A stretch of DNA of 64,000 nucleotides from positions 558,001 to 622,000 of the forward strand of contig NZ_CP013232.1 of NCBI RefSeq assembly GCF_001584145.1, given 5' to 3'. Position 1 is the stretch's first letter, and every line of letters begins with the position of its first letter. The notes beneath the pieces are model-generated. The model was given only the letters and a program-made list of their open reading frames with translations. It searched no databases and was not told the origin of the DNA. The position numbers and the translations under genes are program-made. This stretch comes from Collimonas fungivorans (GTDB lineage: Bacteria; Pseudomonadota; Gammaproteobacteria; Burkholderiales; Burkholderiaceae_D). This document shows positions 1 through 64,000 of the stretch, one piece after another.

Positions 1-3000
1 ATGCTCAGGAGACGGGTGAACTGACCCCGCAGCAATTGCGAGCGGGGTTGGCAACGCAACTGCCAGAGTACATGGTGCCGGCGGCGATAGTGATGCTTGA
101 GCGGTTGCCACTGAACGCCAACGGCAAGGTGGATCGGCGAACGCTGCCGGCGCCGCAGTGGCAAGGTGCGCTCGAGCACGTGGCTGCGCGCAGTCCACTG
201 GAGGAGATTGTGCTGAGCGCTTTTGTGCAGGTGCTTGATATGCCGGCGCAGCAGGTGATCGGCATTGAGGATAATTTCTTTGAGTTGGGGGGGCATTCGC
301 TGCTGGCCACAAGGCTGGTTTCACGGCTCAGGGAGATGCTGGGGGTGGAGTTGGCGGTGCGCAGCGTATTCGAGGCGCCCACGGTGCGTGAGCTGGCGCA
401 GCAGGTGAGCCAGAGTCATGACCAGGGTGAGGGGCCCCCGCCGCTGAAGGCGCAGCCGCGTGAGCAGCTTGGGCAAGGGCTTGAGCAGAGCTTTGCGCTG
501 TCGTTTGCGCAGGAGCGGCTGTGGTTTCTTGACCAGTTGGGGGCGCAGCAGGCGCAATACAACATGCCGGTGGCGATGCGCTTGCAAGGGTGCCTGGACG
601 AGGCAGCTCTGGTTCATGCGGTGCAGCAGTTGGTGCAACGCCACGAGGTGCTGCGCAGCCGCATCGAACAGCATGAGGGAGTGGCGCGCCAAGTGATCCA
701 GCCTTGGCTGGAGGTGCCGGTGCAGTTGGAGGACTTGAGTGAGCTGCCTGTGGGCGAGGGGCAGGCGAAGGCACAATGGCTAGCGCAGGACGAGGCCCGG
801 ATGCCGTTTGATTTGGCGCGAGGCCCGCTGCTGAGGGTACGTCTGGTCAAGCTGGGAGCACAGGAATACGTGGGGCTGCTCACGCTGCACCATATTGTGA
901 GCGATGGCTGGTCAATGGGAGTGTTGGTGAGGGAATTGGGGGCGCTGTATGCGCAGGCTGTCGGCGGTGGAGATGGTGAGTTGGCGCCGCTGTCGGTGCA
1001 GTACGCGGACTACGCGATGTGGCAGCGCGGTTGGCTACAAGGCGACGTGCTGCAAAGGCAGTTGGGGTATTGGCGCCAACACCTCGGCGAAGCGCCAGCC
1101 CTACTCGAACTCCCTGCTGATCGGCCACGCCCGGGCGCGCAAAGCTTTGTCGGCTCCAGTGTAGACCTGGTCATTCCCGCAGCCTTGACGGCAGGACTCA
1201 AACGCTTGAGTCAACGCCACGGCACCACCTTGTTCATGACGCTTTTGGGGGGCTGGTCGATGCTGCTGGCGCGCCTGAGCGCCCAGCACGACGTAGTGAT
1301 AGGCACCCCGGTGGCCAATCGCCAGCGCAGCGAGATCGAATCGCTGATAGGGTTCTTTGTGAACACGCTGGCCTTGCGCATTCAGATCGAAGACAATCCC
1401 AGCGTGGGCGAATTGCTTAGCCGCATCAAAGCCATCGCCCTGGATGCCTATGCGCACCAGGATATCCCCTTTGAGCAGGTCGTTGAAGCCTTGCAGCCAC
1501 GGCGCAGCATGAGCCACAACCCGGTCTTCCAAGTCATGATGGTGCTCCACAACACGCCCAACGAGCAGATTCTGACGCTGCCCGGTTTGAGCTTGCAGGG
1601 ACTGCCGCTACCGAGCACTACCACCAATTTTGACTTGTCAATGTCTTTGACGGAGACGGGCGAGGTGATCAGAGGGAGTTTAGGGTACGCCAGTGATCTG
1701 TATGACCAAAGCACCATAGAGCGCTGGGCAGGCCACTTCCAAGTTCTTCTGCAAGGCTTACTAGGCGATGAGCAACAGCGCATTAGCGAGATTGCGCTGT
1801 TGAATTCGACTGAACGACACCAGTTGCTCGTGGAGTTCAACGACACGGCAGTGGAGTACCCGCGGGACAAGCTGATCCATGAGCTCTTTGAGGAGCAAGT
1901 GGAGCGCCAGCCGGATGCCACGGCGCTGGTATACGAAGAGCTGAGCCTGACGTACCAGGAGCTCAACCGGCGTGCCAACCAGGTTGCCCATCACCTCATT
2001 GCGCTGGGAGTAAAGCCAGACGATAGGGTGGCCATCTGCATGGAGCGTAGCCTGGGGATGATAGTGGGCCTGTTGGGAATACTCAAGGCTGGAGCGGCGT
2101 ATGTGCCGCTGGATCCCAGCTATCCAGAAGAGCGACTGGCCTACATGTTGCAAGACAGTGCTCCCATTGCATTGCTCGCGCAAGCAGAACTACAAGTGCA
2201 CATGGTTCAAACAGGTGCGCCGGTACTGTTGCTGGACGCCAAAGGTCAGGCCGACATCACAGCATACCAACCCCTGTACAACCCCAAGCCTGCAGATCTG
2301 GGCTTGAAGGCGCGCCACCTGGCCAATGTCATCTACACCTCGGGCTCGACGGGACAGCCTAAGGGGATTATGGTCGAGCATAGCAATGTGATCCAGCTTG
2401 TTATCAACGAACCGTGTGTACCAATCGATCCGGAAGATTGTGTTGTCTACTGCGCCAACCCCGCTTTTGACGCCTCGACTTGGGAAATTTGGATCAGCTT
2501 GTTAAATGGCGCGAGGCTGCTGATTATTCCTAATGCGACCCTGCTTAATTCGGATGAGTTCGGACAAGCGCTGATCAGCCACAATGCCACCATTTTACAG
2601 TTAACTGCCGGCCTCTTCACCCAATACAGCGACGCGCTCGGAGATGTTTTTTCGACGATGAAGTACTTATTGTTTGGTGGGGACAAAGCCGATGTGAACG
2701 TGGTTGCACGTTTTTTCGCGAAGAGCGCTCCGCGACACCTGTTACACACGTATGGCCCAACGGAGTCGGTTGCTTTTGCTATCACGCACGAGGTCAGCGC
2801 GGCTTCGAGCAAAGTGCTGCCGATAGGTCGCCCGATTGCCAACACGCAGATCTACATACTGGACGCGCAAGGCCAGCCAGTACCGCTGGGAGTGGCAGGG
2901 GAGATACACATAGGAGGGGCAGGAGTCGCGCGCGGCTATCTGAACCGTCCTGAGCTCACGGCCGAAAGGTTTATAGCAGACCCATTCAGCATCGCTCCAC

Positions 3001-6000
3001 AGTCCCGGATGTACAAGACCGGAGACCTTGGGAGATATTTTCCTAATGGCGACATTGAATTCCTGGGACGCAACGACCAACAGGTGAAGATCCGTGGTTT
3101 TCGCATCGAACCGGGCGAGATTGAGGCCAAGCTGGGGCGTGCGAAGGCGTACGAGAAGCGGTGGTGTTGGCTCGAGAGGATGTGCCAGGCGACAAGCGCC
3201 TGGTGGCTTATGTTGTGGCATCGCAGGAACAGGGGCAAGAGCAAACACTGGACGTGGCGGCTTTGCGCGACGCGCTGGCGCTCGAGCTGCCGCACTACAT
3301 GGTGCCGGCGGCCTTCGTGCAGCTCAAGGCATTGCCGCTGACACCCAGCGGCAAGATTGACAGGAAGGCGTTGCCGGCGCCGGACATGCAAGCGTTTGGA
3401 GTGCGCTTTTATGAGGCGGCCCAGGGTCCGGTGGAGACCGCACTGGTCCAGTTGTGGCAAGAGCTGTTGGGCCAGCCGCAGGTGGGTCGGCACGACAATT
3501 TCTTCGAGTTGGGAGGACATTCGTTGCTGGCCACGAGGCTGGTGTCGCAGCTCAGACAGCGGCTGCAGGTGGAAGTGCCTGTGAGGGCGCTGTTTGAAGA
3601 GCCCAGCGTGGCGCAGCTGGCGCAGCGGGTGCAGGAACTGCAGGCACAAGGTCAAGCGCTGAACTTGCCGGCGTTGCAGGCACAGCCACGCCCGCAGATT
3701 GTGCCGCTGTCGTTTGCACAGGAGCGGCTGTGGTTCCTGGAGCAACTGCAACCGGGGCTGGCGCAGTACAACATACCGATGGCGGTAGAGCTACACGGCG
3801 TTCTTGATGAGCAGGCGCTGGAGCAGGCGCTGCAAGCGCTGGTGGACAGACACGAGTCGCTACGAACGAGGTTTGAAGCCATCGATGGCGTGCCGCAGCA
3901 GCAAGTGCTGGCGCAGTTGCAGGTGAAGTGGCACTTGGTGGACCTCAGCGCGCTGACGGCCGAGCAAGGCCAGGCGCAGGTGCGAGAAGTGGCGCAGGCA
4001 GAAGCGAGGCAAATATTTGACCTGAAGACTGGGCCATTGCTGAAGGCGAGCCTGGTCAGGCTGGGAGCGCAGGAGCATGTGGCGCTGCTCACGCTGCATC
4101 ACATCGTCACGGACGGCTGGTCGATGGGGGTGTTTGTCAAGGAATTGGCGGCACTGTACGGTCAATACGCGGCCGGTGAGGCGGCGCAGTTGGCGCCGCT
4201 GCCGGTGCAGTACGCGGACTACGCGATGTGGCAGCGCAGTTGGCTGCAAGGAGAGATGCTGCAGCGCCAGCTCCAATACTGGAGCGAGCAACTGCAAGGT
4301 GGGCCCACGCTGCTGGAGCTGCCCACCGATCGGCCGCGGCCCGTGCAGGCCAGCTTTGCCGGCCAAAACGTGCCGGTGCGGATCGAGACCGAGCTGACCC
4401 AGCAATTACAGGCGCTGGCGCGGCACCATAACGCGACGCTGTTTATGGTGCTACTGGCGGGCTACCAATTGCTGCTGAGTCGCTTGAGCGGCCAGGACGA
4501 TGTTGTTGTAGGTGTGCCCATCGCTGGGCGCACGCACGCGGACACAGAGGGCCTGATCGGGTTCTTTGTCAACACGCTAGCGCTGCGCACGCGGGTACTT
4601 GGGAGCGATAGTGTGCAAGCCTTGCTAGCGCAGGTCAGGCTAATCACCCTGCAGGGCTACGAACAACAAGATCTGCCGTTTGAGAAGCTGGTGGAGGTGC
4701 TGCAGCCCGTACGCGATCTGAGTCGACAGCCGGTCTTCCAGACGATGTTCGTTCTGCAGAACGTGCCGGCAGTGGAATTGGACCTGCCGGGGCTGCGACT
4801 GCGCCAAGAGCCGTCGGCAAGGGGGACAACGAAATTTGACCTCACGCTCAACCTCAGCGAGGTCGCAGGCGTGGTGGAGGGTACGCTGGATTACGCCACG
4901 GACCTGTTCGATGCGAGCACCATCGAGCGTATGGCTGGGCAATACGAACGCATTTTGCGCGCGATGGTAAGCGATGTGCAGCAGCCAATCGGGGGTATCG
5001 AGCTGCTCGATGCAGCTGAGCGTGATCAGATACTGGTGCAGTGGAACGACACGGCGCGGGAGGTGCAAGAGCAGACCCTGGTGGAGCTGTTCGAGGCGCA
5101 GGTGGAAGCGACGCCGCAGGCGGTGGCGCTGGTGTGCGGGGAACAGGAGTTGAGCTACGGAGAACTGAACGCGCGTGCCAACCGGCTGGCACACGTGCTG
5201 ATAGCGCGCGGGGTGGGGCCAGAGGACATTGTGGGGTTGTGCCTGGAGCGCAGCGTGGAGATGGTGGTAAGCCTGCTGGGCATACTGAAGGCTGGGGCGG
5301 CGTACTTGCCGCTGGACCCGGCGTACCCGGCGCAGCGTCTGAGCGCGATGCTGGAGGACGCGCAGCCGCTGTGCCTGATCACCCGAGGGGCATTGGTGGC
5401 AGAGCTCAGTGGCGCTGGGCGAGACGCCGTGTCGATGCTGTTGTGGGAGGATGAGGTGCTGCAGGTGCAGATGCAGGAGGCCGCGCAAAGCGACCCCGCC
5501 GAGCACGAGCGGGTGCGCCCGCTGGGTCCACACAGTCCGGCCTACGTGATCTACACCTCGGGCTCAACAGGCCAGCCGAAAGGTGTGATCATATCGCACG
5601 GTAACTTGAGCAACTATTTGCAGTGGTCGCACGCCAACTACTATGAGCAAACCCAAGGAGATGGCTCTCCGGCCGTTCATTCGTTTGGATTCGATGGGCT
5701 TGTGACCACACTATACGGCCCACTACTTGCTGGTCAGACTTTGATGCTGCCTACGCCGGGGAGGGAAGCGCAGTCGCTGTTAGACCGGCTGGGTGACAAG
5801 CCGTGCACGCTGGTGAAGATGACGCCGTCGCACCTGCACTTCGTCAATACGCTACTGGAGGCGAGTGAACGCGCCAGCGCGCCTACGCTGCAACTCATGT
5901 TGGGCGGTGAAGCGCTTATTCCGAGAGATGTGCACTACTGGCAGCGGCGATTCCCGACTGTGCGTCTGATCAACCACTATGGTCCAACCGAATTGACGGT

Positions 6001-6916
6001 GGGATGTACGACGTTTGACATCCTCGACAGCGTGGATGGCGTGGGAAGCATCCCGATCGGACGCCCGATCTGGAACACGCGCCTGTATGTCCTCGATGCA
6101 CGGCTGCAACTAGTTGCGATTGGGGTTGTCGGCGAATTATACGTTGCAGGACGCGGAGTGGCCTTGGGCTACCTGGGCAAGCGCGGTCAGACTGCGCAAC
6201 GTTTCGTGGCCTGCCCTTGGGGCGGGCCGGGTGAACGCATGTACCGGACAGGTGACCGCGTGCGTCGGCGTGCTGATGGTGTCATCGAGTACTTCGGTCG
6301 CGCCGACCAGCAGATGAAGGTAAGGGGCTACCGCGTCGAGGCTGGGGAGGTTGAGGCCGCACTGCGGAGGGTGGAGGGCATCGTCAAGGCTGCGGTCGTG
6401 ACGCAAGAAGACAGCCGCGGAACGAGCCGGATCGTCGCCTACCTAGTTTGGCGCATCGGGGCCGCAGTGCAGTCAGCGACACAGCTGAGGGAATCCATAG
6501 GGCGCCATCTGCCGGACTACATGGTCCCTTCCGCCTTCGTGCCCATGGTCGAGCTACCCATGACCGCAAACGGAAAATTGGACAAGCGTGCCTTACCGAT
6601 ACCGAGCAGAGAAGGCGTGGCGTATGAAGCGCCGCGCAATGAGCTTGAAAGACTCATTGCCGACGCGTACTCCAAGCTGCTGGATGTGCGGGATGTTGGC
6701 ATCCACGACAACTTCTTCGATCTTGGTGGTCATTCGCTGCTGGTAATGCAACTGATCGCACGGTTGATTCCATACACCGGTTGTGACATTTCAGTCAGAA
6801 CGCTATTCGAAAACCCAACCGTGGCTAGCCTAGCCGCGAGACTGATGTCCGAACAGACCCAGTCACAACCGGGTGCGGCGACGGGCGTGTCTGAGGTGGA
6901 GCGTGGATTTATCTAA
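1..6916 (+). CDS. NRPS1: non-ribosomal peptide synthetase, 5' end outside window, one frameshift
   Basis: Multimodular peptide synthetase, cytoplasmic. The reading frame is open to the left edge, so the initiating module is not visible. Domain order with rough nucleotide positions: end of an A domain (1-180), PCP (195-400, GGHSLL serine site), C (480-1790, HHIVSDGWS), A (1860-3360), PCP (3420-3620), C (3690-5000, HHIVTDGWS), A (5055-6590), PCP (6640-6850), then a short tail ending at 6916. There is no thioesterase, so the chain passes to the next enzyme. The frame breaks near 3135-3138, where a run of four G replaces five G in the otherwise matching stretch at 22710-22730; restoring one G rejoins the two halves. 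The signature I read for the second A domain is D-A-W-Q-L-G-T-A-F-K (no confident substrate). For the third it is D-G-T-K-M-G-H-V-G-K, close to the Asp signature. Intergenic spacing to the next ORF is short (about 47 bases), consistent with an operon. Confidence 0.95.
3338..4362 (+). repeat. PCP-C block repeat, NRPS1 copy
   Basis: This 1025-base block encodes the end of an A domain, the PCP and the first half of a C domain. It recurs, essentially base for base, at 13294-14318, about 19731-20755 and 22926-23950. Similarity to the 22.9 kb copy continues upstream to about 3093. Such identity between modules of different genes points to recent gene conversion. Confidence 0.9.
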
Positions 6917-6963
6917 TGTTTCGCTTGCCATTCATTTAACAACGAATATTAACGGGCACTAAC

Positions 6964-7437
6964 ATGAGCATTCAATCTGTTCAAGAGCGTAATTTCACGT
7001 CGGGCAGTAGCAGGCAGGATTCTGCGCGAACCCCGACAAAGCTGCAACCATTTCGCGCACTGACAAGCCTGTTCGCTGTCGTATGCCTGCATAGCGTTGC
7101 AGTCCTCAATTTCGGATTTGCGATCATTGGATACCTTTATCTGCATCACCACTTAAAGGGAGGGGAGCGCTGGGGCGAGCAAGTCGCGATGAACGAGGCC
7201 GAGGTGGTCGAGCGTGTCAAAAGGAGGGCTCTTGTGCATGAGCCCATGCGAGATAAGCAGTTCATCGCGTCGCGAGACATTCCTTGGTCAGGTATAGAGG
7301 CGGACGAGATTGTTGACCTGCTTCACAAGTGTATTCGGTCCATCCTGCCGGTGCTGCATCCAGCGCAGCACCTTCGTGTGGACCGAATCGTCTGGTCGGT
7401 TATGACTAAGTGCGCGCTGTTGGGGGGGGCACGATGA
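6964..7437 (+). CDS. Unknown small protein with one hydrophobic segment
   Basis: 157 residues, family not recognised. Residues about 30-57 are strongly hydrophobic, enough for one membrane helix or hairpin, and are followed by three consecutive His and a charged C-terminal half. It lies between NRPS1 and the hydroxylase. Its stop codon overlaps the hydroxylase start (ATGA at 7434-7437), which implies translational coupling and membership of the same operon. The short AT-rich leader before it (6917-6963) shows no obvious strong ribosome site. It may be a truncated or lineage-specific accessory protein of the peptide pathway; no function is claimed. Confidence 0.6.
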   Translation: MSIQSVQERNFTSGSSRQDSARTPTKLQPFRALTSLFAVVCLHSVAVLNFGFAIIGYLYLHHHLKGGERWGEQVAMNEAEVVERVKRRALVHEPMRDKQFIASRDIPWSGIEADEIVDLLHKCIRSILPVLHPAQHLRVDRIVWSVMTKCALLGGAR

Positions 7438-8765
7438 GCATTCCGACGCTTGTCGCAGTGAATCCGTCGGAACCACTCTGTGCAGGCATCGCAGCCCGCG
7501 TGCGTACACTTCAACCGCAGGAACAGGCTACCCGCAACGATTTCCGTGGTATTCCGATGGTGATCGAAGCGCAGAATCCAGCAGATGCAGGTGAGGCACG
7601 GACTCTGCTGGCCGAAAGAGGGCTGGAAATTCTGGACCAAGTCGAACGACATGGAGCCGTTTTGTTGCGCGGATTCGGTGTAGCAACGGGGGGCGATTTC
7701 GAGCAGGCCATGCTGTCCATTCCGCAGGTGCGTGGCATGAACCAGGTATTCATGTCCGAGCTTGGACGCACTGTAATCGACGGCGCTCGCTTCGTGTTGC
7801 ACACCAACACGCTGTACAAGACCGGGGGATCGTTCAGCCCCGTTGGCGGCTTCCACGCAGAGAACTACTACAGCCCGGACGTGCCGCGCTACATCGCTTT
7901 CTTCTGCGAGCAGCCTTCGACGTTGGGCGGCGAGACCGGTGTCGTAGACATGGCCAAGGTTTACGAGGAACTGCCCGAGCGGATCAGGGCTCATCTGGCC
8001 GCGGAAGCATGCTCTGTCAAAAGTGTCCGTTTAGCCGAGGTTGCAAGCCGCTACAACACCACCGAGGCCGTTGCACTGCAAACTTGTCATGAGGCGGGGC
8101 TCGAGGTTATGGAAAAGGGTGGTCATGCTCACGTCTGTTTCTACAAGCCATGCTGTATTAAGTTGTCGGCTATCAATGGCATCGCACTGGTAACCAATAT
8201 TTCGGGCGAGTTGGAAGGCTTGGGCCTTGGAAAACATCTCCACGAAGAGTTCCGTGCCGACTACAGCGATGCGAAGTGGGCGATGCATCGACTGGCGTGG
8301 AGATTCTCCTGGCTGACGTTGATCCTGCAGATGGTGGAAAGTCCGGGCGCAGTAGGGCTTGTGCTCAAGGAAATGCTCAAGTCCGCCTTCGGCAGAATTC
8401 GCCGGCAGCCACCGGCGACTCGTCTTGGTGCATTCGGGACCCGAATCAGTGAAGCGTTCACCCCGGCCGACGTGCAATCTCTGGCCCGCTCAATGCGCCG
8501 AAATTTTTCATCCTTTCACTGGCGGACGGGAGACATCTTCATTCTCGACAACATGCGCATGGCACACGCCGGCATGCCCGGCTTCGGTCCCAGGACCATT
8601 CGGGCTTTCATTTTCAATCCAATCGACATTGCGCCGCGAGCCGGCAGCGGCCTGGCTGACCCAGGCGCGCTCGGCGATGCTCCATGCGTCGGTGAGCAGT
8701 TCGCCGCTTTGCGCACAGACGGCGCTGCGAGCGATGGACCTCTTCCACGTGAACCTCGACGATGA
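7434..8765 (+). CDS. SyrP-like TauD/TfdA-family Fe(II)/2-oxoglutarate hydroxylase
   Basis: About 443 residues. SyrP-type enzymes hydroxylate the beta carbon of an amino acid, typically Asp, while it is tethered to a peptidyl carrier protein. The iron-binding facial triad is visible as His141-x-Glu143 in a GGFHAENYY context and the distal His378 in MAHAGMPG, followed by the 2-oxoglutarate-binding Arg in GPRTIR. The acidic ligand is Glu, which fits hydroxylation; halogenases in this fold lack it. An upstream in-frame ATG at 7410 exists, but the ATG at 7434 overlapping the previous stop is the better start. The last module of NRPS1, just upstream, has an Asp-like specificity code, so tethered Asp is the natural substrate (inference). 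The 87 bases to the MbtH gene contain no other gene. Confidence 0.85.
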   Translation: MSIPTLVAVNPSEPLCAGIAARVRTLQPQEQATRNDFRGIPMVIEAQNPADAGEARTLLAERGLEILDQVERHGAVLLRGFGVATGGDFEQAMLSIPQVRGMNQVFMSELGRTVIDGARFVLHTNTLYKTGGSFSPVGGFHAENYYSPDVPRYIAFFCEQPSTLGGETGVVDMAKVYEELPERIRAHLAAEACSVKSVRLAEVASRYNTTEAVALQTCHEAGLEVMEKGGHAHVCFYKPCCIKLSAINGIALVTNISGELEGLGLGKHLHEEFRADYSDAKWAMHRLAWRFSWLTLILQMVESPGAVGLVLKEMLKSAFGRIRRQPPATRLGAFGTRISEAFTPADVQSLARSMRRNFSSFHWRTGDIFILDNMRMAHAGMPGFGPRTIRAFIFNPIDIAPRAGSGLADPGALGDAPCVGEQFAALRTDGAASDGPLPREPRR

Positions 8766-8852
8766 GCAATTTCTTCGGCGTAGAGACGCGAATGGCGGCG
8801 TTACCGGCGCCTTGCATCTTCCCAACTACCGTGTTTAGACAGGAGCTAAGCT

Positions 8853-9044
8853 ATGAAAAACCCTTTTGAAGACGACAACACTCAATACCTGGTGTTGCGC
8901 AATTCGGCTGGCCAGCATTCTTTGTGGCCTCACTCCAACGACGTGCCAGACGGTTGGACCCAAGTACTCGGCCCTGAGTCGCGCGTGGCATGCATCAAGT
9001 ACGTCGAGGAGCATTGGACGGACGTGCGTCCGATCGAGGCATGA
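8853..9044 (+). CDS. MbtH-like protein 1
   Basis: 63 residues, the usual length for the family. MbtH proteins bind the N-terminal subdomain of A domains and aid their folding and activity. The family core is clear: N-terminal NPFEDDN, NSAGQHSLWP at about residues 17-26, P-x-GW at about 31-34 and a C-terminal W-T-D-x-R-P. A good ribosome site, AGGAG, sits 8-9 bases before the ATG. The stop overlaps the start of the glycosyltransferase (ATGA), so the two are translationally coupled. A second copy is at 61771-61962. Confidence 0.97.
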   Translation: MKNPFEDDNTQYLVLRNSAGQHSLWPHSNDVPDGWTQVLGPESRVACIKYVEEHWTDVRPIEA

Positions 9045-10207
9045 CCCGTATGCCTGCTGTCGTTGCTCAACGGAGCATTCTGATCAACGCCTGGGGAAGC
9101 ATGGGCGATGTGGCGCCCTTCCTGGCACTTGGACAGGGCCTGGCACGCTCTGGCGCACAGGTGACGGTACTCACGACGGCCAATTTCGGCCCGACCGTGA
9201 TTTCGGCTGGGTTGGCATTTGAAAGCATCGGCTCCCAGGAGGCCTGCGAGCGGGCATTGGCCGATCCAGCATTGTGGGATCCGCAGCGTGCGGATGCGCT
9301 AATCGATGCGTTGTTTGAACTGACGATATCGCAGTTGCGCACTAGCCTTCTGCAAGCCAAGCGTAGCGGACCAGTGTTGTTCATCGCCGGCACTCGAGGC
9401 ATTCGCGCGCGTGAGGTGCTGGCGGACCTTGGTTTGCCGATCTTGGGCGTCTATCTCACGCCCGAAATCTTCCGTGCCGACCACTCCAGCTGCAAGCTAG
9501 GACTTTTTCCACCGTGGTTTGCTCAGGCCGGTGAGAGCGACCCGGAAGCGATGCTGATGACCGGCTTTGTGCCAGTTGACGGTCAGCCCGGGAATCCCGA
9601 CACACTGGCTCGTTTGCAGGACTTCCTGCGTCAGGGCCCAGCGCCAGTGACATTCACATTCGGGACAGCGATGAAGCAGGGCGAAAGCCTCTTCGCTGCG
9701 GCGCGCGATGCTTGCAGGCAATTGAATTGCCGCGCCATATTCCTCTCGCGCTTTGAAGAACAGATACCGCAGGATCTCGATGAAGATCAATTCCTGCACA
9801 TTGATTACATGCCATTGCGGATTCTATTGCCATTGACGAGCGCGCTGGTTTTTCACGGTGGAGTTGGCACCTGCGCTCAGGCATTGATTGCGGGTTGTCC
9901 GCAGGTGGTCGTGCCCATGGCGCACGACCAGATGGCCAATGCGGACCGAGTCGTGGCTTTGGGAGTTGGCGCGGCCGTCCTTGGCGACGATCGGGATGGA
10001 CCGAAATTAGCGATCATCATGCGCAAGGCGATGAACGATGCCGCCATTCTGGACGTATGCAAGCGATACTCCAGCGTCGCGCGCGAAGCTGATGGATTGC
10101 GCACAGCTATCGCACGCATTGAGTCTTGCTTCGCGGAGGTGGCAAACCACGTTGTCGTGCAGGGCGGCGTGGTGCCAGCGTGTGGCGCAGTTTCTCCAAT
10201 CAAGTAA
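9041..10207 (+). CDS. GT1/UGT-type glycosyltransferase
   Basis: About 388 residues. Resembles the family that transfers sugars from nucleotide-activated donors to natural products, glycolipids and sterols. The N-terminal acceptor-side motif is ILINAWGSMGDVAPFL. The donor-binding motif near residues 272-282 is HGGVGTCAQAL, followed by PMAHDQMANA, the usual place of the D/E-Q motif that contacts the sugar. The start at 9041 overlaps the MbtH stop; a second ATG at 9050 is possible. The gap to NRPS2 is only 8 bases, so it is almost certainly co-transcribed with the synthetases and likely glycosylates the peptide or its lipid tail (inference). A degenerate homologue lies at 61963-63093. Confidence 0.9.
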   Translation: MTRMPAVVAQRSILINAWGSMGDVAPFLALGQGLARSGAQVTVLTTANFGPTVISAGLAFESIGSQEACERALADPALWDPQRADALIDALFELTISQLRTSLLQAKRSGPVLFIAGTRGIRAREVLADLGLPILGVYLTPEIFRADHSSCKLGLFPPWFAQAGESDPEAMLMTGFVPVDGQPGNPDTLARLQDFLRQGPAPVTFTFGTAMKQGESLFAAARDACRQLNCRAIFLSRFEEQIPQDLDEDQFLHIDYMPLRILLPLTSALVFHGGVGTCAQALIAGCPQVVVPMAHDQMANADRVVALGVGAAVLGDDRDGPKLAIIMRKAMNDAAILDVCKRYSSVAREADGLRTAIARIESCFAEVANHVVVQGGVVPACGAVSPIK

Positions 10208-10215
10208 ACGCATAA

Positions 10216-13200
10216 ATGAAAGATGTCATGATCAATATCGCCGAATTGTTGTCGGACATGGATGCCCGTGGTGCTCAGTTCTGGATCGAGAAGGATCGTC
10301 TTCACTATTCGGCGCCCAAAGATCAGTTGACGACGGCCGACATCCATTCGCTTCGCGAACACAAGAACCAGATCATCGAATTCCTAAAAGGTACGGCGGC
10401 GACGGCGGTCTCGCAGCGGGCAGCGGATGGCGGGCCGCCCCCATTGAGTTATGCGCAGACCAGACTGTGGGCACTAGAGCAGATTGAGCCGCTCGGCGAG
10501 GTTTACAACTCCTGCTTCGGGATCAGTCTGAAGGGCAAGCTGGATTCCAAATCGCTGGCGTCCGCTGTGCAAGGAATCGTCGATCGCCACGAAGTTTTGC
10601 GAACTGTTTTCACGATGGTTGACGAGTCGCCTGTTCAGACCATCATGCCATCCGTAGTTGTCCCAATTGCGCGCGAGGAGGTTGTTGGGAGCGATCAGAA
10701 TGATCGCCAAACAAGGATGATAGACATCGTAAAACGGGAACGCGCAAAGCCGTTCGACCTGTCCTTGGGGCCGATGCTTCGCGTCACACTCATCCGCGTC
10801 GACGAGCACGATCATGTGCTGATTCTGGTGCTTCATCATATTATTTGTGATGGATGGTCGATGACGGTTTTCGCAAGAGAGCTGTCTTCGCTCTATGCGG
10901 GTGCCAATCTGCCCGCGCTGGCCGTCCAATATGCGGACTATGCCATCTGGCAACGCGAGCAGTTGCGAGGTGTCTCGCTGGCAAAACAAGAGCAGTGGTG
11001 GAAGACAGCGCTGCTCGGTGCACCTGAAGGGGTTGACTTGCCATTGGACCGATCCCGTCCTCAGCGCCAGAGTTTCAATGGTGCTCAAATGGACATCATC
11101 ATTCCTGGGCCATTGAGCGAAAAGCTGATTGAGCTCGGCCGCGCCCGTGGGGCGACGCTGTTCATGGTGCTGCTGGCAGGCTTCAAGCTCGTGCTGGCGC
11201 GGTGGTCGAATCAGACTGACATCGTTGTCGGCACTCCTATCGCTGGCCGTCCCCGCCGCGAACTGGAAGACTTGATTGGCTTCTTCGCCAACACGCTTGT
11301 GTTGAGGACGGATCTGTCCGGCGACCCAACTTTTGACGATTTGTTGAAACGGGTGCGCGAGAACTGTCTTGACGCCTATTCGAACCAGGACCTGCCCTTT
11401 GAACGAGTCGTCGAGCTGATCAACCCCAAGCGGGATCTTTCGCGCCATCTGCTTTTTCAGATAATGTTCGCCCTCGGCAATATGCCAACCGGGAAACTGG
11501 CTCTGCCGGAGCTCGAAGTTTCTCAACTTGCCATGCCCAACGCCAGCAGCAAGTTCGATCTCACCTTGAATTTGGTGGAAACCTCGAACGGCGTGAGTGG
11601 CATCATCGAGTACAGTACGGACCTGTTTGATGCGAGCACTATCGAGCGTATGGCTGGGCACTTAGTGCAGGTGTTGGAGGAAGTGGCGCGAGAGCCCTCA
11701 ATGCCGTTGGCGCGCATTTCGATGTTGGGCCAAGGTGAGCGCGAGCTGGTGCTCAAGCAATGGAACGACACGGCGCGGGAGGTGCAAGAGCAGACCCTGG
11801 TGGAGCTGTTCGAGGCACAGGTGGAAGCGACGCCGCAGGCGGTGGCGCTGGTGTGCGGGGAACAGGAGTTGAGCTACGGGGAACTGAACGCGCGTGCCAA
11901 CCGGCTGGCACACGTGCTGATAGCGCGCGGGTGGGGCCAGAGGACATTGTGGGGTTGTGCCTGGAGCGCAGCGTGGAGATGGTGGTGAGCCTGCTGGGCA
12001 TACTGAAGGCTGGGGCGGCGTACCTCTCACTAGACCCTGCCTATCCGCAGGAGCGCCTGCTCAATATGCTCTGTGCTGCCCAGCCGGTGGTCCTGCTCAG
12101 CGACGCACGGCTGGGCGAGCGGTTGCACGAGGCGGGCACGCCGCTTCTGTTGTGGGACGACGAAGGTACGCAGCATCTGTTGGCGCAGGCCAGCGTCGCC
12201 GATCCCAGTGACTTAGACCGGGGTCGCATGTTGAACGCGAACAGTCCGGCCTACGTAATCTACACCTCCGGCTCCACGGGCAAGCCCAAGGGGTGGTCAT
12301 GCCCCACAAGCCGCTGATGAACTTGGTCCATTGGCAGCATCTCGGTGCCGGCCTTGCGCAGCCACTACGCACTTTGCAATTCGCGGCGCTCGGATTTGAC
12401 GTATCCTTCCAAGAGATCTTCAGCGCCTTGTGCAGCGGATCGACCATTGTGTTGATTGATCATGAGACACGAATCGATTTCGCCCGGCTGTTGCAGGCGG
12501 TGACGTCCATGCGTATCGAGCGGCTGTTCCTGCCCTATGTGGCGCTGCAGGCGCTGTGCGAGAACGGGTTGAGCGCAGACGTGACGAGGTTGCGCGATGA
12601 AGGTCGGCTAGCCTTGCGCGAAGTGATCACGGCAGGTGAACAGCTGCGCATTAGCCCTGCGATTGCGGATTTTTTCCGGCAGCTTCCACAATGCCGCTTC
12701 TACAACCATTACGGCACAACCGAGAACCACATGGCCACGTGGCACATGATGCCTCAAGATGTTGACGCGTGGCCGTTGTTGCCGCCTATCGGACGGCCTA
12801 TCTGGAACAACCAGGCCTATGTGCTGGACAGGCACTTGCAGCCGGCGCCCATTGGCGTGGTGGGCGAGCTATACATGTCCGGCGTGATGCTGGCGCGGGG
12901 TTATCTGCGGCGGCCAGAACTTACGGCGCAGAGCTTCGTGGCGTGTCCATTCGGACCGGCGGGTAGCCGGATGTACCGCACGGGCGACCTGGCGCTCTGG
13001 CGGACCGACGGTGAGCTCGAACACCTGGGACGGGCGGACCAGCAGTTAAAGATTCGGGCTACCGTGTCGAGCCCGGGGAGGTCGAGGCGGCACTGGCTTC
13101 GCATGAGGATGTGGCGCAGGCGTGCGTGGTGGTGCATCCAGGCCAGCATGAGGGTGACTTGCGGTTGGTGGGCTATGTCATGCCGGCTCCTGGCAAAGAT

Positions 13201-16200
13201 GTGGAGGCTGGTATCGTGCGCCGCTATCTTGCGCAACGATTGCCTGAACATATGGTTCCCTCCGCGATTGTCGTCGTGCGGGATCAGCTGATGCTGACAC
13301 CCAGCGGCAAGATTGACAGGAAGGCGTTGCCGGCGCCGGACATGCAAGCGTTTGGAGTGCGCTTTTATGAGGCGGCCCAGGGTCCGGTGGAGACCGCACT
13401 GGTCCAGTTGTGGCAAGAGCTGTTGGGCCAGCCGCAGGTGGGTCGGCACGACAATTTCTTCGAGTTGGGAGGACATTCGTTGCTGGCCACGAGGCTGGTG
13501 TCGCAGCTCAGACAGCGGCTGCAGGTGGAAGTGCCTGTGAGGGCGCTGTTTGAAGAGCCCAGCGTGGCGCAGCTGGCGCAGCGGGTGCAGGAACTGCAGG
13601 CACAAGGTCAAGCGCTGAACTTGCCGGCGTTGCAGGCACAGCCACGCCCGCAGATTGTGCCGCTGTCGTTTGCACAGGAGCGGCTGTGGTTCCTGGAGCA
13701 ACTGCAACCGGGGCTGGCGCAGTACAACATACCGATGGCGGTAGAGCTACACGGCGTTCTTGATGAGCAGGCGCTGGAGCAGGCGCTGCAAGCGCTGGTG
13801 GACAGACACGAGTCGCTACGAACGAGGTTTGAAGCCATCGATGGCGTGCCGCAGCAGCAAGTGCTGGCGCAGTTGCAGGTGAAGTGGCACTTGGTGGACC
13901 TCAGCGCGCTGACGGCCGAGCAAGGCCAGGCGCAGGTGCGAGAAGTGGCGCAGGCAGAAGCGAGGCAAATATTTGACCTGAAGACTGGGCCATTGCTGAA
14001 GGCGAGCCTGGTCAGGCTGGGAGCGCAGGAGCATGTGGCGCTGCTCACGCTGCATCACATCGTCACGGACGGCTGGTCGATGGGGGTGTTTGTCAAGGAA
14101 TTGGCGGCACTGTACGGTCAATACGCGGCCGGTGAGGCGGCGCAGTTGGCGCCGCTGCCGGTGCAGTACGCGGACTACGCGATGTGGCAGCGCAGTTGGC
14201 TGCAAGGAGAGATGCTGCAGCGCCAGCTCCAATACTGGAGCGAGCAACTGCAAGGTGGGCCCACGCTGCTGGAGCTGCCCACCGATCGGCCGCGGCCCGT
14301 GCAGGCCAGCTTTGCCGGTGCGACGCGCGCGTTGCAGCTGCCCCAGGAGCTGAGCGAGCAGGTGGAGCAGCTGGCGCAGCGCAGAGGCGTCACGCCTTTC
14401 ATGGTGTTGCTGGCGGTCTACCAGGTGCTGTTGGCCAAGCTGAGCGGCCAGCGCGACATCGTCATCGGTTCGCCGATTGCGGGGCGCACACACGCGGACA
14501 CGGAAGGCCTGATCGGGTTCTTCGTCAACACGCTGGCGCTGCGCGCGAACATCGACCTTGATCGCGGCTTTGAGGACCTGCTCGCCCAGGTTCGTGAGAC
14601 GATCTTGGGTGCATACGCGCACCAGGACCTGCCCTTCGAGAAGGTGGTCGAAGTGCTGCAGCCGCAGCGCTCACTGTCGCACACGCCGGTATTCCAGGCG
14701 ATGTTCGTGCTGCAGAACGTGCCGATGATGGAGGTCGATGTGCCGGGGCTACGCATGAGCGGCGTGGCGCAAGACGGTGGCGCAACAAAGTTCGACCTGA
14801 TGCTAGCGTTGAGGCAGACCGCACAAGGTTTGCAGGGTAGCTTGCAATACGCCAGCGAGCTGTTCGATGCGTCGACGATCCAGCGCTGGGCGGGGTACTT
14901 CGAGCAGTTGGTGCGTGAGGTAGTGAACCAGCCCAGGCTGGCACTGAGCCGCATCGAGCTGCTCGATGCAGCTGAGCGTGATCAGATACTGGTGCAATGG
15001 AACGACACGGCGCGGGAAGTGCAAGAGCAGACCCTGGTGGAGCTGTTCGAGGCACAGGTGGAAGCGACGCCGCAGGCGGTGGCGCTGGTGTGCGGGGAAC
15101 AGGAGTTGAGCTACGGGGAACTGAACGCGCGTGCCAACCGGCTGGCACACGTGCTGATAGCGCGCGGGGTGGGGCCAGAGGACATTGTGGGGTTGTGCCT
15201 GGAGCGCAGCGTGGAGATGGTGGTAAGCCTGCTGGGCATACTGAAGGCTGGGGCGGCGTACTTGCCGCTGGACCCGGCGTACCCGGCGCAGCGTCTGAGC
15301 GCGATGCTGGAGGACGCGCAGCCGCTGTGCCTGATCACCCGAGGGGCATTGGTGGCAGAGCTCAGTGGCGCTGGGCGAGACGCCGTGTCGATGCTGTTGT
15401 GGGAGGATGAGGTGCTGCAGGTGCAGATGCAGGAGGCCGCGCAAAGCGACCCCGCCGAGCACGAGCGGGTGCGCCCGCTGGGTCCACACAGTCCGGCCTA
15501 CGTGATCTACACCTCGGGCTCAACGGGAAAACCTAAGGGAGTGGTGGTTGAGCAGCGCAACCTACTGAACTTCCTCCAAACCATAGGGGCGAAACTGCGC
15601 GTGCAGCCTTCAGACCGGTTGCTTGCGGTGACGACTATCGGCTTTGACATTGCGGGGCTGGAGCTGTACGCGCCACTGCTGGCTGGTGCGCGCGTGGTGC
15701 TGGCCGAGCACGAGACGGTGCAGGACCCGTTGCTACTGGCCGAGTTTCTGCATGACAGTGGTGCCACGCTGATGCAGGCCACACCCACGCTGTGGCGGTT
15801 GCTCCTGACGCAGGACAGTCAGGTCTTGAAGGGCCTGCGCGTGCTGGTGGGCGGCGAAGCCTTACCGTCCGATTTAAGTGCCGCGCTGAGCCAATTGGCG
15901 CGCGAGGTCATCAACTTATATGGCCCTACCGAGACCACGATTTGGTCGACCATGGCGTGGCTGCAAGCCAACGCGGAGCAGGCTGCGCCCATTGGGCGCC
16001 CGCTTGGTAACACGCAGGTCTACGTGCTGGACGCCTACCTGCGGCCGTGCCGGTGGGTGTGGCAGGGGAGCTGTACATTGCTGGGGCGGGATTGGCGCGA
16101 GGCTACCTGAGACGGCCCGGGCTAACGGCCGAGCGTTTTGTGCCTGCGCGCATGGGCAGCCCGGCACGCGGATGTACCGCACGGGAGATTTGGCGCACTG

Positions 16201-19200
16201 GCGCGAGGACGGACAACTGGAGTACCTGGGGCGGGTTGACCAGCAGGTGAAGATCCGCGGCCACCGTATTGAGCCTGGAGAGATCGAGGCGGTGCTGGCG
16301 CAGCACGATGGCGTGGCGCAGGCGGTGGTGGTGGCGCGTGAAGACATTGCTGGCGACAAGCGCCTGGTGGCTTATGTGGTGGCATCGCAGGAACAGGGCA
16401 AGAGCAAATGCTGGACGTGGCGGCTCTGCGCGACGCGCTGGCGCTAGAACTGCCGCACTACATGGTGCCGACGGCCTTTGTGCAGCTCAAGGCTTTGCCG
16501 CTGACACCGAATGGCAAGCTTGACAGGAAGGCCCTGCCGGCACCCGAGGGAGAAGCGTTTGTGCGGCGCATGTATGAGGCACCGGTGGGCGAGATTGAAC
16601 AGATGCTGGCCTCCATTTGGAGCGAACTGCTCAAGATCGAGAAAGTGGGACGTCACGACAACTTCTTCGAGCTGGGCGGCCATTCGCTGCTGGCGACACA
16701 GGTGATTTCGAAGCTTCGCAAGGCGCTGGAGCTGGAGTTGCCGTTGCGTGCGATGTTCGAATCGCCGACAGTAGAAGCGCTGGCCGCACATGCGGCAGGA
16801 GAGCAGGCGCAACCGCTGGAACTATTGCCGATTGTGGCGGTGTCCAGGCAGGAAGCTTTGGCGCTGTCCTTTGCGCAGGAGCGGTTATGGTTTCTTGACC
16901 AGTTTGAAGGGCAAAGTGCGATATACAACATCCCTGTGTCGCTGCGGCTACAGGGAACACTCGATACACAAGCGCTGCAACGTACTCTCAATGAACTGGT
17001 GAGGCGACATGAGTCGCTACGTACGACGTTTGATTCACTCGACGGGTTCCGCGGCAACTGATAGGGCATGAGGTGCACGTTGCATTGCCGGTCGTGGATT
17101 TGACGCAAGTGCGCCAGGAGGATCGAGAGGGCCAAGCGTGGAGCTTGCGCAGCAAGAGGCGCAGACGCCGTTTGATCTGAGTGAAGGGCCGCTGATGCGG
17201 ACCAAGCTGATCAAACTGGGGGAACAGGACCATGTGGTGCTGTTTACGATGCATCATATTGTGTCTGATGGTTGGTCGATTGGTGTGCTGGTGCGAGAGG
17301 TGGCGGCGCTGTATGCGGCGTACGTGCGCGGCGAGGGGACGCCGTTGGCGCCGTTGGCGATACAGTACGCTGACTTTGCGCACTGGCAGCGCCAGTGGCT
17401 CAGTGGACAGGTGCTAGAGCGGCAGATGGGGTACTGGAAGGAGCAGCTTGACGCGGCGCCTACACTGCTGAACTTGCCGACGGACCGGCCGCGCCCGGCA
17501 GTGCAAAGTCACCGAGGAGCGAGGTTGGGTTTTGAGATTCCTGCGACTGTGACGGGGCGTTGCACGAGTTGGGCAAGCAGTCGCAAGCGACGCTGTTCAT
17601 GGTGCTGACAGCGGCCTTTAACGTCTTGCTGTCGCGCTACTCGGGGCAGACGGACATTTGCATAGGCACGCCCATTGCAAACCGCAATCGAGCGGAGATC
17701 GAATCGCTAATTGGTTTCTTTGTGAACACGCTGGTGCTGCGAACGCAGTTGCATGACGATTCCACGTTCGCTGAGTTGCTGCAGCAAGTGCGCAAGACGG
17801 CGCTGGATGCGTATGCGCACCAAGACGTGCCCTTCGAACAGTTGGTGGAGGTGCTCAATCCGCAGCGCCATACGAGTCACGCGCCGCTGTTCCAGGTGAT
17901 GTTGGTGCTGCAGAACGCCCCGATGGACAGTCTTGACTTGCCTGGTCTGAGCATGCGCCCGGTGCACTCGAGCAGCGCTACTGCGAAGTTTGACCTGACC
18001 CTAAGTTTCATAGAAGCCGAGGGACAACTGTACGCAGGGCTTGAGTACAGTACGGACCTGTTTGATGCGAGCACTATCGAGCGTATGGCTGGGCACTTAG
18101 TGCAGGTGTTGGAGGAGTGGCGCGAGAGCCCTCAATGCCGTTGGCGCGCATTTCGATGTTGGGCCAAGGTGAGCGCGAGCTGGTGCTCAAGCAATGGAAC
18201 GACACGGCGCGGGAGGTGCAAGAGCAGACCCTGGTGGAGCTGTTCGAGGCACAGGTGGAAGCGACGCCGCAGGCGGTGGCGCTGGTGTGCGGGGAACAGG
18301 AGTTGAGCTACGGGGAACTGAACGCGCGTGCCAACCGGCTGGCACACGTGCTGATAGCGCGCGGGGTGGGGCCAGAGGACATTGTGGGGTTGTGCCTGGA
18401 GCGCAGCGTGGAGATGGTGGTGAGCCTGCTGGGCATACTGAAGGCTGGGGCGGCGTACCTCTCACTAGACCCTGCCTATCCGCAGGAGCGCCTGCTCAAT
18501 ATGCTCTGTGCTGCCCAGCCGGTGGTCCTGCTCAGCGACGCACGGCTGGGCGAGCGGTTGCACGAGGCGGGCACGCCGCTTCTGTTGTGGGACGACGAAG
18601 GTACGCAGCATCTGTTGGCGCAGGCCAGCGTCGCCGATCCCAGTGACTTAGACCGGGGTCGCATGTTGAACGCGAACAGTCCGGCCTACGTAATCTACAC
18701 CTCCGGCTCCACGGGCAAGCCCAAGGGGGTGGTCATGCCCCACAAGCCGCTGATGAACTTGGTCCATTGGCAGCATCTCGGTGCCGGCCTTGCGCAGCCA
18801 CTACGCACTTTGCAATTCGCGGCGCTCGGATTTGACGTATCCTTCCAAGAGATCTTCAGCGCCTTGTGCAGCGGATCGACCATTGTGTTGATTGATCATG
18901 AGACACGAATCGATTTCGCCCGGCTGTTGCAGGCGGTGACGTCCATGCGTATCGAGCGGCTGTTCCTGCCCTATGTGGCGCTGCAGGCGCTGTGCGAGAA
19001 CGGGTTGAGCGCAGACGTGACGAGGTTGCGCGATGAAGGTCGGCTAGCCTTGCGCGAAGTGATCACGGCAGGTGAACAGCTGCGCATTAGCCCTGCGATT
19101 GCGGATTTTTTCCGGCAGCTTCCACAATGCCGCTTCTACAACCATTACGGCACAACCGAGAACCACATGGCCACGTGGCACATGATGCCTCAAGATGTTG

Positions 19201-22200
19201 ACGCGTGGCCGTTGTTGCCGCCTATCGGACGGCCTATCTGGAACAACCAGGCCTATGTGCTGGACAGGCACTTGCAGCCGGCGCCCATTGGCGTGGTGGG
19301 CGAGCTATACATGTCCGGCGTGATGCTGGCGCGGGGTTATCTGCGGCGGCCAGAACTTACGGCGCAGAGCTTCGTGGCGTGTCCATTCGGACCGGCGGGT
19401 AGCCGGATGTACCGCACGGGCGACCTGGCGCTCTGGCGGACCGACGGTGAGCTCGAACACCTGGGACGGGCGGACCAGCAGTTAAAGATTCGGGGCTACC
19501 GTGTCGAGCCCGGGGAGGTCGAGGCGGCACTGGCTTCGCATGAGGATGTGGCGCAGGCGTGCGTGGTGGTGCATCCAGGCCAGCATGAGGGTGACTTGCG
19601 GTTGGTGGGCTATGTCATGCCGGCTCCTGGCAAAGATGTGGAGGCTGGTATCGTGCGCCGCTATCTTGCGCAACGATTGCCTGAACATATGGTTCCCTCC
19701 GCGATTGTCGTCGTGCGGGATCAGCTGATGCTGACACCCAGCGGCAAGATTGACAGGAAGGCGTTGCCGGCGCCGGACATGCAAGCGTTTGGAGTGCGCT
19801 TTTATGAGGCGGCCCAGGGTCCGGTGGAGACCGCACTGGTCCAGTTGTGGCAAGAGCTGTTGGGCCAGCCGCAGGTGGGTCGGCACGACAATTTCTTCGA
19901 GTTGGGAGGACATTCGTTGCTGGCCACGAGGCTGGTGTCGCAGCTCAGACAGCGGCTGCAGGTGGAAGTGCCTGTGAGGGCGCTGTTTGAAGAGCCCAGC
20001 GTGGCGCAGCTGGCGCAGCGGGTGCAGGAACTGCAGGCACAAGGTCAAGCGCTGAACTTGCCGGCGTTGCAGGCACAGCCACGCCCGCAGATTGTGCCGC
20101 TGTCGTTTGCACAGGAGCGGCTGTGGTTCCTGGAGCAACTGCAACCGGGGCTGGCGCAGTACAACATACCGATGGCGGTAGAGCTACACGGCGTTCTTGA
20201 TGAGCAGGCGCTGGAGCAGGCGCTGCAAGCGCTGGTGGACAGACACGAGTCGCTACGAACGAGGTTTGAAGCCATCGATGGCGTGCCGCAGCAGCAAGTG
20301 CTGGCGCAGTTGCAGGTGAAGTGGCACTTGGTGGACCTCAGCGCGCTGACGGCCGAGCAAGGCCAGGCGCAGGTGCGAGAAGTGGCGCAGGCAGAAGCGA
20401 GGCAAATATTTGACCTGAAGACTGGGCCATTGCTGAAGGCGAGCCTGGTCAGGCTGGGAGCGCAGGAGCATGTGGCGCTGCTCACGCTGCATCACATCGT
20501 CACGGACGGCTGGTCGATGGGGGTGTTTGTCAAGGAATTGGCGGCACTGTACGGTCAATACGCGGCCGGTGAGGCGGCGCAGTTGGCGCCGCTGCCGGTG
20601 CAGTACGCGGACTACGCGATGTGGCAGCGCAGTTGGCTGCAAGGAGAGATGCTGCAGCGCCAGCTCCAATACTGGAGCGAGCAACTGCAAGGTGGGCCCA
20701 CGCTGCTGGAGCTGCCCACCGATCGGCCGCGGCCCGTGCAGGCCAGCTTTGCCGGTGCGACGCGCGCGTTGCAGCTGCCCCAGGAGCTGAGCGAGCAGGT
20801 GGAGCAGCTGGCGCAGCGCAGAGGCGTCACGCCTTTCATGGTGTTGCTGGCGGTCTACCAGGTGCTGTTGGCCAAGCTGAGCGGCCAGCGCGACATCGTC
20901 ATCGGTTCGCCGATTGCGGGGCGCACACACGCGGACACGGAAGGCCTGATCGGGTTCTTCGTCAACACGCTGGCGCTGCGCGCGAACATCGACCTTGATC
21001 GCGGCTTTGAGGACCTGCTCGCCCAGGTTCGTGAGACGATCTTGGGTGCATACGCGCACCAGGACCTGCCCTTCGAGAAGGTGGTCGAAGTGCTGCAGCC
21101 GCAGCGCTCACTGTCGCACACGCCGGTATTCCAGGCGATGTTCGTGCTGCAGAACGTGCCGATGATGGAGGTCGATGTGCCGGGGCTACGCATGAGCGGC
21201 GTGGCGCAAGACGGTGGCGCAACAAAGTTCGACCTGATGCTAGCGTTGAGGCAGACCGCACAAGGTTTGCAGGGTAGCTTGCAATACGCCAGCGAGCTGT
21301 TCGATGCGTCGACGATCCAGCGCTGGGCGGGGTACTTCGAGCAGTTGGTGCGTGAGGTAGTGAACCAGCCCAGGCTGGCACTGAGCCGCATCGAGCTGCT
21401 CGATGCAGCTGAGCGTGATCAGATACTGGTGCAATGGAACGACACGGCGCGGGAAGTGCAAGAGCAGACCCTGGTGGAGCTGTTCGAGGCACAGGTGGAA
21501 GCGACGCCGCAGGCGGTGGCGCTGGTGTGCGGGGAACAGGAGTTGAGCTACGGGGAACTGAACGCGCGTGCCAACCGGCTGGCACACGTGCTGATAGCGC
21601 GCGGGGTGGGGCCAGAGGACATTGTGGGGTTGTGCCTGGAGCGCAGCGTGGAGATGGTGGTAAGCCTGCTGGGCATACTGAAGGCTGGGGCGGCGTACTT
21701 GCCGCTGGACCCGGCGTACCCGGCGCAGCGTCTGAGCGCGATGCTGGAGGACGCGCAGCCGCTGTGCCTGATCACCCGAGGGGCATTGGTGGCAGAGCTC
21801 AGTGGCGCTGGGCGAGACGCCGTGTCGATGCTGTTGTGGGAGGATGAGGTGCTGCAGGTGCAGATGCAGGAGGCCGCGCAAAGCGACCCCGCCGAGCACG
21901 AGCGGGTGCGCCCGCTGGGTCCACACAGTCCGGCCTACGTGATCTACACCTCGGGCTCAACGGGAAAACCTAAGGGAGTGGTGGTTGAGCGCGCAAACGT
22001 CGAGGCCTTTGTTGCCTGGGCGCAGGCAGTGCTGTTTGGCACCGGGGTGCAACATGTATGGGCCACGACCTCGCTGAGCTTTGATGTTTCGGTCGTGGAG
22101 ATCGTCGCGCCGCTGTGCGTGGGGATTTGCATTGAAATTCTTGGCAATATCCTGGATTTGGCGGATGCGCCTGATTATGGGAAAGCCAGCTTAATCAGCG

Positions 22201-25200
22201 GAGTGCCGTCGGCATTCTCGTCACTGCTGCAGCAATCGGTTTTGCCTAGCACGGTGCACAGCATCGTGCTGGCTGGCGAGGCGCTGCCGATCTCCCTCCT
22301 GCAGAAAATTCGTGGTGACCTGCCCGCATGCCGAGTGTTCAATATATACGGGCCAACGGAGGCGACTGTGTACGCGGTAAGCTGGGAGGCGCAGGAACAA
22401 GGCGCCCCGGCGATTGGGCGGCCGATTACCAACACGCAGGTCTACGTGCTGGACACCTACTTGCGGCCCGTGCCGGTGGGTGTGGCAGGGGAGCTGTACA
22501 TTGCTGGGGCGGGATTGGCACGAGGCTACCTGAGAAGGCCCGGGCTAACGGCCGAGCGTTTTGTGGCCTGCGTGCATGGGCATCCTGGCACGCGCATGTA
22601 CCGCACAGGGGATTTGGCGCGCTGGCGCGAGGACGGACAACTGGAGTACCTGGGGCGGGTTGACCAACAGGTGAAGATCCGTGGTTTTCGCATCGAACCG
22701 GGCGAGATTGAGGCCAAGCTGGGGGCGTGCGAAGGCGTACGAGAAGCGGTGGTGTTGGCTCGAGAGGATGTGCCAGGCGACAAGCGCCTGGTGGCTTATG
22801 TTGTGGCATCGCAGGAACAGGGGCAAGAGCAAACACTGGACGTGGCGGCTTTGCGCGACGCGCTGGCGCTCGAGCTGCCGCACTACATGGTGCCGGCGGC
22901 CTTCGTGCAGCTCAAGGCATTGCCGCTGACACCCAGCGGCAAGATTGACAGGAAGGCGTTGCCGGCGCCGGACATGCAAGCGTTTGGAGTGCGCTTTTAT
23001 GAGGCGGCCCAGGGTCCGGTGGAGACCGCACTGGTCCAGTTGTGGCAAGAGCTGTTGGGCCAGCCGCAGGTGGGTCGGCACGACAATTTCTTCGAGTTGG
23101 GAGGACATTCGTTGCTGGCCACGAGGCTGGTGTCGCAGCTCAGACAGCGGCTGCAGGTGGAAGTGCCTGTGAGGGCGCTGTTTGAAGAGCCCAGCGTGGC
23201 GCAGCTGGCGCAGCGGGTGCAGGAACTGCAGGCACAAGGTCAAGCGCTGAACTTGCCGGCGTTGCAGGCACAGCCACGCCCGCAGATTGTGCCGCTGTCG
23301 TTTGCACAGGAGCGGCTGTGGTTCCTGGAGCAACTGCAACCGGGGCTGGCGCAGTACAACATACCGATGGCGGTAGAGCTACACGGCGTTCTTGATGAGC
23401 AGGCGCTGGAGCAGGCGCTGCAAGCGCTGGTGGACAGACACGAGTCGCTACGAACGAGGTTTGAAGCCATCGATGGCGTGCCGCAGCAGCAAGTGCTGGC
23501 GCAGTTGCAGGTGAAGTGGCACTTGGTGGACCTCAGCGCGCTGACGGCCGAGCAAGGCCAGGCGCAGGTGCGAGAAGTGGCGCAGGCAGAAGCGAGGCAA
23601 ATATTTGACCTGAAGACTGGGCCATTGCTGAAGGCGAGCCTGGTCAGGCTGGGAGCGCAGGAGCATGTGGCGCTGCTCACGCTGCATCACATCGTCACGG
23701 ACGGCTGGTCGATGGGGGTGTTTGTCAAGGAATTGGCGGCACTGTACGGTCAATACGCGGCCGGTGAGGCGGCGCAGTTGGCGCCGCTGCCGGTGCAGTA
23801 CGCGGACTACGCGATGTGGCAGCGCAGTTGGCTGCAAGGAGAGATGCTGCAGCGCCAGCTCCAATACTGGAGCGAGCAACTGCAAGGTGGGCCCACGCTG
23901 CTGGAGCTGCCCACCGATCGGCCGCGGCCCGTGCAGGCCAGCTTTGCCGGTGCGACGCACGCGTTGCAGCTGCCCCAGGAGCTGAGCGAGCAGGTGGAGC
24001 AGCTGGCGCAGCGCAGAGGCGTCACGCCTTTCATGGTGTTGCTGGCGGTCTACCAGGTGCTGTTGGCCAAGCTGAGCGGCCAGCGCGACATCGTCATCGG
24101 TTCGCCGATTGCGGGGCGCACACACGCGGACACGGAAGGCCTGATCGGGTTCTTCGTCAACACGCTGGCGCTGCGCGCGAACATCGACCTTGATCGCGGC
24201 TTTGAGGACCTGCTCGCCCAGGTTCGTGAGACGATCTTGGGTGCATACGCGCACCAGGACCTGCCCTTCGAGAAGGTGGTCGAAGTGCTGCAGCCGCAGC
24301 GCTCACTGTCGCACACGCCGGTATTCCAGGCGATGTTCGTGCTGCAGAACGTGCCGATGATGGAGGTCGATGTGCCGGGGCTACGCATGAGCGGCGTGGC
24401 GCAAGACGGTGGTGCAACAAAGTTCGACCTGATGCTAGCGTTGAGGCAGACCGCACAAGGTTTGCAGGGTAGCTTGCAATACGCCAGCGAGCTGTTCGAT
24501 GCGTCGACGATCCAGCGCTGGGCGGGGTACTTCGAGCAGTTGGTGCGTGAGGTAGTGAACCAGCCCAGGCTGGCACTGAGCCGCATCGAGCTGCTCGATG
24601 CAGCTGAGCGTGATCAGATACTGGAATGGGGTAGTGCGAAGCGGAGTTGGGAGCCGAATGGTGGCGTTGCGCAGAGATTCGAGGAGGTGGCCCGGCGCAA
24701 CGCACAGCGGATCGCTGTGGAGTGTGAAGGTCGGCAATTGAGCTATGCGCAGCTAAATGCGGCGGCCAACCGTGTGGCCCGATTCCTGAGAGCGAGAGGC
24801 GTGGGGCCGGACTCGCTAGTGGGCCTATGCATGTGGCGCTCGGTGGAAATGGTTGTGGGGATGCTGGGAATACTAAAGGCGGGCGGGGCCTACCTGCCAC
24901 TGGACCCAGCCTATCCGCAGGAGCGACTGAACCACATTCTGCGGGATGCGGAGCCGCGCTTGGTGCTGACGCAGCACGATTTGGTGAAGGTGCTGCCAAA
25001 TGAGGTGGAGTGCTGGTGTCTGGATAGCCAGAACGAATGGCTTGAGGTATTTGACGACGGCGACCTGCCAGGCGTCAGCGGGCCTCTGGATTTGGCTTAC
25101 GTGATCTATACGTCGGGCTCGACGGGGCAGGCCAAGGGCACGCTGCTGTCGCAGGGTAATGTGCTGAGGCTCTTCGATGGAACGCAGGATTGGTTCGGAT

Positions 25201-26441
25201 TTGATGAGGACGACGTCTGGTGCCTGTTCCACTCGTTTGCGTTCGATTTCTCGGTATGGGAGGTATGGGGCGCGCTGTTGTATGGTGGAAAATTGATAGT
25301 GGTACCCCACCTGGTTACTCGAACGCCAGAGCAATTCTGGCGACTCCTGGCAGAGCAAGGGGTGACGGTGCTGAATCAGACGCCGTCGGCGTTTGCGCAA
25401 CTGATGCAAGCCGACACTCAGATCGGCGGGGAACTGGCACTGCGCACGGTGATCTTTGGCGGCGAAGCGCTCAATCACGCAGCACTGGTCCCGTGGTTTG
25501 AGAAGTACGGCCAAAGCCGGCCGCGGTTGGTCAACATGTACGGCATCACCGAGACGACGGTACACGTGACGTACCAGCCGCTGCAGGCGCAGACGCAGTC
25601 ACCGGCTTCGGTGGGGCAAGCGATTCGGGACCTAGCCTTGTACGTGCTTGACGAGCAATTGCGGCCCGTGCCGGTGGGTGTGGCAGGGGAGCTGTACATT
25701 GCTGGGGCGGGATTGGCGCGAGGCTACCTGAGACGGCCCGGGCTAACGGCCGAGCGTTTTGTGGCCTGCGCGCATGGGCAGCCCGGCACGCGCATGTACC
25801 GCACGGGTGATTTGGCGCGCTGGCGCGAGGACGGACAACTGGAATACCTGGGACGGGTTGATCAGCAGGTGAAGATCCGCGGCCACCGTATTGAGCCTGG
25901 AGAGATCGAGGCGGTGCTGGCGCAGCACGATGGCGTGGCGCAGGCGGTGGTGGTGGCGCGTGAAGACATTGCTGGCGACAAGCGCCTGGTGGCTTATGTG
26001 GTGGCATCGCAGGAACAGGGGCAAGAGCAAATGCTGGACGTGGCGGCTCTGCGCGACGCGCTGGCGCTAGAACTGCCGCACTACATGGTGCCGGCGGCCT
26101 TTGTGCAGCTCAAGGCATTGCCGCTGACACCTAATGGCAAGCTTGACAGGAAGGCCCTGCCGGCACCCGAGGGAGAAGCGTTTGTGCGGCGCATGTATGA
26201 GGCACCGGTGGGCGAGATTGAACAGATGCTGGCCTCCATTTGGAGCGAACTGCTCAAGATCGAGCAAGTGGGACGTCACGACAACTTCTTCGAGCTCGGG
26301 GGGCACTCCCTGCTGGCTGTGACTTTGATCGAACGCATGCGTCAACGAGGCTTGACGCTTGCAGTACGTAACCTGTTTGAGCATCCAAGCTTGAGTGAGC
26401 TTGCGGCAAGAACCAATGAATTTGAAGAGATTCTGTTATGA
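10216..26441 (+). CDS. NRPS2: five-module peptide synthetase with about ten one-base frameshifts
   Basis: After restoring ten missing bases the gene is 5412 codons. The N-terminus (from 10216, or the second ATG at 10228) is a TubC-type docking domain. Modules with rough positions: C 10440-11690, A1 11800-13260, PCP 13400-13580; C 13660-14950, A2 15040-16510, PCP 16600-16790; C 16860-18130, A3 18230-19720, PCP 19830-20020; C 20090-21400, A4 21460-22940, PCP 23020-23210; C 23280-24610, A5 24690-26150, PCP 26200-26390. Codes I read: A1 and A3 D-V-Q-F-I-A-H-M-A-K (Pro-like), A2 D-I-L-Q-L-G-L-I-W-K (Gly), A4 D-V-V-S-V-A-I-V-Y-K (unassigned), A5 D-F-W-N-I-G-M-V-H-K (Thr). Frame breaks lie near 11928, 12291, 13058, 16048, 16141, 16397, 17045, 17110-17140, 17556 and 18114. 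From 18117 to 26441 it is intact. The acidic tail NEFEEILL may dock to NRPS3. The stop overlaps the NRPS3 start. Confidence 0.93.
11608..15553 (+). repeat. 3.9-kb two-module direct repeat, copy a
   Basis: Runs from the end of a C domain through A(Pro-like)-PCP-C to the A3 motif of the following A domain. It matches 18043-21990 almost perfectly; the offset drifts from 6435 to 6437 only because of one-base deletions (three here, one in copy b). Confidence 0.9.
18043..21990 (+). repeat. 3.9-kb two-module direct repeat, copy b
   Basis: Partner of 11608-15553. Both copies diverge at the same point, just after the [10 protein letters not shown] motif, where the substrate-selecting core of the next A domain begins (Gly type after copy a, unassigned type after copy b). 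Confidence 0.9.
22926..23950 (+). repeat. PCP-C block repeat, NRPS2 copy 4
   Basis: Fourth copy of the block at 3338-4362. It remains nearly identical to the copies at 13.3 and 19.7 kb through the whole C domain, until about 24620, where the sequence changes just after the C domain. Confidence 0.9.
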
Positions 26442-29400
26442 CTATTTATACCTTGCTGTCGCAGCTTGAAACGAAGGGCATTTCTCTTGCTCTCAAGGGG
26501 GAAGAAATCGTTGTTCGTGGAGACAAAAAAGCTCTTGCGGATGAAACGCTACTGAATATGTTGAGGCAAAGAAAACCGGAACTAATTGCCTATCTTGGCA
26601 AAGAAGGCTACATCGGAAAATTTGCGGGAAATTCTGTCACACCCTCAAACCAGATTCCTCCTTATGCTACCGATATCCGACCCGAGATGTTGACATTGGT
26701 GTCGCTCAAGCAAGAGGAGATAGACCGAATTGCCAGCCAGGTAGAGGGAGGCTGTGCCAATATTCAGGATATCTACCCACTTGCTCCCTTGCAGGAAGGC
26801 ATCCTGTTTCATCACTTGCTGCAGCAGCAAGGCGAGGCCTACGTGACGCCGACGCTGCTTGCCTTTGACAGTCGCGAGCGTTTGGACCGTTTTGTGCAAA
26901 CGCTGAACCACGTGGTTGCGCGCCATGACATCTTGCGCACGGCAGTTGTCTGGGAAGGGCTGGACGAACCCGTGCAAGTGGTGTGGAGGCGCGCGCGCTT
27001 TGAGCTTGAGGTTTTGGATTTTTCTGAGGGCGATGTGCAAGCACAACTGCTTGCGCATGCTGACCCGCGCCACTACCATCTGGACGTGCGCCAAGCCCCC
27101 ATGATGCGAGGCTTTGCGGCCAGCGATCCGACAGGCCAGCGTTGGTTGCTGCAGTTTATGTTTCATCACTTGGTGATGGATCACACCACGCTGGAGCTGC
27201 TTATTGGAGAGATCGCACTCATTCAGCAGGGTCGAGAAGTGGAGTTGCCGCCCGCTGTGCCGTTTCGCAATTTCGTGGCCCAGGCACGCCTGGGTGTGAG
27301 CAAGGCAGAGCATGAGGCGTTCTTCCGGGAGATGTTGGGGGATGTTGACGAGCCAACCACGCCGTTTGGGCTGCAGGACATTCAGGGAGATGGCTCCCTG
27401 ATACGCGAGGCACGCCTGGAGGTCGCTCCTGATCTGGCGCGCCGCCTTCGCCGCCAGGCGCGCCAGCGCGGGGTAAGCGCGGCTAGCGTATTTCACCTGG
27501 CCTTTGCTCAAGTGCTGGCCAAGAGCACGGGGCGTGATGATGTTGTTTTTGGAACCGTGTTGTTTGGCCGCATGCAAGGCGGTGCAGGAGCCGACCGTGC
27601 CATGGGCATGTTTATCAACACATTACCGTTGCGAGTTCGATTGGGTGAGCAATCTGTTTTTCAGTGCGTGCAAGCGACGCACAAGGGGCTGATCGGTTTG
27701 CTGCACCACGAGCATGCCTCGCTAACACTGGCCCAGCGGTGCAGCGCACTGTCTGGTACAGCGCCGCTGTTCTCTGCACTGCTGAACTACCGCTACAGTG
27801 GGCAGCCGACCAACGGGGATGCCACGAACGCATTCGAAGGCATGAGGGTGCTGGGGGGAGAGGAGCGAACCAACTACCCCCTTACGTTGTCGATAGACGA
27901 TCTTGGAGAGGGGTTCTGGTTGACCGCGCAGATTGTTGAGACTATCGGAGCGGACAGAATCTGTCAGTTCGTGCACAAGACACTGCAACAGTTGGTAGAT
28001 GCGCTGGAGCACTCGGCGGAATCACCGATACGCACACTGCAAGTCTTGCCAGATGCTGAGCGCGCGATGGTGCTGCAGGGTTTCAACGACACGGCCTGCC
28101 CCTACCCGAAGGGGGCGATGATTCATGAGTTGTTTGAGCAGCAAGCACAGGCACGTCCGGACGCGATAGCGCTGGAATTTGAAGATCAGAAGCTCAGCTA
28201 TGGCGAGCTCAATGCAAAGGCCAACCAATTGGCGCGCCATTTGATCGAATTGGGTGTCAAGCCCGATGCGAGAGTGGCGTTGTGCTTGGAGCGCAGCCTG
28301 GAGATGGTGATAGCCATTTTGGCTACACTCAAGGCTGGGGGCGCCTATGTGCCGCTAGACCCGGCGTATCCGGTGGAACGGTTGGCACACATGGTTGAGG
28401 GCAGTGAGCCGGTGGTGCTGATAACCCAGGCTGCGGTGCAGGCAAAGTTGAGTGCAACCGCTGTATTTTCTGACTTTGCTCCAGTTGTCCTCATTGATGC
28501 CCAACCTTGCGACCAGAGTTTGTGGGCACATGAGTCTCCCCAAAACCTCGCCCCATGCTCTTTGGGTCTGAACGCCTCGAACCTGGCGTATGTGATCTAT
28601 ACCTCGGGATCAACGGGCCAGCCAAAAGGGGTGATGATTGAGCATCATCAGGTAATAAATCTTTGGGTCGCTCTAGAGCAAGCGATTTACCGCCACCATC
28701 CAGCAGAGAACGTTCAACGCATCAGTCTAAATGCATCGATTTCGTTTGATGTCGCAGTTCAGCAATGGGTGCAACTACTGTCTGGAAGAACTCTAGTACT
28801 CGTTCCCAATGCGATGCGCTATGACGGAGCAGCGTTGCGGGATTGGATTAAAGGGAGCTGCCTTGATGTCTTAGATTGCACTCCGACCCAAATAAAAATC
28901 GCCATTGAAGACACGCGTGATTATTCGATACTCGATAGTCAACGGCCTTATGTTGCGCTCGTCGGAGGTGAAACCATGGGTCCTAGCTTATGGGCTCAGT
29001 TTGGAAACTCGAAGACGACGACTTTCTATAACGTCTATGGTCCGACCGAATGCACGGTCGTCTCTACAGTTGGATGTGTGCATGCGGGAGATGCTTCGCC
29101 TCATCTTGGTCGTCCCATAGCGAACACGAAAGTCTACATACTAGATGGGTATCAACAACCGGTGCCAATTGGAGTAGCTGGAGAGATGTACATAGGTGGA
29201 GTGGGAGTAGCCCGCGGGTACTTGAACCGCCCAGATCTGACGGCTGAGCGCTTCATATCGGACCCGTTCTCCAAGGAACCCGCAGCGCGCCTGTACAAGA
29301 CAGGGGATTTGGCACGTTGGCGGGAGGACGGAGCAATTGAGTTCTTGGGGCGCAACGACCATCAGGTCAAGATAAGGGGATTCCGTATCGAGCTTGGTGA

Positions 29401-32400
29401 GATTGAAGCTCAACTTGCACGCCTGCCTGGTATTCGCGAGGTGGTGGTGGTGGCGCGTGAAGACATTGCTGGCGACAAGCGCCTGGTGGCCTATGTTGTG
29501 GCATCGCAGGAACAGGGGCAAGAGCAAATGCTGGACGTGGCGGCTCTGCGCGACGCGCTGGCGCTAGAACTGCCGCACTACATGGTGCCGGCGGCCTTTG
29601 TGCAGCTCAAGGCATTACCGCTGACACCTAATGGCAAGCTTGACAGGAAGGCCCTGCCAGTACCCGAGGGAGAAGCGTTTGTGCAGCGCGTGTATGAGGC
29701 ACCGGTGGGCGAGATTGAACAGATGCTGGCCTCCATTTGGAGCGAACTGCTCAAGATCGAGCAAGTGGGACGTCACGACAACTTCTTCGAGCTCGGGGGG
29801 CACTCCTTGCTGGCCGTGACTCTGATCGAACGCATACGTCAACGGGGCTTGACGCTTGCGGTACGTAGCCTGTTTGAGCATCCGAGCTTGATGGAGCAGG
29901 CCCATGCTGTGAGTGCAGGACAAGTGCAAGGGCTGCCTGAACTGGCCGTACCCACCAATGGCATTGCTCAGGACTGCACGCATATCCGACCCGAGATGTT
30001 GACATTGGTGTCGCTCAAGCAAGAGGAGATAGACCGAATTGCCAGCCAGGTAGAGGGAGGCTGTGCCAATATTCAGGATATCTACCCACTTGCTCCCTTG
30101 CAGGAAGGCATCCTGTTTCATCACTTGCTGCAGCAGCAAGGCGAGGCCTACGTGACGCCGACGCTGCTTGCCTTTGACAGTCGCGAGCGTTTGGACCGTT
30201 TTGTGCAAACGCTGAACCACGTGGTTGCGCGCCATGACATCTTGCGCACGGCAGTTGTCTGGGAAGGGCTGGACGAACCCGTGCAAGTGGTGTGGAGGCG
30301 CGCGCGCTTTGAGCTTGAGGTTTTGGATTTTTCTGAGGGCGATGTGCAAGCACAACTGCTTGCGCATGCTGACCCGCGCCACTACCATCTGGACGTGCGC
30401 CAAGCCCCCATGATGCGAGGCTTTGCGGCCAGCGATCCGACAGGCCAGCGTTGGTTGCTGCAGTTTATGTTTCATCACTTGGTGATGGATCACACCACGC
30501 TGGAGCTGCTTATTGGAGAGATCGCACTCATTCAGCAGGGTCGAGAAGTGGAGTTGCCGCCCGCTGTGCCGTTTCGCAATTTCGTGGCCCAGGCACGCCT
30601 GGGTGTGAGCAAGGCAGAGCATGAGGCGTTCTTCCGGGAGATGTTGGGGGATGTTGACGAGCCAACCACGCCGTTTGGGCTGCAGGACATTCAGGGAGAT
30701 GGCTCCCTGATACGCGAGGCACGCCTGGAGGTCGCTCCTGATCTGGCGCGCCGCCTTCGCCGCCAGGCGCGCCAGCGCGGGGTAAGCGCGGCTAGCGTAT
30801 TTCACCTGGCCTTTGCTCAAGTGCTGGCCAAGAGCACGGGGCGTGATGATGTTGTTTTTGGAACCGTGTTGTTTGGCCGCATGCAAGGCGGTGCAGGAGC
30901 CGACCGTGCCATGGGCATGTTTATCAACACATTACCGTTGCGAGTTCGATTGGGTGAGCAATCTGTTTTTCAGTGCGTGCAAGCGACGCACAAGGGGCTG
31001 ATCGGTTTGCTGCACCACGAGCATGCCTCGCTAACACTGGCCCAGCGGTGCAGCGCACTGTCTGGTACAGCGCCGCTGTTCTCTGCACTGCTGAACTACC
31101 GCTACAGTGGGCAGCCGACCAACGGGGATGCCACGAACGCATTCGAAGGCATGAGGGTGCTGGGGGGAGAGGAGCGAACCAACTACCCCCTTACGTTGTC
31201 GATAGACGATCTTGGAGAGGGGTTCTGGTTGACCGCGCAGATTGTTGAGACTATCGGAGCGGACAGAATCTGTCAGTTCGTGCACAAGACACTGCAACAG
31301 TTGGTAGATGCGCTGGAGCACTCGGCGGAATCACCGATACGCACACTGCAAGTCTTGCCAGATGCTGAGCGCGCGATGGTGCTGCAGGGTTTCAACGACA
31401 CGGCCTGCCCCTACCCGAAGGGGGCGATGATTCATGAGTTGTTTGAGCAGCAAGCACAGGCACGTCCGGACGCGATAGCGCTGGAATTTGAAGATCAGAA
31501 GCTCAGCTATGGCGAGCTCAATGCAAAGGCCAACCAATTGGCGCGCCATTTGCGTGAGCTAGGGGTGACGTCGGAAGTATTGGTAGGTGTCTATGTAGAA
31601 CGTAGCCTGGAAATGGTGATAGCCATTTTGGCTACACTCAAGGCTGGTGGGGCCTATCTGCCGCTGGATCCGAACTATCCAGCCGAGAGGCTTAAGTACA
31701 TGTTGTTTGACGCGAATCCAAAGGTGGTACTTACACAAAACAGGTTGCTGACGCAACTACCTGTCTACGATGCTCAAATACTGTGTCTAGACAGCCACTG
31801 GCAAGAGCAGATAGCTGCGCAGTCCGTCGACAATCTCGTCTGTCTTACCCAACCATGCAACTCGGCTTTTGTAATTTACACCTCAGGATCAACTGGTCAA
31901 CCCAAGGGGGTTGTCAATACAGTCGAAGGGCTTGGCAATCGACTTTGGTGGTTTGGACGAAAATTTGCTGCTGTTGGAATTTTGAGGACAGCATTGAAGA
32001 CGAGTATCGGTTTCGTGGATTCCGTTACTGAGGTATTGGGGACGTTGCTTTATGCAGGGCAGCTCATCATTTTTCCGCAAGAAACCTTACTTGATCCTGA
32101 GTTGCTGGGCGCGAGTGTGCACGAGTATGAAATTAATCATATCGTGTTAGTACCTTCGTTATTGAGGCACGTACTCCAAGCCGATGCCCGACTTTTTCAA
32201 TCGATAAAGCTAGTGATTTCAAGTGGTGAGTATCTACCTAAAGAACTAATCGATCAGGTACATAGAAAATGGCCGCATGCCTGTCTTATGAATTTTTACG
32301 GATCGGCTGAGGTGAACGGAGATGCCACGTTCAATGAATGCTTACCCGGCACTCATGCAACCAGCTCTTCTATAGGAAAGCCCATAGCGAACACGAAAGT

Positions 32401-33928
32401 CTACATACTAGATGGGTATCAACAACCGGTGCCAATTGGAGTAGCTGGAGAGATGTACATAGGTGGAGTGGGAGTAGCCCGCGGGTACTTGAACCGCCCA
32501 GATCTGACGGCTGAGCGCTTCATATCGGACCCGTTCTCCAAGGAACCCGCAGCGCGCCTGTACAAGACAGGGGATTTGGCACGTTGGCGGGAGGACGGAG
32601 CAATTGAGTTCTTGGGGCGCAACGACCATCAGGTCAAGATAAGGGGATTCCGTATCGAGCTTGGTGAGATTGAAGCTCAACTTGCACGCCTGCCTGGTAT
32701 TCGCGAGGTGGTGGTGGTGGCGCGTGAAGACATTGCTGGCGACAAGCGCCTGGTGGCCTATGTTGTGGCATCGCAGGAACAGGGGCAAGAGCAAATGCTG
32801 GACGTGGCGGCTCTGCGCGACGCGCTGGCGCTAGAACTGCCGCACTACATGGTGCCGGCGGCCTTTGTGCAGCTCAAGGCATTGCCGCTGACACCTAATG
32901 GCAAGCTTCACAGGAAGGCCCTGCCGGCGCCAGACATCGGTGATGCAACCAGGGGATACGTGGCTCCGCGTACGCCAGTTGAGATCCAGCTCACGCACAT
33001 TTTTGCCGATTTGCTAGGGCTTGAGCTCAATCAGATAGGCATCTACGAGAGTTTCTTCGATCTAGGTGGGCACTCATTGTTGGCGGCACGTTTGGTGACT
33101 CTAATCGATAGAAATTTAGGGGTTCAAATATCCATACGAACTATCTTTGAGGCGCATTCAGTTGCTGACTTGGCCGCACGCATCGCCGAAGGCAGCGCTT
33201 TGGAAGATATCTTCGCGCCACTTCTGACGCTGCGTGCTGGCGGCAATCAGCCAGCGCTGTTTTGCATCCATCCTGGCACCGGGCTGAGTTGGCAGTATGC
33301 TGGCTTCAGTCGGCACATAAGAGCGGACCGACCGATTTATGGATTACAGGCGAGCATGATCGCCGATGCCACAATGGAGATGCCGCGAAGCGTGGGCGAA
33401 CTTGCAGAAGAATACATTCGAATCATACGCCAAACCCAGCCCTCGGGACCGTACCACCTGATCGGTTGGTCATTTGGTGGACTCGTTGCCTTCGAGGTCG
33501 CAATACGATTGCAGGCTGAGCAAGTGGAAGTTGGACTGATTGCATTGATTGACAGCTTTCCATCCCGAGCAACGGTGGATTCAACGCTACCCAACATAGA
33601 ACAATTAACGTATGTATTTCGCGAAGCCGGAATGGACGCCACGTTGCTCAGCGATTCCCATTTGACCCAAACGCACAGGTTTTTGGCAAATGTTCTTGAA
33701 ATCTCGCGCTTCGTTCCATCGGGTGTGTTGAGCGGAAACATATTGTTCTTCCGGGCGCGAGACGCCGAGCTTGATGAGAATGTATGGAGACCGTTTACTA
33801 ACGGTCAGATCGCGCGGCACGAAATTGATGCGGATCATCATTTCATGATGCGCCCCCAGCCAATCAAGGAAATCGCCGATGTCATCAATTCGTCAATTAG
33901 TAACATCGGTACTCAAGTCAAGCCGTGA
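26438..33928 (+). CDS. NRPS3: two dual C/E modules plus terminal thioesterase
   Basis: 2496 residues, intact. Order: TubC-type docking domain (residues 1-60), dual condensation/epimerisation domain (about 80-545), A, PCP, second dual C/E (about 1185-1650), A, PCP, type I thioesterase (about 2265-2496). Both C domains carry the N-terminal extra His motif of dual C/E domains, [10 protein letters not shown] (His125-His126 in the first), besides the catalytic HHLVMD (His243-His244). These domains epimerise the residue loaded by the preceding module before condensing it, so D-Thr and a D residue are predicted. Codes I read: D-V-Q-D-L-G-V-V-V-K (Gln-like, last variable position atypical) and V-D-T-V-I-S-F-G-D-K (Asp shifted by one, as in beta-alanine-type domains). 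The thioesterase nucleophile is Ser2345 in GWSFGG, with a C-terminal DADHHFM. The ATG overlaps the NRPS2 stop. Confidence 0.96.
26673..28243 (+). repeat. Dual C/E domain repeat, copy 1
   Basis: 1571 bases covering the first dual C/E domain and the start of the next A domain, with the same sequence at 29982-31552 (offset 3309). Confidence 0.93.
29113..29658 (+). repeat. A-domain C-terminal repeat, copy 1
   Basis: Encodes the A-domain segment after the specificity core, from the [10 protein letters not shown] region to the end of the C-terminal subdomain. Nearly identical to 32381-32926 (offset 3268). Confidence 0.9.
29982..31552 (+). repeat. Dual C/E domain repeat, copy 2
   Basis: Second copy of 26673-28243. 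The translated products are identical over this stretch. Confidence 0.93.
32381..32926 (+). repeat. A-domain C-terminal repeat, copy 2
   Basis: Partner of 29113-29658. The unique A cores of NRPS3 lie between this repeat family and the dual C/E repeat. Confidence 0.9.
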
Positions 33929-34484
33929 TGCATTCGGCGAGAATTCTGTCGTGACCAGTTCATCAGAACCTACGCGTATTTTCTACGCAAGTTACAGCTT
34001 CCCGGAGGCGGTCTACAGGAAGATGGACTTGAAGTTTGAGTACATCCAGCACGGGGGAGAGGCAACCGAGCAGAGAACGCAAGCCAACCCACGCGGGTTC
34101 CAGAGAAAGTCATGTGTCGCCATATATCGGCCTGCCACCAGCAGCGAATGTTTTTGTCGGCACATGACCAGATTGGCAAATAGTTCATGCATTGTCGCGA
34201 CAACTGCGATACCAAACAAAAATGTGAGTTGGGTACTCAAGCAATTTTTACCTGGAACGAAGTGCCAAATTCCCAAATGGCCGCGATGTAATGCGCGCGC
34301 TACAAATTCAGGGGTTGCTTCCGGACTTTTGCGGCTAACTCGACAATACCCTCTACGGTTACGAGGCTGGGTCTGCAAGGCTCATCGACACCTGTAAGCC
34401 CTTGCTGCGCGAATTCACACATTAATCAGTTGGCAACGCTAATTCGCAAGTCACTTAGATATCAATACTGCAACAGGAGAAACA
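33929..34484. other. Gap between NRPS3 and carbamoyltransferase
   Basis: 556 bases with no convincing gene. Open frames on both strands have no recognisable domain. The only functional element I can point to is AGGAG at 34475-34479, the ribosome site of the next gene. The size leaves room for a separate promoter of the carbamoyltransferase. Confidence 0.5.
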
Positions 34485-36206
34485 ATGAACATTTTGGGTC
34501 TGAATTATATTTTTCATGATTCGTCCGCTTGTATTGTCAGCAATGGAGTCCTGGAGATCGCCATCGAGGAGGAGCGACTGACCGGCGAGAAGCATAGCCA
34601 GCGGTTTCCTGAACAGGCCATCCATCGGTGCATGAAGGTCACTGGACTCGTGCCTGACGATATCAATCACATTGCGGTCTCATTCAATCCGCAAAAGAAC
34701 ATCCTCGAAAAAGCGCTCTACGCGGTCTCGTTGACAAAAAATGCGCTGCCGTTCATTTCCTACGAGTTCGTGCGTCTGCGAGCCCGTCAGGACGCGTTCC
34801 GTGCTTGGTACACGAAGACCTGGGGACGTGGGGTTCGCCGGCCTCGTGTCCATTTTATCGACCACCACTTGTCGCATATAGGCGGCAGCTATTTTGTCTC
34901 GCCTTTCACCGATGCGGCGCTATTGTCGGTTGATGGCTGGGGCGAATGGTCGACGACGTGGATGGGGTTTGCGAACGGGTCGACGCTGCAACAGATCGGC
35001 GGCAGCAATTTCCCGCACTCTCTGGGCTGCTTTTATACAGCCGCTACCGAGTTTTGCGGTTTCAAGCCGAACTACGACGAGGGCAAGACAATGGGCCTGG
35101 CGCCTCTCGGAGATCCCGAACGTTTTTACAAGGATGTCGATGCTCTCGTGTCGATCGGCTCGAACGGACAGGTTTTCCTAGATCTGTCGCAGTTCCAGTT
35201 CCAGAAGTTCGGTGGCCGGTTCTGTAGCCCGGCGTTCCACAAGAAATTCGGTGCCCCACGCGCTCCTGGTGAAGAAATCCAACGACATCACGAAGACGTA
35301 GCCGCTGCCTTTCAGAAGGTTTTGGAAGAGAAGCTCATCACGCTCTGCCGACATCTCGAAAAACGGGGAAAGTCGCGCAACCTGGTGCTAGCTGGCGGCG
35401 TTGCATTGAACAGTGTTGCTAATGGCCGGATCCTGCGGGAGACGGCATTCGACGACGTTTATGTCATGCCTGGCGCCGGTGACAATGGAACGTGCATTGG
35501 CGCGGCGTACCAGTTGTATAACGGCGTGCTGAAACAACCCAGGAGCTTCCATCACGACCATCCCTACATTGGCACTGACTATTCGAATGACGAGATTGAG
35601 AAGACCCTTCGGCAGGCGAAGGTCTCTTACCGTCGGGCAAGCGACGTCTGCTCGGACGTCGCCCAGTTACTCAGACAAGGCAAGATCGTGGGCTGGTTTC
35701 AGGGACGAATGGAATTCGGCCCACGCGCGCTAGGCGGCCGCAGCATCCTCGCAGATCCGACTCGACCGGGTATGAAAGACAAGATCAATTCTGAGGTCAA
35801 ACATCGGGAACGCTACCGACCTTTCGCGCCGTCCGTGCCCCTTGAGGATGCCTCGCGATACTTCGTCTTCGACGGCGAGTCGCCCTTCATGTTGATGGTC
35901 TGCGACGTCCAGCTCGAATACCATCAGATCCTGCCAAGCATCACTCACGTCGATGGTACCGCACGGCTGCAGACTGTCACGCAGGATGGGAATGAAAAGT
36001 ACTACCGCCTGCTTAAAGAATTCGGAAAATTGTCGGACGTTCCGGTCCTGCTGAACACGAGTTTCAATATCATGGACCAGCCCATCGTGGAATCACCGAT
36101 TAGTGCACTGCGCTGTTTCTTCTCTACGGGCCTCGATGTTCTGTCCATCGGAGACTTCATTTTGGAGAAGGCACCTGACCTGCATCGGACTGAGCAGTAT
36201 TGTTGA
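34485..36206 (+). CDS. NodU/TobZ-type O-carbamoyltransferase
   Basis: 573 residues, full length for the family. These enzymes make carbamoyl-adenylate from carbamoyl phosphate and ATP and pass the carbamoyl group to a hydroxyl, often on a sugar. The N-terminal Kae1-like domain starts with GLNYIFHDSSAC and IEEERLTGEKH, then shows DHHLSH and VDGWGEWST. The second half has LAGGVALNSVANG, PGAGDNGTCIGAA, and the YrdC-like C-terminal part has GRMEFGPRALGGRSI and HRERYRPFAPSV. The ribosome site AGGAG lies 5 bases upstream. Located downstream of the NRPS genes in the same direction, so it may decorate the glycosylated peptide (inference). Confidence 0.93.
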   Translation: MNILGLNYIFHDSSACIVSNGVLEIAIEEERLTGEKHSQRFPEQAIHRCMKVTGLVPDDINHIAVSFNPQKNILEKALYAVSLTKNALPFISYEFVRLRARQDAFRAWYTKTWGRGVRRPRVHFIDHHLSHIGGSYFVSPFTDAALLSVDGWGEWSTTWMGFANGSTLQQIGGSNFPHSLGCFYTAATEFCGFKPNYDEGKTMGLAPLGDPERFYKDVDALVSIGSNGQVFLDLSQFQFQKFGGRFCSPAFHKKFGAPRAPGEEIQRHHEDVAAAFQKVLEEKLITLCRHLEKRGKSRNLVLAGGVALNSVANGRILRETAFDDVYVMPGAGDNGTCIGAAYQLYNGVLKQPRSFHHDHPYIGTDYSNDEIEKTLRQAKVSYRRASDVCSDVAQLLRQGKIVGWFQGRMEFGPRALGGRSILADPTRPGMKDKINSEVKHRERYRPFAPSVPLEDASRYFVFDGESPFMLMVCDVQLEYHQILPSITHVDGTARLQTVTQDGNEKYYRLLKEFGKLSDVPVLLNTSFNIMDQPIVESPISALRCFFSTGLDVLSIGDFILEKAPDLHRTEQYC

Positions 36207-36348
36207 ATGAATAGAAATTCGGCACCATTTCTGAAAACTAGCGTGTCGACGTCGATCGAAAACTGCCCTATTTCTTGGACTGAACCCCTCAAACTGGATC
36301 AAGGCCAATGGAGGGAGTGATACGCTTGTCGAGCCTTGGAGCGACACT

Positions 36349-36696
36349 ATGTCGGCGAGAGGACCTTATCGTCTAAACCAAACGGAAATCGAAGAGGCTA
36401 TATATTCCTTGTCTTCCGATCTCGAAGTATGTGTTGTTGGCGTACCTCCTAAAGTGTTAAGTCAGGCTGTCGCGGCCATTATTGCGCGCCCTCCGCAGTG
36501 GCAAGAGGTCACTCGCGAATTTGTGATCCGCGGTTGCCGCAGTATTTTGCTCAATTTCATGGTGCCGGGGCATGTAGAACTTGTGGATGGCTCCTTACCC
36601 CGGAATACCAACGGCAAGATCGATCGTAAGATGCTCTCGATGGATTTTCAGAAGCTATTTTGCCACTTGGATTTGTGTTGTGCTCGACTGTGTTGA
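36349..36696 (+). pseudogene. C-terminal remnant of an acyl-CoA/AMP ligase
   Basis: The translation has the C-terminal subdomain of AMP-forming ligases: GPYRLNQTEIEEA, then VVGVPPK, and NFMVPGHVEL followed by the lysine motif LPRNTNGKIDRK. The N-terminal three quarters of such an enzyme are missing, and the bases before it (36207-36348) do not restore them. Possibly the remains of a fatty-acid activating enzyme of the peptide pathway, but this is a guess. Confidence 0.7.
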
Positions 36697-36797
36697 ATTG
36701 AACGTCACAGCCGAAATATCTGGAAAGTCTATGCCTGATTGCAATGAAATCGCACAGATATTTCTTGATAGTCATTTAAGACATTAGGAAATTAAAA

Positions 36798-37199
36798 ATG
36801 GAATACACGGTATCTATTGTGCCTATCTCCGGACTAAAGCAATCGGAAGAAGTTGACAATAATAATGTTACATCTTTAATAGAAGCGATTGCAAAAGACG
36901 ATTATTGGACGACACCTATCTCTGTTGAAAATGGAACAGGTTTGCTCATGGACGGCAACCATCGCTTGCAGGCGGCTTTGGCATTGAATCTGCATTCAAT
37001 TCCATGCATCAAGCTTAGTTATAGCGATAAGCGCGTCAATGTTCGGTACTGGGACAGTTCCGATCTCGTCGATGTGGAAAGTATAAGACAGAGCATCCAG
37101 CGAGGTAAATTATTGCCCTATAAAACAACTAAGCACGTTTTTTCGCCCCCGTTGCCCTTCGTTAGCATTCCACTCCAGTTGTTGAGAGTAAAGTTTTAG
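36798..37199 (+). CDS. Small ParB/SerK-fold protein
   Basis: 133 residues. Matches the ParB/sulfiredoxin-like fold, with SVENGTGLLMDGNHRLQAALAL at residues about 42-63. The D52-G53-N54-H55-R56 motif is the place of the DGHHR motif in free-serine kinases (SerK, SbnI). It has neither the DNA-binding half of plasmid ParB nor a ParA partner nearby, so partitioning is unlikely. In staphyloferrin B biosynthesis SbnI makes O-phosphoserine for diaminopropionate; a precursor role here would be consistent but is inference. An upstream AGGA near 36786-36789 can serve as ribosome site. Base composition is clearly more AT-rich than the NRPS genes. Confidence 0.6.
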   Translation: MEYTVSIVPISGLKQSEEVDNNNVTSLIEAIAKDDYWTTPISVENGTGLLMDGNHRLQAALALNLHSIPCIKLSYSDKRVNVRYWDSSDLVDVESIRQSIQRGKLLPYKTTKHVFSPPLPFVSIPLQLLRVKF

Positions 37200-37250
37200 T
37201 GCTTCTGGCACGTAATGTGAGCAATTAAGCTGAAAATATTCTCACCCGAC

Positions 37251-37580
37251 ATGATTCGAGATGAAGTTTGCATTATCGGCGCCGCATGGTTGTGCTTCGC
37301 AAAGCTGCTAGAGTATTTAACTCTCCAGCAGTACTGCGCTGATTGCAACGGCCCTCACGGTCCTCTGCACATTGGACTAAGTATGAGTCTTTCTTCTGGA
37401 GCGATTGTAGTAGCCGCGGCCTGTGGTCCGATTGGAGCAGATGCGGAGCGGTATCTTACCAAGGGGCTCAGCAGCAGATCTAGGAGATGGTATTTTCTCC
37501 TGCAAAATCCTCCTTCGTGGCGAAGCATCAATGATTCACCGGAGATGGTATACCTGGATATGGCCGCATCAGTTCAATGA
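37251..37580 (+). pseudogene. Possible remnant of a Sfp-type phosphopantetheinyl transferase
   Basis: The translation contains CNGPHGPLHIGLSMSLSSG followed by GPIGADAER. This resembles the N-P-x-G-x-P...S-x-S-H-S...GVDxE signature of Sfp-type transferases that activate PCP domains. The His of the SxSHS motif is Leu here and the rest of the protein is absent. Either a decayed pptase gene or a chance resemblance. Confidence 0.35.
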
Positions 37581-37856
37581 CGGACTCGCGCCGGCAGTGG
37601 CCGAAGAAAAACTTAATGCGGTCCCTGGGATTACTTGACCACTACACTATGTTGAGGCGAACAAAGGCCAACGGCTTGGCGGGAGTCGATTTTTTTGCCG
37701 TGAAGATAGCCATGTTTGCATTTGAGTAATCGAGGCTAGTTTTTGCATTTGTGAGCGAAAAAAACTAAGGACGCAACGTATGTCGGAGCGTGGATGGGCT
37801 CTCCTTGAAAACGAATTACGTCGGACGGTATACTATTATTTTGGTCTATCAAGTGT

Positions 37857-38306
37857 GAATACTGGGCTTCGGATAACGGCAGTTCGACGACGGGCGCCAC
37901 GATGCACGCCACGTTGGAGAATTTGGGTGTGGCGACGTCGTTTAGCAGGCCACGGGTGAGCAATGATAATGCGTACGCCGAATCACTCCTCCGGACCTGC
38001 AAATATGGGGCGGATTACCAGACCAAGCCATTCGTAAGCGTGGACGACGCGTGGGGCTGGATGCACAAATTTGTCCGTTGGTACAATCACGATCACAAGC
38101 ATAGCGGGCCTAAATTTGTGATGCTGGCGCAGCGCCACAGCAGGCAGGCCGTTGCCATGATGGCGCACCGTGAACAGGTTTATTGGGAGGCCAAATGCCA
38201 AAATCCGCGGCGTTGGTCGCAACAGACGCGGAACTGGAAATTGGAAGACGAAGTCTGGCTCAAGCCAGCGCGGATTCAGACAAGAGAATTACAGCAGCCA
38301 GCTTGA
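37857..38306 (+). mobile_element. IS3-family transposase OrfB, C-terminal fragment
   Basis: Continuous frame with ASDNGSSTTGATM, which contains the second catalytic Asp, then SFSRPRVSNDNAYAESLLRT (the catalytic Glu is the E of AES), and a typical IS3 end with WYNHDHKHSG and QTRNWKLEDEVW. The N-terminal half of the integrase is missing, so it is inactive. Confidence 0.85.
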
Positions 38307-38639
38307 GGTGACGCGACAGGTACGTTGAAAAACACCGGATATCCCTCGCGAAGTACGCCGCTGCTTTTTGATTATTTCATTCTCCCGCTTCAATCGGGCG
38401 ACCTCAGCCCGCAGTCTGAATAGCCCCATTGCTTTTGGAGTCACAACTTTGCTGCCGGCGCATTTGAGTTCGTCTTCCACTGCCGCTTTGACCCAGTTTC
38501 GCGGCGCTTGGGCGCTCAGCCCAAGTTCTTTCACCACGACCGCGATGGATTCGCGGTCCTTGGCGCGCTTGACGGCCAACTCATTGCACTCCACCGTGTA
38601 TGCCTGCTTCGGTATTTTTTCATTTACTGTCTTTCCCAA
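38289..38639 (-). mobile_element. IS3-family OrfA, opposite orientation to OrfB
   Basis: The translation reads TVNEKIPKQAYTVECNELAV, then VVVKELGLSAQAPRNWVKAA and a leucine-rich LKRENEIIKKQ, the usual OrfA helix-turn-helix plus coiled coil. It is antisense to the OrfB fragment and overlaps its last 18 bases, so the two are not halves of one intact element. The first codon is probably TTG. Confidence 0.75.
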
Positions 38640-38876
38640 GTAAGGTTAATTTTACGTCACCTGTGGCAGACTAAATTTCAGGGGAAGCTCAGGCCGCAGC
38701 AATGCGGTGCGGCTACCCGACGAGGACCACAGGACCATCAAGCGGATCAACCGCGACCGCAGCAGACCAATTCTTTGAATTGGCCTTCTGATCAGATGAA
38801 CACCAGCGGCTTTTTTCATGACCGTTCGTCCTTATTGCGACCAATTCATGAAACGTTCGGCGTACTACCAACATTG

Positions 38877-39719
38877 CTACTTTTCACGAGAATCGAACTC
38901 GGTCAAACTCAATTTCGGTTTACGCAACCACAATGTGGATTTAAGAAAATTAGCAGCAATGGCTGTACAAACCAAGTAAAACGTTGAGTTAAAAAGAGAT
39001 CCCTTAAAGAAAAAGCTAACTGAAATACTCTCCCCGATTCCTTGCGCCACATGAAACCAACCTTGAGGAATGTATAAACTCTCACCTGGCCCAAGCAATA
39101 CTACATATTCGTTTATATTTTTGAGCTTCGGATATTCTTTTGCACATAAGCGATTTTCATCATTAGGATCAATTGGTACTCTAGACCAATTCGAATACTT
39201 CGAATACCAAGGGAATGGATAAAGAAGTTTATATTGCGCAGCGGGATACAATAACACTTTTTTTTCACCCACGACTTGCGTAAGTAGAGCTTCTAAGGGG
39301 GGGAAGTGGTAGTGCGCGGAAGTCAGCGTGTCGATTCCAATAAATAATAATTTATATAAAAGTTTATTCTTTGGAATGAAATGTGGAATCGAAATCTCAT
39401 TTTTAGAGATTGGCAAAGTTTGGTCTAAATTCGCTTCTGCAAGATAATATTTCTTATGATTGCCATCTTTTCTCACCAATTCAGTAAACTTTCTCATGGT
39501 CATTTTCAAATACTCTAGCGGAAAAAGAGTAAGTTTATTATCTTCATAAGATGCCACACGAACCTGTTGTTCGGGTTGCTTTTCCGTCAAATAATTCATG
39601 CTCCAGAATTTACAAGCTTGCGCAACCTCAGTGGAGTGTCTTATGATAACGGGCTTGCCCTTGTTAATGTAGTTTCGTTTAAAATCCGCTTCAGATATTG
39701 TTGATACTTCCTCAATCAT
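38877..39719 (-). CDS. Cupin-8/JmjC-like protein, tandem copy 2
   Basis: 281 residues when started at the ATG at 39717-39719, preceded by AAAGG 8 bases upstream. Matches the cupin-8 (JmjC-like) fold of Fe(II)/2-oxoglutarate enzymes: an HYH motif near residues 136-138, a DPNDENR loop near 184-190, and PGESLYIPQGWFHV near 211-224. The usual H-x-D/E metal pair is H-x-H here, which may alter metal binding. About 80 percent identical by eye to the next copy. Strikingly AT-rich compared with the NRPS genes, so it is likely acquired. A tailoring hydroxylase role is possible but unproven. Confidence 0.8.
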   Translation of the reverse strand: MIEEVSTISEADFKRNYINKGKPVIIRHSTEVAQACKFWSMNYLTEKQPEQQVRVASYEDNKLTLFPLEYLKMTMRKFTELVRKDGNHKKYYLAEANLDQTLPISKNEISIPHFIPKNKLLYKLLFIGIDTLTSAHYHFPPLEALLTQVVGEKKVLLYPAAQYKLLYPFPWYSKYSNWSRVPIDPNDENRLCAKEYPKLKNINEYVVLLGPGESLYIPQGWFHVAQGIGESISVSFFFKGSLFNSTFYLVCTAIAANFLKSTLWLRKPKLSLTEFDSREK

Positions 39720-39786
39720 TTTTGTTTTCCTTTTAATATCACTAGAATCTGTGACTTCATAACTGGTTATTTTGATTTTCCTATAT
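38991..39786 (-). repeat. Tandem duplication unit, copy 2 (cupin gene)
   Basis: Aligns with 39913-40708 at a constant offset of 922 bases. The similarity includes about 67 bases upstream of the start codon, so the regulatory region was copied with the gene. Confidence 0.8.
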
Positions 39787-39804
39787 TTAGGAACTTGAGG
39801 AGGA

Positions 39805-40641
39805 TTACCATGGCCTCTCAAAAAACGCCGCCGCCACCTTATTACATCCATATCTTATGTATTTATGAATATTGGTGGTAATACTTCTACAAACTAAGTT
39901 AAATGGCAATTTAAAAAGAGATCCTTTAAAGAAAAAACCAACTGAAATACTCTCCCCGATTCCTTGCACCACGTGAAACCAACCTTGAGGAATGTATAAA
40001 CTCTCACCTGGCCTAAGCAATACCACATATTCGTCTATATTTTTGAGCTTCGGATACTCTTTTACACATAAGCGATTTTCATCATTAGGATCAATTGGTA
40101 CTCTAGACCAATTCGAATACCGCGCATACCAAGGGAATGGATAAAGGAGCTTATATTGCGCTGCGGGGTACAATAACACTTTTTTTTCACCCACAACTTG
40201 CGTAAGTAGAGCTTCTAACGGCGCAGAATGATAATGCGTTGAAGTCAGTGTGTCGATTCCAATAAATATTAATTTTGATATAAGTTTATTCTTTGGAATA
40301 AAATGTGGAACCGAAATCTCGTTTTTAGAGATTGGTAACATCTTATCTAAAGATTCCTCCGTAAGATAATATTTCTTATGATTGCCATCTTGCCTCACCA
40401 ATTCAGTATATTTCTTCAAGGTCATTTTTAATCGCTCTAGCGGAAGAAGATGGAGTTTATTTTTTTCAAAATTTGCCACACGAACCTGTTGTTCAGGTTG
40501 CTTCTCCGCCAAGTAATTCATGCTCCAGCATTTACAAGCCTGCGCAACCTCGGTGGTGCGTTTTATGATGACTGGCTTACCCTTATTAATGTAGTTTTGT
40601 TTAAAATCCGCTTCAGATATTGTCGATAGTTCTTCAATCAT
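39805..40641 (-). CDS. Cupin-8/JmjC-like protein, tandem copy 1
   Basis: 279 residues, collinear with the downstream copy from the first residue to about residue 244. The C-termini differ. Key residues: His136, His138 and His223 (PQGWFH). The ATG at 40639-40641 has an AAAAGGGG ribosome site. The two genes run in the same direction (leftwards) and the spacing of 85 bases allows co-transcription. AT-rich like its partner. The conserved middle and the divergent tails suggest a duplication followed by separate drift. Confidence 0.8.
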   Translation of the reverse strand: MIEELSTISEADFKQNYINKGKPVIIKRTTEVAQACKCWSMNYLAEKQPEQQVRVANFEKNKLHLLPLERLKMTLKKYTELVRQDGNHKKYYLTEESLDKMLPISKNEISVPHFIPKNKLISKLIFIGIDTLTSTHYHSAPLEALLTQVVGEKKVLLYPAAQYKLLYPFPWYARYSNWSRVPIDPNDENRLCVKEYPKLKNIDEYVVLLRPGESLYIPQGWFHVVQGIGESISVGFFFKGSLFKLPFNLVCRSITTNIHKYIRYGCNKVAAAFFERPW

Positions 40642-40708
40642 TTTTGTTCCCCTTTTAATATGACTTGAATCCGTGACTTCATAGCTGGTTATTTTGATTT
40701 TCCTAAAT
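39913..40708 (-). repeat. Tandem duplication unit, copy 1 (cupin gene)
   Basis: Partner of 38991-39786. Shared upstream text includes GTGACTTCATA followed by GGTTATTTTGATTTTCCTA in plus orientation. Confidence 0.8.
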
Positions 40709-40756
40709 CAGTGGCTTGACTACTATGTAGTGCTCACCCAGCAGGTGGGCACAAAC

Positions 40757-41216
40757 ATGACCGACTTCGTCAAGAAACTGTCCCATGACCTCAGTTCCCA
40801 CGCTGGACTGGGATTTATCGGCAGGTATCTCAAAGGCGTCAACATCAGCGTCCTGATTCGGCCTACCTGTTGCGCTCGGGCGTTGCCAACAGCGATATTC
40901 TGAAATCCTTTCTGGGCCTGTTGTGCATTGGCGAGACCGACTTCGACACCATCGAGAACTTTCGCGGCAACGATTTTTCCATGCGTACCCTGGGTGTGAA
41001 TGGCCTTCCACTGAGTCCAACGCTGCATCTATACCCATGTCGCTTCGTGGTTTGATCTGGCGCAACAGATGAACTAAAAGCTCTTGAGCAGCCGCATCAA
41101 GACGGTGATACCGGAGATGATGTTCAAGGCTGCAAGCATGATCAATCACGCCGGGCGCTGGATACAGGGCTTGGGCGAGAGCGACTCTGGTTTTGCCGTG
41201 TTTGAGCGTTATTAGA
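40757..41216 (+). mobile_element. IS1380-family transposase, internally deleted remnant
   Basis: Pieces in two frames read LSSHAGLGFIGRYLKGVN, then RSGVANSDILKSFLGLLC and TDFDTIENFRG, the N-terminal part of IS1380 transposases. They are followed directly by SSRIKTVIPEMMFKAA and FAVFERY, the C-terminal end. The catalytic middle is gone. Confidence 0.75.
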
Positions 41217-42421
41217 TAGGGCTGAGTACTGGGTGAGCGCCCGGCCCACACACAGAATCTACTCAACCCGGAATTTATGTTGGCCGCATACAGTGGTCGG
41301 GAGAAAGGTCGGCCAAGAGAAGGCAGATAGCGCGCAATGTATTTGCAAACGCTATGCAAGGCGCCTGCTCGATTGCGACTAGTTGTATTGGGTTGCAATA
41401 TCACTGTGGACTGCCTAATATTTGAGACACTCGGATCGACAATGAGGCGATGGTGTTTGCGGTTACGAATTCAGGATAATCTCAAGGAATTTGAGCGGCC
41501 GTTCAAACGCCAAGCGTCGTATGTGACCTATAAGACTGAGACGAAATTAAGCATAGCCTAGACAGTGCTCCTCTAATACGCCAATGAAGACCAGTCTAGC
41601 GCTAGAGATGCGAAAAGACATCCGCTTTGATGGGTAGTGGAGATCAGTAGAACTGCGTATCAATAGGGCGTTGTTGCATTGAGGACGGCGTTGACTTGCA
41701 ATAAGGACGAGCTGTTATGAAGAAGCCCGTTGGTGTTCATCTGGTATTGTCAACTGTTGAGCTGACGTGATTGTCATGGACAATTGCGCATGAACTCAAC
41801 CATTCAGCCTCAATCGATTTCTACTGCCGCTACCGGGTTTGATAGAGGTGCGAATCTTTATTAAACCGCGCGTAAGCGCTAAGGTGTAACCCCATGCGTA
41901 GTGTTCCTCAGAATGTCATCAAGCACAAAGTCGGTCGGCACAATCTTGCCGCAGAACTTGGAAACGTGCCTGGCTGGGAATACCAATTCGTTTCGGATAC
42001 ACATGGCCAAATAGTTTCAGATACACATGCTTTATATAGGCTGGAAAGCTAATGCTGACAACCTGCATCCGAAACTATTGTCCTTCGTAAAAACGAGCCT
42101 GATTCTTCGGAATAAAGATGGTACCGTCCAAGGTGGAAAACGGGATAACTGAGTGGGGACAGGCACTATGCTCGGTGCTCGACGTAATGTTGGCGTGGGC
42201 TTTGCAACGCGGGAAATAACAATACAAGTTTGATGATGCACGTCTGCGGATTGGTCAACCAATCATTGATCACTTGGCTTGACTGGAGACTTCGGCGCCC
42301 AGCTGATTATCTTCAACAAAAACAAGTAAATGATTCAATATCGCGCCTAATTATCAAAATCTTCGCCAGAACGGACAATGCCTCCATTGGTACACCGTTT
42401 AATCAACAGCGAGGATTTTTC
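41217..42421. other. Long gap without a recognisable gene
   Basis: About 1.2 kb with only short open frames on either strand and no domain I can identify. It contains scattered stop codons in all frames and mixed composition, suggesting decayed mobile-element sequence. The last 20 bases hold AGCGAGGA, the likely ribosome site of the next gene. Confidence 0.5.
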
Positions 42422-42982
42422 ATGGCACCTGCATCTCTTTCCAACCGTCGCCTGCTGCCGGCTGCGATCGCAGCACCGTTGTTCAGCTTGGCGGCTTGCA
42501 GCGCGGCAGCCGCGGTCGACGACCGTAACCTGCCTGAATCACATCACATGGCAATTGCCGGCAACCTGGCCGACGCGGCGCCCATGATCCTGGCGGCGCG
42601 CCGCTATGCCGCTTTCTGGAACACCGGCGACGAACAATACGCGCGGCTGGCGCTTGCTCCCGATTTCATCGACCGCACTTTGCCCGTCGGACGCCCGCAA
42701 GGCGTGGCCGGTCCATTGCAGGCATCGCAAGGTTTCCGCGCCGCAGTGCCGGACCTGGCTATGGAAATTGACGACATGGTGGTCGCCGGCGACCGCGTCT
42801 CGCTCCATCTCCACTTCCGCGGTCACTTCAGCGGCCAGTTCGGGAAGCTCAAGGGCAAGGGCCAGGCAATTGACTTCCAGGCTTTCGACCTGTACCGGAT
42901 CGCCGACGGCCGCATTGCTGACAACTGGCACCTGGAAGACAACCTGAGTCTGATGCAGCAATTCGGCGCAATACAGCCTTGA
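42422..42982 (+). CDS. SnoaL-like/ester cyclase family lipoprotein
   Basis: 186 residues from the ATG at 42422, chosen because it starts a signal peptide directly and has AGCGAGGA upstream; the longer frame from 42230 has no such support. The N-terminus ends in LFSLAAC, a lipobox, so the protein is probably lipidated and exported. The remainder is an NTF2-like fold: AAFWNTGDEQY near the start of the domain, HLHFRGHFSGQ in the middle, AFDLYRIADGRI and NWHLEDNLSL at the end, as in SnoaL/ester cyclase proteins. It lies 39 bases before the OYE gene in the same direction and is probably co-transcribed with it. Confidence 0.85.
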   Translation: MAPASLSNRRLLPAAIAAPLFSLAACSAAAAVDDRNLPESHHMAIAGNLADAAPMILAARRYAAFWNTGDEQYARLALAPDFIDRTLPVGRPQGVAGPLQASQGFRAAVPDLAMEIDDMVVAGDRVSLHLHFRGHFSGQFGKLKGKGQAIDFQAFDLYRIADGRIADNWHLEDNLSLMQQFGAIQP

Positions 42983-43021
42983 TTGCAGCATTGATCTTCA
43001 CTTTTTATAGGAAATTCAATC

Positions 43022-44107
43022 ATGACTTTGGCAAACACTTTGTTCGCCCCCGTGCAACTGGGCAGCCTGCAACTCTCCAACCGCATCGTGATGGCGCCCA
43101 TGACACGCGCCCGCAGTTCCCAGCCGGGCGATATCCCGAATGCCATGATGGCTGAATATTATGCGCAGCGCGCCAGCGCCGGCCTGATCGTCAGCGAAGC
43201 GACCCAGATTTCGCGCCAGGGCCATTCCTTCACGCCAGGTATTTATGATGCAGAGCAGGTGGCCGGCTGGCGGCTGGTCACCGATGCCGTGCATGCCGCC
43301 GGCGGCAAGATGTTCCTGCAGCTGTGGCATGTCGGCCGTGTCTCGCATGGCGTATTCCAGGACGGCGGCGCGCCGGTGGCGCCTTCGGCGATACAGCCGC
43401 GCGGCACCCAGGTCTGGATCGTCGGCGACGACGGCATCGGCCGCATGGTCGATTGCCCGGTGCCGCGCGCGCTGTCGGTGGCGGAAATCCAGCACGTGAT
43501 CGCCGATTTCCGGCAGGGCGCGGCAAATGCTATCGCGGCCGGTTTCGACGGCGTCGAAATCCATGGCGGCAACGGTTACCTGGTCGACCAGTTCTTACGC
43601 ACCGTCTCCAACCAGCGCGACGACCAGTACGGCGGAGCCATCGAAAACCGCGCCCGCTTCCTGCTGGAACTGGCGGCCGCCGTGGCCGACGAAATCGGCG
43701 CGCACCGGCTAGGCATCAGGCTTGCGCCCTACATTACCTTCAAGGACATGGCCGATCCCGAAATCGTGTCGGCCATCCTGCACGCCGCCGCCGGCCTGGA
43801 CCGCCTCGGCATCGCTTACATCCACCTTTCGGAAGCCGACTGGGACGATGCGCCCACCATTCCCGACCAGTTCCGCCACGACCTGCGCGCAGTGTTCAAC
43901 GGCAGCCTAATCTACGACAGCGACCGTGCGGCGCGGATCCTAGAGCAAGGTTTGGCGGACCTGGTAGCGTTCGGCCGGCCGTTCGTCGGCAATCCCGACC
44001 TGCCGCGGCGACTGGCAGAGAAGCTGCCGCTGGCCGGCCACGATGGCGCCACCCTGTTCGGCGGCGAGCGTGCCGGGTATACCGACTATCCGCTGGCCAC
44101 GGCCTGA
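43022..44107 (+). CDS. Old yellow enzyme family FMN-dependent alkene reductase
   Basis: 361 residues, normal for the family. Reduces activated C=C bonds with NAD(P)H through bound FMN. N-terminal LSNRIVMAPMTRARS binds FMN. The substrate-binding pair lies in EIHGGNGYLVDQFLR (His and Asn), and the C-terminal FGRPFVGNPDLPRRL is the phosphate-binding end. A ribosome site, AGGAAA, precedes the ATG. It sits in front of a convergent LysR gene whose stop overlaps its 3' end by about 22 bases. Confidence 0.95.
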   Translation: MTLANTLFAPVQLGSLQLSNRIVMAPMTRARSSQPGDIPNAMMAEYYAQRASAGLIVSEATQISRQGHSFTPGIYDAEQVAGWRLVTDAVHAAGGKMFLQLWHVGRVSHGVFQDGGAPVAPSAIQPRGTQVWIVGDDGIGRMVDCPVPRALSVAEIQHVIADFRQGAANAIAAGFDGVEIHGGNGYLVDQFLRTVSNQRDDQYGGAIENRARFLLELAAAVADEIGAHRLGIRLAPYITFKDMADPEIVSAILHAAAGLDRLGIAYIHLSEADWDDAPTIPDQFRHDLRAVFNGSLIYDSDRAARILEQGLADLVAFGRPFVGNPDLPRRLAEKLPLAGHDGATLFGGERAGYTDYPLATA

Positions 44108-45009
44108 CCCGAGTCAGCGGCGCTGGCAGCGAAGCGCTCCTGCAGGAACTCGATCAGTAGCTTGACCCGCGGGGGCTGGAAACGGCTACGGTGATACAGC
44201 ACGTTGAGTGGTGCGCTTTCGGTGAAAAATTCATCCAGCACGGTGACCAGCCGGCCAGCCTGCAAGTCGGCACCGATATCGAGCAGCGATTTGTAGGCAT
44301 AACCGTGGCCGAGCAAAGCCCATTTGCGAATGATTTCGCCATCGTTGCTCTGCTGGTAGTGGCTGACACGCACCGATTTCGGCTTGCCGCCGGCGCGGTA
44401 GCGCCATTCGTTCATCGGCCCGGCGGCGTTGAGCAGCACCAGCGTCGGCAGGCTGACCAACTGCTCCGGCGTCTGCGGCACGCCGACGCGCGCCGCGCAT
44501 TCCGGCGCGACGCAGACCACGCGCCGGTTCGGCAGCAGCGGCCGCGCCACCATGGCGCTGTCGGGCGGCATGCCGTAGCGGATCGCCAGGTCGATATCGT
44601 CTTGCACCAGGTTGGCGGTGGAATCGGTCAGCGACAAGGCGAACTGCACCTGCGGATGCCGGCGTTGGAATTGGTCAAGATAGCTGAACAAGAGATTGCG
44701 CCCCAGGTCCGATGGCGCTGAAATCCTGACTGTGCCCTGCACCAGGCTCTTGCCCGCCTGCAGCATCTGCTCGGCCTGGTCCATCAGCTCCAGTGCTTGC
44801 TGGCTGTATTCCTTGTAAAGCTGGCCTTCCTCAGTCAGCCGCAGGCGGCGCGTGGTGCGCTCGAACAGCTTGACCCGCAGCGTCGTTTCCAGGCGCTGGA
44901 TGGCGGCGCTGGAGGCGGCCGGAGACAAGTCATGCTTGCGCCCGGCGGCGGAAAAACTGCCCAGCGTCGAAGCATCGATAAACAAGCGCATCACACTGAG
45001 TCGGTCCAT
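44086..45009 (-). CDS. LysR-family transcriptional regulator
   Basis: About 307 residues when started at the internal Met at 45009; an upstream Met at 45033 is also possible. The N-terminal helix-turn-helix is clear: FIDASTLGSFSAAGRKHDLS and SAAIQRLETTLRVKLFERTTR. The C-terminal part is the periplasmic-binding-like effector domain of the subgroup with VRISAPSDLGRNLL. It is convergent with the OYE gene rather than divergent from it, so control of OYE is plausible but not shown by arrangement. Confidence 0.93.
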   Translation of the reverse strand: MDRLSVMRLFIDASTLGSFSAAGRKHDLSPAASSAAIQRLETTLRVKLFERTTRRLRLTEEGQLYKEYSQQALELMDQAEQMLQAGKSLVQGTVRISAPSDLGRNLLFSYLDQFQRRHPQVQFALSLTDSTANLVQDDIDLAIRYGMPPDSAMVARPLLPNRRVVCVAPECAARVGVPQTPEQLVSLPTLVLLNAAGPMNEWRYRAGGKPKSVRVSHYQQSNDGEIIRKWALLGHGYAYKSLLDIGADLQAGRLVTVLDEFFTESAPLNVLYHRSRFQPPRVKLLIEFLQERFAASAADSGQAVASG

Positions 45010-45033
45010 GGACGGTCCTGGTTGAATGGTCAC

Positions 45034-45789
45034 TATCGCTTATATAGCGGGAAACTCCGCTGGCCAGCAACATCGAAGGTTATCCGGAAGCGCTCGCTGG
45101 AACGCAAGTCTTTACACATCACGACCTAGGTTTCAAGTCCGTCCTTGATCGTTTCAATATACGTGTTTAGTCTGATATCCCGCCTCAAGCAAGTTTGAAA
45201 AAATACTAGTTGATCAGCGCACCACTATCTATGTCTAACAATGTCCCCGTCATGCTGATGCTCTGCATAGCAAAAGATAGCCTGCGGCTGTATCTTTGCC
45301 TCTTATAGGGCCTATCATTATAGTCAAGCGGCGAGGCTGTTATGTGCTGCGAATCATTTGTTCATATTCGTGACCTTGGCTCCCTCACTGAAATGAACGT
45401 GCAGCGTGCTGCAACGCTGTCTGCATTGTAAGAAGTGCTGCAACCAGTTTTCCAGCACCCTGCTCAATAGTTTATTGTCGAATGCTTTATGTTTGTAGTT
45501 AATAATAGTCGAGGTGTATCAGTTCATTTTTCTCTGGGGAAGACGCAGATTTGATACCTCAATTTGATCGCTGATCAAGAAGACGGGACAGTTATGTGAA
45601 ATGACGCCGCATTGGCGGAAGTCTCGTGCTGGATAGAGAGGGGTAGCACACTGCCAACTCGCGGCGACCGAGAAACTGCCGGATTTAGGATAAACTATTC
45701 CTGTTTTGCACTTGGACTAGAGACCGCCAAGATATATGCATTCAGCTCGCGCTATTGGCGAGACTTTGCCACCACAAGAGCCCCCGTTT
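45034..45789. other. Intergenic region upstream of DauR-type regulator
   Basis: About 755 bases with no convincing gene. Only short open frames without known domains are present. It probably carries the promoters of the LysR gene (leftward) and the DauR-type gene (rightward). Confidence 0.5.
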
Positions 45790-46605
45790 ATGACAGCCAA
45801 ACCTTTAAATTCAAAACCGCGTCGCGGGACCCGCCAACAGTCAATGACTCCAGCCATCGAACTGGAGAGGGCGACGGTGATCAATACCTTACAGCCTGTT
45901 GTCCAAATGCTTGGTAGCATGCTCCCCATGAACATTGAGGCCGTGCTGCATGACCTAACAATGCCCGCTCAATCAGTGATTGGCATCGCGAATGGTCATG
46001 TTACGGGGCGCAGTATCGGTAGTTCTGTTCTAAGCGGCCCCAAAGATGACCAGTCTTTCGCTGCCGTGATGACCGAACTGGCAGTGCGCGGAAAAGCCGT
46101 GCACGCCGTTGTCAATGATTATCTTACCCAGAACTCGTCCGGGCGGCGCCTGAAGTCCTCAAGCGTCATCTTTCGTGACACAGAAGGGAATCCGTTTGCT
46201 GCGCTCTGTCTCAACTGCGACATGGCCGTGTTTGAAGCCGCTCACGTCTGGCTGGAGCGAATGCTAAAAACTAAACCTGCGACAGCAGAGCCCGTTCAAG
46301 CAAGCGCGCCTGAAATGGATGAGCTCATGAAAGGAATAATCGACGATGCTGTCCACAAGTTAGGTAAGCCAGTCTCAGGAATGAGCAAGGAAGAAAAAAT
46401 CTACGCAGTTCATGTGATGATGCGTCGGGGTCTGTTTATTGTGCGAGGTGGTGTCAGTCGTGCTGCGGCAGCCTTGGGCGTGAGTCGTTATACCGTTTAC
46501 AACTACCTAGACGAGCTACGAGAGCGCAACAACATCATAGACGTTGAGGCACAACCTGTAAAACTTGCCAAGACTTATTCGAAATCCAATCGACGTTCGG
46601 ACTGA
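45790..46605 (+). CDS. DauR/YheO-type PAS plus HTH transcriptional regulator
   Basis: About 271 residues from the ATG at 45790; another Met at 45736 would add 18 residues. The N-terminal YheO-like PAS domain is visible in LPMNIEAVLHDLT, GHVTGRSIGSS and SSSVIFRDTEGNPFAALCLN. The C-terminal helix-turn-helix reads RGGVSRAAAALGVSRYTVYNYLDEL. Relatives such as DauR control catabolism of D-amino acids. It may regulate the amino-acid-like catabolic genes from 49.2 kb on, although they are separated by pseudogenes (inference). Confidence 0.85.
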   Translation: MTAKPLNSKPRRGTRQQSMTPAIELERATVINTLQPVVQMLGSMLPMNIEAVLHDLTMPAQSVIGIANGHVTGRSIGSSVLSGPKDDQSFAAVMTELAVRGKAVHAVVNDYLTQNSSGRRLKSSSVIFRDTEGNPFAALCLNCDMAVFEAAHVWLERMLKTKPATAEPVQASAPEMDELMKGIIDDAVHKLGKPVSGMSKEEKIYAVHVMMRRGLFIVRGGVSRAAAALGVSRYTVYNYLDELRERNNIIDVEAQPVKLAKTYSKSNRRSD

Positions 46606-47221
46606 CCCTCGCTCAACGGGCTACGCAGAGCTGGAGGTCGATGGTCCATGCTGGGTTCAACGGGTAGACAGTCTCAGCAAGCTTTCGTGTAGAGATTGAT
46701 CGGCAGTATCGCAGCTCGGGAGAGTAGGGACGGCAGTTGCGAGCGCTCAGTAGAATCTTTGAATTTCCCGATTGTTGTTGAGCGATGCGCGTCTAGGCGT
46801 GGCATGGCCCTTGGTGAAATCGCAAAAGCGCTGTGTCCCGGATGTCTCCTCGACATGTAGTGAATCCCGTCAATCTCTCCCATTCTAGAAGTGATGACCT
46901 GGTCGAGTCGGCAACCGAACCACTGAAACCTACGCCAAAGGCACATTTTTAATTCAGCGGGACCTTGCATACCGACGAATACGCGCCAGAATGACGTCTG
47001 TCGGAAATCGCATCTCTTGGGTATCAAGAACCTCGTTTTACACCGTTTCTGAAAATACAGTCAGCATCAACGAAAAAACATCGTCGAATAGTGCGACAAA
47101 GCCTTCTATGGCAGACATTCCTCATTGAAGTATTCGCGCGCCAACCCAACAGAACACCGGTGCGGATTTTTTCAGGACCTGCGCTGACGACGGAATCGCC
47201 ACCGCGGCAAACACGGCAGCT
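46606..47221. other. Gap without a recognisable gene
   Basis: About 600 bases. One minus-strand frame (46674-47027) is open, but its translation shows no domain I recognise and codon use looks random. Probably decayed sequence. Confidence 0.4.
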
Positions 47222-47737
47222 TAGTCGATCGCCTTCGCCATATCTTCAATCACCTTCTTGGCATCGCCGAACACCGTCATGGTTTATCCATGTAGAGAAA
47301 CTCGTTGTCCAGGCGGGCATAACCGGGCGCCATCGAACGCTTGTTGACGATGACGGTCTTGCCTTTGTAAGCTATCCAGGATAGGCATGCGGCTGTCGAC
47401 GACTTCGGATCCTTGGCGGCCGGATTGACGACGTCGTCGGCACCCAGCACCAGCACCACATCGGCCTGGACGAATTCGCTGTTTATGTCTTCCATCTCGA
47501 ACACCTGGTCATAGGGCACTTCAGCAGGACTGGGGCAGCAGGAAGATGATTCCCGGCCCCAGCATCGCCGCGGCCAGCAGCAGGTTGATGAAGTGCTGCC
47601 CGCGGAAACTGACGGGCGCGCCCTGGAATAGGCGGAACTAGTATTTTCCCAACAGCTTGCCGAACGCAATTACCGAACCAGATAAGGTAATCGCGCCGAC
47701 GAACGTACCGATAAACAGTTCGATACGGTTATCATTT
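47222..47737 (-). pseudogene. pntB: Remnant of NAD(P) transhydrogenase beta subunit
   Basis: Translated on the minus strand in two or three frames: IELFIGTFVGAITLSGSVIA and AFGKLLGKY from the membrane part, then FEMEDINSEFVQADVVLVLG and DDVVNPAAKD from the NADP-binding domain III, and finally MTVFGDAKKVIEDMAKAID, the normal C-terminus. The middle is deleted and there are frameshifts, so it is not functional. It directly abuts another truncated gene at about 47732. Confidence 0.85.
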
Positions 47738-48597
47738 GGTATCCCCAGAGAGAACGACGTTATTGGTCACTTGCTTCTCTGATAAGCCGGTGAGCAGTTT
47801 GGCTCTACGTTGCTCGTAATTCTTGATTGCTGCGGCCTTGACTGGACCGTAGCCCCGAATCTCCTGGGGTAATGAAGCCAGTTCGACCGCGTGGGTGACG
47901 CTATTTATAGTGAGTGCGGTGCAAAGTCCGTCGACCTGGCTGAAGTAGTCGCGGATGAGGTGTCGCTCGTGTCGGCGCTCAGTGCTGTAACCGAATACAT
48001 CCAGCGCAGTGCCGCGCAAGCCTCGCAGTCGCGCCAGCACATTGAAAATCGGCAATATCCAGGGTCCGAATTTTCGCTTCTGTGGTCGTCCCGTCGCTGG
48101 GTCAATGCGAGAAACGAGTGGCGGCGACAACCAGATTGAAATTTTCTTCAAGCCGGCGAACTGCTCGGACAGGGAAGCCTTGAATTCCGGGCTAGCAAAA
48201 AGGCGCGCCACCTCGTACTCGTCCTTGTAGGCCATTAATCGATAAGCGTTGATGGCAACGGCACGCGTCAGTTCTTCGCCGGTCGACGATAGCCCGTTCT
48301 CAGCGCTGCGCACGCGGGTGATGAGCGCGCGGTAGCGTTCGGCGTATGCAATGTTTTGGTAGGCGATCAAATCTTGGAAGCGGTGCTCGATCAACTCGTC
48401 CAGGGTCTCGGATAATGCAGCGGCGGGCCGTGCATTGCCATCGAGTTTCTGCAATGTCTGCGGGCTGGCTGCCGCGATCCGCCCCCATGTGAAGGCCCGC
48501 CTATTTAGAGCGACGGCAGCCCCGTTGAGCTCAATGGTGCGGTCGATAGCCTCGAACGATAACGGCACCAACCCTTTTTGCCAGGCATATGCCAAAT
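47732..48597 (-). pseudogene. C-terminal remnant of indolepyruvate ferredoxin oxidoreductase
   Basis: The frame starts without a normal start codon (the first codon is TTG in LAYAWQKGLVPLS) and covers the C-terminal domain of the large fused indolepyruvate oxidoreductases: KDEYEVARLFASPEFK, KFGPWILPIFNVLARLRGLR, FGYSTERRHERHLI and ASLPQEIRGYGPVK. The thiamine-diphosphate and ferredoxin parts that should precede it are absent, replaced by an IS21 remnant at 48601. An insertion plus deletion most likely truncated the gene. Confidence 0.8.
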
Positions 48598-48600
48598 CTG

Positions 48601-48912
48601 ATTTCGTAGTGAACCCGCTGCACTATCTGGTCTTGGTGCAGTGCAAGTCACGTATGCCCGACCAGGCTGCACCACTGCAAGAGCGGACATTGCCTGCGGC
48701 CTTCGAGCGATTGCGACGCCAACTGGAAGCACTCACGGGCAAAGTCGTACGAAGGAATCTATCCATGTCCTGCGGTTGATGGAAGCCTTCAGAATCCCTC
48801 AGGTCTAGCATTCCATCGGCCAGGCCGATCTTCTGGCGTACTCAGCATTGATGCTTTTAAGCATCTGGTACTGTGTGCCATCGAGCGACGACCACTCAAG
48901 CTGAGCTTAACT
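48601..48912 (+). mobile_element. istA: IS21-family IstA, C-terminal fragment
   Basis: The plus-strand translation reads NPLHYLVLVQCKSRMPDQAA, PLQERTLPAAFERLRRQLEA, then after a frame change RLMEAF, and later DAFKHLVLCAIERRPLKLSLT. These are typical of the end of IS21 IstA proteins. No IstB follows. It adjoins the truncated oxidoreductase exactly at its broken end. Confidence 0.75.
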
Positions 48913-49259
48913 TAACTCTATATCCGTAGGTCGGGTCGATAGCTGCGCGATGCGGTGGTGTTCGATCGCCTGCGCGTAAATGCCGGCTTCGATGCAGCCC
49001 TGCTCTCGCAGCACCGTGAGGGTGGTCCACACGATCTGGTAATCGGGTATTTCATTTGCTCGAAAAGTTAAAATTAAACATATTGACAAACTATTCTACA
49101 GTTTGTAGACTTTTAGCGTTGGTCAATGATGAATACTTGGTTTGCGTGCCGCTGCGTACAGCTCTATGCCATTCCAGGTTGATTGTTTAAAGCGATGCCG
49201 CCGGACGAGTGCGCGGTGTGAATTTTTTGAATCAGTAATTCAAAATCGGAGATTCGGAC
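48913..49259. other. Gap upstream of LivK-type gene
   Basis: About 350 bases. No gene recognised. The last 200 bases are AT-rich and likely hold the promoter of the transport gene. Confidence 0.4.
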
Positions 49260-50380
49260 ATGAAAGCAGGCATATTTTCCCGTATTGTTGCAATCGCACT
49301 CGGTGTTTACGCCGGCTCAGCAATTGCGCAGCAAACGGTCACAATCGGGACGGCGAATCCTTTGACAGGCAATCTTGCCGCAATGGGCAAGGATGCAGAA
49401 AGTGGGGTTCAGTTGGCGATCGAGGAGATCAACGCTGCAGGCCTTGTCATTGCTGGGGAAAAGATCACATTGCGACTCGACAGCAAGGACGATGCTGGCG
49501 ATCCACGTACCGCGACCATGGTCGCGCAAGCGCTGGTGGACAATAATGTTGTTGCGGTCGTTGGGCACTTGAACTCTGGTGCCACGATTCCGGCGTCGAA
49601 AATATATAGCGATGCGCAAATTCTGCAAGTTTCGGCGACGTCAACGAATCCAATTTACACCCTGCAGGGTTACAAGACAGCATACCGCCTGGTTGCGACC
49701 GATGCGCAACAGGGGCCTGCGCTGGCTAGCTACGTCTCAAAAAAATGAATGTGAAGACGGTCGCCATTGTTGATGACGCGACGACCTACGGCCAGGGATT
49801 GGCAAATGAATTTGAAAAAGCCATCAAGAAACTGGGAGTCCAAGTGGTCTCAAGGGATGCAACGAACGACAAAGCCGTGGACTTTAGCGCAATTTTGACC
49901 AAGATAAAGAGTAAGAATCCTGACGTAATCATGTTTGGCGGAGCGGACGCCGGGGCCGGCCCATTTGCCAAGCAAGCCCGGCAACTCGGCGTAAGGGCGA
50001 CGATCGTCGGTGGTGATGGGATATGCACAGAGAAGCTTGCTGAATTGGCGGGCAGCGCCGCAGAAAAAGTGGTGTGTTCGGAAGCTGGTTTGCCGATCGA
50101 GAAAATGTCGGGAGGGAATGAATTCCAAGCCAAATTCGTAAAGCGCTTCGGTAAACCAGTTCAAGCCTATGCACCCTACAACTATGACGCGGTGTATGTC
50201 ATTGTTGATGCGATGAAGCGTGCCAACTCGGTCAACAAGGAAAAGATTCTTGCGGTTATGCCTGCGACCAAATTTCGTGGCATTACCGGCGATATTTCCT
50301 TCGACGGTAAGGGAGATCTGTCCCATGGCACTATTTCGATGCTGACCTACATAGCAGGAAAAAAGAAGCCCATTGACTAA
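49260..50380 (+). CDS. LivJ/LivK-type amino-acid ABC transporter substrate-binding protein, one frameshift
   Basis: Periplasmic binding protein of about 373 residues once one base is restored. The signal peptide MKAGIFSRIVAIALGVYAGS ends at AIA before QQTVTIG. Then come the family stretches GTANPLTGNLAAMGKDAESG and VVAVVGHLNSGATIPASKIY, and in the second half TVAIVDDATTYGQGLANEFE and YNYDAVYVIVDAM. The break lies in a run of seven A at 49739-49746, where eight A would join KK to MNVKTVA. It may be a sequencing error or a real lesion. No permease or ATPase genes of the system are seen in the window. Confidence 0.9.
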
Positions 50381-50874
50381 ATTGGGTTCCTGGCCCAGTC
50401 CACAGCGTGGTGTGAATATGCTCCGTAGCAAGGCATCCTGAGCCAGCCGTTTAACGTCTCGACGTCGAAATGGCTCCACTTTTGGAAGTGTGAATGGACA
50501 TATTCATCCGGCAGATATAAGTGCCCTAGTGCTTGGTCCATCTGCACCTTCATCCACATGGCCACACGATGATGTACGGAATTTTGGGCATCATCACTTC
50601 GCTCACCGCAATGTGCTGATGGTGGGGACGCTGGTGGTCCTCAGCATTCTCGAAATACTGCAGAGCCACTTTCCCGACATGGGCGGGATGGCGACGCTCC
50701 TGATCGCGCTGTTTTGGGGTTGTTGGCGGTCCGCCGTCGTACGTCATGGAGTCCGGGCAGGTGACGATGACTGGCGCCGCGAAAGCACTTCTCAATGATA
50801 CAGGGATGCGAGCGGCTTATTTGGGCGAATGACGTAAGCCATTGTGGTCCCTTTTCTGAATCGTTTAGGCACCT
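50381..50874. other. Gap without a recognisable gene
   Basis: About 490 bases between the binding-protein gene and the first RidA gene. Open frames on both strands exist, but I recognise none of them. Possibly a deleted permease or mobile-element scar. Confidence 0.4.
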
Positions 50875-51355
50875 ATGAAAAACTTCGATTATGACAAACG
50901 ACTGGCCGAACTTGGCATCGTACTGCCAACGCCGCCTAAGGCATACTTCAGCTATGTGCCGGCCATCATATCCGGAAATCAACTTTATATCTCGGGCAAC
51001 TCAGTGCTCAGAATGGAGAGCTTCGCCACAAGGGAAAGCTGGGCGAGAGTGTGACGCTCGAACATGCGAAGGAAGCTGCGCGTCTGTGTGGAATCAACAT
51101 TCTGGCGCAAGTTCGAAATGCTTGCGGGGGCACCTTGAACCGAGTGATTCACTGCTTGCGCATTACTGGATACGTGAACGCTACGCCTGACTGCGGCGAA
51201 CACGCCGAGGCCATGGATGGCTGCTCGATGCTGATGCAAGACGTATTTGGGGAAGTGGGTCGGCATACGCGCACCTCACTTGGCGTCGCTTCGCTGCCGT
51301 TCAATGCCTTGATTGAGGTCGATGCGATCTTCGAGATTCGCGAAGTCGAAAACTA
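50875..51355 (+). CDS. RidA-family protein 1, one frameshift
   Basis: About 160 residues after adding one G near 50998, where the text TCGGGCAACTC should be TCGGGGCAACTC to give ISGQLSAQNGEL. Longer RidA subgroup: LYISGQ, HAKEAARLCGINILAQVR, RVIHCLRITGYVNATPDC and an end in ALIEVDAIFEI. RidA proteins hydrolyse reactive enamine/imine intermediates; some relatives deaminate 2-aminomuconate. It starts a run of catabolic genes in one direction. Confidence 0.88.
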
Positions 51356-51416
51356 ATCTCGTTTGCCTGTCGCTGCTGACGCTGTCATCTCTTGTCTACT
51401 TTTTGGAGTCTCACAA

Positions 51417-51782
51417 ATGAATATTGAACGCCGTCCTTTCCATCTGCCTGTCCCTCTTTCCGCTGCGGTCTCCGCAGGAGGCTTTGTCTTTATGTCTGGC
51501 GTTGTAGCGTTGGACGCGCAAGGAAAAATCATTCAGGGCGATATCCGTGAGCAAACACGCAACGTGCTCGAACAGATACAGCGCACGCTTCAGCTCTATG
51601 GCCTGAAGGCGAACGATGTTGTTCGGACGAGCGTGTGGCTGGCTGACTTGGCCGAGTCTGCCGCGTTCAACGAGGAGTACGGCGAGTTTTTTCATGAGGC
51701 CTTGCCTGCGCGCTCTTGTGTACAAGCTGTACTCTATGGCGGCGCTCGCGTAGAGATTGAGGTTCAGGCGTTGGCTGCGTAA
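51417..51782 (+). CDS. RidA-family protein 2
   Basis: 121 residues from the ATG at 51417, which has GGAG 10 bases upstream; the frame starting earlier at 51363 is less likely. Classic RidA length with FVFMSGVVALDAQGKI, RTSVWLADL and PARSCVQAVLYGGARVEIE, the substrate-binding Arg lying in PARS. It differs from protein 1 in length and sequence, so it is not a recent duplicate. The next gene follows after 21 bases. Confidence 0.93.
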   Translation: MNIERRPFHLPVPLSAAVSAGGFVFMSGVVALDAQGKIIQGDIREQTRNVLEQIQRTLQLYGLKANDVVRTSVWLADLAESAAFNEEYGEFFHEALPARSCVQAVLYGGARVEIEVQALAA

Positions 51783-51803
51783 TGAAATTTTGAGGAGTAA
51801 GAA

Positions 51804-52538
51804 ATGAATTTTGGATTAAACGGAAAACGGGCGCTGGTTACGGGGGCTTCGCGAGGCCTCGGTCGGGCTGTTGCCGGTGCTTTGCGAAACGAGGGCGCGG
51901 ATGTCGCCATTTGCGCAAGAGACACCATTCGCACGAATGAAACTGCGCGGGAGTTAGGAGCACGTGCCTTTGTGCGGGACCTGACGCCAAAAGAATCGGG
52001 CGCTTCCCTGGCGCAAGAGGTCATACTGGCAATGGGGGGCATCGACGTACTCGTCGTCAATACAGGGGGGCCTCCCGTAGGCGCCTTCGAAGCGGTCAAC
52101 GATGATGCCTGGATTTCCGCCTTTGATAGCATGTTCCTCAGTGCGGTGGGATTGATTCGGGCTGCTTTGCCAGGCATGCGTGAGCGCAAATGGGGGCGGA
52201 TCATGATTGTTACCTCGGTGGCCGGCCGTGAACCTCACCCAGGTCTCATTTTGTCCAATGCGGTTCGGCCCGCACTGCACGGTCTCGTCAACGCGCTTAG
52301 TCGAGAGGTAGCCGCAGATGGCATCACCGTCAATGCGCTTTTACCTGGCTTTACGATGACCGAGCGCTTGCTGGAGCTTGGCGTCGACGAGGCCATGATA
52401 GCGGAGCAAGTGCCTGCCAGGCGTATGGGGCGCCCCGAGGAGTTCGCAGCTCTCGCGACCTTTTTGGCATCGGAGCAGGCAGGCTACGTCTGTGGGCAGG
52501 CGATTGCCTGCGACGGTGGCCTGTTGCGATCGATATGA
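51804..52538 (+). CDS. Short-chain dehydrogenase/reductase family protein, atypical active site
   Basis: 244 residues. The cofactor motif TGASRGLG is at about residues 13-20, with NTGG (for NNAG) near 87-90. The expected catalytic Tyr-x-x-x-Lys is absent: after the Ser in VTSVAGREP the sequence reads LILSNAVRPALHG, which places Ser-Asn instead of Tyr and Arg instead of Lys. This is typical of a known SDR subgroup rather than a sequencing error. The C-terminus GQAIACDGGLLRS is normal. The start has GAGGAG upstream. Confidence 0.92.
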   Translation: MNFGLNGKRALVTGASRGLGRAVAGALRNEGADVAICARDTIRTNETARELGARAFVRDLTPKESGASLAQEVILAMGGIDVLVVNTGGPPVGAFEAVNDDAWISAFDSMFLSAVGLIRAALPGMRERKWGRIMIVTSVAGREPHPGLILSNAVRPALHGLVNALSREVAADGITVNALLPGFTMTERLLELGVDEAMIAEQVPARRMGRPEEFAALATFLASEQAGYVCGQAIACDGGLLRSI

Positions 52539-52579
52539 ACTAGCTGAGCGATCAGCGATTGATCTTAGGAGAAACTAGA

Positions 52580-53359
52580 ATGGAACTAAAACTATTTCAA
52601 GTTGATGCATTTTCCGTTACTACTTTGGGAGGAAATCCAGCGGCGGTGTGTCCGCTGGATGAGTGGCTGCCGGATGAAAAACTTCAAGCTATCGCCGCAG
52701 AGAATAATGTTGCTGAAACCGCCTACTTCGTACGGACCGGTGATTCATATCACTTGCGATGGTTCACACCTGAGGTAGAAGTTGATCTCTGTGGCCATGC
52801 GACACTCGCTGCATCGTGGGTGCTGTTCAATGAACTTTCAGTCGAAGCGGAAGCCTTGCACTTCAACACCCGAGGTGGCGAACTCAGAGTGAGTCGTCGA
52901 GGAAGCAGCCTGGCGATGGATTTTCCTGCCACGGTGCCACGTCGCTGCGAACCGCCGCCCGAACTGTTAGCAGCGCTGGGAATTAAGACCGCGGAAGTCT
53001 TGGAGGCGCGAGACTACATCGTGGTTGTGAAGAGCGAAGCTGAAGTGGCAAGTATCTCCCCCAACTTTGCATCGCTCAAAGACGTCACAACTTTTGGTGT
53101 ATCCGTCACTGCCAAAGGCAAGGACTTTGACTTTATCTCCCGCTGGTTCGGGCCGCGAATCGGTGTGAATGAGGACATTACAACGGGTGCTGCGCATACG
53201 TGGCTCGCGCCCTATTGGGCCGAGCGCCTAGGCAAGCAGGTACTTACAGCCGAGCAAGGTGGAAAGCGCAAGGGGCAGTTGACTTGTGAAGTCCTGGGAG
53301 ATCGTGTCCTCCTCATTGGCGCTGCGTCGACTTACCTCAAAGGAATAATCGAAGTCTAG
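52580..53359 (+). CDS. PhzF-family epimerase/isomerase
   Basis: 259 residues from the ATG at 52580 (AGGAG upstream). PhzF-like proteins isomerise small diene acids without cofactor. The N-terminus FQVDAFSVTTLGGNPAAVC, the catalytic Glu in NNVAETAYF and FTPEVEVDLCGHATLA are all present, and the second half contains GAAHTWLAPYWAERLGK. It stands within the catabolic run and not next to phenazine genes, so a phenazine role is unlikely. Confidence 0.93.
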   Translation: MELKLFQVDAFSVTTLGGNPAAVCPLDEWLPDEKLQAIAAENNVAETAYFVRTGDSYHLRWFTPEVEVDLCGHATLAASWVLFNELSVEAEALHFNTRGGELRVSRRGSSLAMDFPATVPRRCEPPPELLAALGIKTAEVLEARDYIVVVKSEAEVASISPNFASLKDVTTFGVSVTAKGKDFDFISRWFGPRIGVNEDITTGAAHTWLAPYWAERLGKQVLTAEQGGKRKGQLTCEVLGDRVLLIGAASTYLKGIIEV

Positions 53360-53399
53360 CTCTTCTTGCGTGACTCAATCATTATGGAGATTCATAGTC

Positions 53400-54194
53400 A
53401 TGAAATTCGATGTACAAAAAGGTGCCGATATCCTCTGGAACGCATGGCAGACAGGTACTGTGATAGAAGGCTTGCCAGAAGATCTCAAACCTGTCACACG
53501 GTTGGATGCCTACGCCATGCAGGCGACGCTGGAGGCTCGCAGCTCACGACCTCCGGCCGGTTGGAAAATTGCAGCGACAAGTTGTGCCGGCCAAAAGCAC
53601 ATCAACGTCAGCGGCCCGCTGGCAGGTCGCCTGCTTGCCGAGCGGATGCACAATGATGGATCAACGCTATCGATGGTGGGCAATCGAATGGCTGTTGCGG
53701 AAGTGGAATTTGTTTTTGCCATGGAGCACTCAATCACCCCTCGCCCGGAACCCTATTCACTCGACGAGGTGATGGCGAGCGTCGGGGATCTTTTTTTGGG
53801 GATTGAGGTTCCCAATACCCGCTTCGCCACATACACGACCGCAGGTGAAATGCAACACATTGCTGACAACGCATGCGCACATGAATTCATTCTGGGGTCC
53901 TGCGTATCGGCACCTTGGCGGCAGCGTGACCTTGCAGCCCATTTCGTACACGCGACGGTAGAGGGGCACTCGAGGCGATACGAGCGCGATGGCGTCGGAG
54001 GAAATGTGCTTGGCGATCCCCGGATCGCCCTTGCTTGGCTGGTCAATGAACTGTCCATCTATGGGATAACTTTGGCCGCGGGTCAGTATGTGACTACTGG
54101 TACTTGCATGGTGCCGCTTGAGATAGAGACTGGTGACAAGGTAGTCGCGGATTTCGGCGTACTCGGACGCATTGGCTGTCGCTTCGAGGACTAG
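53400..54194 (+). CDS. 2-keto-4-pentenoate hydratase/4-oxalocrotonate decarboxylase family protein
   Basis: 264 residues from the ATG at 53400; the Met at 53370 is less likely. Matches the MhpD/DmpH fold: GWKIAATSCAGQKHINVSGP, then the metal ligands in VAEVEFVFAME and GDLFLGIEVPN, and WLVNELSIYGITLAAGQYV near the end. These enzymes add water to, or decarboxylate, vinylogous keto acids, often in meta-cleavage or aminomuconate pathways. Together with two RidA proteins this suggests breakdown of an amino- or hydroxy-muconate-like compound (inference). Confidence 0.88.
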   Translation: MKFDVQKGADILWNAWQTGTVIEGLPEDLKPVTRLDAYAMQATLEARSSRPPAGWKIAATSCAGQKHINVSGPLAGRLLAERMHNDGSTLSMVGNRMAVAEVEFVFAMEHSITPRPEPYSLDEVMASVGDLFLGIEVPNTRFATYTTAGEMQHIADNACAHEFILGSCVSAPWRQRDLAAHFVHATVEGHSRRYERDGVGGNVLGDPRIALAWLVNELSIYGITLAAGQYVTTGTCMVPLEIETGDKVVADFGVLGRIGCRFED

Positions 54195-54332
54195 TAAATC
54201 GGGTAGTGAATGACGTAGTTTGTTGTGGTCGAATTGGTTCATAGCCGTGCTCTGTTGATTTACTGAGATGGACCTGACACTACCAATAGGATCAAACTAA
54301 CGTTTCACCCAATTTACGTGTGGATGTCTGTC

Positions 54333-54431
54333 ATGGATATCAACATTCTCGGAATTGATTTGGCCAAGCGGGTGTTTCAGTTGCAGGGCGCTGATCGTCA
54401 CGGCTGCCAGGCAGTTCAGTTTGTTCAATGA
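54333..54431 (+). mobile_element. IS110-family transposase, N-terminal fragment
   Basis: A 32-codon frame, MDINILGIDLAKRVFQLQGA followed by DRHG, matches the start of IS110 transposases, where the first catalytic Asp lies in GIDLAK. It then runs into stop TGA. The remainder of the element is missing. Confidence 0.8.
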
Positions 54432-54555
54432 AACGGGTTGACTCAAAAGGTTATCTGAAAGCTGGTCTGCTCATAAGGCCAACCACATCACAGCTTCAAC
54501 ACTCGGCGTTTCTTGAGCGCACAAAAAAATGTAAATACTGATATACGGGAAGCAA

Positions 54556-55390
54556 ATGAGTAAGCCAGAAATTGTGTGGTTTAACGGTAAGTGGAGTACA
54601 GGAGAGCATTTGATCGGTCCAACTGATCACTCATTCCGGGTCGGTTCCAGTGTATTCGATGGGGCACGTGCTATTCGTGGGCATCTCCCCGATTTACGGC
54701 CGCATTGCGAGAGAGTGATCAGATCAGCGGTTTCACTTGGCATGGCACCTAAACTTGACGCGCAAGACATCGAGCAATTAGTTCACCAAGGGCTTTCGCT
54801 ACTCCCGCAAGGCACCGATCACTACATCAAAATGTTGTTCTTTTGCCCGGGTGGATTCCTGTTACCCGATGCCGACACGACATCGTTCGCGTTGCATATT
54901 TTCGACGCTCCATTACCAGAAGACCTTGGTTTCAGCGCCACCTTCAGTAACTTTCGCCGGCCTGCTGCATCAATGGTTCCTACTGAGGCGAAGGCATCCT
55001 GTCTCTATCCCAATACTCAGCGCGTCATACGTGACGCCAATGCGCGAGGGTTCAATACCGCTGTCGTCTTGGACCCGGATGGGAATGTTGCCAAGTCCGC
55101 GACGGCAAATTTATGGATCGTCAAAGACGGTGTGGCTTTCACGCCCGAAACAAATGGGACTTTCTTCAACGGGATTGCTCGCCAAAGAATTTTTGAATTA
55201 CTCGTGCAGACTGATGTTGCAGTACAGGCACGCGCGCCTGCTTCCTGATGATATCCTGAGCGCGGATGAAATCTTCAGTACTGGCAATCACGGCAAGGTT
55301 CTCCACTGCAATCGCATTGACAGTCGTATGCTTGAGCATGGTCTCATTTCACGTCGGGCACGCGAACTCTATATGGAGTACACACGTTTA
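54556..55390 (+). pseudogene. Class IV (branched-chain type) aminotransferase, frameshifted
   Basis: Resembles branched-chain amino-acid aminotransferases: VWFNGKWSTGEHLIGPTDHS, the PLP-binding Lys in PTEAKASCLYPNTQ, and the phosphate-binding SATANLWIVKDG with GTFFNGIARQRI. The frame breaks near 55240; the downstream frame continues LPDDILSADEIFSTGNHGKV and SRRARELYMEY, the true end. One extra base (or two missing) near 55235-55250 explains it. After about 55390 the sequence becomes IS3 debris. About 360 bases separate it from the hydratase gene, with an IS110 fragment between. Confidence 0.85.
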
Positions 55391-55436
55391 TCGTCATCAG
55401 CTAGAAACGCATCGGCTGCTTGCAGGCGGTGCCTAC

Positions 55437-55720
55437 CGTGCGTATGCATCAACCGCTCCACGCGTCCCTTGCTCGCCGTGTAGCTCCCGCCACCGCAACT
55501 CGCGGATTATCCGAGAACTGCCATAAGCACCTTTGACCTCGGCGAGGATGGCGCGGATCACGGCCAGCGTCTAGGCCGGCCGTAAGGCGCTTGCGATCGG
55601 GGGAGGGGCGCCACACTTCCAGGCTCGGTAACCGATGATGCTCACGTCGAGCGCATTGCACAATTCCCTCAGCGCGAATCGATTAGTCTGCGCATCGATC
55701 CAGGTGTACTTCACAGAACA
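55437..55720 (-). mobile_element. IS3-family OrfB, N-terminal fragment
   Basis: The minus strand from 55720 reads VKYTWIDAQTNRFALRELCN, ALDVSIIGYRAWK, then with frame changes IRAILAEVKGAYGSSRIIRE and a degenerate RVER region. These are the start of IS3/IS407-like OrfB. It is truncated and frameshifted. Confidence 0.7.
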
Positions 55721-56190
55721 GCTTAAAAGTCAGGGTGTCGCCGTGCGGGGTGATGGGGAGAATGCCGAGGAGTGGACCTTGGAGGACAATTCCTTGGCGA
55801 CTGCGCTCAATGCGACAAAGCCCCCATGTCGCCGCCATTCATCGCTTCAGCTGGGTATCCTTGGCTTACAGAGTGCGTAAATATACGTAGATAGATTCCG
55901 TGTTGGAACGGATGTAACTTTCGCGAAACCTCAATAAAATGGGGCAATTTAAAAGATGTCCCATTTCATGTGTTTGACGACTTTCGATTGACCCAGGCGC
56001 AGTTGAACAACAGGCTTTTTATATTCGATAGATTACGACGGACTGGTATTTTGATCAGATGAACAGCTACGAATTTTTCTCAACAGAAGGCCCCTGCCGT
56101 AACAGAATCTTCCCATTTAATCCAAATTTGCGACAAACCTGGTTATCGACACGAATGCCAGTTAACTCAATATTAATATATTAAAGTCAA
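55721..56190. other. Gap before PhyH gene
   Basis: About 470 bases. No gene recognised. Composition shifts from GC-rich to AT-rich across the stretch, marking the edge of the AT-rich PhyH segment. Confidence 0.5.
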
Positions 56191-56982
56191 ATGCTAGAAA
56201 ATCAACTGAAAAGATATGACGAGGAAGGTTTTCTATTCGTTGAAAATCTTCTACCTAGTTCAGATTTGAATGAAATTCGTGAAGATATTCCTAGAATATT
56301 GTCACTTCAGCAGGAGGGCAATATTTTTGAGAACAACGCTACCACATTGAGAGCCATTCATGGAAGTCATTTGATAAGTCGTGCTTGCGATCGTTTATTG
56401 CGCAACCGGCAAATACTTTCGTTTGTGGAGAATATATTAGAGACTAAGGTCTATTTATACCAATTTAAAATCAATTTCAAAGCCGCATTTGTTGGTGCCG
56501 TTTGGCCATGGCACCAGGATTTTGTCTATTGGCACAAAGAAGATGGCATGCAGGCACCACACGTCGTAAATGTGGCTGTTTTTTTGGATGAAGTAACGGA
56601 GTTTAATGGGCCACTATATTTGATACCAAAATCACACACTCATGGCCTGATCGAGCCGAAAATTGCTGAAAAGACCTTAGAGGAAAAAGATTCGGCAGCA
56701 TGGAAGTCGAATGTAAGTGCGGCCTTGACATACCAAATAACAGATGAAGATGTTTCCAATTTGGTGGGTTCTGGAAATATAGTATCAATTAAAGGACCGC
56801 CAGGTTCAGTACTTTTTTTCCATGGAAATATGGTGCATGCTTCAGCACCAAATATCTCACCGTTTAATAGAAGAATGATTCTTATGACTTACAATAGTAC
56901 GCAAAATATTCCAATCCCCACTAAAACTCGTAGGCCAAACTTCCTAGTCAATTGGGCCGTGGATCCATTGAGTCCAATTTAA
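56191..56982 (+). CDS. PhyH-family Fe(II)/2-oxoglutarate dioxygenase
   Basis: 263 residues, intact. The iron triad is His108-x-Asp110 in PWHQDFVYW and His216 in GNMVHASAPN, followed by the 2-oxoglutarate Arg in SPFNRRMI. Relatives include ectoine hydroxylase and several amino-acid hydroxylases of peptide antibiotic pathways. AT-rich, like the tandem cupin genes, and flanked on both sides by IS debris, so it probably came by transfer. Its location near the piperazate and aminotransferase genes suggests it hydroxylates an amino acid or the peptide (inference). Confidence 0.88.
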   Translation: MLENQLKRYDEEGFLFVENLLPSSDLNEIREDIPRILSLQQEGNIFENNATTLRAIHGSHLISRACDRLLRNRQILSFVENILETKVYLYQFKINFKAAFVGAVWPWHQDFVYWHKEDGMQAPHVVNVAVFLDEVTEFNGPLYLIPKSHTHGLIEPKIAEKTLEEKDSAAWKSNVSAALTYQITDEDVSNLVGSGNIVSIKGPPGSVLFFHGNMVHASAPNISPFNRRMILMTYNSTQNIPIPTKTRRPNFLVNWAVDPLSPI

Positions 56983-57059
56983 GGATTTTGTCGCATCGAG
57001 CGCAGTCGTCAAGGAAATCGGGTCGAATGCCGCGTTTGAAAAATGGGAAAACGCGATGC

Positions 57060-57643
57060 TGAATATCAAAGGAATGCAATTTCCGATTGACGTGATGTTG
57101 GTATGTATTCGCAGGTATGTGGCTTATCCGTTGAGCTACCGACATCAGTAATAGATGATGGAGGAGCATGGCGTGTCGGTTAACCATTCCACAATCAGTC
57201 GAAGGGCGATCCGGTTTCTGCGGATTCTCGGGAAAGCCTTCCACAAGCACAAGCGCCCGGTTGGTGCAAGTTGGCACATTGAGGAAACCAATATCAAGGT
57301 CAAGGGGGTCTGGAAATATCTTTATCGCACTGTGGGCAAGGAAGGCAAGACCGTCTTTTTGTTGACGGCAAAGCGCGACACGGCGGCGATTGATGCCATC
57401 AACGCCAAGAGAGAAATGACGATCGTGGTCCACCAAATCAAAGACCTCCACAATATCGCCGAGCAAGATTGTCGTATTGTCAAACGCGTGACACGGCCTA
57501 TGCTCTGTTTTCGATTTTTTCGGGTGACCAAAAACATCTTGGCCGGCACCGAACTCATGCATATGATCCGTAAAGGGCAGATCATGATGAAAGGCGCTGA
57601 TGAGATGTTTTTTGCTGACCAATTTTATGCTTTGGTAGTATAA
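57060..57643 (+). mobile_element. IS6-family transposase pseudogene
   Basis: Begins KGMQFPIDVMLVCIRRYVAY followed by PLSYRHQ and two stop codons, then MMEEHGVSVNHSTISR, KAFHKHKRPVGASWHIEETN and IKVKGVWKYLYRTVGKEGKT, ending ELMHMIRKGQIMMKGADEMF. The stretch with the second catalytic Asp is deleted after LLTAKRDTAA, so it is dead. Confidence 0.85.
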
Positions 57644-57667
57644 ATCCGTCCAGTTTGACGGGCGGTA

Positions 57668-57949
57668 ATGATTCCTCATCGTATTGCGCCTGGATCCCGT
57701 CAACGCGAAAAGACCGTTGCCGGAAACGGGTATTGCTTACATAGCTTTCGCAGTGAAATATGCCGGGCTTGGCGACGCATGCTGCTTCGGCGTAGCCGAC
57801 GACACTGTTTGTCTTGGGATCGATTCAATCGTTTAGTGAATCGTTATATTCCACCTTATCCTAATACGTATCCGGATCAGGGGTTCGCGTCAACCACCCA
57901 AGGCAGGAAGCTTGTGCGATATTGCCGCTCGCAGGGATCTGTGCGGGGG
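57668..57949 (+). mobile_element. Possible group II intron maturase C-terminal remnant
   Basis: The translation RAWRRMLLRRSRRHCLSWDR, FNRLVNRYIPP and a final GSVRG resemble the end of group II intron reverse transcriptase/maturases and the codons after them. No reverse transcriptase core is present. Confidence 0.4.
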
Positions 57950-58597
57950 GAGGTAACTCCCGCCCTTGCCCCGACCTATTCGGCGACATCCGTATTTGTA
58001 CTGATGGTTTGTACAAACACATGCGGATGGATTGAAGCGATTGAATCCATTACATTTACCCACAAGAGATTTATTGGAAGCCTGATGGCTTACTGGCCGT
58101 GAATAAGAAAAAAATAAGTGTCCAGCCGTTTAAAATTTCGCTTCCTTGAGAAGCCGATTTTCGTCTTTCTACTAGGTTTCAAATCTTTCCGTATGGAGGA
58201 GAACGATAAATGGAGGCACGTCGTAGAACGAAAATCTCAGTATGTATATATGACATAAACAATGAGTTCCTTGAAGCAATGGTCATATTCCATTGAACTT
58301 CTGGAGCAAATACCTCTTTTCCAATGCTTCCAACGTGTCTCCGCCCATTGTTTTGCCATGCCAGTTACCCTTTTCGAGTCCATACATTGACTATGTGGAC
58401 GATAAAAGTGTGGGCATGCACCGGACCATCTACAGATGCAGCTGAATTGGCAGTTGAATAAGCTTTGCTACATTTTAGGACATTCACATCCATGATTCAT
58501 TTCAGTCATGAACAGCCAGCTGCCCGTCAGCATCCTGTCTCAGAGTGCGCTCAATGAGCAGGGTAAAGTCGGTCATAAAAATTAATGTAAAGACAAT
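57950..58597. other. Upstream region of the piperazate gene pair
   Basis: About 650 bases without a recognisable gene. The piperazate-type operon must be transcribed from here or further left. I see no clear operator or Fur-box-like palindrome by eye. Confidence 0.4.
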
Positions 58598-59911
58598 ATG
58601 AAGACTGAATCTCCTACTGTTTATGACGTCCTTGGAATTGGATTTGGCCCGTCAAATTTGGCTTTGGCTATTGCTATTGAAGAGCAATCACAGGCATCTG
58701 TTTGCGTTCCACTTCATGCACTGTTCTTTGAAAAGCAGGAACGCTTCGGTTGGCACCGTGGGATGCTTATCGAAGGAACGACAATGCAGGTCTGCTTCCT
58801 TAAGGATCTAGCGATGTTGCGGAATCCGACCAGTCCTTTTACATTCCTATCATATTTGCATGACAAGAATAGACTTGTCGACTTCGTCAACCATAAGATC
58901 TTATTTTCCTCACGCGTAGAATTCCACGATTACCTCGAATGGGCAGCAGCGAAACTGAAGCGCCTGGTGCAGTACGATGCTGAAGTGGTCGAAGTATCGC
59001 CCGTCATATGCGATGGAGTAGTGAAGTGGCTGGATGTCGTCGTGCAACGCGACGGCAATCCATCGCACCATGAGATATACCGGACGCATAATCTCGTCAT
59101 TGCGCCAGGACTGGAACCCACAATGCCTCCCGGGATTAGCCGCTCCGAGCGTGTCTGGCACAGTAGTGAAGTTCTCGATCGGATCGCACACCTCACAGAG
59201 GAGCCGCAACAGTTCACGGTAGTCGGCGCGGGACAGAGTGCTGCCGAAATTACTGCCTATCTTCACGATCATTTTAAATACGCGAAGGTACGCTCGATAT
59301 TCTCACGCTACGGCTATAGTGCAGCGGACGACAGTCCTTTCACCAACCGTATCTTCGATCCGCTTGCGGTCGATGAATACTACCAAGCTCGGGATGACGT
59401 CAAAAAAATGCTGCTCAACTTTCACCGAAACACCAACTATTCTGTGGTAGACGCGGACCTTCTCGAAGATCTATACAGAAGGCACTATCAAGAAATGGTC
59501 CGCGGCGAATCCCGATTGGAATTCATGAACGTTTCCAAGGTATTTGGTGCTGTCGCTGATCGCGACTCAGTTGATTTGTCGGTGGAATTCCTTCCAACTG
59601 GGGACATGCGCAAGCTTCGATCGGATATTGTCGTTTTTGGAAGTGGTTACAAGATAGCGGACCCAATTCGTTATTTTTCTGACTTCGCCGGAAAGTGCAT
59701 AAGGGACAGTTTCGGTCAGTTGCGCGTAGCTCGAAATTACCGCATATGTACTTCCGAAGATGTCGAGTGCGGAATTTATTTGCAAGGTACGACAGAACAT
59801 ACGCATGGCTTGTCATCGACGCTGTTGTCCAATACCGCGGTGCGCGCCGGCGAAATACTTGAAGCGATGACATGGGAACGCGACAACAAAAAAATTTCTT
59901 CCCACGCATAA
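58598..59911 (+). CDS. L-ornithine N5-hydroxylase (KtzI/PvdA family)
   Basis: 437 residues, normal for the family. FAD- and NADPH-dependent N-hydroxylase of the ornithine side chain. FAD motif GIGFGPSN at residues 13-20, MQVCFLKDLAMLRNPTSPFTFLSYLH as the substrate and flavin region, NADPH motif VVGAGQSAAE near 208-217, and NFHRNTNYSVVDADLLEDLY in the ornithine site region. The second FAD motif reads VFGSGYKIAD where relatives have ATGY. The very next gene, 12 bases away, is of the piperazate synthase family. Thus the product, N5-hydroxyornithine, is probably cyclised to piperazate rather than acylated for a siderophore, and no hydroxamate acyltransferase gene is visible. Confidence 0.93.
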   Translation: MKTESPTVYDVLGIGFGPSNLALAIAIEEQSQASVCVPLHALFFEKQERFGWHRGMLIEGTTMQVCFLKDLAMLRNPTSPFTFLSYLHDKNRLVDFVNHKILFSSRVEFHDYLEWAAAKLKRLVQYDAEVVEVSPVICDGVVKWLDVVVQRDGNPSHHEIYRTHNLVIAPGLEPTMPPGISRSERVWHSSEVLDRIAHLTEEPQQFTVVGAGQSAAEITAYLHDHFKYAKVRSIFSRYGYSAADDSPFTNRIFDPLAVDEYYQARDDVKKMLLNFHRNTNYSVVDADLLEDLYRRHYQEMVRGESRLEFMNVSKVFGAVADRDSVDLSVEFLPTGDMRKLRSDIVVFGSGYKIADPIRYFSDFAGKCIRDSFGQLRVARNYRICTSEDVECGIYLQGTTEHTHGLSSTLLSNTAVRAGEILEAMTWERDNKKISSHA

Positions 59912-59923
59912 AAGGGGCTGGCT

Positions 59924-60580
59924 ATGTACGTACCTGAATATTATCGAGTCGACGAAAACACTGCGCGCGAACTTGTTTATCGGCACCCGCTCGCGCTTCT
60001 GGTCTGTAACGGTAATAATGGATTACCCTGGGCAACCCACTTGCCAGCGATATTCCCGCCCGAAACACGCAAGCTCCTCGATCAAGGTGAGTCGATCATC
60101 GGTAAAACGATGTATGGACACATGAATCGCATTAATCCACACTGGAACGCATTACAGGCTGGCTCTGCCCTGTTGATCTTTCAGGGGCCGAACAGTTATG
60201 TGTCACCGACGGTCTATGAGGTGACACCAGCTGCACCAACATGGAATTTCACATCGACCCACCTACGCGGCACGCTGCGCCCCATTGATGAGCGAGATCA
60301 GATTCTCGAAATCGTTCGCTGGACGGTAGCCACGTTTGAAAAAGAATTCTGCACAAATTGGGACCTTACCGAATCGATTCCCTATTTCGAGCGGATTGTG
60401 CACGGTGTCGGCGCATTCGCGTTCGAAGTGGAGTCTTTTGATTCAATGTTCAAGCTGAGCCAGGAACAGCCTGCCGCTATCCAGGAACGTGTGGTCAATT
60501 CCTTTGCTTCGAGCAGCCATTGTCCGCATAAAGAAATTGCCGACCTAATGCAGCGTACCAATTCTAAAAACAAAAAATGA
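59924..60580 (+). CDS. KtzT-like piperazate synthase (PaiB-family fold)
   Basis: 218 residues. Belongs to the PaiB FMN-binding-like family, which includes KtzT, the heme enzyme that forms the N-N bond of piperazic acid from N5-hydroxyornithine. Seen: MYVPEYYRVDENTARELVYR at the start, GLPWATHLPAIF, GHMNRINPHW at residues 65-74 (the His66 is a candidate heme ligand), LIFQGPNSYVSPTVYE and PTWNFTSTHLRGTLR. Plain PaiB regulators share much of this, so sequence alone does not decide. The decisive hint is context: the gene lies 12 bases after an ornithine N-hydroxylase, as in kutzneride-type and other piperazate clusters. A GGGGCTGG stretch precedes the ATG. Confidence 0.8.
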   Translation: MYVPEYYRVDENTARELVYRHPLALLVCNGNNGLPWATHLPAIFPPETRKLLDQGESIIGKTMYGHMNRINPHWNALQAGSALLIFQGPNSYVSPTVYEVTPAAPTWNFTSTHLRGTLRPIDERDQILEIVRWTVATFEKEFCTNWDLTESIPYFERIVHGVGAFAFEVESFDSMFKLSQEQPAAIQERVVNSFASSSHCPHKEIADLMQRTNSKNKK

Positions 60581-60659
60581 GGCGTTTTGGGACATAAAAA
60601 AGTGTCCAAATTCGAATAATCTGCAAATATGCGCGAACATGCTCGCTAACGCATCTATG

Positions 60660-61495
60660 GACTGTGTTGCGGCTGGGAAGACGTGTGCGCCACAATGTGC
60701 TGTGCCGCGATCTCGCCTTGCAAACGGCCGTGGGCCGCGTCGACGAACTGGCGTCGGGCGCCTATCCTGAGCCGCCTAGAGAGTGCAGTCACATCGGCGC
60801 ATACGGCAGCCCTGCACGGTGTGTTGTTCGATCATTCATCGCCAGTCATTCCCAAGTGCCAAGGGAATTGATCCTCGACATCGACGCCACTCACATGTCC
60901 CTGCATGGTGCCCAGGAGAAGGCGCATTTCCATAGCAACTACGATAACTATTGCTATCTGCCGTTATGTGTATTTTGCGGGTAAGGCCTGTTGGCTTGTG
61001 TATTGCGCCCTTCCAGCCGCGATCCCGTCAGCGTGCTCATCGCCCTGATCAAGCTGGTGGTGCAACGTCTGGGCCAAGCTTGGTCCAATACGCGCGTCAC
61101 CGTACGCGGCGATGCCGGCTTGTGTCATGCTCGCACATTGCGCTGCTTCGAGCGCTGGGGGTGCATTGAATCATCGGCCTGCCGAAGAATGCGGCGCTAC
61201 TGAAACGTGTGGCCTTAGCCGAGCTGGCGCAGGCCGATGCCTATCAGGAGAGCGGAACCAAGCAACATGATCGGGGAATTCGCCTATGCGGCTGGCACAT
61301 GGGACCGGGAGCGTCATGCCATTGCGCGGCTCGAACATGGAGTGCAGGGCACCAATCCCCCGGTTTGTCGTCACCGGCCTGGAGGGCCATTGCACGGCTT
61401 TGTATGAGCGGCTTTACTGCGCCAACGGTGAAGCCGAGAACCGCATCAGGCAAGTTGACATGACTGTGCGGCCCGATGTTGCGCGTACCATCTGA
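60660..61495 (+). mobile_element. IS1380-family transposase pseudogene
   Basis: Pieces in three frames: PRELILDIDATHMSLHGAQE with HFHSNYDNYCYLPLCVFCG, then ACVLRPSSRD, ALIKLVVQRLGQAWSNTRVT followed by VRGDAGLCHARTLRCFERWG, then AGTWDRERHAIARLEHGVQG and GLEGHCTALYERLYCANGEA. Frameshifts break the DDE region, so it is inactive. Confidence 0.85.
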
Positions 61496-61770
61496 GTTGA
61501 TCGCGGAATGTCAGGTTCAGCTGTCAAGATGAATGCGTAGTTTATGCGCTATTCATGCGTAGCTATACGGAGAGTGAATCAGTGGCTAGACGGATGCGAT
61601 TTATTTTCAATCTACATACAATAGATACGACGATTCCCAGAAAATTGCTTCATGCGTTTAGGCATTCCCGCTTGTCGGCATGGTAGATTTGGCGAGTTGA
61701 TGCACAAGCTTCGGTGGTCGTGCGCAACTCGTTGGTTGATGTGTTTGTTAACGAAAGAGGAGATAAGTTG
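61496..61770. other. Leader of second MbtH gene
   Basis: About 275 bases without a gene. It ends with AAAGAGGAG, a good ribosome site 8 bases before the MbtH start, and probably carries its promoter. Confidence 0.5.
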
Positions 61771-61962
61771 ATGACTAATCCATTTGAAAATCAGGAAGCA
61801 CAGTATCTGGTTCTAAAAAACTCGGCCGGGCAGCATTCCTTGTGGCCCGTGTTTGGCGATATACCGGCTGGTTGGTCGACCGTATACGGCCCGAAGTTAA
61901 GGGCTGAGTGCCTGACCTATGTCGAGGAAAATTGGACCGATATGCGTCCACTCAACGCTTGA
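61771..61962 (+). CDS. MbtH-like protein 2
   Basis: 63 residues, same length as copy 1 and similar over the whole length: MTNPFENQEAQYLVLKNSAG and QHSLWP, then IPAGW, and VEENWTDMRPLNA. The start at 61771 is supported by AAAGAGGAG; the frame extends further upstream but without family similarity. It is intact, unlike the glycosyltransferase after it. The fact that the MbtH gene stays open while its neighbour has decayed suggests either selection or recent decay. Confidence 0.95.
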   Translation: MTNPFENQEAQYLVLKNSAGQHSLWPVFGDIPAGWSTVYGPKLRAECLTYVEENWTDMRPLNA

Positions 61963-63093
61963 CGTCAAGGGAATTGCTTGTCCGTTGTGTGCTACTGGGA
62001 ATCGGGTGAAGATATTAATCAACGCGTTGGGAAACTTGGGAGACGTCTATCAGTTCTTGACTCGAGGATTGGCACTTCAAGCCGTGGAAATACGGTCTCA
62101 ATGCTTTCCACCGGAAATTTCGAAGAGTTGGTTCGCCGCGCAGGTCTGGATTTTCATGCGATCGCCAGTGCTGAAGACTGCGCGGCCGTACTCAGGAATC
62201 CGGATATCTGGAACGGAGTGAGCGCTGATGATCTCATTGCCGAATATGTTGAAATGACTGCGGAGCCAATTTGTCGGTATGTCGACAAGCAGAAAGAAAT
62301 GTACTCAACGTTGGTAATTGCGGTTAACCGTGGCATAAGGGTGCGAGAGATCCTGTAGCCAATTGATGCCACGTTATCGCCGCTTATCTGATCCCGGAGA
62401 TTTTTTATTCGGACAAGTCTTCTTCCAAACTCGGCTTGTTCCCGGATAGGTTCGCCGGCGTTGCCCCCAGACGATCCAGGCGCCACACTAATGACAGGTT
62501 TTTCGTTATATATCGGCGAAGAAGATAAACGCATCGCCCAAACATGGTGCCACCTGGAGGAGTTTCTCGCAGAGGGCGAGTCTCCAATAGTCCTTACACC
62601 GGGAGCCGCGATGTCGCAAGAGAAGTTCTTTTTTGAGGCAGTGCTGCAGGCATGCCAGAGTTTAGGAAGACGGGCGTTGCTTTTGTCTCCTTATCTCCAG
62701 AAAATACCTCTCGGTTTGCCTCGGACCATCAAACACTTCAATTACCTTCCTCTATGGCGACAACTACCTCATACCTCCGCACTGGTCTATCACGGTGGAA
62801 TTAGGGCCTGTGCCCAAGCTTTGCAGAATGGAGTTTCGCAATTGAGAATGCCTCTGGCATATGAACAATTTGCGAATGCCAACCGGGTAAAGCGATTTGG
62901 AGTGGGCTATTTTCTAGACCTTCGTGCATTTACGGCAGTCCTTCTGGTGGATAAGTTGCATGACCTGACTGCTTCGGAATTAATACGCGTGTCGTGCCAA
63001 AAAATTGCTGAAAATTTTGGCAATGAAGGCGTCATTAACAAGACCTGCGATCTGATCGCAGCCATGAGTAATGTCCGAATCGTGGCCTTATAG
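61963..63093 (+). pseudogene. Decayed second glycosyltransferase (paralogue of 9041-10207)
   Basis: In three frames: VKILINALGNLGDVYQFLTR (compare ILINAWGSMGDVAPFL in the intact gene), then LVRRAGLDFHAIASAEDCAA and NRGIRVREIL before a stop at about 62358, then from 62461 MPPDDPGATLMTGFSLYIGE and on to YHGGIRACAQALQNG. The donor motif HGG-x-GT has become HGG-x-RA. Two frame breaks and a stop make it non-functional. Gene order MbtH then glycosyltransferase is the same as at 8.85-10.2 kb, so the pair was duplicated or acquired twice. Confidence 0.85.
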
Positions 63094-63156
63094 CTTACCG
63101 TTTCAGACGACGATGTGAAGTCGGTATTGCGTTTAAACTTTTGCTTTCGATGCGAG

Positions 63157-64000
63157 ATGTCCATGCTAATCAACGATATGATCCTGACTCAAGAAAAGTT
63201 GTCTTTTCTCGCAGAACGTGAATCAAACGCACGAACTTACAATCGCGACATCGACAGGATTTTCGCTCGTGGAGCCCTCTCGAGGGTTTTCGATAGCGAA
63301 GGCCGTGAATATATCGATTGTCTTGCATGTGCCGGGGCGCTTCCGCTAGGACATAACCATCCTTCTGTGCAGAGCAAGGTTCGTGAGTTTCTGGAATCCG
63401 GGCAGCTGCAGCAGGCCTTGGACATCGCGACGCCGGCAAAGGTGACTTTTATTGAAGAGCTTTACCGGACGCTTCCTTCCGCATTCGCGAAAAACGCGAA
63501 ATTCCAATGTTGCGGTCCCTCCGGATCGGATGCTGTAGAAGCGGCAATCAAGCTGTTCAAGACCGCAACGGGAAGGCGTTCTGTATTGGCGTTCCAAGGG
63601 GCGTACCATGGCATGACGATGGGAGCGCTGGGCTTGATGGGAAATACGGAGCCCAAGGCCAAGGTTAGCGGCTTCATGTCAGAAATCCAGTTCCTTCCTT
63701 TTCCCTATTCCTTCCGTAGTCCTTTTGGCACCGACCCCGCTGAAACAGATCGGCTTTGCCTTGCATACATTGATAATCTTCTAAGCGATCCGGAAAGCGG
63801 AATCACGAAGCCAGCACTCATTATTGTCGAAGCGATCCAGGGTGAGGGCGGCTGCATACCGGCCAGCGCACGATGGCTCAAAGGGTTGCGGGAAATCACC
63901 GAATACCACGACATTCCTCTGGTCCTTGACGAGATTCAGTGTGGTTTTGGGCGATCGGGTGATATGTTTGCCTTTGAATATGCAGATATCGTTCCGGATG
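63157..64000 (+). CDS. Class III (diaminobutyrate-type) aminotransferase, 3' end outside window
   Basis: 281 codons visible, open to the right edge. Start at 63157 or the next Met at 63163 or 63178. Matches diaminobutyrate--2-oxoglutarate aminotransferases: FDSEGREYIDCLACAGALPL followed by GHNHPSV, CGPSGSDAVEAAIKLFKTAT, the PLP-stacking GAYHGMTMGALGLMGN and IVEAIQGEGGC, then LVLDEIQCGFGRSGDMFAFE. The PLP lysine lies beyond the edge. Diaminobutyrate made from aspartate semialdehyde could be a building block of the peptide. No A domain in the window clearly reads as Dab, so the upstream part of NRPS1 may use it (inference). Confidence 0.88.
   Translation, partial: MSMLINDMILTQEKLSFLAERESNARTYNRDIDRIFARGALSRVFDSEGREYIDCLACAGALPLGHNHPSVQSKVREFLESGQLQQALDIATPAKVTFIEELYRTLPSAFAKNAKFQCCGPSGSDAVEAAIKLFKTATGRRSVLAFQGAYHGMTMGALGLMGNTEPKAKVSGFMSEIQFLPFPYSFRSPFGTDPAETDRLCLAYIDNLLSDPESGITKPALIIVEAIQGEGGCIPASARWLKGLREITEYHDIPLVLDEIQCGFGRSGDMFAFEYADIVPD

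Follow-up and report, generated by a model that had tools for sequence, protein, structure and literature searches.

Two adjacent genes of Collimonas fungivorans predicted to make piperazate and probably gained by horizontal transfer

We describe two adjacent genes in Collimonas fungivorans that very likely form a pathway to piperazate, probably gained by horizontal transfer. Actinobacterial hydroxylase and synthase pairs produce piperazate, a rare amino acid with an N-N bond; the enzyme pair is already known, and it is the host that is unusual. The location of the genes between two uncharacterized peptide clusters, in a host group where piperazate is very rare, points to an unknown piperazate-containing peptide. 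Positions below refer to the window, the whole 64,000-nucleotide stretch analyzed (contig NZ_CP013232.1, 558,001 to 622,000), unless marked as genome positions.

The gene pair and its surroundings

Both open reading frames were intact and lay on the same strand, with 12 bases from stop to start (59912-59923), and the ORF check returned the coordinates and spacing first proposed. The GIGFGPSN and VVGAGQSAAE motifs that had suggested an ornithine N5-hydroxylase were both found in the translation. The family assignment agrees, as the hydroxylase belongs to PF13434 (339 bits) and the 218-residue protein to PF04299 (127 bits), both far over the cut-offs. An Rfam scan of 56000-64000 gave nothing over gathering scores. 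The pair and its immediate neighbors are as follows.

56191..56982, + strand: PhyH-type dioxygenase, ectoine-hydroxylase-like, possible imino-acid hydroxylase (PF05721, 114 bits; TIGR02408 under its cut-off)
58598..59911, + strand: N-hydroxylase of the KtzI kind, putatively L-ornithine N5-, 437 aa (PF13434, 339 bits; KtzI, 384 bits; tree)
59924..60580, + strand: predicted KtzT-type heme piperazate synthase, 218 aa (heme-ligand His66; MFKLSQE at residues 175-181)
61714..61962, + strand: MbtH-like NRPS helper (PF03621, 85.6 bits)
61978..63093, + strand: glycosyltransferase in two pieces (ORFs 61978-62358 and 62461-63093), its frame interrupted in this assembly
63115..64000, continuing to genome 622521, + strand: diaminobutyrate-type aminotransferase (PF00202)

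The dioxygenase lies 1.6 kb left of the pair and might act on piperazate. To the right, the MbtH gene is 1.1 kb beyond the pair, and a hydrolase gene is also present. The C-terminal glycosyltransferase piece matched PF06722, with NCBIfam MGT under its cut-off; the N-terminal piece had no Pfam match and was assigned by eye. For the aminotransferase, read as cut by the window, the best NCBIfam match was the diaminobutyrate transaminase subfamily, under its cut-off.

The 218-residue protein groups with piperazate synthases

The 218-residue protein scored 219 bits against LnzB (PDB 9kea), 204 against PipS (9ebk), 190 against KtzT (9jn4), and 184 against SbPZS (9qlk), compared with 140 for the non-synthase NohD, present as a mutant (9or1), and 94 for PaiB (2ol5). 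In a 48-row tree, it nested within the piperazate synthase clade with support of 95/91; the NohD row in that tree is an engineered mutant shifted toward the synthases, the wild type being absent, and this bias works against the result obtained. PaiB regulator identity was ruled out by these bit scores and by this tree.

We then compared active-site columns (SbPZS Y7, T38, N63, N66, Y94, A100, P101, T102, Y150, I154, K173, and neighbors). All 17 were identical to KtzT and to PipS, and 15 of 17 were identical to SbPZS, with E181 and Q182 standing where SbPZS has D and K. The heme-ligand histidine is H66, within GHMN; it aligns with KtzT H65 and SbPZS H61 and is invariant in all 28 aligned rows, the 218-residue protein included. 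The available text of one report describes KLSQ between Met and Glu as telling synthases from PaiB (PMC10888640). The corresponding region reads MFKLSQE in the 218-residue protein, KWKVSQN in a paralogue in the same genome, and KAKLSQN in PaiB. A predicted structural model agreed less well with PaiB than with PipS, KtzT, and LnzB.

The original prediction of a KtzT-type protein is thus upheld by tree, active-site columns, PDB matches, and model, and the outcomes that it had named as contrary, grouping with PaiB and loss of the heme ligand, were not found. On these comparisons, we assign the 59924-60580 product as a KtzT-type piperazate synthase and not a PaiB regulator, its heme binding and catalysis being predicted. 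Judged by sequence, we hold the assignment of the pair as hydroxylase plus piperazate synthase with very high confidence.

The hydroxylase

The best-scoring PDB comparisons for the hydroxylase were 9nns (named as the lysine hydroxylase MbtG; 498 bits), KtzI (384), and PvdA (274). In a 36-row tree, it fell among 34 rows of hydroxylases from actinobacteria, metagenomes, and piperazate pathways, a group separated (100/100) from PvdA and from the siderophore hydroxylase of the same genome. Within this group, a KtzI-Lun16-NBC_00239 clade (100/100) did not include the Collimonas hydroxylase; LydE, from a piperazate pathway, likewise fell outside that clade. The nearest company of the Collimonas enzyme comprised metagenomic and actinobacterial rows lacking an assigned use. 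Its piperazate role is therefore suggested by the partner gene and not by its own placement in the tree, and we infer ornithine as its substrate.

From homology to characterized enzymes, the hydroxylase would convert L-ornithine, with FAD, NADPH, and O2, to N5-hydroxy-L-ornithine. The synthase, holding heme via His66, would then close the N-N bond to give L-piperazate.

Rarity and origin of the pair

We searched for close KtzT homologues across overlapping genome samples of genus, class, order, and phylum. None occurred in 99 genomes of relatives at E 1e-30 (14 of these from the genus), in 368 genomes of the class at 1e-38, or in 398 genomes of the order and 397 of the phylum at 1e-36. Across 72,556 plasmid records, the best KtzT match was 52% identical and came from Streptomyces, in a search from which near records may be missing. 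The sole KtzT relative in a scan of genome contigs was a distant one from Algibacter. The available text of PMC10888640 already notes KtzT homologues in "a few proteobacteria"; their occurrence there is thus rare but not without precedent.

The stretch 58001-60000 has a GC content of 47%, whereas much of the long synthetase described below has about 62%; the published value for the C. fungivorans Ter6 genome is 59%. Horizontal acquisition of the pair appears likely on sequence grounds, and its low GC content makes a high-GC actinomycete an improbable immediate donor. Among near relatives of the hydroxylase and of the synthase, the longest contigs were equal in four cases (2,875, 7,269, 42,855, and 5,297 bases), from which we infer that the pair probably travels together.

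Two further elements of the region were also without close counterparts. Across 14 other Collimonas genomes, nothing exceeded 50% identity to the module-10 adenylation (A) domain of the long synthetase, or 55% identity to the aminotransferase. That this domain, the aminotransferase, and KtzT all lack a close orthologue in the 14 genomes is compatible with, though no proof of, joint acquisition. One other Collimonas genome (G005:C1:2634699-2636018) holds a diaminobutyrate-type aminotransferase gene, 55% identical and with one internal stop, and has no close KtzT.

The upstream synthetase and its candidate piperazate modules

Upstream of the pair, at genome 537-592 kb and partly left of the window, lies a synthetase with about 14 modules. 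The original prediction had placed a ten-module synthetase beside the pair; the synthetase stands, and the count does not, with nine C and nine A domains inside the window and about 14 modules overall. This synthetase has an acyl-ligase-like start, assigned by eye, and a terminal thioesterase, and a desaturase gene lies beside or within it. Its features within the window are listed below.

7410..8765, + strand: TauD-type dioxygenase within the long cluster (PF02668)
8990..10207, + strand: glycosyltransferase within the long cluster (PF03033, PF06722)
11809..12907, + strand: fragmented A domain of module 8, reading DVQFIAHMA and a candidate for piperazate (code reading)
18243..19343, + strand: intact A domain of module 10, also reading DVQFIAHMA and a candidate for piperazate (code reading, tree)
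21483..22532, + strand: A domain of module 11, reading DVVSVAIVY (in a clade holding Lun22-type piperazate domains and other domains)
26438..33928, + strand: final NRPS protein of this synthetase, bimodular, with terminal thioesterase (PF00668 x2, PF00501 x2, PF00975)
34485..36206, + strand: carbamoyltransferase after the long synthetase (PF02543, PF16861)

A complete DpgABCD set for 3,5-dihydroxyphenylglycine adjoins this lipopeptide-type synthetase in its Gram-negative host (L007:5280-10912, genome about 527.3-532.9 kb), with DpgA, DpgB, DpgC, and DpgD all over curated cut-offs.

To read A-domain codes, we used a procedure calibrated on lunaemycin Lun22, for which it returned DVFSVAAYA in four of four modules, matching the available text of PMC9866976. 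Of 52 AMP-binding matches in the genome, 37 were read, yielding 35 codes, two with one gapped position; the other 15 comprise one more module-8 piece and 14 matches at other genome locations, where a stand-alone piperazate A domain may lie. None of the 35 codes was DVF(S/T)V..Y, the canonical one for piperazate. Modules 8 and 10 are proline-type, and their codes end in Met-Ala. Among 13 proline-type comparators (three from the same genome, two from other genomes, and eight of 25 plasmid matches listed), 12 codes ended in VV and one in VI. The LydK code, DVQFNAHMV, has Met at position 330, as do modules 8 and 10. LydK is a predicted piperazate activator according to the available text of PMC12130866, and deletion of its equivalent MatJ abolishes matlystatin, as stated in the accessible part of PMC5719088. 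Module 10 and LydK paired in a first A-domain tree (91/68) and were not sisters in a second, substrate-region tree. The change from Val-Val to Met-Ala in the pocket might fit a six-membered ring. By sequence, modules 8 and 10 are the best candidates for loading piperazate.

Module 11 was favored initially as the likely piperazate domain, its substrate region being nearest to Lun22 among the A domains of the genome. We demoted it after adding seven plasmid A domains, picked among 20 matches listed for a query covering only part of the region: four of those added (three DVFSVAIVY, one DVFCAAIVY) were nearer than any piperazate domain. KtzT relatives occurred on 27 plasmid records, none of which carries any of the three DVFSVAIVY domains. 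Module 11 is now a weak candidate.

Elsewhere in the genome (2934025-2958157), an NRPS cluster with three proline-type A domains fits the tripropeptin cluster reported for Collimonas fungivorans.

In the upstream synthetase, the likeliest loaders of free piperazate would be modules 8 and 10 through their proline-type A domains; we regard delivery there as a serious possibility, somewhat short of an even bet. Given the acyl-ligase-like start together with DpgABCD, the glycosyltransferase, and the carbamoyltransferase, the product would be a piperazate-containing lipopeptide. A fuller picture is more tentative, and we consider it rather doubtful: a glycosylated or carbamoylated Collimonas lipopeptide with piperazate and 3,5-dihydroxyphenylglycine, in which the in-line modules 8 and 10 would use a third, proline-derived code, DVQFIAHMA, and the PhyH dioxygenase would hydroxylate the ring.

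In the open-access literature, four nine-letter A-domain code strings matched no paper, nothing was found on Collimonas with dihydroxyphenylglycine, and Collimonas combined with "piperaz" gave, by title and abstract, only unrelated work. As far as these searches show, a piperazate peptide from this source is undescribed in the open-access literature searched, as judged from the text available.

A downstream synthetase and the interrupted frames

The long synthetase ends about 25 kb before the pair, the intervening genes appear to be unrelated, and a second synthetase lies nearer. This synthetase, C-A-T-C-A-T-TE, is intact (genome 622632-629939) and starts about 0.6 kb right of the window. It is the nearest NRPS, on the same strand and with MbtH in between, and the pair could instead serve it, together with MbtH and the diaminobutyrate-type aminotransferase, to give a small piperazate-containing product. 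Its A codes, DIWELTVDD and DVWHFSLVD, argue against this, as neither resembles a piperazate code; we take them to be Dab-like and Ser, respectively, and the adjacent aminotransferase would account for Dab at this synthetase. No paper linking DIWELT to Dab was found in the open-access literature. We consider use of the pair by this synthetase unlikely.

The NRPS frames were interrupted at three places (window 11809-12907, window 16849-18135, and genome 551983-553043). With frames broken in the long synthetase and in a glycosyltransferase, and with a transposase piece nearby, the pair might be a relic, piperazate being made now or formerly with no intact synthetase to use it. We first read the broken frames as gene decay and dropped that reading after comparing module 8 with module 10. 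The module-8 stretch and its intact module-10 twin were identical in 1,592 of 1,596 aligned columns, the rest being four one-base indels in short runs, with no substitution. Indels alone, in the one copy compared, look like assembly error within repeated modules and not decay. Intact frames are also found in the pair and in the downstream synthetase, and we give the relic reading only a small chance. The long cluster should not be called dead on the basis of its broken frames.

Dehydratase and siderophore readings of the pair

Beyond the piperazate synthases, the nearest solved relative of the 218-residue protein is NohD (mutant, 140 bits), which shares the fold, and the protein could in principle be a NohD-like N-hydroxylamine dehydratase that dehydrates N5-hydroxyornithine without N-N closure. 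The titles of NohD mutant entries list changes to N59, A96, Y144, and EQP after KLSQ; by alignment, the 218-residue protein already has N68, A104, Y154, and E181-Q182-P183. It also falls inside the synthases (95/91) even against a NohD mutant with such changes, and we judge the dehydratase reading very improbable. PDB entries 9oqs to 9or1 cover NohD and mutants whose titles list synthase-like changes, and they form a useful set for separating dehydratase from synthase. A Tistrella relative with 40% identity fell outside the synthases in the tree; the 30.5 kb examined around it held no annotated NRPS or hydroxylase gene, and a TonB siderophore receptor is annotated nearby in the same 30.5 kb.

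The genome itself supplied internal controls. A genome search with the 218-residue protein found one further relative, at 1,019,899, which scored 128 bits to PaiB and 66-86 to piperazate synthases, carried PaiB-like letters at the diagnostic columns, and fell outside the synthases in the tree. One further PF13434 hydroxylase, at 3,193,742, clusters with PvdA (100/100). It belongs to a siderophore-type cluster at genome about 3190-3218 kb, 2.6 Mb from the pair, with a formyltransferase, a TonB receptor, an NRPS, iron-transport genes, a TauD dioxygenase, and a sigma factor. Since that cluster has its own hydroxylase, the two uses of N5-hydroxyornithine appear to be kept apart in this genome.

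The original prediction had noted no hydroxamate acyl- or formyltransferase near the pair, and had named a siderophore cluster just beyond the window as a contrary outcome. Among the scanned neighbors, out to genome position about 645 kb, we found no hydroxamate siderophore genes, and likewise neither a TonB receptor nor a transferase of the formyl or acetyl type, which argues against a siderophore; the genome's own cluster is the one near 3.19 Mb. Siderophore use of the pair's hydroxylase was ruled out by the tree and the separate PvdA-type cluster. A hydroxamate siderophore hydroxylase beside a PaiB-type regulator, a reading encouraged by annotation pipelines that label KtzT-type proteins FMN-binding negative transcriptional regulators, is extremely unlikely given both trees, the separate siderophore cluster, and the separate PaiB-like paralogue.

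Significance

Known piperazate peptides come predominantly from actinomycetes, according to the available text of PMC12150314. A complete, intact predicted pathway in a fungus-feeding soil betaproteobacterium offers a Gram-negative host in which to seek a new piperazate peptide, and gene disruption has already been achieved in the genus, as described in the accessible portion of PMC4690342. Modules 8 and 10 may hold a new piperazate-activating code that can be put to the test and that genome searches based on the canonical one would overlook. Genes of this kind, which commonly carry the labels transcriptional regulator and siderophore-like hydroxylase, can go unnoticed beyond actinobacteria, as this pair shows. 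If the lipopeptide reading is true, the product would be among the first piperazate peptides from a Gram-negative bacterium.

Comparison with known systems

In the available texts on lunaemycin and lydiamycin, a gene pair of this kind with an NRPS leads to piperazate peptides (PMC9866976, PMC12130866). KtzI and KtzT of the kutzneride pathway (Kutzneria) form the same type of pair, and the Collimonas synthase matches KtzT at 17 of 17 active-site columns with 48.5% identity. The Collimonas host differs in being a betaproteobacterium, and its hydroxylase resembles KtzI less closely than it does other actinobacterial enzymes (9nns). The lydiamycin cluster of Rhodococcus fascians likewise holds MbtH, the LydE hydroxylase, and the LydF synthase together by an NRPS, and its A domain LydK shares with modules 8 and 10 both the proline type and the Met at position 330. 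However, LydK stands alone, whereas the Collimonas candidates are in-line modules, and LydF is 43.5% identical. In the lunaemycin cluster of Streptomyces lunaelactis (Lun16/Lun17/Lun22), a hydroxylase, a synthase, and MbtH again lie by a piperazate-incorporating NRPS, as the available text has it (PMC9866976); unlike in Collimonas, where it was not among the codes read, all four Lun22 modules carry the canonical DVFSVAAYA.

GyrB of this genome, a single contig of 5.6 Mb, is 99% identical to that of Collimonas sp. OK412 and 97-98% to those of other Collimonas, and Paraherbaspirillum soli likewise stands at 97%. Song et al. (2015) reported for C. fungivorans Ter6 an orphan 54.5-kb T3PKS-NRPS cluster and an orphan "2-aa NRPS-1" cluster (PMC4690342, available text). 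The genome analyzed here resembles Ter6 in its type III PKS (DpgA), a two-module NRPS, and tripropeptin-like and siderophore clusters, and the strain is probably Ter6 or a near twin, though piperazate is unmentioned for the orphans in the portion of that article available. The clusters flanking the pair are probably those orphans reported in 2015.
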